NCBI GenBank assembly: GCA_006226345.1
Contig: SBHD01000009.1
Coordinates: 1-35,419, forward strand
Source: Bacteroidota bacterium
GTDB lineage: Bacteria; Bacteroidota; Bacteroidia; Chitinophagales; Saprospiraceae
Length of the DNA: 35,419 bases
Direction: 5' to 3'
Shown: piece after piece, positions 1 to 35,419 of the stretch
Layout of the letters: the number at the start of each line of letters is the position of its first letter
Numbering within the stretch: position 1 is the stretch's first letter
Position numbers and translations under genes: made by a program
The notes under the pieces: generated by a model
Told to the model about the DNA's origin: nothing
Seen by the model: only the letters and a program-made list of their open reading frames with translations
Databases searched by the model: none

Positions 1-674
1 CTGTGTCGTTCCAGTTCGCCATTGAGCAGGTTGCGGGCGATGATGCCGCGGCACTTGCCATCTACGATAACCACATCGAGCATTTCGTGGCGGTTATACA
101 ATTTGACATTGCCCAGCGCCACCTGCCGGCTCAGGGCCTGATACGCCCCGATCAGCAGCTGCTGCCCGGTTTGTCCGCGGGCGTAAAAGGTACGGGAGAC
201 CTGTACCCCGCCAAATGAGCGGTTTTCCAGCAGGCCGCCGTATTCCCGGGCAAAGGGTACTCCTTGTGCCACGCATTGGTCAATGATATTGGCCGATACC
301 TCGGCAAGCCGGTGTACATTGGCTTCCCTGGACCGGTAGTCCCCGCCTTTGATCGTGTCGTAAAACAAGCGATATACCGAATCGCCATCGTTGCGGTAGT
401 TTTTAGCCGCATTGATACCACCTTGTGCGGCGATGGAGTGTGCCCGGCGTGGGCTGTCATGGAAGGTAAAAACCTTTACATTATACCCCAGTTCACCAAG
501 AGAGGCTGCAGCGGAGGCGCCAGCCAGTCCGGAGCCGATAATGATGACGTCGATCCGGCGCTTGTTATTAGGCGCGACGAGCGGTACGTGGCCTTTATAG
601 TTTTCCCATTTTTCGCTCACAGCGCCTTCCGGGACCTTGGAATCAAGCTTGGTTGCAGTTGCTTTTGCTGCCAT
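1..674 (-). CDS. sdhA: Succinate dehydrogenase/fumarate reductase flavoprotein subunit, 5' part only
   Basis: This is the N-terminal 224 codons of the FAD subunit of complex II, which oxidises succinate to fumarate on the cytoplasmic face of the inner membrane. The frame is open to the left edge, so the C-terminus lies outside the window. The start is ATG at 672-674. Seen in the sequence: a dinucleotide-binding GSGLAG motif at residues 47-52 after a hydrophobic strand, and the HSIAAQGG motif at 79-86, whose histidine is the covalent FAD attachment site in this family. The following N-A-A-K-N-Y and [11 protein letters not shown] stretches are typical of the Bacteroidota/epsilonproteobacterial branch. 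It lies 75 bp downstream of sdhC in the same direction, the usual sdhC-sdhA-sdhB order; sdhB is expected just beyond the edge. Confidence 0.96.
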
Positions 675-749
675 ATTTTCTTATTCGGATTGCAGGTTAA
701 CATATCAGGTCTTACGGGGCAGACTGTTACGGGGCAAAACCCTGTGTTC

Positions 750-1433
750 CTACCTGAGGTACATGGCGACCGGGATCAGGGCAAACAATGCCGGGACCAG
801 GATCGCATAGGCAGCGCCAACCGTCTTGATCAGTGGGGTATACTTGGTGTGGTTCAGGCCCAGCGTCTGAAATGCAGACCAGAACCCGTGCCAGAGGTGG
901 TACCCGACCACGACCATGGAGATCACATAGAACAATACAAACCCGAGCTGCTCATACGACTGGGCTACCAGTGAATACAAGTCTTTAATCGGGTGTGTGG
1001 TGGAATCGTATTCCACAAAGACCAGGTTACCCCAGTGCATCTGGAACCAGTACTGGTACATGTGCAGTACGATAAAAATGAAGATGATGATACCCAGCCA
1101 GCCCATGTTTCGCGCGGCACGCTCGGAACCCCGTACATGTTCTACGGCATACCGTGCCTCACCGCGGGCCTCCCGGTTGTTGCGCCACAGGAGTATTCCC
1201 TGAATGGCGTGAAGCAGAATAAACGCATACAAGAGGTACGAGGTCGTCTTGATAACAGGATTGTGGGTCATGAAATAGGCATAGGTATTAAATGCCTCCC
1301 CTCCATCATCGGCCAGCAATTGGAGATTGCCTAACAAGTGTACCAGTAAGAAAAGCGTCAGAAATATACCGGTCAGCGCCATCACGATCTTCTGACCGAT
1401 TGAAGATGTAAGAAATTTGGAAAACCAACCCAT
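750..1433 (-). CDS. sdhC: Succinate dehydrogenase cytochrome b subunit (b558 family)
   Basis: This 227-residue protein is the membrane anchor of complex II and passes electrons from the iron-sulfur subunit to menaquinone through haem b. Five hydrophobic segments are visible, at about 15-40, 62-83, 111-130, 160-184 and 200-225. Histidines lie within membrane segments at H32, H75, H124 and H179/H182, the pattern expected of the di-haem anchor of the single-subunit (SdhC only) enzymes. The start ATG is at 1431-1433, and the sequence MGWFSKFLTSSIGQK is a typical N-terminus for the family. It is followed by sdhA after 75 bp. A heptamer array (1440-1465) sits directly in front of the start codon in place of a recognisable ribosome binding site. 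Confidence 0.95.
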   Translation of the reverse strand: MGWFSKFLTSSIGQKIVMALTGIFLTLFLLVHLLGNLQLLADDGGEAFNTYAYFMTHNPVIKTTSYLLYAFILLHAIQGILLWRNNREARGEARYAVEHVRGSERAARNMGWLGIIIFIFIVLHMYQYWFQMHWGNLVFVEYDSTTHPIKDLYSLVAQSYEQLGFVLFYVISMVVVGYHLWHGFWSAFQTLGLNHTKYTPLIKTVGAAYAILVPALFALIPVAMYLR

Positions 1434-1439
1434 TGGAAT

Positions 1440-1465
1440 GATGAGTTATGAGTGATAAGTTATGG
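1440..1465. repeat. Degenerate heptamer array abutting the sdhC start
   Basis: Four near-copies of a 7-bp unit lie end to end on the plus strand: GATGAGT, TATGAGT, GATAAGT, TATGG. The array ends 6 bp upstream of the sdhC start codon, so it forms the last part of the sdhC leader. The unit resembles the GATGAAT heptamer of the inverted repeat behind nrdA (29331-29418). No facing complementary arm is seen here. Confidence 0.5.
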
Positions 1466-1571
1466 AGCTTAGGAGACGGCTCCTTGTTTTTCGTGTGTTT
1501 CAGTAATGTTGAAGCAAAGAAAACAAAAAGATCATGCTTGTTGAAAAGCAGGGTCTCTTTAATTTTCGATA

Positions 1572-1579
1572 CAAAACTA
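1572..1579 (-). promoter_or_regulatory. Possible -7 element for sdhCAB
   Basis: On the minus strand this reads TAGTTTTG, a match to the Bacteroidota -7 consensus TAnnTTTG, about 140 bp upstream of sdhC. No clear TTG element stands 17-23 bp upstream (only TTCGG), so this is a weak call. The 227-bp gap between cdd and sdhC contains no gene. Confidence 0.3.
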
Positions 1580-1636
1580 GGAATGGGAACGCAGCAGCCG
1601 AATTTTCGTTCGGGTTTAAACGCAGGTGAGCAGGTA

Positions 1637-1653
1637 TTTAGACTTTGTCTAAA
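1637..1653. other. Perfect short hairpin 3' of cdd
   Basis: TTTAGAC-TTT-GTCTAAA is a perfect 7-bp stem with a 3-nt loop, 8 bp downstream of the cdd stop codon. It is not followed by a T-run on the minus strand, so it would be a poor intrinsic terminator. It may protect the 3' end of the cdd message. Confidence 0.35.
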
Positions 1654-1660
1654 AAGCAGA

Positions 1661-2143
1661 CTACAGATAGCTGTCTGAAAAAGCCAGTGGCAACAGATCC
1701 CGGCCGTGTTGAAAAACGTATACCGGGCCGGTTTCTCCCTGCAGGATGACCCGGATATCCTGCTGGTTCTTATGTTCGGTTTCACAAATTACCTGACGGC
1801 AGCCGCCGCAAGGCGCCGCAGGCACCGAAATTGTCTTATGGGCACTTTTTACCACAACGGCAAGTGCCGTGACGGAAACGCCCGGATAGCGGCTGGCAGC
1901 AGAGGCCAGCACGGACTGCTCGGCGCAGATGCACAGCGGGTAAGCGGCATTTTCATAGTTGCTCCCGTTAATAATATCGCCATTGGCCATCTGCGCAGCA
2001 ACGCCGACCCTGAACCCGGAATATGGCGCATAGGCATATCCGAGCGCTTCGCGTGCATGTGCCAGCAGCGTCTGATCGGCTTGTGGCAATTCCGTATCCG
2101 TTTCGTAAATGTGAAAGGTTGCTTGCAGGGTGTGCTCTTTCAT
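1661..2143 (-). CDS. cdd: Cytidine deaminase
   Basis: This 160-residue enzyme converts cytidine and deoxycytidine to uridine and deoxyuridine in pyrimidine salvage. The family signatures are plain: A-Y-A-P-Y-S-G-F-R-V-G-V at 37-48 (substrate loop), N-Y-E-N-A-A-Y at 62-68, and the zinc/catalytic site C73-A74-E75 together with P-C-G-G-C at 111-115. The three cysteines are the predicted zinc ligands and E75 the proton shuttle. Length fits the small homotetrameric class; the N-terminal ~20 residues are a slight extension. It lies 50 bp downstream of the secreted-protein gene at 2194-2847 in the same direction, so co-transcription is possible. Confidence 0.95.
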   Translation of the reverse strand: MKEHTLQATFHIYETDTELPQADQTLLAHAREALGYAYAPYSGFRVGVAAQMANGDIINGSNYENAAYPLCICAEQSVLASAASRYPGVSVTALAVVVKSAHKTISVPAAPCGGCRQVICETEHKNQQDIRVILQGETGPVYVFQHGRDLLPLAFSDSYL

Positions 2144-2193
2144 GGTTGGGTCGTATTGATCTGAAAGATAAGCGTTACGGCTGTACCGGTCAA

Positions 2194-2847
2194 CTATTTC
2201 TGAAAGACACCATTGGTAAAGATCCCGAGTTTTTCCATACCGATCCGGTTGCCGATAAAACTGAACGTGCCGCCGACCGATCGTGTTTTAGTATTCAGGC
2301 TGTTTAAAAAGCAGCTACCTTCAAAACTGTCATATGTTTCCCAGTCGTCCTCATCATCTTCCTTCACTATCTGGGCAATAGCAGCAAACCGGAATATAGC
2401 ATACGTATCCGGGTCATAGGTTGTTTCCAGTGGAAGGCGGGACATGTCATGCTTGGTCAATCCGGCCAGAACCAGGTAAAAACGGTGTGCCATTCCGGTG
2501 GAGTCTGTCCAGTCCAGGTTTAGGTGGAGCGACAGCATCACCGTATCGGGTATTTCCTCAATGAGTTGCACACCGGTGGTCCAAAAGGGTTCGTTGGCCA
2601 TCAATACTTCCTTCCTCAGGATGTCGTCATAGTACCGCCACATCAGCAGGTTGACGGAAACGGGTTTTCTCATGTTCATAGGGATGGCATGCTGTCCCCG
2701 GGTGATGGCAAAATCTGTGATGGTCAGCGTACAGTCCGTGCAGGCCAGGTTGAAGCTGTCATTGGGTGCTTCGCGCACTAGGGTAACCTGGGCAAACAGG
2801 CCAGTGTACAGGAAGAGAAAAAGGACTAAAGCAGAAAGGGTTCGCAT
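2194..2847 (-). CDS. Secreted protein of unknown function
   Basis: The family is not recognised. The 217-residue product begins with a clear signal peptide (M-R-T-L-S-A then a hydrophobic stretch ending L-F-A-Q at about residue 20), so it is exported to the periplasm or beyond. A C-T-D-C motif at about 36-39 and one further cysteine in G-S-C-F (about residue 177) could form disulfides. An acidic patch, E-D-D-E-D-D-W-E, lies at about 162-169. There is no lipobox and no T9SS tail. It lies 50 bp from both the upstream membrane protein gene and downstream cdd, so the three may form one transcription unit; no functional link to cdd is evident. Confidence 0.75.
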   Translation of the reverse strand: MRTLSALVLFLFLYTGLFAQVTLVREAPNDSFNLACTDCTLTITDFAITRGQHAIPMNMRKPVSVNLLMWRYYDDILRKEVLMANEPFWTTGVQLIEEIPDTVMLSLHLNLDWTDSTGMAHRFYLVLAGLTKHDMSRLPLETTYDPDTYAIFRFAAIAQIVKEDDEDDWETYDSFEGSCFLNSLNTKTRSVGGTFSFIGNRIGMEKLGIFTNGVFQK

Positions 2848-2897
2848 CCGAATGGCATATGGGTAAATCGATTATGTGGCAGGCAAAAATAGGATAA

Positions 2898-3671
2898 TCA
2901 ATTTAGTTTCAAAGGAATGCTTGCCTGCTGAACCGCATCCGCTACGCCGTGATAGATCAGGATGTCCGCATTTTCCCAAACCCCGGGGACTTTAAAATAC
3001 AGGGAGCCATCTCCGGTCGTGTTTGGATCGACAAACGGAAATAGCACCCGGTAGGGCGCTATTTCTTCCGTCCCGTTGTTCAGATGGACCACAGATGCCG
3101 AAACATCCTTGCCAAACTCCGGCCTGATACACCGCAACTTCAGGTGCAGTTCCTTCCAGCCTCTGTTTCCGGATCTGAGTTCTGCTTGTAACAACTGATA
3201 GGCGATTGCGCCTTCGTATTGTGCGTGCAAACGGATGATCGTGCCGGATACCGGTAGTGATTTGGAAATAGTATCCTCCACGTACACAGGGCTGACCAGG
3301 CCATCTGATTCGGTTGCTGATAATGGAGTGGCTTTGTCTGGTTTTTTCAGGCTGACTGCCAGCCAGCCAGCGAAAATGAATATGGCAACGATCCCCGCCA
3401 GAAGCCACAGGCGGCTGCGCTGGCCAGACGCCACAGATTGGCCTGAAGGTTGTTCGATGAAGTCGCGCAGGTCGCGCCGTATCCGGGCTTCTGCCACAGC
3501 AATCTGCTCCTGCGTCAGTACGCCGGTGCGTATCTGTTGCTGTAATGCGCTCCAATTGCCTTCCATTATGGCAACTTCTCCCAATTTATCCGGAAAGTTT
3601 TGGCGCAGCAGGATGAATAACTGCTCAAGGGCATTTTCAGCCAGGAGCCGGAGCGCCTTTTCTTTTTCCAT
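2898..3671 (-). CDS. Single-pass membrane protein with an effector-associated-domain (EAD11-like) N-terminus
   Basis: The product has 257 residues. Residues 1-75 are an all-helical, charged region with the pattern of the small effector-associated domains: an L-x-x-L-x-x-N-A-L-E-Q-L-F opening, a central W-S-A-L-Q-Q-Q-I-R-T-G-V-L-T, and a closing R-I-R-R-D-L-R-D-F-I-E-Q. One transmembrane segment follows at about 88-108. The C-terminal ~145 residues, predicted extracytoplasmic and probably beta-rich, carry no motif I recognise. EADs are known as adaptor domains that recruit partners through like-with-like contacts in bacterial conflict and signalling systems; here the EAD would face the cytoplasm, tethered to the membrane. 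The EAD call rests on remembered pattern only. There is no signal peptide. The start ATG at 3671 opens a clean frame. Confidence 0.7.
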   Translation of the reverse strand: MEKEKALRLLAENALEQLFILLRQNFPDKLGEVAIMEGNWSALQQQIRTGVLTQEQIAVAEARIRRDLRDFIEQPSGQSVASGQRSRLWLLAGIVAIFIFAGWLAVSLKKPDKATPLSATESDGLVSPVYVEDTISKSLPVSGTIIRLHAQYEGAIAYQLLQAELRSGNRGWKELHLKLRCIRPEFGKDVSASVVHLNNGTEEIAPYRVLFPFVDPNTTGDGSLYFKVPGVWENADILIYHGVADAVQQASIPLKLN

Positions 3672-3785
3672 ACAGTTTCATTTAGCCTATAAAAGTAAAT
3701 GCTGTAGTAAATAAGTGAACATAGCAGACCAGAATTTTTGAGCTGTTTTGCACCTCGGCATATTTCCCCTTATCAGCAAGGCAAT

Positions 3786-3820
3786 AAAAAATCCCGTTGA
3801 GCATCGTCGCCCAACGGGAT
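3786..3820 (-). terminator. Intrinsic terminator of pnp
   Basis: On the minus strand the perfect 9-bp stem ATCCCGTTG (3812-3820) / CAACGGGAT (3791-3799) is followed by a run of T residues (3786-3791). It begins 23 bp after the pnp stop. A further T-rich tract on the plus-strand side means it may work in both directions. Confidence 0.88.
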
Positions 3821-3842
3821 CGTTTTTTATTTAGCTTCAGCT

Positions 3843-6128
3843 TTAGTTCCGCCGGTCCCGGCCACCGCCACCACCGCGATGTCCGCCGCCGCCGCCTCTG
3901 CGGTCGCGGTCGCCGCCACCTCTGCGGTCGCGGTCGCCGCCGCCTCTGCGGTCGCCGCCGCCACGGTTTCCGCCGCCGCCGGAGCGTTCGACATAACCTT
4001 CAGGCTTGGGCATCAGGGCCTTTACGGAAAGGCGCAGTTTACCGGTTTTCGGATCGTTTTCAAGCAATTTGACCTTGATCTCATCGCCTACTTTGTACAG
4101 ATCGGCCACGCTCGGGACGCGCTCGTAGCTTATCTCTGAAACGTGCAGGAGACCGCTTTTGCCTTTGAATTTGACAAAGCAACCGTATTCCTCTACCCGT
4201 TCCACCACACCGTCGTACACGTCGCCCGGCGTCGGTACGAACACGATATCCTGGATCTTGTCGTTTGCAGCATCCAGCGAGGCCTTATCCGGACCAAAGA
4301 TGGCCACGATACCGCCCTGCTCGTCTTCATCGATACTGATGGTCGTGCCGGTCTGGCGCTGCAGTTCCTGGATCACTTTACCACCCGGCCCGATCACGGC
4401 ACCAATGTATTCACGGTCGATACGGAACTCAACCATGCGCGGTGCATGCGGCTTGAGGTCTTCCCGCGGTGCTTCGAGCGCTTTGGCCATTTCGCCGAGA
4501 ATATGGAGCCGGCCGGCACGCGCCTGCATGAGTGCTTTTTCCAGCAGTTCATACGGCATGCCGTCGATCTTGATATCCATTTGGGTGCCGCAAATACCAT
4601 TGGCAGTACCAGTAACTTTAAAGTCCATATCGCCCAGTGCATCCTCGTCGCCGAGGATATCGGACAGAATGGAAACCCGGCCCTGATCATCGGCAATCGC
4701 GCCCATGGCGATACCGGCGATCGGGGCTTTGAGCGGTACGCCGCCATCCATCAGTGCAAGCGATCCGGCACACACCGTAGCCATGGAAGACGAACCGTTG
4801 GACTCCAGGATGTCCGATACCACCCGAACTGTGTACGGGTAGCTTTCCGGCAGCATCTTGCGGATGGAACGGCCCGCCAGGTTGGCGTGGCCCACTTCGC
4901 GGCGCCCGGGGCCCCGCATTGGCCGTACTTCACCAACGGAATACGGCGGGAAGTTGTAGTGCAGGATGAAATTGTCGTCGTAGTTGGTCAGGGCGTTATC
5001 GATGAGCGCCTGGTCCTGTTTGGTGCCCAGCGTCAGGGACGTGAGCGATTGGGTTTCGCCGCGGTTAAAGACGGCAGAACCGTGGGCAGACGGCAGATAG
5101 TCGACCTCGCACCAGATCGGACGCACCTCATCGGTTTTACGACCATCCAGGCGTTTGCCTTCCGACAGGATCACGTCGCGGATGACAAACTTCTTCAGTT
5201 TGTCAAAGTATTTTTCAGCCAGTTCGGTCCACTCTTCCATAAACTCTTCGCCAAACTCCCCGGTCATCGTTTCGATCAGGCGTTCGCGCATGGCTTCGAT
5301 GGCATCCCGGCGCGTGCTCTTGTCGCTGGCGCTGCGGGCAAGCGTATACAGCTCGTCTTTGCAGTGCTTTTCCACGATGGTTTTCAGGTCATCGTTTTCC
5401 TTGATCTCCGGCAACGGCCGTTTGATCAGGGCTTTTTCACCGACCAGTTCAGCCAGGCGCTCCTGGGCTTCGATCTGCACACGGATCGCTTCGTGGCCGA
5501 TCTTGAGGATCTCGATCAGTTCGGTTTCCTGGCACTCTTTGGCTTCACCTTCCACCATGGTGATGTCGTGTTTCGTGGCGGCTACGATGAAATCCATATC
5601 GGCGCGTTCCAGATCGGCGCGGTTGGGATTGACCACGTACTGGCCGTCGATCCGGGCAACCCGGACTTCGGAGAACAGTGCTTCCACCGGAATATCGCTG
5701 GTAGCGACAGCAGCGGAGCAGGCCAGTCCGGCGAGGGCATCCGGCATGACATCCTTATCGGCGGAGATCAGGTTGATGATCACCTGTGTTTCATTCATGT
5801 AGCCATCCGGGAAGAGCGGGCGCAGGGCGCGATCGACCAGGCGGCTGATCAGAATCTCATAGTCCGACAAGCGAGCCTCCCGGCGAAAGAAGTTGCCCGG
5901 GATACGGCCGGCTGCAGCGAATTTTTCCTGATAATCCACGGAAAGAGGGAAGAAAGGCTGGCCTTCTTTGGCCTTGCGGGCGCTCACGACAGTTGCAATA
6001 AGCATCGTGTTGCCCATACGCACGACGACGCTACCGTCGGCCTGCGTGGCGAGTTTGCCCGTTTCCAGCGTCACTTCCCGGCCATCGGGAAGGCTAAACG
6101 AGGTACGGAGCGGGATTTGTTTTCCCAT
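3843..6128 (-). CDS. pnp: Polyribonucleotide nucleotidyltransferase (PNPase) with Arg/Gly-rich tail
   Basis: This 761-residue phosphorolytic 3'-5' exoribonuclease works in mRNA turnover and forms a trimeric ring. Domains in order: first RNase PH core, an all-helical linker (about 240-315), and a second RNase PH core with the catalytic GDEDALGDMDFK motif at 493-504 (predicted metal-binding/catalytic D496 and D502). A KH domain follows at about 563-634 (I-G-P-G-G at 579-583) and an S1 domain at about 635-705. Residues 716-761 form an unusual tail made almost only of Gly, Arg and Asp, encoded by a 24-bp tandem repeat; this is an RGG-type RNA-binding tract absent from the E. coli enzyme. The gene follows rpsO, the classical rpsO-pnp order, but a terminator and a probable separate promoter lie between them. 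Confidence 0.97.
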   Translation of the reverse strand: MGKQIPLRTSFSLPDGREVTLETGKLATQADGSVVVRMGNTMLIATVVSARKAKEGQPFFPLSVDYQEKFAAAGRIPGNFFRREARLSDYEILISRLVDRALRPLFPDGYMNETQVIINLISADKDVMPDALAGLACSAAVATSDIPVEALFSEVRVARIDGQYVVNPNRADLERADMDFIVAATKHDITMVEGEAKECQETELIEILKIGHEAIRVQIEAQERLAELVGEKALIKRPLPEIKENDDLKTIVEKHCKDELYTLARSASDKSTRRDAIEAMRERLIETMTGEFGEEFMEEWTELAEKYFDKLKKFVIRDVILSEGKRLDGRKTDEVRPIWCEVDYLPSAHGSAVFNRGETQSLTSLTLGTKQDQALIDNALTNYDDNFILHYNFPPYSVGEVRPMRGPGRREVGHANLAGRSIRKMLPESYPYTVRVVSDILESNGSSSMATVCAGSLALMDGGVPLKAPIAGIAMGAIADDQGRVSILSDILGDEDALGDMDFKVTGTANGICGTQMDIKIDGMPYELLEKALMQARAGRLHILGEMAKALEAPREDLKPHAPRMVEFRIDREYIGAVIGPGGKVIQELQRQTGTTISIDEDEQGGIVAIFGPDKASLDAANDKIQDIVFVPTPGDVYDGVVERVEEYGCFVKFKGKSGLLHVSEISYERVPSVADLYKVGDEIKVKLLENDPKTGKLRLSVKALMPKPEGYVERSGGGGNRGGGDRRGGGDRDRRGGGDRDRRGGGGGHRGGGGGRDRRN
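3888..3953. repeat. 24-bp tandem repeat in the pnp tail
   Basis: There are two full 24-bp copies (3888-3911 and 3912-3935, one mismatch) and an 18-bp partial copy (3936-3953). Each full unit encodes eight residues of the type G-G-D-R-D-R-R-G. The repeat is in frame, so gain or loss of units would change only the length of the Arg/Gly tail. Confidence 0.85.
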
Positions 6129-6203
6129 TCAACAATACAATTGGTGCACCGGAGGGGCAGAGGCAGTTGCCTTGAGCAGAAAGCCGGAAGAAATGATTTG
6201 GGG

Positions 6204-6238
6204 CAAATATGGCTTTCCGTATGCGCAGTTGCGCAAAA
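6204..6238 (-). promoter_or_regulatory. Probable pnp promoter
   Basis: On the minus strand TTTTG (6234-6238) is followed after 22 bp by CATATTTG (6204-6211), one base off the Bacteroidota TAnnTTTG -7 element. It would start transcription about 70 bp upstream of the pnp ATG, after the rpsO terminator. Confidence 0.42.
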
Positions 6239-6264
6239 GGGCGGCATTCCGGAAACCGAAAGAT

Positions 6265-6315
6265 CACACAAAGAGGCAGCGACAGCAACAGGTGCTCCGA
6301 CTGTGTCTTTGTGTG
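6265..6315. repeat. 9-bp inverted repeat upstream of the pnp promoter
   Basis: CACACAAAG (6265-6273) and CTTTGTGTG (6307-6315) are exact reverse complements, separated by 33 bp. They lie just upstream of the probable pnp -33 element, where a regulator could bind, or would form a hairpin if transcription reads through from rpsO. No T-run follows. Confidence 0.4.
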
Positions 6316-6421
6316 GGGGAGATTAGTCCCCGTTTCCAGGGGCCGTTTGCAGGCTAGTGCAGGCGCCCGGCCCGGTGCGGTTAAGAAATAAAAGAACGTT
6401 TGGAATTAGTATGGACACTGT

Positions 6422-6497
6422 TATATCCGGCTGGCGGATATATATTCGTAAACGAAGCAGCGCCGGTATATTTTTTTCGTGTTTCGTAGGGCGAAAC
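6422..6497. other. Cluster of three small hairpins between rpsO and pnp
   Basis: Three perfect inverted repeats lie in a row: TATATCCG/CGGATATA (6422-6429 and 6435-6442), TTCGT/ACGAA (about 6445-6456) and GTTTCG/CGAAAC (6481-6486 and 6492-6497). None carries a T-run, and there is no coding signal. They sit between the rpsO terminator and the pnp promoter in an otherwise empty 450-bp gap. Confidence 0.4.
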
Positions 6498-6533
6498 CGG
6501 GTATCAGGTGGGCGGCGGTTTTTAGCAGGTTAC

Positions 6534-6570
6534 AAAAACGGAGATGACCTCCTGCAGGAAGTCATCTCCG
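6534..6570 (-). terminator. Intrinsic terminator of rpsO
   Basis: A perfect 10-bp stem, CGGAGATGAC/GTCATCTCCG (6539-6548 and 6561-6570), encloses a loop that is itself nearly palindromic. On the minus strand it is followed by TTTTTG. It lies 9 bp after the rpsO stop and separates rpsO from pnp. Confidence 0.9.
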
Positions 6571-6579
6571 GAAGTTGGC

Positions 6580-6855
6580 TTACTTACGCAGGCCGAGTTT
6601 CTCGATCAATGCGCGGTATTTGAAAATGTCTTTCTTGGCGTAGTAAGACAGCAGCCGTTTACGCTGGCCAACCTTGTGCAGCAGCGAACGCCGCGTCGAG
6701 TGGTCTTTCTTGTTGGCACGCAGGTGTGCCGACAGGCTGTCGATCTGATACGTCAGGAGGGCTACCTGAACTTCCACGTTGCCCGTGTCTTTGTCGTTTT
6801 TGCCGTGTTCTTTTGTGATCTCGGCTACTTTCTCTTTTGAATAGTAAACTGCCAT
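6580..6855 (-). CDS. rpsO: 30S ribosomal protein S15
   Basis: The product is a 91-residue primary 16S rRNA-binding protein that helps nucleate the platform of the small subunit. The family signatures are evident: D-T-G-N-V-E-V-Q-V-A-L-L-T at about 22-34, the H-x-x-D-H-S-T-R-R-S-L-L-type helix at about 51-59 (here K-K-D-H-S-T-R-R-S-L-L), and the closing Y-R-A-L-I-E-K-L-G-L-R. Length is normal. It stands in front of pnp as in many bacteria but has its own strong terminator. A consensus promoter lies about 230 bp upstream, leaving a leader of some 220 nt that holds a large inverted array. S15 is a well-known autoregulator of its own message in several phyla, so this leader may be regulatory. Confidence 0.98.
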   Translation of the reverse strand: MAVYYSKEKVAEITKEHGKNDKDTGNVEVQVALLTYQIDSLSAHLRANKKDHSTRRSLLHKVGQRKRLLSYYAKKDIFKYRALIEKLGLRK

Positions 6856-6893
6856 TTTCTGTTGAAATGTTGAAAAATGAAAGAGTTGATCGG

Positions 6894-7011
6894 GATGTTG
6901 ATCTGTTTATTTGCTGATATGTTGATTTGAATGCGCCAGGTTAAAAACCAGGCTTACAGTGTCCCCGACACCTCTCGAATCAACTAATCAACACCTCAAC
7001 GTATCAACAAC
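6894..7011. repeat. Inverted array of 8-bp units in the rpsO leader
   Basis: Two 37-bp arms (6894-6930 and 6975-7011) are inverted copies of each other with about 27 of 37 positions matching, around a 44-bp centre. Each arm is built of 8-bp units of the type ATCAAC-NN or its complement, and most mismatches fall at or near the NN positions. Further GTTGA units continue towards the rpsO start. The transcript would form a long imperfect hairpin. The rest of the 410-bp gap between mazG and rpsO contains a promoter, a small hairpin (7046-7058) and no gene. Confidence 0.65.
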
Positions 7012-7081
7012 CCTTCAGCCAAAACCAAACTTCAGCGGGTCAAACGGCAGTTTTTGCCTATCCGTCCGGCTTTAGCCGGCG

Positions 7082-7112
7082 CAAAAGTACAGGATAAGTT
7101 TGAAGGAGCAAA
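7082..7112 (-). promoter_or_regulatory. rpsO promoter, full Bacteroidota consensus
   Basis: On the minus strand TTTG (7109-7112) and TACTTTTG (7082-7089) are separated by 19 bp, an exact match to the TTTG-N17-23-TAnnTTTG promoter. Transcription would begin near 7076. A 14-bp palindrome CCGGCT-TT-AGCCGG (7066-7079) overlaps the predicted start point. Confidence 0.75.
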
Positions 7113-7265
7113 GGCCTGACACTCAAAAGTTTTAAATGGGCGGGGGAAACGGAGGGGATTCCGAATAAAATTTTACAGGGTAAAAAGAACTCCCCTACAT
7201 GAAGCGCTGCTGCATCATTTGTTCGACTGCACAGACAAACATTGGTACAATGAATTATTGGAGCA

Positions 7266-8057
7266 TTATTGTTTGTTTGCCGATGCCTGTTCCAACTCTT
7301 TGGCTTCATTCCACAACCCGTCCATCTCTTCCAGGGTCATATCCTGCAAAGGCTGTGGTGCGTTTGCCTCGATATATTCAAACCGGGATTTGAATTTCCG
7401 GTTGACGCGTTCCAGGGCTGTTTCCGGGTCGACGCCAATAAAACGCGCATAGTTGACCAGGGCGAAAAGCACATCGCCGAACTCCTCCTCTACCTTTTCC
7501 TTCGGTGCTGCGGTCTGTATGTTTTCCTGCAGTTCACCGATCTCTTCCTCTACCTTGGCCCAGACCTGTTCGGTGGTTTCCCATTCAAAACCCACCTGTT
7601 TGGTCTTTTCCTGCATGCGGTAGGCCTTCACCATGGCAGGCAGGCTGTTGGGAACGCCGGCCAGCAGGGATTTTTTACCTTCCTTGAGTTTGAGTTGCTC
7701 CCAGTTGCGCTTCACCTCTTCATCATCCGCTACTTCCACATCGCCGTAAATATGCGGGTGCCGGGCGACAAGTTTGTCGCAAATGGCATGCAGGGCATCC
7801 GCAATGTCGAAGGCGCCTTTTTCATCGGCGATCTTGGCGTAAAAAACCATATGGAGCATGAGGTCGCCGATCTCTTCCTTGATGCCGGGGAGATCGTTGT
7901 CCAGAATGGCATCTGCCAGTTCATAGGTTTCCTCGATGGTCAGGTTGCGCAATGACTCGAGAGTTTGCTTGCGGTCCCAGGGGCAGAGCGCCCGCAGGTC
8001 GTCCATTGTTTTCAGCAGGCGTTCAAAAGCCGCTTTTTTGTCCTCCATGGTGTTCAT
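7266..8057 (-). CDS. mazG: Nucleoside triphosphate pyrophosphohydrolase MazG
   Basis: The enzyme hydrolyses (d)NTPs to the monophosphate and pyrophosphate, a house-cleaning and stress-modulating role. Two tandem MazG domains are visible: the first with C-P-W-D-R-K-Q-T-L-E-S-L and E-E-T-Y-E-L then E-E-I-G-D-L-M-L-H (metal-binding E-E-x-x-E and E-x-x-D); the second with V-E-E-E-I-G-E-L and E-E-E-F-G-D-V-L-F-A-L-V-N-Y-A-R. The H-P-H-I-Y-G-D segment between them is typical. The frame could begin at 8075, but MNTMEDKK from 8057 (263 residues) matches the usual start better. It lies apart from its neighbours, with 410 bp to rpsO, and ends with TAA. Confidence 0.95.
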   Translation of the reverse strand: MNTMEDKKAAFERLLKTMDDLRALCPWDRKQTLESLRNLTIEETYELADAILDNDLPGIKEEIGDLMLHMVFYAKIADEKGAFDIADALHAICDKLVARHPHIYGDVEVADDEEVKRNWEQLKLKEGKKSLLAGVPNSLPAMVKAYRMQEKTKQVGFEWETTEQVWAKVEEEIGELQENIQTAAPKEKVEEEFGDVLFALVNYARFIGVDPETALERVNRKFKSRFEYIEANAPQPLQDMTLEEMDGLWNEAKELEQASANKQ

Positions 8058-8075
8058 GGCGCAAAAATCCAGCAA

Positions 8076-8319
8076 CTTTTACATTCTTTCTGCATGAAAG
8101 CCTGAAAAGATCAGGTGAAAAAAAGGAACGGGGCCGGAGATTGGGGATGACAGTCAGGGTAGCTTCCGCTCATTCGGAACAAACAAAAGACAGAATAAAA
8201 TGAAGCGCTATTCGGCCGTGTTCCAATTTTGGCGTTAGCAAACAGGAGTAGTGCTCCTGCAGGGTTTCCGGCACCCGTTCCCGGTTCCTCTGGGTTGAAG
8301 GTGTTTTTTATATCAGTTC
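8076..8319. other. Gene-free gap upstream of mazG
   Basis: No credible gene is visible. One perfect hairpin, CAGGAG-TAGTG-CTCCTG (8243-8259), is present without a T-run. No full Bacteroidota promoter for mazG is recognised; the closest -7-like stretch, GATTTTTG, lies almost on the start codon. Confidence 0.5.
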
Positions 8320-8357
8320 AAAAAACGCGCCGCCCTGGATTCAACAGGGCAGCGCGT
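8320..8357 (-). terminator. Intrinsic terminator of the giant adhesin gene
   Basis: The stem ACGCGC-x-GCCCTG pairs with CAGGGC-x-GCGCGT (8325-8337 and 8345-8357), with one opposed mismatch. On the minus strand it ends in TTTTTT (8320-8325). It lies 30 bp after the stop codon at 8388. Confidence 0.9.
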
Positions 8358-8387
8358 TCTAAAGTTTAAATGATCACTATTTCGTTC

Positions 8388-11300
8388 TTACCGGACAAGT
8401 GTAATGTCGCCTTTGTACAACAATGTCCGGCCGTCGATCAGATCGATTTCGGCATAATACACGAACACTGCCGGGTTCATCAGTTTGTCATGATGGTAGC
8501 CATCCCAGCCGTGATCCGGGTCGTTGGGTTGGAAGTTGAAATCCTGGAAGACCATTGTGCCCCAGCGGTCAAAGATCTGGAAGGAGCGTATCTGAAGGAT
8601 CTGATCGCCGTCGGCAAAGATGAAGACCTTGTCGTTCTCGCCGTCCTCGTCCCAGGGTGAGAAGGCGTTCGGGATATAGATCCGGGGTTCGTTGTCAACG
8701 CGGATCAATACCCGGTCACTGGCACGACAACCGTCTATGCTGACAACGGTTACGGTATATTCCGTCGGCTTGAATGGTTTGGCGACAGGTTCGAGCAAGC
8801 TCAGAATATCTGTGCCGTTGAATGTCAGGCCTTCAAGCGGAGTCCAGATCACCGAATCGATTAAGGCAAGGGAATACCCGAATGGCAACTTTGCTTCCAG
8901 TTGCAACGAGTCTCCAAGTACTATGTCAAACTCCGGTGTGATGCTTACCGACGGGTCTGGTGCCTGCGGGACAACCAGTTTTTTGTAAAATTCACATCCA
9001 TTCGCATCCTGGATCCATAGGTCGTAAGTGCCCGGAGCAATACTGCTGAAGTCAGGACTGGTGTTGAATGATTGCCCATTATTAATGGAATACAAATACG
9101 GTCCGTACCCACCGACTACCTGTTCAAAGGTTATGACGCCGTCATTGTCCTTACAGGTCGGCCGTGTCAGATCGAAGACGAAATCGGTCGGCACATTAGT
9201 CTCTACGAATACCTCTACATTATCCGTACTTGTACAACCATTGTTGTTATTGGTAACAAGCAGGCTGTAAACACCTGGCTCATTGACCGATGGGTTCAGT
9301 GAATTAGCGCCGGACAGGATGTTGCCTCCCGCCGTAGACCAGGCATAGCTGAACTGCGAACCGGTGGAAGCAAAGGCCTGCAAGGCAACTTCATCAATCG
9401 AACAGGTCAGTGTAAAGGGCGGTCCGGCCTCTGCGTTGGGGTGAACCGTATTCTGAGACACCTGCACGCTGCTGGTGCTGGTACAGCCGTTTACATTATT
9501 CAGGATGGTCAGCATGTAATTACCCGGTGCGTTGACGTTTGCCTGAATATTATCCTGATCACCTATGAAGTTGCCGTTCAGCGTTGTCCAGGCATAGGAG
9601 AAGTTCGGGCCTGCCGACGAGCCGGTACCGTTCAGGGTTACCTGCTGAACGGCGCAAGTCAGTTCCGGAGCATTGGCAATTGCGATGGTCGGCTCCTGAA
9701 TATCTTCTACCACCAGCACCTGGTCGGTAGACGTACAGCCATTGTCAGTATTCTGCACCAGCAGCGCATATCCACCCGGTGCCGCAATGGTGGGTGTCAG
9801 GGAGTTGTTGCCGGACAGGATCGCACCGTTAGGTGTTGTCCACTCATAGTAGTAAGCAATACCGCCACCCTGGCTGGAACCTGTTCCGTTCAGCTGAAGG
9901 GTTGTCAGGGCACAGGTCAGCGTCATGTTGGCGCCTGCATTGGCTACCGGAGGTGCGATATCCTGATCGACCACCACGTCGGAGGTTGTCGTGCAACCAT
10001 TATCCAGATTGGTGACCAGCAATGAGTAGGTGCCTGGCTGGTTGACGATAGGTTGCAGCGGATTGTTCAGACTGGTGAAGTTGCCGTTGGCTGTCGTCCA
10101 GTTGTACTGCACGTTACCGGTGGAGGTGCCGGCAGCGTTGATGGTAACATTCTTAACGAGGCAGGTCAGCGTGGCAGGCTCGGCCAGGGTGATCGTGGGA
10201 GCGTTCTGGTCTGCCAACACCTCTACGGCATCTGATGCCGTACAGCCGTTGTTTGTATTTGTTACGATCAGGGTATATGTGCCGATTGCACTTACTGCCG
10301 GTGCCAGGGTGTTGGCTCCACTGGCGATCACACCGTCCAGCGTCTGCCAGTTGTACAGGAAGTTGCCATTGGTAGTGACATCTCCGTTCAGTGTGATCGA
10401 CGACAAGGTACAGGTCAGGGTTTGCGGATTTCCGGCTTCAACACCCGGCGGCGCTATATCCTGATCGATCACTACGCTGGAATAGGAGATACAATTGTTG
10501 TTGTTGTTGGTGACTGCCAGTTGATAGGTTCCCGGCTGGTTAATAACCGGCACCAGAGATGTGCTGCCGCTAACGATATTACCTCCGCCCATGGTGGTCC
10601 AGAGGTAGCTAAACTCCGGTCCGGTACTGGAGTTGTTACCATTCAGCGTGAGCGTATTCACGGCACAGGTCAGGATGCCACCAAGCCCAGCTTCAGCAGT
10701 GGGGAAGTCGGCAGACTGGGTAATGCTGACCTGGTCTGTTGCGGTGCAACCATTTATGGTGTTCGTCACTGTCAGGAAATAGAACCCTGCACCATTCACC
10801 TCCGGATTCAGGATATTATTTGCAGTCAGGAAGTTGCCGGTATTGGTCGACCATTTATAGGTATAATTTGGCCCCATACTGGCGGTCGGGCTCAGAATGT
10901 AGCTGGTTTCCGTGCAGGTGAGCTGGAATCCCGGACCGGCATCAGCCATGGGTGCATCCATATCAATGGTAAGCGAAACATTATCTGTCGAAGTACAGCC
11001 GTTCACGGTATTGGTAACCACCAGGGAATACAGTCCGGGCTGGTCTACTACCGGGTGGGCGCTGTTGCCGCCGGAAACAATCCCCAGACCGGTCCAGGAA
11101 TAGGTGAACTGCGGACCAGTAGAACTGCCTGTCCCCCCAAGGGCGAGTTGTGGATTATAGCAGTTCAGGATATTGTCGGCACCGGCGTCGGCGACAGGTG
11201 GTTGAATGTCCTTCTGTACATTCACATTCTTAACGGAGGTACAGCCATTGTCGTTATTCGTGATCAGCAGGGTGTAACTACCGGGTTGATCAACAGTGGC

Positions 11301-14300
11301 TGTCAGGGTATTACTACCGGAAACGATGCCAGGTCCTGTCCAGTTGTATACAAAGTTGGCGCCGATACTGGATCCGGAGCCATTCAGATTGACCAGGCTG
11401 TTGTAGCAGTTCAATACATCAGGAGTAGCGATCAGTACCACCGGATCAGTGTCATCCTGGAGGATTTGCACAGAAGCAGCGCTGGTACAGCCGTTTTGTG
11501 TATTGGTTACGATGATCTGATAAGTGCCGGGTTCGTCCACCTCCGGATTGAGGATGTTGGCGGGGGGCAGGATATTGCCGCCGTTAATGGCTGACCATGC
11601 ATAGGTGAAATTTGTGCCCTGGCTGGAACCGTTTCCATCCAAAGTCAGGGACGGATTGGTACAGTTCAGCGTCTGGGTCTGACCTGCGTTTGCAACTGGC
11701 GGAATGATATCGTCATCCACCGTTACAGATGCACTTGTGGTACAACTGTTGTCCGTATTTGTCACCACTAACGTATATGTGCCGGCTAATCCAACTACCG
11801 GCTGCAAGGTGGTTGCGCCGGAAAGGATCTGGCCCGTTTGGGTGCCCCATTGGTACTGGAAGGTCGGTCCGGAGCTACTGCCGGTGCCGTTCAGTGTTTG
11901 CTGCGGTTGGGCGCAGGTGATCAGTGAAGGTGGCGCAATGGCTACGGTCGGCGGTGCCAGGTCTTCCTGTACTGTGGCAGAAGCACTCGTCGTACAGCCG
12001 TTGGAAATATTGGTCACTACCAGGGTGTACGTGCCTGCCTTCGTGATGGTCGGTTGAAGCGTGGTTGCGCCGGAAGCAATATTACCATTCGCAGTTGTCC
12101 ACTGGTATTGAAAGTTGGCACCCGAACTGGAGCCTGCTCCATTCAGCTGGATCGTAGGCGTCAGACAGTTGATTTCCCCTGGCGGGTTGACAATCGCCTT
12201 GGGTGCCGCAATATTTTGAGCAATTTGCGTGGAGCCTGTCGAAGTACAGCCATTGATCGTATTCGTTACCAGAAGGGTGTACGTACCCGGAGCATCTACA
12301 ATAACTGCAGGGGTGTTCGCCCCACTGACAATATTACCGTTGGGAGTGGATGTCCACTGATAGGTGATATTAGGGAGTACGATCGTAGCGGGGTCTCCCA
12401 ACTGGATCTGTGTAAGGTTACAGGTCAGCGTGCCCGGTGTTCCCGGGTTGACCACCGGCGGGATCGTATTCTGGGTGATCTGTACGGATGCGGAAGCCGT
12501 ACAGTTATTCGACAGGTTGGTGACCAGCAGCGAGTAGAACCCGGGCGCATTCGCCACGGGGGTCAGTGTATTAGCGCCGCTGACAATATTACCACCGCCG
12601 GAGGTGAGCCATAGGAAGCTGTACCCCGGGCCATTGGATGATGCCGTGCCATTAATCGTTACCGTCGAGTTGACACAGGTGATCTCATCGTTGACAATAG
12701 CGATCGCCGAGGGGTCGGTAAAGTCCAGCGGTACAAATACAGTGGCGTCGTCCGTACACCCGTTTTGGGTGTTGGTAACCACCAGGGTGTAGTTGCCCTC
12801 CTCCGTTACAATGGCGTTGGCACTGGCCTGTCCGGATTTGATATTGCCGTTTACAGTAGACCATTGATAGGAATACGTGCCACCTGCAGGCGATGCACTA
12901 CCGTTAAGGGTAACTTCCGATACGGTACAGGTCAATGTACCCGGAGGTGCGATGGATGCAGTCGGGGCTGCATTATTCAGATTAACCACAACCGCATCTG
13001 TTTGCGTACAGCCGGTGGCAGTATTGGTCACGAGTATCGTATAGGTGCCGGCAACGCCTACGGTGGGGGTCAGGGTATTGGCGCCACTGATTATGACACC
13101 TCCCGGAGAGGAAGACCACTGATAGGTAAAGTTCGGACCGGAGGATGAGCCGGTTCCGTCCAGTGTGGCGTTTGTAACGGCACAGGTTATCGTTTGTTGA
13201 GGCCCGGCTTCTGCTGTTGGCAGGGTGGTAAAGGCAAGTACCTCCACAGTATCCAGCGATACACAACCATTACTGGTGTTTTGTACCTGCAAGATATAGT
13301 TGCCGGCCTGGTTTACGACCGGGTTTAGCGTCGTGTCTCCACTAAGGATATTCCCGGGAGCGGCAGACCATTTGTAGACAAAATTGGCGCCTATGGATGA
13401 GTTGCTTGCATCCAGAGAAACCGTGGTAATGACACACGTCAGCGAGTCATCCACTGTTGCTTCTGCAACCGGTGGATCGAAATCCCCTGGCACATCTGCA
13501 TGGGTGGTGGTGGTACAGCCCGACTGGTCCGTTACTGTTACTGTATAAGTACCTGCCGCTAGTCCGGAAGGATCCTGTACGTTGGAGCCATTGCTCCACT
13601 GGTAGGTGTAGTTCGGGAAGCCGCCGGTGACATTCAGGTCGATGCTACCGATATTTGGGTTATAGCAATTTGTCCCAAGTACGGCCCCAACGGTAGGAGT
13701 CAGGGCATTTGGAGCAATGATCTGGAACGTCTCTGCATCTGTACATCCAAAGCCATCCGTGACAGTTACACTATAGGTGCCAGCAGGGAGGCTGATCGGA
13801 TCGGGGATATTGGGAATATTCACCGGGCCGACCCAGTTGTAATTATACGGGCCTTGTCCACCAATTACAAGTGTATTGATTGAACCGTTCGTAGAACTGG
13901 CACACACTATATTGGTTACTTCACCGGAGAGATCTAACGTGGACTCCTGAACCAGAATGGCCCCCTGACCGGGGCCCTCACATCCCGCCCCGTCTATAAC
14001 ATTGGTGATCTGATAGAGTCCGGGCTGATTGACTGTCAGGAAGTACGGGTTGTCCACGATGTCGTAGACCGGTGGCTGCGGGTCGCCATTCAGAGTGTAT
14101 TCAAGGGTGAACGGGCCGGAGCCGATAAAGTTAACCTTGATCAGGGCGTCCTGCCCAAGCTCGCATATTTGTGGAGCCGGAGGCAGTAATTGAGCAGCCG
14201 GCAATGGATTTACGATCACACGTGCAGTGGCGACCTTGGTTTTTCCACAGGCATCGGTGACGGTGACCCGTACGTTGGAAGACACTCCAACAAAAACAGT

Positions 14301-15968
14301 TGCGCTGGCGTCGGTAGAGCCGTTCTGCCACTGATAGGTGTACGGCGGTACGCCGTCCAGCACATCCACATTAACGGTAGCGGCACCCGGGCCACAGATC
14401 GTAGTGGTATCTGCCATGGCATCCAGTATGGGAAGATCTTCAATGATCAGGGTTTCCGTCGGATTCAGACAGGAACAGGGGTTGTTCAGGGTAATGATGA
14501 TAGTCTCCTGGCCTTCCAGGATAAGATCGTTCAGGATATTAACATTGAGCACATATTCAGACTGGCCCACCGGAATCACAATGACCGGAGGGATAAAGGA
14601 ATAGTCGGTGCCGGCTGTGGCCGAGCCGGTTACAGTGAATTGCACCGGCAAGGGTGAGCTGAGGTTGTTACCGATACGCTTGAAAACCAATTGTACGGTG
14701 CCACAGCCTTCATACACATCCTTATCGTCAGGGTTGCCGTCAACCACCCATTCCACACTTGCATTACCACCTGCATTAAACGAACCTTCATTGAGGAATA
14801 CAGCCGAATCCCAAACTCCATCACCTACATCCGCAATTTTTAGTTTAATGTGATAGGTCTGGCAGGCCTGTACGTTGGCGACAGCCGTAAATTTCCGGGT
14901 GAAGCCATCATACTGTACCTCATTCACGGCAGGCAGAAATGAAGGTTGCTGGCCACAAAGGTTGTTACTTGAGGCCGGCTGGTTATTTACATAGAAGCCG
15001 GAGTTGTTGATATGGTTGACGTTGTTGATCGCCACGGGGATCTGGGAAGCCGGGATAAGGGCGATGTTTTGCTGACCGCCCGGAATGCCGGGGCCCGAGA
15101 TAAAGAAGCCGAAAACGTCGTTATACTGTGTCCCGACATATTCACAGTATTCTTCAGATGCAAATACGAAGTTGAACGAAACCGGCGATTCGGTAGGTGT
15201 AAAGTCAAACTCGATATTGGCCATATCGAACAACGCACCATTGGTCAGGGTCTGCAGATCAGGGTCCGGAGTAGACACCCCGTAGCCTGCGCTGGCGCCA
15301 TCCTGGTCATTCGGACCGGGGGCAACGCTGATATCGCCGGTAGCCATGATAACACCGGAGGCAAATCCGATGTTGGTCAGACCATTGGAGAAGGTACCGA
15401 TCTGGCCGCCGTTCCCGGAGAATTGTACGTTGGTAATGTCGAAGCAGTCACCACCGATCAGGACATTCCGGACCAGGTCGTCGGCACTTTGTCCGCCGCT
15501 GACCTCCAGTACGGCCGAAACGGACTCCAGGTATTCCTGAAGGTCCTTTTTCTTACACGTTTTACAGATGATGGAAACGTAATGACGCGGTGGATTATCG
15601 GTATCCCAGGTACACGGATAATTGAATATAAACTGCATAGTGGCCTTATTGGCTACGAAAGTCAGTTCGCGGGCAACCGGGTCAAACGGATCATATTCAG
15701 TACCTGCATCCAAAGCCTGGGCAGTCGGCTGGCAGTCGCCTAGTGCCGGGTCATCCGGGATAATGATTGCGTACGACTCACCCGGAATGAGGTTTTCAAA
15801 CTGCATGATTTGCTGGGCGGACTTAGCCGAGAAAATATGCCGTTGCTGGTATGCATCCAGGATGACTGGCGTGGTACTGTCGTCAGGCCCGGTTTGCGCC
15901 AGCAAGGGCGTGGCCAGGAGACAGATCAAAAGCGATAAACTGTAGACGCGGGATGTAGAAAGGCACAT
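8388..15968 (-). CDS. Giant T9SS type B surface protein with 17 tandem Ig/PKD-like domains
   Basis: The protein has 2,526 residues from MCLSTSRVYSLS; an upstream ATG at 16073 would bury the signal peptide and is rejected. Order: signal peptide ending L-L-A-Q (about 25); a choice-of-anchor L-like region (about 165-400, with F-A-S-E-E-Y and N-D-V-F-G-F-F); a Calx-beta-like domain (about 425-510); SprB-type repeats with P-A-G-T-Y-S-V-T-V-T-D-x-x-G-C; 17 tandem domains of about 84 residues (about 832-2260), most with L-x-C near the start and N-G-C-T near the end; one more SprB-like repeat; and a 100-residue C-terminal gliding-motility/T9SS type B sorting domain (2427-2526, from E-P-R-I-Y-I-P-N-A-F-S-P). 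Secretion through T9SS to the cell surface and adhesion or matrix attachment are inferred from the architecture. The paired cysteines suggest one disulfide per domain. Confidence 0.93.
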   Translation of the reverse strand: MCLSTSRVYSLSLLICLLATPLLAQTGPDDSTTPVILDAYQQRHIFSAKSAQQIMQFENLIPGESYAIIIPDDPALGDCQPTAQALDAGTEYDPFDPVARELTFVANKATMQFIFNYPCTWDTDNPPRHYVSIICKTCKKKDLQEYLESVSAVLEVSGGQSADDLVRNVLIGGDCFDITNVQFSGNGGQIGTFSNGLTNIGFASGVIMATGDISVAPGPNDQDGASAGYGVSTPDPDLQTLTNGALFDMANIEFDFTPTESPVSFNFVFASEEYCEYVGTQYNDVFGFFISGPGIPGGQQNIALIPASQIPVAINNVNHINNSGFYVNNQPASSNNLCGQQPSFLPAVNEVQYDGFTRKFTAVANVQACQTYHIKLKIADVGDGVWDSAVFLNEGSFNAGGNASVEWVVDGNPDDKDVYEGCGTVQLVFKRIGNNLSSPLPVQFTVTGSATAGTDYSFIPPVIVIPVGQSEYVLNVNILNDLILEGQETIIITLNNPCSCLNPTETLIIEDLPILDAMADTTTICGPGAATVNVDVLDGVPPYTYQWQNGSTDASATVFVGVSSNVRVTVTDACGKTKVATARVIVNPLPAAQLLPPAPQICELGQDALIKVNFIGSGPFTLEYTLNGDPQPPVYDIVDNPYFLTVNQPGLYQITNVIDGAGCEGPGQGAILVQESTLDLSGEVTNIVCASSTNGSINTLVIGGQGPYNYNWVGPVNIPNIPDPISLPAGTYSVTVTDGFGCTDAETFQIIAPNALTPTVGAVLGTNCYNPNIGSIDLNVTGGFPNYTYQWSNGSNVQDPSGLAAGTYTVTVTDQSGCTTTTHADVPGDFDPPVAEATVDDSLTCVITTVSLDASNSSIGANFVYKWSAAPGNILSGDTTLNPVVNQAGNYILQVQNTSNGCVSLDTVEVLAFTTLPTAEAGPQQTITCAVTNATLDGTGSSSGPNFTYQWSSSPGGVIISGANTLTPTVGVAGTYTILVTNTATGCTQTDAVVVNLNNAAPTASIAPPGTLTCTVSEVTLNGSASPAGGTYSYQWSTVNGNIKSGQASANAIVTEEGNYTLVVTNTQNGCTDDATVFVPLDFTDPSAIAIVNDEITCVNSTVTINGTASSNGPGYSFLWLTSGGGNIVSGANTLTPVANAPGFYSLLVTNLSNNCTASASVQITQNTIPPVVNPGTPGTLTCNLTQIQLGDPATIVLPNITYQWTSTPNGNIVSGANTPAVIVDAPGTYTLLVTNTINGCTSTGSTQIAQNIAAPKAIVNPPGEINCLTPTIQLNGAGSSSGANFQYQWTTANGNIASGATTLQPTITKAGTYTLVVTNISNGCTTSASATVQEDLAPPTVAIAPPSLITCAQPQQTLNGTGSSSGPTFQYQWGTQTGQILSGATTLQPVVGLAGTYTLVVTNTDNSCTTSASVTVDDDIIPPVANAGQTQTLNCTNPSLTLDGNGSSQGTNFTYAWSAINGGNILPPANILNPEVDEPGTYQIIVTNTQNGCTSAASVQILQDDTDPVVLIATPDVLNCYNSLVNLNGSGSSIGANFVYNWTGPGIVSGSNTLTATVDQPGSYTLLITNNDNGCTSVKNVNVQKDIQPPVADAGADNILNCYNPQLALGGTGSSTGPQFTYSWTGLGIVSGGNSAHPVVDQPGLYSLVVTNTVNGCTSTDNVSLTIDMDAPMADAGPGFQLTCTETSYILSPTASMGPNYTYKWSTNTGNFLTANNILNPEVNGAGFYFLTVTNTINGCTATDQVSITQSADFPTAEAGLGGILTCAVNTLTLNGNNSSTGPEFSYLWTTMGGGNIVSGSTSLVPVINQPGTYQLAVTNNNNNCISYSSVVIDQDIAPPGVEAGNPQTLTCTLSSITLNGDVTTNGNFLYNWQTLDGVIASGANTLAPAVSAIGTYTLIVTNTNNGCTASDAVEVLADQNAPTITLAEPATLTCLVKNVTINAAGTSTGNVQYNWTTANGNFTSLNNPLQPIVNQPGTYSLLVTNLDNGCTTTSDVVVDQDIAPPVANAGANMTLTCALTTLQLNGTGSSQGGGIAYYYEWTTPNGAILSGNNSLTPTIAAPGGYALLVQNTDNGCTSTDQVLVVEDIQEPTIAIANAPELTCAVQQVTLNGTGSSAGPNFSYAWTTLNGNFIGDQDNIQANVNAPGNYMLTILNNVNGCTSTSSVQVSQNTVHPNAEAGPPFTLTCSIDEVALQAFASTGSQFSYAWSTAGGNILSGANSLNPSVNEPGVYSLLVTNNNNGCTSTDNVEVFVETNVPTDFVFDLTRPTCKDNDGVITFEQVVGGYGPYLYSINNGQSFNTSPDFSSIAPGTYDLWIQDANGCEFYKKLVVPQAPDPSVSITPEFDIVLGDSLQLEAKLPFGYSLALIDSVIWTPLEGLTFNGTDILSLLEPVAKPFKPTEYTVTVVSIDGCRASDRVLIRVDNEPRIYIPNAFSPWDEDGENDKVFIFADGDQILQIRSFQIFDRWGTMVFQDFNFQPNDPDHGWDGYHHDKLMNPAVFVYYAEIDLIDGRTLLYKGDITLVR
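9190..13475 (-). repeat. Tandem array of 17 domain repeats, about 250 bp each
   Basis: Seventeen consecutive repeats of about 82-86 codons lie within the giant gene. Shared features per unit: an L-T-C or L-N-C at about residue 10, L-N-G-x-G-S-S near 20, Y-x-W near 30, G-N-I-x-S-G-A-N-T-L near 40, P-G-T-Y-x-L-x-V-T-N near 55 and N-G-C-T near 67. Copies are diverged at the DNA level rather than identical, indicating old duplications. Boundaries are approximate. Confidence 0.9.
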
Positions 15969-16573
15969 ACAAGTCGAGTTTAGTGTTGTAAGCCTGATTA
16001 TTGTTTGAGTCAGTGCCGGCGGTTGCCGCGGTATGACCGGATAGAGTTTGTCAAAATAAGTATTAAGATACACTTTTTAGGGTAAACGCTGCATCTGCAT
16101 TACCTCAAAATTGTGCATGCCCGGATGAACAGGCAAAATTTTGCTACTGAGCAGGGAAATTTTCCTGCTCGGGGGGAACCATTAAAAATGAAACAAGCGC
16201 ATAGACGGGATTTCAATTCAGGACGGATTATATACAGGAGTAACGGAAATATGGCTAAATCGGTCTTCTGCGTTGTCAGGAGTAGTAAATATCAGTCATA
16301 CAGTGTTGAGAATAAACACGTTGTATCAAGAGGTGTATGAAAATGCATATCACCTGGCATTATATACCTTTTAATGCTGCAATGATAGAAAATTTTCTTG
16401 TGACGAAGGTGGGTTTTAACAAAAATGTGGACGTATTCTAGGTGGTTTTGGCCGATTCTGTGAGCCCGCGGTCCGGATGGCCACTGATTGTTTGGCGGGC
16501 AACTGGATTATCCTCCAGACCCGGCGGAATCGCGGGTGGCTACACATTTTTTTATGGATTGCTTGTCAAAGAG
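15969..16573. other. Gene-free divergent region between the giant adhesin and corA
   Basis: No convincing gene is seen. The only open frame of note (75 codons, 16113-16340) has no recognisable product. A weak -7-like TTATTTTG on the minus strand (16052-16059) could serve the adhesin gene. Two adjacent palindromes lie at 16133-16170. The right part is AT-rich. Confidence 0.5.
16133..16170. promoter_or_regulatory. Two adjacent palindromes in the divergent intergenic region
   Basis: GCAAAATTTTGC (16133-16144) is a perfect 12-bp palindrome. Four bases later GAGCAGGGAAA/TTTTCCTGCTC (16149-16170) is a 22-bp palindrome with one G-T mismatch and no loop. Spacing and lack of a loop suggest protein-binding sites rather than RNA hairpins. 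Function is unknown. Confidence 0.4.
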
Positions 16574-16604
16574 TTGTTTGCCTGACTGCGGTGGCGTAAG
16601 TTTG
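16574..16604 (+). promoter_or_regulatory. corA promoter, full Bacteroidota consensus
   Basis: TTG (16574-16576) and TAAGTTTG (16597-16604) are separated by 20 bp. Transcription would start near 16611, inside the longer open frame that begins at 16488, which argues against that upstream start. Confidence 0.65.
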
Positions 16605-16685
16605 CAGCGTAACGTTGGTCAGGGAAGGACATTTTTGCTTTCATGCCAACGGCCAATTTTTTACCAACCCAACATTCAATGGACG

Positions 16686-17636
16686 GTGATCCGTTATTAT
16701 GCACGCGAAAAACGAAAGCTCGTGGAATTACCCGAGCTGGAGCCGGGTTGTTGGGTAAACCTTACCCCACCGTTTGCTCCTGACGAACTGGAGGAATTTG
16801 CCCGCCGGCTCGAATTCGATCCTGTTTTCCTGACCGACTCACTGGACCTGGATGAACGCGCCCGCTATGAGCGTGATGAAGACGTCCGCTTTATTTTGGT
16901 CAGTACTCCGGTGCTCAATGAGGTTTCCGATGCTGAAAACGAGGCTGTTTTTATAACGGTGCCGATCGGTATTATCCTGACCATCGAGCATGTGGTTACG
17001 GTTTCTGCATTTGAAACACCCGTGATCAATGCCTTCCTGGAAGGGAAGGTCCGTAATTTTAATCCGGCCGATGAGAAACGCTTTGTTCTGCAGGTTATGG
17101 AACAGAATGTATATTACTTCCTGTCCTGCCTGAAGAAACTCAATATGCGTCGCAATCTCATTGAAAAGGAGTTGATGCATTCCAGCCGGAATGCGGAACT
17201 GAAGCAACTCCTGTCCATTGAAAAAAGCCTGGTGTACTTTGTTAACTCTCTCAACGCCAATGAACTGTTGAAACTAAAGGTTAAGCGTACCGACTTTTTA
17301 CATATCAACGGTGACGAAGACCTGACTGACCTGTATGAGGATATAATTATTGATAACTCACAGGCGCTGTCTATGGCCAATGTATACACCAACATCCTGA
17401 ATGGCACCATGGATGCCTATTCCAGTATCATATCCAACAACCTGAACATGGTCATCCACCGGCTGACCATAATTACGGTCGTGCTGATGGTGCCCACCCT
17501 GATCTCGTCGTTCTTTGGCATGAACATACCGAATGGTATACCGGAGAATCCAACGGCTTTTTACCTTACCATCCTGATTACAGCTTTCCTTACGGCTTTT
17601 CTCTACTGGGTCATGAAACGGCGCCGGATCCTCTGA
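16686..17636 (+). CDS. corA: CorA-type magnesium/cobalt transporter
   Basis: This is an inner-membrane pentameric divalent-cation channel of the CorA family. From the GTG at 16686 the protein has 316 residues, beginning V/M-I-R-Y-Y-A-R-E-K, a normal family length. The frame is open back to an ATG at 16488, but those 66 extra codons look non-coding and contain a consensus promoter (16574-16604). Seen: a soluble alpha/beta N-terminal domain, a long helical stalk (about 150-255), and two C-terminal transmembrane helices (about 257-276 and 290-308) with the signature G-M-N-I-P at 278-282 at the pore mouth. The tail is basic (K-R-R-R). It is the only plus-strand gene in the left two thirds of the window and converges on the 17668-21669 gene with a 31-bp gap and no visible terminator. 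Confidence 0.93.
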   Translation: MIRYYAREKRKLVELPELEPGCWVNLTPPFAPDELEEFARRLEFDPVFLTDSLDLDERARYERDEDVRFILVSTPVLNEVSDAENEAVFITVPIGIILTIEHVVTVSAFETPVINAFLEGKVRNFNPADEKRFVLQVMEQNVYYFLSCLKKLNMRRNLIEKELMHSSRNAELKQLLSIEKSLVYFVNSLNANELLKLKVKRTDFLHINGDEDLTDLYEDIIIDNSQALSMANVYTNILNGTMDAYSSIISNNLNMVIHRLTIITVVLMVPTLISSFFGMNIPNGIPENPTAFYLTILITAFLTAFLYWVMKRRRIL

Positions 17637-17667
17637 ACTGGCCATTTCATGCATTGGTTGGTCCGGA

Positions 17668-20600
17668 TCAATAGAGCAACAGTTTGCCAAAGCGGATACT
17701 GGATATGCCTTCCACCGACCAGCTGTACATACCTGGACTTATACCTTCCATCTGGATGTTGACTTGCCTGGTAAAGGGAACCACCTGTACAGCCCTGCCC
17801 TGTGCATCGAATAAGCGAAAAGTGCATTGTTCCGTCTGACTGGTTTCTACCCGGACTTGTCCGTCTGCCGGTGCAGGGTTGGGATATACCCGGGTATGCA
17901 CCTGGCCTTCCGATGTTTCCAGATCGCGGTCCGATGGAACAGCCTGAGCATTGGGGTAGGGCTTGGAAAGCACAAATTGTCCGAATTCCGTTACCTGCAG
18001 ATTGTCGTTGAAATACACCGAACCGTCCAGGCCGAATTTTCGGCGATCCCCATTATCCAGGAAGGTCCAGGTATTACCGTCTGCGGTAACATCCCTTGTC
18101 CAGAGCCGGTATTCAGCGGCATCCGACAAAAACGGACTGCGCCCAACCCGGTAGCAACGAACTTCCCGGAGCGAGGCAAATCCGGTATTCGCTCCATAAT
18201 TATGCACGACCCAATACGAACGGCTGGATGGGTCGAGATCTGGTGTGGCGTCCGGTGTCAGGTTAAGGCGACTCACGCATACCTCTCCGTCAGGCAGCAA
18301 TCCCGAATTGGATGTGGTGAATTCAAAACCCACGGATTTGCCGAAATAATAGGTGCCAGGTGCCGTGACCGTCAGTCGCTTACTTGCTCCGGGCCCCACA
18401 GCCAGTCCGGATGGCTGCCGGCGGGCATCTCCGTTGAGCCCCAGGTGGCGGGTGCCGCTGCGGTCCAGGATAGCGCTTCCTGCCGGTTCATTAAACTGGT
18501 AATATGCCTTTAGTCCCGGATCGTCTGTACCCAGTCGGACGAGATGCATTTGTTCCCGTATCTCCGCCTGATCCAGAGCCCGTTGGTAAATGCACACTTC
18601 ATCGATCAGGCCGTTGAAGTACCGCCCTCCACCGTTCGGGTCGACGCCCAGTACAATGGGGGCGTCAAACTCTTCGGCACCCCGGGCAGTGTTGTCTACC
18701 GAAGGGACGCCATTGAGGTAAACGGTTATACGGGTCGGTTCTGCTACCAGTGCCAGGTGTACCCATTCGTTTTGCGGAATGGTTAGCCCACTGTTCCACC
18801 ACCAGCCAGTGCCGTTCCAGTGGTAACTGAGGCGGTCGCCGTCAAATCCAATGCCTGCGGTGGTATTTCCGCCCCGGCAAAATACGATTGCGGCCCGGTT
18901 GGACTGCGGCCCCAGCCATTTGATCCATGCTGTGATCGTCACTGAGTCGCTGTTGAGGTACAGTGGCTCGGCTGCGACCGCATAATCGCCGTCCCCATCG
19001 AGCAGAAGTGCCTGACCCGGGAAACTGTCGCGATCGCAGCCGTCCCCCACGGTCAGCAACAGGGTATCGTGAAATACACCTTGTGGTGTGGTGAGTGCCA
19101 TGTAAGCCTGGTATTGTCCGGTCGAGCCAAATACCACTTTCGGTTGCCGGGTGTTTGCATCTTGGACATGTGCGGCTCCCGGGAAAGACCAGGCCCAGCT
19201 GACGCCGTCGTGCCGAACAACAGAGTAGTCATCGAAATAGAAGGTATCGCGCGCGCAGCTGCTTTCCAGTTTGTCGGCCATCGCCTGTGGCAGTACACCT
19301 GAAGGTTCGAACAGCGGTGCTTCCCATACACCGAAGCCCCAGCAGCCGTTGCGGATCTTGCCGTCGCGATAAAAGGGCTTGAGCCGATTGGTTTCTGCAC
19401 TTAGCGGGAGGCCGTTACTATAGGGTTGCCATTCTGTATGGCTGTTGTTACGGTAAAATACCCCCTGGTTGGTGCCCAGGTAAATGCCTCCATCAGTGCC
19501 ATATTGAGCCATGATATTGCTGATCCGGACGCCATTCAGTTGCGCCGTGGTCAGGTTCTCCCAGCTCTGGCCGCCATCGATAGACTTGTAGATCTTTTTA
19601 CCATTGGAGCCGTATGTCACGGCGCACCATAAAACGTTAGCATTTTCCCCGCTGACGGCGAGCTTTACTCGGTCGTTATTATTAGGTAAAGGCAGGCCGG
19701 TACATTTGGTCCAGGTCTGCCCGCCGTCGGTGCTGCGCCAGATACTATCGTCCACGCCGTCCCACTGGGAGCAGTACATGATCTTCGGATCAGACCGGGC
19801 GACCTCGATATCAAAAACCTTGTTGTCTTCAATGCCTGGAAAGGTATATAAGGCTGTGAACGAGGCACCACCATCCATACTTTTCCAGATAATATTGTCC
19901 TTGCCCAGGAAAACAATACCCCAGCATTGAGGGTGCCAGACCATTTCGCTATTGGCATAATATGCATAGCTTTCATTCGGGAAAAGGCCAACCGGGAAGG
20001 AACGCCTGCCTCCTGTGAGTCCGCCGTTCAGGCTGTATCCACCGATATCGGAGTGATAGGTTTTCAGACCAGGGCCCGGATTTACATATCCGGTAGCAGC
20101 TTCCCCTCCGCCCATGCGGTAGTAGGTATTGTCCGGGAAGGACTCATGCCAGGCCATATTGCCGTTGTGGTACCGCCCGCCGACGAGCAGGTCGTCGTTC
20201 CAGCCGCTGTCAAAACCCCACATATTGGCGCCGGTGATCCCGTCCATACGCGCCTCATGGGTAAGGCCAAAGTCGGTGGAATAGTTCAGCCCGCCGTCGC
20301 TGGCGATCCACAGGTCGTTGCCATGGACTGCCAGTGCCTGCAGGTCGGGATGGCTGAAGGGCAGGCCGCTGACATAGCCGCCCAGCGTCTGCCAGGTTTG
20401 CCCGCCGTCTGCACTGCGGAACCAGGATGTGCCTCCGGCGATAAGTTGCTGGTCGTTATTGGGGTCGACGATGATCGCCATATCATAAAAACCCTGGTTG
20501 AACCCGGTGGTACCATTGTTGGCCATCAGGTTGGTATGCCCCGGGATGGAATAGGGTTCTCCAATAGCGTTGGAGGGGTTGGTATTGGCCCAGCTTGCTC

Positions 20601-21669
20601 CATTATCCGGACTGACAAACACACCGATATATCCGTTCAGGGTCGGACCGCTGCCGCAGAGGTAGGTGTAGAGTTTATCCGGATTGGACGGGCAAACCGC
20701 TATGTGGGCACCGGTAACGGATTCGTCGGCGCCTGGCGTCCACCAGCCGGTTCCGACAGGTGTCCAGTTGAGTCCGTTGTCGGTGCTTTTCAGAAAGTCC
20801 GAGCTGCTGCCGTTTTGGCGGATAGCATACGCTACTGCCGCATCACCCGGTTTGAATTTAACAGCCCACGTCTTGTTGGTGAACACTTTCGACCAGTTCT
20901 GACCGCCATCGGTGCTTACCAGGAAGCCCTGGTCTGCTGCGGCCAGTATAATATCCGGATCGGTCGGATGTATGGCCATCTCATTTACCCGGAGGTTGTT
21001 TTCAACATAGACTTCCAGCCAGCTGGCGCCGCCGTCGGTTGACTTCAGGACCTTGCCACGGGTGGCGGCATAGACGGTATTGGGGTCGGTGGGGTGGGTG
21101 CGCACGGCACCGAAAGCATTGTGTATAAGATCGGCTGTAAGAAGCGTCCAGTTCAACCCTTTGTCCGTTGTTTTCCACAGGCCGCCCGATTCGCCGCCGG
21201 CGTAAAGTACATTCGGGTCGGAGGGGGCAATGTCAACGGCATAAATATTGGTTTGCCAGGTAACTTTGGTAATGCCGTCCGTATGATAGGTGCTTGACGG
21301 ACCCACCCAGGACCAGTTGGTAGCCCCGTTTTCGGCAGCAACTTTTCGGCGTGCCTGAATTTCCACTTGCCGGAGATTTTCTTCTTTGGGGGTAGGGAAA
21401 GCCAGCGACCCGTCCGCCTGGGTAAACGGGCGTGACCAGGCCATCCAGCGTTTGTAATACTGGGTATAGCTGTTCTTTTCAAAAGGCCGTTCTTTGAAAT
21501 AGTCCCGGTAGGCTTTTTCAATTTGAAAGACATTAGGCGACTCGGCCTGCATCAGGTGCATCCAGGCAGGTGCATCAGAGGCTGAATAGATCGGGGTGGG
21601 TTGTTCCTGGGTTGAGACTGTGTGGTACAGGAAAATAGCGAGGAACAGGGTAACGGCAATTTTTTTCAT
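17668..21669 (-). CDS. Secreted Asp-box (BNR/sortilin-type) propeller protein with PKD, LamG and T9SS type A domains
   Basis: The protein has 1,333 residues. A signal peptide spans 1-20. From about 120 to 770 there are roughly nine Asp-box motifs of the form S-x-D-x-G-x-x-W (such as S-T-D-G-G-Q-N-W and S-A-D-G-G-Q-T-W), as in sialidase-, sortilin- and xyloglucanase-like beta-propellers. A PKD-like stretch follows (about 820-890, W-A-W-S-F-P-G). Then comes a LamG/concanavalin-like domain (about 900-1060, with V-T-I-T-A-W-I-K-W and G-L-I-D-E-V-C-I-Y). A T9SS type A sorting domain ends the protein (about 1261-1333, starting V-Y-P-N-P and ending G-K-L-L-L-Y). It should be exported across the outer membrane and anchored or released. 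No catalytic residues could be assigned; carbohydrate binding is an inference from the LamG domain. Confidence 0.9.
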   Translation of the reverse strand: MKKIAVTLFLAIFLYHTVSTQEQPTPIYSASDAPAWMHLMQAESPNVFQIEKAYRDYFKERPFEKNSYTQYYKRWMAWSRPFTQADGSLAFPTPKEENLRQVEIQARRKVAAENGATNWSWVGPSSTYHTDGITKVTWQTNIYAVDIAPSDPNVLYAGGESGGLWKTTDKGLNWTLLTADLIHNAFGAVRTHPTDPNTVYAATRGKVLKSTDGGASWLEVYVENNLRVNEMAIHPTDPDIILAAADQGFLVSTDGGQNWSKVFTNKTWAVKFKPGDAAVAYAIRQNGSSSDFLKSTDNGLNWTPVGTGWWTPGADESVTGAHIAVCPSNPDKLYTYLCGSGPTLNGYIGVFVSPDNGASWANTNPSNAIGEPYSIPGHTNLMANNGTTGFNQGFYDMAIIVDPNNDQQLIAGGTSWFRSADGGQTWQTLGGYVSGLPFSHPDLQALAVHGNDLWIASDGGLNYSTDFGLTHEARMDGITGANMWGFDSGWNDDLLVGGRYHNGNMAWHESFPDNTYYRMGGGEAATGYVNPGPGLKTYHSDIGGYSLNGGLTGGRRSFPVGLFPNESYAYYANSEMVWHPQCWGIVFLGKDNIIWKSMDGGASFTALYTFPGIEDNKVFDIEVARSDPKIMYCSQWDGVDDSIWRSTDGGQTWTKCTGLPLPNNNDRVKLAVSGENANVLWCAVTYGSNGKKIYKSIDGGQSWENLTTAQLNGVRISNIMAQYGTDGGIYLGTNQGVFYRNNSHTEWQPYSNGLPLSAETNRLKPFYRDGKIRNGCWGFGVWEAPLFEPSGVLPQAMADKLESSCARDTFYFDDYSVVRHDGVSWAWSFPGAAHVQDANTRQPKVVFGSTGQYQAYMALTTPQGVFHDTLLLTVGDGCDRDSFPGQALLLDGDGDYAVAAEPLYLNSDSVTITAWIKWLGPQSNRAAIVFCRGGNTTAGIGFDGDRLSYHWNGTGWWWNSGLTIPQNEWVHLALVAEPTRITVYLNGVPSVDNTARGAEEFDAPIVLGVDPNGGGRYFNGLIDEVCIYQRALDQAEIREQMHLVRLGTDDPGLKAYYQFNEPAGSAILDRSGTRHLGLNGDARRQPSGLAVGPGASKRLTVTAPGTYYFGKSVGFEFTTSNSGLLPDGEVCVSRLNLTPDATPDLDPSSRSYWVVHNYGANTGFASLREVRCYRVGRSPFLSDAAEYRLWTRDVTADGNTWTFLDNGDRRKFGLDGSVYFNDNLQVTEFGQFVLSKPYPNAQAVPSDRDLETSEGQVHTRVYPNPAPADGQVRVETSQTEQCTFRLFDAQGRAVQVVPFTRQVNIQMEGISPGMYSWSVEGISSIRFGKLLLY

Positions 21670-21798
21670 GATCTGCAGAACTGGTATCCTGCAAAGAAAG
21701 CGTTGGGAGGCGACATATCCAGTCCTATCCCAACTATTACCCGGAAAACGGTACCAACAGACTCACTTTTCAGGACCGGCACTGCTGTTCATGTCCTG

Positions 21799-21847
21799 GG
21801 GCTTCAAGCCCGGTAACTGTGCATTTTCCTTATGGCCTGAAGCAGGC
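21799..21847. other. Two hairpins after the hydrolase gene
   Basis: GGGCTT-C-AAGCCC (21799-21811) and GCCTG-AAG-CAGGC (21835-21847) lie directly 3' of the stop codon at 21850. Neither has a T-run on the minus strand, so they are possible 3'-end stabilisers rather than classical terminators. Confidence 0.35.
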
Positions 21848-21849
21848 TC

Positions 21850-23301
21850 CTATAAACGTACAACCTTCCAGAGCACTGTTCCGTCAGACCCGGACAACCT
21901 AACATAATACAACCCTGGTGCCCAACCTGCGTTCCAGGGCAGTGGATTATTTCCTGTATGCAACGATATCCGCTGTTCCAGTAGCAGACTTCCCCGGGCA
22001 TCCAGTACTGCCACTTGTACCGGCCCGTCCGGCACTGCATTGCATTGCATCATGACCTGGTCTGTAAACGGGTTGGGTGCCGGCCGTATTCCGGATGCCC
22101 AGGCTGGTTCAGCAGTACTGCTGGTACAGGGTGGACCTGCAAGAAGGGTACTAACGACCGGGCTGAAAAATGCGGCGATCTTTTCGGCGCGTTCCGGCCG
22201 GTTGTGCGGATAATGGTAGGAGCCGTTATCGTTGTACCGGATACATTCAAAAAGTGCTAAAGCCGGGTTGAAGCTATTGCAGGTCAGAAAATCGGTCTGG
22301 TAGGGTGGGGGAGCAGGAAGCGTATTCAGGTAACCAGCGAGGGCGCCGTTGCCATATACGAACGGGTATTCATAGTGCCAGGGGGTTGCTCCAAGGTTGC
22401 AATAGTTGGAAAGCACCCCAAATGGTTTGCCATATTGGAAGGGGACGATCCCGTCGCAGGTTTGATGATAGAGGTAAAGCGCCGGCGTATCTGGTCCCTG
22501 AAGCCATTCGGAGGCGAATGCTTCCGATGGCAGGCCTCCAAAGAAACTGATGACACCGTCAACCGAAGCGTCAAAACCATTCAGGTTGAGTTCTCCCTCC
22601 ACCGGGCCAAGGTCAGGTCGCGCTAATGCACCGGCGGATACCGGATATTCCTGCAGGATACAGTCGGTAGCATAGCAATTGGAAAGGTTACTGCCGGGTG
22701 TGGGGGCATCGGGCTGTGCACTGCAGGCTACCGGTTTTTCTGCGGGCCGGTCGAGCAGGCCTGTAGCCAGGGCCAAAAATGCACCGGCACTTTCGCCCCC
22801 GACCAATACGGCCCGTTTGCAGTCCGGACCGGCATACACCCGGGCTTTCAACCAGCGGATAGCGCCTTTGGCATCCTGCATGCCCCGGTATATAGCCCGG
22901 ATGATCTCCAGGGAGTCGGCCGGATACAGGCAATTACCGCCGGGAAAAACAGCCGGGTTGGCCGGATTGGGGACGTAGTTGTCTTTGTGCCAGCCTTTGC
23001 GGTAGTTGATGGTAGCAACGGTATAGCCGCGGCTGGCCATTTCCGTACAAAACCAGGCCATATCTTCCTTACAACCACTGAGCCAGGCGCCGCCGTGTAT
23101 GAGTACGAGGAGGGGCCGGCTGGAGTCCTGGCTGTCAGGTGTATACAGGTCCAGGGTAAGCGTATCCGTTTGTCCGAGATAGTTGGTTGCTGTGCCGTAT
23201 ACCAGATCAGTTTCTACCTGCCAGGAATATTGAACTTCGGTGTATGGGGCCTGTGCAATTGTGAGGGCGGGAATGGAAAGCAGTATAAGGATCAGGCGCA
23301 T
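21850..23301 (-). CDS. Secreted alpha/beta hydrolase (esterase-like) with T9SS type A tail
   Basis: The protein has 483 residues from MRLILILLSIPALTIAQ, a signal peptide. The frame extends to an ATG at 23523, but that would place 74 unlikely residues before the signal peptide. Seen: the oxyanion motif H-G-G-A-W at 69-73, the nucleophile elbow G-E-S-A-G at 169-173 with S171, a likely acid D283 in T-C-D-G-I-V-P, and a candidate histidine in S-Y-H-Y-P-H (361-366). This is the layout of carboxylesterase/BD-FAE-like hydrolases. Eight or more cysteines suggest disulfides, fitting an extracellular enzyme. Residues from about 405 to the end form a T9SS type A sorting domain (P-A-P-N-P-F, ending W-K-V-V-R-L). 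The substrate cannot be told from the sequence. Confidence 0.88.
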   Translation of the reverse strand: MRLILILLSIPALTIAQAPYTEVQYSWQVETDLVYGTATNYLGQTDTLTLDLYTPDSQDSSRPLLVLIHGGAWLSGCKEDMAWFCTEMASRGYTVATINYRKGWHKDNYVPNPANPAVFPGGNCLYPADSLEIIRAIYRGMQDAKGAIRWLKARVYAGPDCKRAVLVGGESAGAFLALATGLLDRPAEKPVACSAQPDAPTPGSNLSNCYATDCILQEYPVSAGALARPDLGPVEGELNLNGFDASVDGVISFFGGLPSEAFASEWLQGPDTPALYLYHQTCDGIVPFQYGKPFGVLSNYCNLGATPWHYEYPFVYGNGALAGYLNTLPAPPPYQTDFLTCNSFNPALALFECIRYNDNGSYHYPHNRPERAEKIAAFFSPVVSTLLAGPPCTSSTAEPAWASGIRPAPNPFTDQVMMQCNAVPDGPVQVAVLDARGSLLLEQRISLHTGNNPLPWNAGWAPGLYYVRLSGSDGTVLWKVVRL

Positions 23302-23993
23302 GATTGGTTTATCCGGTTCAGGAATTAGAAAGGTTGAATAGGCTTGCAGATCAAAGATGCGATGTGCGCGCTGGTTTTTCATCCCGGGAATACGGTATTT
23401 TGCCATTACAGATTTACCGGGAGGATGCCGGAACACCCGGCTGTTGTGTGCAAATGATGCGGATACTGATACCGAAAATTTTTTCCACAGTTCTTCAGAG
23501 GGTTTCCACATATAAAAAGCCATTCCCTTTTTTCCTCTTTTTCAGGAGGTTAAGTTCTTCAAATTCTACCGGACCCAGCCAGGTAGCCGGTTAGGGGTAA
23601 AAAATACTAACATAAGTTATCCACATTGTTAGTAACAAGGGCTTGTTTTTTCATGTATTGATAATCAACAGATTATAAAAGTTATTAACATTATGTGGAA
23701 AACTTACAAACCCGCTAACTAAAAAATCTCTACTTTTGTTAGCACTTCTGCCAGGCATATGGCAGCTCCGCCACTGGGTTCGTTCTGTAATCGCTTGCAG
23801 CAAAAAACAGTTCGGGCTCAAATTGCAATCCATGTCCCTTCACATTCCGGGTATTTGTGCTTTCGATCGGATTGATCGACGTACAAATTTCTGTGCCGGA
23901 AATCAGCATGCTGTGCTATAACCGGAGTGGGGGATAGGATGCTCTGAAACAGACATCAATTCTATCATCATAAACCTGCATATTGATTTACAA
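23302..23993. other. Long gene-free region; candidate replication origin
   Basis: This is the largest spacer in the window with no gene, and it lies at the switch from minus-strand to plus-strand genes. Its middle part (about 23600-23735) is clearly AT-rich compared with the surrounding GC-rich DNA. DnaA-box-like 9-mers (consensus TTWTNCACA): TTTTCCACA at 23481-23489, GTTTCCACA at 23502-23510 (one mismatch), TTATCCACA at 23617-23625 (perfect), TTATTAACA at 23682-23690 (one mismatch), and TTTTCCACA on the minus strand at 23694-23702. The perfect box is flanked by an inverted repeat TACTAAC (23605-23611) / GTTAGTA (23628-23634). Interpretation as oriC is inference; a DnaA-responsive nrdB promoter is the main alternative. 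Confidence 0.5.
23714..23743 (+). promoter_or_regulatory. Possible nrdB promoter inside an inverted repeat
   Basis: TACTTTTG (23731-23738) is a perfect Bacteroidota -7 element about 255 bp upstream of nrdB. It lies within the arms of an inverted repeat GCTAAC (23714-23719) / GTTAGC (23738-23743). No clear TTG -33 element is seen. The repeat shares its TAAC/GTTA core with the one around the perfect DnaA box. Confidence 0.45.
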
Positions 23994-24980
23994 ATGGTAA
24001 AAGAAACAGCAACAGTCGAGCCTATCCTGGCGGAGAATCCCGATCGTTTTGTCCTGTTACCGATCAAGTATCCGAAGATCTGGGAGTGGTATAAAAAAGC
24101 CGAGGCATCGTTTTGGACAGCCGAAGAGATCGACCTGGTCCAGGACTTGCAAGACTGGGACAACAAACTCAACGACAACGAACGGCATTTCATCAAGCAT
24201 GTGCTGGCTTTCTTTGCCGCCAGTGACGGGATCGTGAACGAAAACCTGGTCCTCAACTTCATGCGGGAAATCCAGATCCCGGAGGCACGGTGTTTTTACG
24301 GGTTCCAGATCGCGATTGAGAACATCCATTCGGAGGTATATTCCCTGTTGATCGACACCTATATAAAGGACCCCAAGGAAAAGGACTTTTTGTTCCACGC
24401 TCTTCAAAACCTGGACTGCGTATCCAAAAAGGGAAACTGGGCACTGAAATGGATTGAAAATGCGCCCACGTTCGCCCATCGCCTGATCGCCTTTGCCGCC
24501 GTGGAGGGGATTTTCTTCTCCGGTTCTTTCTGTTCGATCTTCTGGCTCAAAAAGCGCGGACTGATGCCCGGGCTCGCATTCTCCAACGAACTGATCAGCC
24601 GGGACGAGGGTATGCATTGCGACTTTGCATGCCTGTTGTATTCCATGCTGAAAAACAAACTGGACCCCAAAGAGGTCGAGGCGATCATCACGGAAGCCGT
24701 GGTCTTTGAAAAGGAGTTCGTTACCGATGCGCTTCCGGTTTCCCTGATTGGAATGAATGCTGATCTGATGAACCAGTATATCGAGTTCGTGGCGGACCGC
24801 CTTTTGGTTTCGCTCGGAAACGAAAAGGTATATGGCACAGCGAACCCGTTCCCGTGGATGGACATGATCTCAATCCAGGGCAAGACCAACTTCTTTGAGA
24901 AGCGGGTAGGCGATTACCAGAAGGCCGGCGTAATGACCAGCCGTGAAGAACAGCAGTTCACTACAGATGCCGATTTTTAG
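23994..24980 (+). CDS. nrdB: Class Ia ribonucleotide reductase, small (radical) subunit
   Basis: The 328-residue subunit houses the di-iron centre and tyrosyl radical that start NDP reduction in the large subunit. All ligands are present by alignment from memory with mouse R2: D78, E109, H112, E171, E205 and H208; the radical tyrosine is Y116 in E-N-I-H-S-E-V-Y. The stretch [10 protein letters not shown] and the G-L-M-P-G-L[12 protein letters not shown] block are very like the eukaryotic enzyme. The C-terminus T-T-D-A-D-F matches the peptide that docks to the large subunit. The partner nrdA lies 1.9 kb downstream, separated by three other genes. The AT-rich region with DnaA boxes lies immediately upstream. 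Confidence 0.97.
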
Positions 24981-25031
24981 CATTGTCCGGGTAATTCCGG
25001 CATTGTGTCACTAATAAAACTCAAGTTAATC

Positions 25032-25367
25032 ATGGGCAAGTTTGTTATTTCCCAGCGCACAAACGGCGACTACCAGTTCAACCTCAAAGCTGATAACGGT
25101 CAGGTGATCCTTACCAGCCAGGGGTATTCGAGCAAAGCTTCCTGCACGAATGGTATCGAATCCGTTCGGACCAATTCGCAGGAAGAAGGTCGGTTTGAGC
25201 GCCAGACCGCCTCCAATGGCAAGTTTTACTTCAACCTGAAAGCCTCCAACGGACAGGTGATCGGTTCCAGTCAGATGTACGAAGCCGAAGCCGGCCGTGA
25301 CAACGGCATTGATTCTGTGCGCCGCAATGCGCCGGATGCTAAAGTGGAGGATGAAACCGCTGCCTAA
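25032..25367 (+). CDS. YegP-family protein (two DUF1508 repeats)
   Basis: This is a 111-residue small soluble protein made of two tandem copies of the DUF1508 fold. First copy: K-F-V-I-S-Q-R-T-N-G-D-Y-Q-F-N-L-K-A then N-G-I-E-S-V. Second copy: F-E-R-Q-T-A-S-N-G-K-F-Y-F-N-L-K-A then N-G-I-D-S-V. The biochemical role of the family is not established. The frame is open from 25005, but MGKFVISQ at 25032 is the normal start. It follows nrdB by 51 bp and is closed by a strong terminator, so nrdB and this gene may share a transcript. Confidence 0.9.
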   Translation: MGKFVISQRTNGDYQFNLKADNGQVILTSQGYSSKASCTNGIESVRTNSQEEGRFERQTASNGKFYFNLKASNGQVIGSSQMYEAEAGRDNGIDSVRRNAPDAKVEDETAA

Positions 25368-25376
25368 CTGCAGTCT

Positions 25377-25420
25377 TATGCCGGTGCAGACCGACCCATT
25401 GCACCGGCATATCCTTTTTT
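25377..25420 (+). terminator. Strong intrinsic terminator after the YegP-family gene
   Basis: A perfect 12-bp stem TATGCCGGTGCA/TGCACCGGCATA (25377-25388 and 25400-25411) with an 11-nt loop is followed by TTTTTT (25415-25420). It begins 9 bp after the stop codon and should separate nrdB from the genes downstream, including nrdA. Confidence 0.93.
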
Positions 25421-25455
25421 GCCCTGATTACTTTTTGAATACTAAACGATCTGCT

Positions 25456-26076
25456 ATGCTTACTGTACGCACCTTCTTCATCCCGGTATTCCTGTTGCTT
25501 TGCAGCGCCCTGCTGCAGGGGCAATCTGCGCAGGACCGTACGAATTTGCAGCGCGACCTGGAAACCTACCGCCGGGCGACGATGAACCTGGAGTATGACA
25601 GTTTGCTGTCGTTCATGCCACCCAAGCTGCTCGCGCTGGCTCCACCGGAACAGCTTAAGGCCCAGATTGAAGGGGCCTTCGACAATGAAATGCTTTACAT
25701 GGTGCTGGACTCCATGGTTTATGGGGAGGTCCCGCCGGTGTCCAAGACTGGAGACTATTTGTATGCGTTGGTGTCGTATACCGGGCACATGCAAATGCAT
25801 TTTAAGCAAGAGCGGGATTCTGCTTTTTTAAATATGATGGTACCGGCATTGGAGGCTCAGTTTTCCAAGGGAAGTGTAACCATTATGGAGGCCGATGATA
25901 AGAACTTTCTGTCCATAGACCTGCAGCAAAAGAACCTGATCGCTTTTAAGGCGTCGGACTTTGATACCTGGAAGTTTATCGAGGATAAACGCAGTCCCGG
26001 CACAGAAGAAACCGACTCACAGATGATGTTGCTGAACATGGTCGTGCCGGCTGAAATCCTCGACGCTACTAAGTAA
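25456..26076 (+). CDS. Exported protein of unknown function
   Basis: The product has 206 residues from MLTVRTFFIPVFLLL, a signal peptide ending L-L-Q-G-Q at about 22. The frame is open back to 25297, but that would overlap the previous gene and the terminator. After the signal there is a helical region (D-R-T-N-L-Q-R-D-L-E-T-Y-R-R-A) and then a mixed alpha/beta domain containing F-M-P-P-K-L-L-A-L. The pattern resembles small periplasmic proteins of Bacteroidota, but I do not recognise a named family. A hairpin CCTGTT/AACAGG (26078-26094) stands just after the stop codon. Confidence 0.75.
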   Translation: MLTVRTFFIPVFLLLCSALLQGQSAQDRTNLQRDLETYRRATMNLEYDSLLSFMPPKLLALAPPEQLKAQIEGAFDNEMLYMVLDSMVYGEVPPVSKTGDYLYALVSYTGHMQMHFKQERDSAFLNMMVPALEAQFSKGSVTIMEADDKNFLSIDLQQKNLIAFKASDFDTWKFIEDKRSPGTEETDSQMMLLNMVVPAEILDATK

Positions 26077-26178
26077 ACCTGTTTTCCGAACAGGAAGATC
26101 AAACAATCAGCATCCGGTTTAACCGGTTCGCCAATAGCCCATTATATACCCAATACCCCCTTTATTTAAATCAACCGT

Positions 26179-26844
26179 ATGCGCAACCTGACTCACTTTG
26201 CCTGCCTGCTGGCATTTCTTATGGCCTCTGCTCTGTATGGTCAGGGTAGCCGTGTGTCCGGTTCGCTCTTTGGTGGAGCAGCATTCTCGACCGTTCATCC
26301 GGATCCGAGCGACGCTTTTGAGCCGCATTTTCGTACGGGGTATGTGGCCGGCGTACAAATTCGCTGGATGATTTCGGAACACTGGGGCTTGCCGCTGAAC
26401 CTGCAGCTTGCCCAGCGGGGATATTATTACAACACGGAAGGAACATTCCTTCTGGGAGATAACGGCCAGCTCGGTCTGTACCGCGGTCGCATCGATTACC
26501 GGTTGGGCTATCTCGAAATGATCCCGCAGGTGGAGTGGCAGCCGGTCGGATATTTCGGTATCGCCGCAGGCCCCTATTTGTCCTATCGAATGACGGAGGA
26601 GGTGCAATACGGCGAGGTGGTCGACTGGACGGATACCAAAGAATACGAACTCTATAAGGATACGGATTTCGGTATTGCAGCAAGGCTCCAAGCCACATAT
26701 GGACGAATATCGGCCTTTGCCGGTTTTCAGTTTGGCCTGGCGGATATTTCGAATATAACCCTTACTGATGCGAATGGACAGCCGGTACGGTCCCTGGGAC
26801 TTAAAAACCGGTCGGTTTCAACCGGGTTGGCATTCCGGATCTGA
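26179..26844 (+). CDS. Outer-membrane beta-barrel protein, porin/PorT-like
   Basis: The 221-residue protein has a signal peptide (ends L-Y-G-Q at about 22) followed by alternating amphipathic strands ending in aromatic residues: G-Y-V-A-G-V-Q-I-R-W, G-Y-L-E-M-I-P-Q-V-E-W, Y-F-G-I-A-A-G-P-Y-L-S-Y-R and the C-terminal V-S-T-G-L-A-F-R-I. This is the pattern of the small 8-stranded barrels common in Bacteroidota (outer membrane protein beta-barrel/PorT-like domain). A 13-bp palindrome CCGGTT-T-AACCGG (26114-26126) lies in its upstream spacer. The function is not determinable from sequence. Confidence 0.82.
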   Translation: MRNLTHFACLLAFLMASALYGQGSRVSGSLFGGAAFSTVHPDPSDAFEPHFRTGYVAGVQIRWMISEHWGLPLNLQLAQRGYYYNTEGTFLLGDNGQLGLYRGRIDYRLGYLEMIPQVEWQPVGYFGIAAGPYLSYRMTEEVQYGEVVDWTDTKEYELYKDTDFGIAARLQATYGRISAFAGFQFGLADISNITLTDANGQPVRSLGLKNRSVSTGLAFRI

Positions 26845-26913
26845 GATGGCCAAATAAAAAAACGATCAAATCATACTACTCGAAAACCTTAAAGTAAAAA
26901 CTGACTTTCTACT

Positions 26914-29328
26914 ATGCATGTAATCAAACGCTCCGGACGCAAAGAGAACGTGTCATTCGATAAGATCACGGCACGCCTGCGCAAACTATGCTACGGGCTG
27001 GACACCAGCTACGTCAACATCATCGAAGTATCGAAAAAGGTCATTATGGGCCTGTACGACGGTGTGACCACTGTCGAACTCGATAACTTGGCTGCTGAAA
27101 CCGCTGCCACTATGGCCACCATCCATCCGGATTATGCTAAAATGGCTGCCCGGATCGCTGTCAGCAACCTGCACAAGGAAACCGACAAGTCGTTCAGCAA
27201 AGTTGTACAGCTGCTGTACAAATATGTCGACCCCAAAACCGGGGACCGCGCCGGCCTGATCGGCGAGGACACCTACAAGGTCGTGCAGAAATACAAAGAC
27301 CGGCTGGATAGCTCCATTATTTACGACCGCGATTTTGAATTTGATTACTTCGGTTTCAAGACCCTCGAGCGTTCCTACCTGATGCGGATGGATGGCAAGG
27401 TGGTCGAACGCCCCCAGCACATGTTCATGCGCGTGGCTGTTGGTATTCATGGGGAAGATATCGAAGCGGCTATCGAAACATACAACCTGATGAGCGAGCG
27501 GTGGTTTATCCATGCCACTCCCACGCTCTTTAATGCTGGCTCTCCCAAACCACAGCTATCGTCCTGCTTCCTGCTGAGCATGACGGAGGACTCGATCAAC
27601 GGTATTTTCGAAACGCTTAAGCGTTGCGCCCTGATCTCCCAGAGCGCCGGTGGTATCGGACTGAGTATTCACAATGTCCGCGCCACAGGATCGTACATCA
27701 AAGGTACTGGCGGTACGTCCAACGGTATTATCCCCATGTTGCGGGTGTTCAATGATTCGGCCCGTTATGTCGATCAGGGTGGTGGTAAGCGTAAAGGGGC
27801 ATTCGCCGTGTACCTGGAGCCCTGGCATGCCGATATTTTTGAATTCCTGGAGTTGAAGAAAAACCACGGTAAGGAAGAGATGCGCGCCCGCGACCTGTTC
27901 TACGCCATGTGGATCTGCGACCTGTTCATGGAACGGGTCAAAGAAGATGCCGAGTGGTCGCTGTTCTGCCCGAATGAAGCACCGGGCCTGTTCGACGTGT
28001 ATGGCGGCGAATTTGAGGCCCTGTACCATAAATACGAGCAGGAGGGCCGCGCCCGCAAGACGGTAAAAGCCCGCGACCTGTGGAATGCGATCCTGGAAAG
28101 TCAGATCGAGACCGGTACGCCCTACATCCTGTACAAGGACGCCGCCAACCGGAAGAGCAATCAGCAGAACCTGGGTACTATCCGGTCGTCCAATCTGTGC
28201 ACCGAGATCATTGAATATACCGCTCCGGATGAGGTTGCGGTATGTAACCTGGCCAGTATCGCCCTGCCGAAGTTCGTTAAAGACGGGGTGTATGACTTCA
28301 AACGGCTCTATGAAATCACCCGCGTGGTCACCCGCAACCTGAACAAGGTGATCGATATTAACTACTACCCGATCCCGGAGGCCCATCGTTCCAACATGCG
28401 CCACCGCCCGATCGGCCTGGGCGTACAGGGTTTGGCTGATGCCTTTATCCTGATGCGTATGGCTTTTGATTCGCCGGAAGCCCGCCAGCTGAACAAGGAT
28501 ATTTTTGAAACGATCTATTTCGCTGCCATGACGGAAAGTTGTGCCCTGGCGGAAAAAGACGGTGCCTATGAAACGTTCCCGGGCTCACCGCTCAGCAAAG
28601 GTCAGTTCCAGTTTGACCTATGGGGTGTTCAGCCGTCGGATCGCTGGGATTGGGAAAACCTGCGCAAACAGGTAACCAAGCACGGCGCCCGTAATTCCCT
28701 GCTGGTGGCGCCGATGCCTACAGCCAGTACGAGCCAGATCCTGGGCAATACCGAATGTTTCGAACCCTACACCTCCAACCTGTACACCCGCCGTACGCTT
28801 GCCGGTGAGCATATTGTCGTGAACAAGTACCTGATGCACGACCTGGTGCGCCTGGGCCTGTGGAACGAAGAAATGCGCGAAGCCATCATGGCAGCCAATG
28901 GTTCCGTACAGGGTATTGAAGATATCCCGGAAGAGATCCGGGCTATGTATAAGACGGCATACGAACTCAGTCAGAAAGTTATCCTCGACATGGCTGCCGA
29001 CCGCGGCGCCTACATCTGCCAAAGCCAATCCCTGAATGTGTTCATGGAAGCACCGACTTTTGCCAAGTTGTCCTCCATGCACTTCTACGCCTGGCAGAAA
29101 GGCCTGAAAACAGGTATGTACTACCTGCGCTCCAAGGCAGCAACCGACCCGATCAAGTTTACGCTCAGCGACAAGCACCAGCAGAAGTTCGTGGCCAACA
29201 AGGTCACCAACGAAGCCGTAGTCAAAGTAGAAAAAGAGGCGCCGCAGATGTCTGCCCTGACACCCGACCAGGTAGAAGGCAAGATCTGCAGCCTCGACGA
29301 TCCGGACTGCGAAGCGTGCTCCGCGTAA
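26914..29328 (+). CDS. nrdA: Class Ia ribonucleotide reductase, large (catalytic) subunit
   Basis: This 804-residue subunit reduces NDPs to dNDPs. Residues 1-92 form an ATP-cone ([15 protein letters not shown]), the overall activity site for ATP/dATP control. The catalytic residues fall at C218 (S-S-C-F-L-L), N427, C429 (thiyl radical, N-L-C-T-E), E431 and C444 ([11 protein letters not shown]); from memory these are the same numbers as in mammalian R1. The radical-transfer tyrosine pair is in K-T-G-M-Y-Y-L-R. The C-terminal tail has the redox pair C-E-A-C, preceded by another cysteine. It is separated from nrdB by a terminator and three genes. No clear promoter is visible in the 69-bp spacer upstream, so it may be transcribed with the OMP gene. 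Confidence 0.97.
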
Positions 29329-29330
29329 TT

Positions 29331-29418
29331 AATGATGAGCGATGAATGATACATGATGAATGGATACACCTCTCCGGATGGCGGACCATTCATCATTCAT
29401 CATTTATCATTCATCATT
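29331..29418. repeat. Inverted repeat made of GATGAAT heptamers behind nrdA
   Basis: Two 33-bp arms (29331-29363 and 29386-29418) match as inverted copies at 28 of 33 positions around a 22-bp loop. Each arm consists of about four 7-bp units (GATGAAT or its complement ATTCATC). The left arm starts 2 bp after the nrdA stop, so the nrdA message would end in a long hairpin. No T-run follows directly. Confidence 0.75.
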
Positions 29419-29623
29419 AAAGAAACGTTTAATCCCCTCCACTATCCGGTCAGCGGGCGAACTCAGGCAGACTAGCCCCTGCGGGTAAGGTATACACCGG
29501 ACAACAGCACCGGACGTTGGTTAAGACCAGGGTTACTTTTTTTGTACCCTTCACGCTTTTCCCACACTTTTCCAAACCGGTCGGCCCCTGCGTTTCTGGT
29601 GCTCGATGGTATCGGTAGAGCAT
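29419..29623. other. Gene-free stretch between the nrdA repeat and the terminator
   Basis: No coding frame is convincing. A possible fold exists: CCGGT (29446-29450) pairs with ACCGG (29496-29500) around CAG-C-GGGC (29451-29458) pairing with GCCCCTG (29475-29481). CACCGGAC occurs twice (29495-29502 and 29508-29515). No known RNA family is recognised, and no promoter is seen. Confidence 0.3.
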
Positions 29624-29662
29624 TAAAAAAAAGCGCTCCTGGATGAAGGAGCGCTTTTTTAA
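29624..29662. terminator. Bidirectional intrinsic terminator
   Basis: A 14-bp stem AAAAAAGCGCTCCT/AGGAGCGCTTTTTT (29627-29640 and 29647-29660) with a 6-nt loop has T-runs on both strands. It lies 296 bp after nrdA and 120 bp before the receptor gene, so it can close the nrdA transcript on the plus strand. Confidence 0.9.
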
Positions 29663-29712
29663 TAAAAGCGGGAACGGTCTCCGGGTTTTCTTTTTCCCGG
29701 AATTTTACCTCC

Positions 29713-29741
29713 TTTCAAATTTCCGGAAAACATTAGGTTTG
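29713..29741 (+). promoter_or_regulatory. Possible promoter of the interrupted receptor gene
   Basis: TAGGTTTG (29734-29741) is a perfect -7 element; the upstream partner is only TTTC (29713-29716) at 17 bp. The start point would be near 29748, about 33 bp before the ATG. An inverted repeat CCGGAA/TTCCGG (29697-29702 and 29721-29726) spans the -33 region. Confidence 0.45.
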
Positions 29742-29780
29742 TATTCTGTCCCCACTTTTTCATCTTTTAAACATACCTGA

Positions 29781-32216
29781 ATGAAAACTCCTGCACTTGT
29801 CCTGTCCATTGGCCTGCTGTTCTCTGGTCTTTTCCCGATTCCCACCCTGCAAGCCCAAAATCAGGTTTCCGGACTGGTTACGGATATTGCGGGTGCGCCT
29901 CTGGCCTATGCCAATGCCCTTTTGTTATCTGCCGCCGACAGTTCGTTGGTTCGGGGCATGTTCACCTCCGAAGGCGGGACGTATGTTTTCGAAAATATTC
30001 CGTCCGGAACCTTCTTGCTGCGCTTTTCCATGCTGGGCTACCAGGAGATCACCACACCGGCCTTTTCACTGGAGCGCAACGCCCGTAAAAAGATGGAAGT
30101 CGTTACCCTTGGCGAAAATACGACCGCCATCCGGGAGGTCGAGATCACGGCCAAACGGCCATTCCTGGAGCAGAAGATCGACCGTGCGGTGGTCAACGTC
30201 GCTAACACGATCACCTATGCAGGCGGTTCGGCACTGGCGGTCCTGCAGCGCTCACCCGGCGTACAGGTCAATTTGCAGAGCAAGTCCATTTCACTAGCCG
30301 GTAAGGCCGGTGTGGTGGTCATGATCAATGGCAAGATCGAGCGGTTGCCGATGGATGCAGTAGTGGATATGCTGTCCGGGATGAATGCCGATAATATCGA
30401 CCATATCGAGCTGATCCATTCGCCGCCGGCCAATTTCGAGGCCTAAGGGAATGCGGGGATCATCAATATCGTGCTGAAAAAGGCTGCAGGAGACGGGGTC
30501 AACGGAGGCTATTCCGCCAAGGCCGGTTATGGCCGGGGGGGCAAATACGGCGGCGGCCTGTATTTTAATTACCGGAAAAACAAGGTCAACTGGTTCGGGA
30601 ACTACGACCATGATTATACCCTCAACCCCCAGGTGTTTACCAACTACCGGGCGGTGCAGCAGGGAGCGGATTACCTGGAAACCGACACGTACAGCGATCG
30701 CCCGCATACGCCCACCACTACCCAGACCGCCCGCCGGGGTGCCGATTTTCAGATCGGCCGCAATACGGTGCTGGGAGTACTCGGTACCTTTTTTGACCGC
30801 AACTGGTATATGGAAGCGGTCAACAGCACGACCTATTCCCGGAACCAGCTGGTAGAAAGCCGACTTGTCATGCCCAACACCGAGACCAACCACAACCGGG
30901 CTTTTTCCGGCAATGTCAATTTGGCCCACACCTTTGCAAAAAAGCAAACCCTCAGCCTGGACCTCGATTACATCCGGTATAATATGAAAAACCCCTCCTA
31001 ATACGACCTGCACCGGCAGGATGGGGCGGGAAACGATACCGAGCGGAGCGAACTCCGGTTTAACAAGGAAACACCGATCGGGATCGCCGTGGCCAAAGCA
31101 GACTACAGCATTCCCATGGGTAATGACATGAAGCTGGAAGCCGGCGGCAAATTCACCGACCTGCGGTTTGACAACGATGTGCGCCTCGAAAGCCGGGAGT
31201 CGCAACAGGCCTGGATCGTCGACCCGGAATTCACGAGCCTGTTCCGGCTCCGGGAAAAGGTTGCCGGCCTGTACGCCACATTTTCCACCAAACTGGGGCC
31301 GCAAACCGAACTGAAGGCCGGTGTCCGGTATGAGTACACCGATACCAACCTCGGGTCGGACGAAGAACCTGACGTGGTGGACCGCGAATACGGATCCTGG
31401 TTTCCCAGTGTGTTCCTGACCCGGAAGCTGACGGAGCACACGAGCCTCAATTTGTCGTACAGCCGGCGTATCCAGCGGCCCACGATCCGGCAGCTGGCGC
31501 CCTGGCTGATCTTCAGCGACCCGACCACGATCCAGACCGGTAACCCGGCCGTACAACCGGCCTTTACCGATGCGGTCAACCTCAACTATACGTTCAGGTC
31601 GCTGCATGTGGGTGCTTCGTACGGCCTGATCCACGCATCCATCCGGAGGGTTCCAAAAGTGGACCAGGTAACCAACCGGCAGCTGAACATATCGGATAAT
31701 CTCGATTTTGAACAGGTTGCCGGTATCAATATTTCCATTCCCCTGCATCCGGCCACCTGGTGGGAGGTGAACAGTAACCTGTTCTCCAATTACCGGGAGA
31801 TCAATTTCAAACTGGAAGACCTGCCCGTTCAACTCCATAATATCGAGTACGGTTTTAACGTGCAGAACACCATCCGGCTGCCGCACCGCCTTACCCTGGA
31901 AGTATCCGGCAATTTTAATTCGCCGGGGTATTGGGGTACCGCTTACTGGAAAGCCACCGGCTCGCTGGATATCGGACTGGAAAAAAACCTGGGGGATAAA
32001 TGGGGTAAACTGCGGTTCAATGCCACCGACCTGTTTATGTCGACCAACTGGTTCGGCACCACCGATCAGCCAGAAGCCAATCTGTACGTGCGGTCGTCGT
32101 TCCAGTTCGCCGAGCGGGTGTTTATGCTGTCCTGGGCGAATACGTTCGGGAACAAAAAGGTAAAATCGGCCCGGAAACGAAAGACCGGCGGGGAGGAGGA
32201 AATGCAGCGGATCTGA
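29781..32216 (+). pseudogene. TonB-receptor-like outer-membrane beta-barrel protein, interrupted by two in-frame TAA codons
   Basis: A single reading frame of 812 codons encodes a full family member: signal peptide (about 1-27); CarboxypepD_reg-like domain (about 28-110, V-S-G-L-V-T-D-I-A-G-A-P-L-A-Y-A-N-A); plug (about 125-235); and a long beta-barrel ending near 811 (outer-membrane beta-barrel family with carboxypeptidase-like N-terminus). Codon 222 (30444-30446) is TAA where relatives have Glu in A-E-G-N-A-G-I-I-N-I; codon 407 (30999-31001) is TAA after N-P-S. Both stops are in the same frame, with no insertion or deletion elsewhere. Each can arise by one base change (for example GAA to TAA). 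TAA is a normal stop in neighbouring genes. The most likely reading is a recent pseudogene; readthrough or sequencing error are alternatives. Confidence 0.85.
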
Positions 32217-32228
32217 TAGGTGGGAGGT

Positions 32229-32981
32229 TTAAACTCCCTTGAGAAAACGGTTGAAATGCCGCACGAAATTGTCCAGTTTCTGGGCGGAGACGTCAATTGT
32301 GGTATTATTGATGAGGTGGACTTTTCCGGTGCGACCGACACGTTCGTAGCGGCGCACGTAGCTGAGGTTGACCAGAAAACTGTGGTGGGTGCGACAGAAA
32401 AGTGCGTCAGGGAGTTCGGATTCGACTTCTTTCAGGTTTTTATATGCAGAATACCGGTCGAACTTACCCTCGTGCAGGGTGTAGAAGTTTGTGCAGGATC
32501 CGTCGGCCTGGCAGTAGACCAGATCGGTGTGTCGCACGACGATATTGCCTTTGCGCATATCGCTGAGTAAAAGGCCGCGGTGTTGCGGCGTGGATGTGAC
32601 CGGGCTTGCGGCAGACCGGGCAATAGCGATTTGTACCGCCTGGACGAGTTCGGCAGTTTTATATGGCTTGACCAGATACGCCCAGGGTTGGACGTCATTA
32701 ATTGCTTTTATAGCATATTGGGCATGGGCAGTAGTGAATATAACCCCAAAATCAAGGTGCCTGGTGCGGTCCAGGAAATCAAAGCCATTGCCGTAGGGTG
32801 GCATTTCAATATCCAGGAAAACCACTTCCGGTTGGTATTGTTCTGCGGAAAGCACGCCTTGCTCAACACTGTTGGCCACATGGGCTATGTTCACCATCGG
32901 GCAGTATTCTTTGAGCATACCCCGCAGGGTTTTGGCGGCGCTGGCTTCATCATCAATGATAATGGCGTTAATCCGTTTCAT
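32229..32981 (-). CDS. LytTR-family response regulator
   Basis: This 250-residue transcription factor is the output of a two-component system. The receiver domain spans 1-125: acidic pair D10-D11, phospho-acceptor D57 in V-F-L-D-I-E-M-P, T84-T85 in I-F-T-T-A-H-A, and lysine of L-V-K-P-Y-K near 106. A linker follows, then a LytTR DNA-binding domain (about 145-250) with L-V-Y-C-Q-A-D-G-S-C-T-N-F-Y and F-C-R-T-H-H-S-F-L-V-N-L-S-Y-V. Its ATG overlaps the end of the kinase gene by 4 bp, so the two are translationally coupled. It converges on the interrupted receptor gene with 12 bp between them. Its target genes cannot be told from the sequence. Confidence 0.95.
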   Translation of the reverse strand: MKRINAIIIDDEASAAKTLRGMLKEYCPMVNIAHVANSVEQGVLSAEQYQPEVVFLDIEMPPYGNGFDFLDRTRHLDFGVIFTTAHAQYAIKAINDVQPWAYLVKPYKTAELVQAVQIAIARSAASPVTSTPQHRGLLLSDMRKGNIVVRHTDLVYCQADGSCTNFYTLHEGKFDRYSAYKNLKEVESELPDALFCRTHHSFLVNLSYVRRYERVGRTGKVHLINNTTIDVSAQKLDNFVRHFNRFLKGV

Positions 32982-35419
32982 GCGTGTTTGTTGTATTCCT
33001 TGATTACGGATTTTTGTTGTTTATCCAATATTTTCTGGCGAGCCAGGGCGTGGTTTATTCTGGAGGTATTGAACGATACGGTAACCTTGGTTCCGGTGGA
33101 AAGGGGATCGGTTTTTTGTAAATCGCAGACGGATAATTGCAGATCCAGATCGAAAAGTTGGTTCAGGACAGCTGCTTTATTTTGTAACATCCGTATGCCT
33201 TTGGATCTGTGTTTTTTCCCAACGCCGCGATTTTGATCGTGCTGTTTTGCATGAATCCCAGGACCATTATCTGTAATTGTGCAATAAATATAATCTCCAT
33301 CCTGGTGATAAGCGATGCTAATGCTGGAAATGCTGTCGGTTGCATTTCCATGGATAGTTGCGTTTTCCAGGATTGGCTGCAGAAATAGGGCGGGGAAGGC
33401 GAGGTCCCCCGGTATGGTATCGGCGCCGGAAATGGTGTATTCAAAGTGGGTATCGCCGTACCGAAGCTGGGCAAGTTCGAGGTAGTCTTTATGGTAAGCT
33501 ACCTCCTCGGAAAACGGGATAAAGGTTTGTTCGGAGTAGTCCAGCGTTTTACGCAGCAGTTGCGTAAAAGTGGCGTTGTAGATACTGGCCCTAGTTGGGC
33601 TGGGCGGGTAGAAAAAGCGTTGTATGGCATTGATTGAATTTCCGATAAAATGCGGGTTGATCTGTGCCTGTAGCGCGATCAGCCGGAGTTGGGCAACAAG
33701 GGCATTCATATCCCGGAGTTTGAGTTGTGTGCGGAAGAAGCGGTACACGCCGTATCCCGTCAACATCCAAATGCCCAGCCAAAACCAAAAGGTTTTAAAC
33801 CAGGGAGTGGGCATAACTACGGCCCATTCCCCAGGGAGTGGACTTCGGATACCATTTTGTGTGCATGCAGTTACCTGAAGTTTGTATTTGCCGGGCGGCA
33901 TGTGCACCCCGAAGTCCAGGCTGCTCTTGTATATCCGGGCGGTGTCTGTTTTGCCTTTAAAACCGCTTCCGATCCAGGTGAGCAGGTTATCGGTGGTTAG
34001 CCATTGCAGTGGAGGAAGGACTTCGGTAATCAAACAATCAAACCACAAATTACCCCGGCTTCTGTAATTGAGTCCGGCAAAATCCACTTCTACCAGAGAT
34101 GCTTCACCGGGTAATGTCGTCGTACGATTTTCTCCTGTTTCAGTTGGGAGGTGAATTTGCTGAATAGTGTCGTTTTGTTGATACCGAATACCGGTGATCA
34201 GAGTGGAGAAGCCTGCTATTGAAGCATCTGTATTGAGGAGCATGCGGGTAAGCCCGGTGGTAGTTGCAGCCCAAAGGGTATCCTGGTACACATAAATGGC
34301 GCGCACATCATCATTGGCAAGGCCATCATTATGATTGTATTTAATGAGATCCCAGGTAGTTGGGTTAACGCCAATTACCCCCTGATTGGTGGATAGCCAT
34401 AATTGTCCGCTGTTCTCCCGGAAGATGGCGTGGATATTATGCACGGGCTTGGGCAGAAAGTCATTTGCAGGTTGCACACTGATAACCTGACCGCCAGCGA
34501 CTTTAACTTTCAGCAGATCGGCCTCAGGAGTGGCCACCCAAAGGGTATTCGCCCCTCCGTTCTGAATGGCGATAATCCTGCTTTTCAAGCTTGGAAAAGT
34601 GTGTCCCCAATTCTTTTTAAAGCCATCTGCAGAAGTATATAGGCCATCTATACCACCTGCCCAGATCAGATTTTCAGAATCCGTTCCCAGCGCAGTAATG
34701 CGTTGTTCAAACCGTTCTTGTATCTGCTGGGTTTTCAGATCCAGGGTAAATAGCCTGGCTGATGTGCCACACCATATCAGGTTATCCTGTTTCAGCAGGA
34801 CTTTGGGGCTTCCGCCGAATCCCAAAGGTGTCGTTTCTCCGGACGCGGTAACAGCAAAAACGGCTTCATCGGTAAGCACATAATAATAATCGGGTGCTAT
34901 AGGTAAAATGCTCAGGATCCGGTTGTATCCATCGATAGATTCTAACTGATGGATCGTATGTTTCCCGTCTTGCAAGATATTCAGATTCCCTTCGTCATCA
35001 CCGAACAGGATCCGGCCTTTATCGTCCCGTATGACCGCAGACAGATTTTCTGAGAGCAATCCGTCTTTCTTATAATAACTGATCGGTGTGTTATGAGGTA
35101 ATCCATAAATCCCGTCGTCAAGTGTACAGAACCAGAAGGTGCCCTGGCGGTCTTCAAACATGTAGGTTGTTTTCTTCCCGGGGAGATATATTTTGGGATT
35201 GGATAGATCCCGATTGGGGTTATCAAAACAAATCGCTCCAAGTTTTGGGGAGCAGACCCAGAAGCGGCCGGAACGGTCGATAGAAATTCTGCCACTTATA
35301 TTGAATATAGTATCTATAATTTTTAATTTTTTGCCATTTAATTCGAGCAATACAATCTTGTCTCTAAAAGAATATAATATTTTGTCTTTATTTACTTCAA
35401 TACTCGTCAAGATAGCCGC
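32978..35419 (-). CDS. Two-component propeller sensor histidine kinase (LytS type), N-terminus missing
   Basis: The frame is open to the right edge, so the signal peptide and first blades lie outside; the apparent TTG start at 35410 is not trusted. Counting from it, residues 1-430 are Reg_prop-type beta-propeller repeats (W-F-C-T-L-D-D-G-I-Y-G-L, L-W-L-S-T-N-Q-G-V). A Y_Y_Y-like domain follows (about 445-530), then one transmembrane helix (about 540-559) and a His_kinase domain with H587 in Q-I-N-P-H-F. The ATPase N-box is L-Q-P-I-L-E-N-A (N683), with D-N-G-P-G at 714-718. The propeller would sense a ligand in the periplasm and pass phosphate to the LytTR regulator encoded next. The kinase stop overlaps the regulator start. 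Confidence 0.94.
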   Translation of the reverse strand, partial: AAILTSIEVNKDKILYSFRDKIVLLELNGKKLKIIDTIFNISGRISIDRSGRFWVCSPKLGAICFDNPNRDLSNPKIYLPGKKTTYMFEDRQGTFWFCTLDDGIYGLPHNTPISYYKKDGLLSENLSAVIRDDKGRILFGDDEGNLNILQDGKHTIHQLESIDGYNRILSILPIAPDYYYVLTDEAVFAVTASGETTPLGFGGSPKVLLKQDNLIWCGTSARLFTLDLKTQQIQERFEQRITALGTDSENLIWAGGIDGLYTSADGFKKNWGHTFPSLKSRIIAIQNGGANTLWVATPEADLLKVKVAGGQVISVQPANDFLPKPVHNIHAIFRENSGQLWLSTNQGVIGVNPTTWDLIKYNHNDGLANDDVRAIYVYQDTLWAATTTGLTRMLLNTDASIAGFSTLITGIRYQQNDTIQQIHLPTETGENRTTTLPGEASLVEVDFAGLNYRSRGNLWFDCLITEVLPPLQWLTTDNLLTWIGSGFKGKTDTARIYKSSLDFGVHMPPGKYKLQVTACTQNGIRSPLPGEWAVVMPTPWFKTFWFWLGIWMLTGYGVYRFFRTQLKLRDMNALVAQLRLIALQAQINPHFIGNSINAIQRFFYPPSPTRASIYNATFTQLLRKTLDYSEQTFIPFSEEVAYHKDYLELAQLRYGDTHFEYTISGADTIPGDLAFPALFLQPILENATIHGNATDSISSISIAYHQDGDYIYCTITDNGPGIHAKQHDQNRGVGKKHRSKGIRMLQNKAAVLNQLFDLDLQLSVCDLQKTDPLSTGTKVTVSFNTSRINHALARQKILDKQQKSVIKEYNKHA

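Follow-up and report, generated by a model that had tools for sequence, protein, structure and literature searches.

Does a cluster of DnaA boxes in front of a ribonucleotide reductase (RNR) gene mark the place where a chromosome starts to replicate, or does it control the supply of precursors for that replication? The question is raised by the spacer upstream of nrdB in the 35,419-nucleotide stretch of DNA that we analyzed (the window), which is one whole contig, C161, of a 5.2-Mb, 410-contig Saprospiraceae draft genome (G000). The original prediction took this spacer for a chromosomal origin and named DnaA control of nrdB as the alternative. That alternative is the best-supported explanation, since the boxes are conserved upstream of nrdB and tied to RNR genes. 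Judging from sequence comparison, we put the probability that they act as an operator through which DnaA controls the nrdB(-nrdA) promoter, and not as an origin, at about 0.83.

Results

A group of DnaA boxes precedes nrdB

The box TTWTCCACA occurs five times in the whole window against 0.59 expected, and none of 100 shuffles reached five. The intergenic region at 23303-23993 holds three exact boxes, all within 222 bp, where 0.03 is expected (0 of 5,000 shuffles reached three); its G+C content of 41.5% agrees with the AT-rich character claimed for it. All three boxes were found where the original prediction had placed them: the distal TTTTCCACA at 23481-23489 (plus strand), TTATCCACA at 23617-23625 (plus strand), and TGTGGAAAA at 23694-23702, which is the exact box TTTTCCACA read on the minus strand. 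Two one-mismatch boxes had also been claimed. We found only one, on the plus strand (GTTTCCACA, 23502-23510, one mismatch to TTWTCCACA); the sequence at 23682-23690 has two mismatches.

Four sequences form two pairs. Pair A (23617-23635, plus strand) consists of the exact TTATCCACA, a 1-bp gap, and a degenerate opposite arm, TGTTAGTAA, at 23627-23635. Pair B (23682-23702, plus strand) consists of TTATTAACA at 23682-23690, a 3-bp gap, and TGTGGAAAA. Each pair thus has one degenerate arm, and the boxes in both are convergent, unlike the head-to-tail form of E. coli. The two pairs start 65 bp apart. Between them lies the element TTGATAATCAACAGATTA (23658-23675, plus strand), whose position is conserved in relatives. 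It includes AATCAACAGATTA at 23663-23675, which we call IHF-like, as we do WATCAANNNNTTR below, by comparison with what we take to be the IHF consensus. Downstream, 28 bp after pair B, is TACTTTTG (23731-23738, plus strand), a candidate -7 element on the assumption that TAnnTTTG is the -7 consensus of Bacteroidota promoters. By itself, TAnnTTTG is not enriched in the window.

To the right of the spacer, nrdB (23994-24980, plus strand) encodes the 328-aa small subunit of class I RNR (Pfam Ribonuc_red_sm, E = 6e-118), and nrdA (26914-29328, plus strand; Pfam) encodes the large subunit with an ATP-cone. To the left, pnp (3843-6128) and an rpsO-like ORF (6580-6855, identified by eye) are on the minus strand, as the original prediction had it. 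The strand switch that it described is real but short: minus-strand genes lie to the left and the genes from nrdB to nrdA are on the plus strand, but the last gene of the window, a histidine kinase gene at 32978-35410, is again on the minus strand. Also on the minus strand are a 257-aa protein with an EAD11 effector-associated domain (2898-3671) and an ORF of 2,561 aa (8388-16073) with numerous similar repeats, recognized by eye, perhaps a secreted surface protein. A scan of the window against Rfam gave no match reaching the gathering score.

The replication origin likely lies at another locus

Since the genome of the window is a draft, from which no whole-replicon skew is computable, we used relatives for this analysis. 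Skew was sampled in members of the family in 20 stretches of 20 kb each, with finer stretches in two complete genomes, G062 and G127. In the window itself, the cumulative GC skew computed locally increases across 23-25 kb. The minimum expected by the original prediction was found at the nrdB boxes neither there nor in the two complete relatives.

In G062, a single contig of 7.51 Mb, the sampled skew is lowest between 2.27 and 2.63 Mb and highest at about 6.2 Mb. In the finer stretches the sign changes at about 2.349-2.350 Mb, and six exact boxes occur there within 1.7 kb. Two of the six, together with four one-mismatch boxes, are in the spacer between ctaA and the SOS-response-associated gene SRAP, and the remaining four are in or just beyond ctaA; parS-like sites follow at 2.364 Mb. 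The nrdB module of this genome is at 0.2975 Mb, 2.05 Mb from the spacer at the skew switch. Skew in G127 (7.31 Mb) is mostly negative to 365 kb, positive from 365 to 375, negative from 375 to 379, and then mostly positive, and because the sign alternates, the switch can be placed only within about 365-380 kb. The ctaA-SRAP spacer of G127, at 377.9-379.2 kb, holds 22 boxes within one mismatch, seven of them exact, and parS-like sites are found at 346-350 kb. The nrdB gene of G127, at 4.012 Mb, is preceded by two exact boxes but not by the module of pairs A and B; it is 3.63 Mb from the ctaA-SRAP spacer and approximately opposite to it.

The same arrangement is found in the genome of the window. 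On contig C264, a spacer enclosed by ctaA and SRAP (14411-15006; L180) carries seven boxes within one mismatch in 300 bp, two of them exact, with parS-like sites 2.6 and 3.6 kb away. Allowing up to one mismatch, parS-like sites in G000 are found only on C264, and none is on C161. We searched for these with what we take to be the parS consensus, which is also present in the box cluster of Saprospira grandis (G057; L067, NC_016940.1). That cluster, at 2.040-2.045 Mb, has nine exact boxes along with the parS-like sites; ctaA and SRAP were not found in the 20-kb stretch around it. Sampled skew in S. grandis is noisy, and no exact box precedes its nrdB at 0.955 Mb. G040, of the same genus as the window, shows a skew sign change beside ctaA and four one-mismatch boxes, with no exact box there and no SRAP match. 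None of the six query genes searched at the origin loci, ctaA and SRAP among them, matched the window. The ctaA-SRAP spacer on C264 is likely the true origin of this genome.

Other places were considered for the origin. Directly upstream of dnaB in G000, four exact boxes lie in 78 bp (C171:16431-16508; L081:9432-9509), two per strand and pointing apart. We set this cluster aside as the main candidate because the skew switch of G062 and G127 is at the ctaA-SRAP spacer and not at dnaB, and because the dnaB locus has no exact box in G057, G062, or G127. An origin beside dnaA was likewise rejected, the dnaA contig, C73, having no exact box. Exact-box clusters in G000 were taken from among the matches listed, 100 of 152 places, none after C250; for TTATCCACA alone, the list is complete at 38 places. 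At L165-L168 (G062 and G127), the match to the DnaB C-terminal domain is split by about 1 kb within one frame of 846-857 aa, which is intein-like.

For an origin at nrdB, with forks leaving both ways, speak the close-set exact boxes, the AT-rich spacer, and the strand switch, and clustered boxes in an AT-rich spacer are indeed a likeness to bacterial oriC. However, the skew switch, the parS-like sites, and the box-rich spacer enclosed by ctaA and SRAP in G000, G062, and G127 all lie elsewhere, and the boxes of the window follow nrdB, not ctaA-SRAP. We therefore reject this explanation as highly improbable; the central claim of the original prediction is not borne out.

Boxes recur upstream of nrdB in relatives

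We then compared the spacer in related genomes, using the best 80 nrdB loci (titled Saprospiraceae, Lewinella, Aureispira, and similar) and up to 600 bp before nrdB. Exact boxes numbered 182 in the 47.7 kb upstream of nrdB and 28 in the remaining 809 kb; a reversed-pattern control gave 5 and 16, respectively, in the same loci. One locus, L073, is on the same contig as L070 and was removed, leaving 79 regions, two of them shorter than 600 bp. (This contig, JAHDEO010000104.1, has nrdB matched on both strands; it is palindromic, perhaps an assembly artifact.) These 79 regions contain 180 exact boxes, compared to a mean of 1.65 and a maximum of 5 in 100 dinucleotide-keeping shuffles. An exact box is absent upstream of nrdB in 11 of the 79, including S. 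grandis.

The genes upstream of nrdB vary. Clustering the nearest upstream genes of 74 loci, the window and L073 included, gave 22 clusters, with the corA-like cluster accounting for 39; in 41 of 72 nrdB loci, a corA-like gene is found no more than 2.5 kb upstream. Since boxes precede nrdB both with and without this neighbor, they are tied to nrdB and not to the corA-like gene.

Two convergent pairs have a conserved geometry

We drew the geometry of the boxes from ten aligned loci and from 118 upstream regions searched for pairs: the window, the 79 loci, and 38 additional loci, 28 of which are outside the family. Pair A was searched as TTATCCACA-N-TGTGGAWAA, with a 1-bp gap, and pair B as TTATCCACA-NNN-TGTGGAWAA, with a 3-bp gap, each with up to three mismatches. 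Both pairs are present in 42 of the 118 regions, and their starts are 65 bp apart in 24, 64 bp in 17, and 75 bp in 1. These 42 are not independent events, because the sequences are related and three of the regions (L084, L085, and L091) repeat contigs already counted.

The spacer between the pairs is conserved as well. For this comparison we used 37 spacers, dropping L006 and the three repeated contigs and keeping only spacings of 60-70 bp. TGAWWWTCA is present in 20 of them, each time starting 23 bp before pair B, compared to 0.26 (maximum 4) in mononucleotide shuffles. The IHF-like WATCAANNNNTTR is found in 11 of the 37 (0.15 in shuffles) and a looser form in 23 (0.46 in shuffles). TAnnTTTG follows a box by 15-45 bp in 17 of 68 box-bearing nrdB loci, where 3.3 are expected; the commonest distance, 28 bp (10 cases), is that of the window.

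The 28 loci from outside the family include some distant homologues. Five of the 28 (L191, L204, L205, L212, and L213) have one or two exact boxes in the 600 bp upstream. None of the 28 has the module of pairs A and B, and we therefore claim it for the family only.

The pairs precede class I and class II RNR genes

We then looked for exact palindromes across 150 genomes of the family. With a 3-bp gap, the exact palindrome was found at 52 places, which belong to 48 genomes; its reversed control was found nowhere. Most of these sites (34 of 52) are 81-376 bp upstream of an nrdB match. Ten precede nrdJ, which encodes the B12-dependent class II RNR; all ten nrdJ match NCBIfam TIGR02504, with L261, a contig-end fragment, below the cutoff. 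One precedes another class I RNR-like operon, whose matches are below curated cutoffs, and seven are at no RNR gene. At that second class I RNR-like operon, an AdoCbl riboswitch (L246:2718-2853; 51.8 bits, gathering score 50) lies between the palindrome and the operon.

We counted 37 sites of the exact 1-bp-gap palindrome, spread over 36 of the 150 genomes: 25 before nrdB, 5 before nrdJ (G097, G132, G028, G078, and G067), and 7 at no recognized RNR gene. Three of these seven (G037, G063, and G001:C40) are less than 1 kb from a contig end, so that the adjoining gene may be cut off; the G037 site adjoins corA, and the nrdB of G037 begins another contig. Taken over the family, an exact pair precedes nrdB in 45 genomes and nrdJ in 12 of the 150, and any NrdB match is found in 124. 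Neither exact pair is present in 86, among them the genome of the window.

Sites lacking an RNR gene adjoin corA in G055, G058, and G073:C75, and further ones are in G099, G106, G073:C8, and G132:C112. In G026 and G131, the full module (L258:2969-3053 and L259:3008-3092) precedes a gene that we label SpoIIE/PP2C-like, that is, phosphatase-like, from below-cutoff matches of the G026 protein; neither genome has a close nrdB. These sites may be relics or chance occurrences, or they may point to a second role like that of datA or DARS.

Six loci (L251, L253, L255, L256, L260, and L264) have the order corA, pair or pairs, nrdJ, where other loci have corA, boxes, nrdB. This order suggests that class I and class II enzymes have been exchanged in place behind corA and the pairs.

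A model for NrdR finds no match in six genomes of the lineage

NrdR boxes resemble the module in being palindromic paired operators common to RNR genes of different classes, as described in a review (PMC4009431). Their sequence differs from that of the module, and none was found close to nrdB in the window. The NrdR model TIGR00244 matched none of six genomes, that of the window included, and found NrdR in 9 of 14 control genomes (Bacteroides ihuae was not among the nine). The same review has nearly all bacteria encoding NrdR, and a divergent NrdR missed by TIGR00244 is therefore possible.

Discussion

Control of an RNR promoter by DnaA is known already. DnaA of E. coli binds at nrdA and regulates it (PMC8203912, PMC11317965), and according to the latter it also binds at the class III gene nrdD. 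The likeness to the E. coli nrdAB promoter is that DnaA boxes lie close upstream of a class I RNR promoter, and Table 1 of PMC11317965 gives a double box at nrdA whose two boxes are separated by 3 bp. In E. coli, however, the boxes of a double box follow each other head-to-tail at 2-3 bp, whereas the Saprospiraceae pairs are convergent; here, moreover, two pairs set 64-65 bp apart flank a positioned motif, and they also precede class II nrdJ. We searched the literature on RNR or nrdJ with DnaA boxes, on Bacteroidetes origins, and on Saprospira, in titles and the first part of abstracts, and met no description of the module, neither of two convergent pairs in this arrangement nor of their occurrence before RNR genes of both classes.

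We propose that DnaA would bind both convergent pairs, A with its 1-bp gap and B with its 3-bp gap, and that an HU- or IHF-type protein would bend the DNA at the conserved motif between them and so join the two DnaA complexes. Pair B ends 28 bp upstream of the candidate -7 element of the putative promoter and adjoins the expected -33 element. From this position, bound DnaA could contact or exclude RNA polymerase. As to the sign of control, activation at moderate DnaA seems somewhat more likely than pure repression. Deoxynucleotide synthesis would then depend on how much DnaA there is or on its nucleotide state, and precursor supply would thereby be coupled to the initiation of replication in a lineage where NrdR was not found.

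Several observations stand against a DnaA operator: nrdB loci with no exact box (11 of 79), family genomes with neither exact pair (86 of 150), the sites with no RNR gene (including the full modules at the phosphatase-like gene), and the exact TAnnTTTG at its place after a box in only a quarter of the box-bearing loci (17 of 68). The alternatives fare worse. Chance or AT-richness has only the AT-rich spacer in its favor and, against the dinucleotide-keeping shuffles, has a negligible probability. Another regulator, for instance NrdR or some unknown one that acts on RNR genes through a similar palindrome, would fit the palindromic form of the pairs, which is usual for dimeric repressors, and the near-universal NrdR of PMC4009431 leaves room for a divergent one; but the searches for NrdR in six genomes and for its box near nrdB of the window were negative, and the half-site is the exact DnaA consensus, which is dense at the inferred origins too. 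We regard this as improbable. A more serious, though still unlikely, alternative is that the locus titrates DnaA or switches its nucleotide, with DnaA multimers on bent DNA changing the level of DnaA-ATP and the RNR gene being a mere neighbor. In the account of PMC5742627, the DnaA boxes of datA and DARS2 of E. coli are clustered, and an IHF site lies among or next to them; several boxes set at fixed spacing around an IHF-like motif may resemble this arrangement, and modules or pairs persist with no RNR gene in G026 and G131 and beside corA in G055, G058, and G073:C75. However, datA and DARS2 act on the nucleotide state of DnaA, whereas most exact pairs found here are tied to RNR genes, of both classes and with changing neighbors. 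Also, G062 and G127 differ in where nrdB lies with respect to the inferred origin, while datA is near oriC (PMC5742627).

Going beyond a DnaA operator at nrdB, one may consider that in the Saprospiraceae, apparently lacking NrdR, DnaA is the main regulator of RNR through a portable operator, kept when class II replaces class I in place, and that the copies with no RNR gene act as sensors of the DnaA level. This wider proposal, drawn from the arrangement of sites and genes, is tentative, at slightly less than even odds.

The analysis also yields a predicted origin, the ctaA-SRAP spacer, for several Saprospiraceae, though not for S. grandis, which is useful for estimates of replication rate from metagenomes. 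If DnaA does control these RNR genes, its coupling of deoxynucleotide supply to replication would be under selection at the level of operator geometry far from E. coli. This coupling would outlast a swap of the enzyme class, and it may stand in for NrdR.
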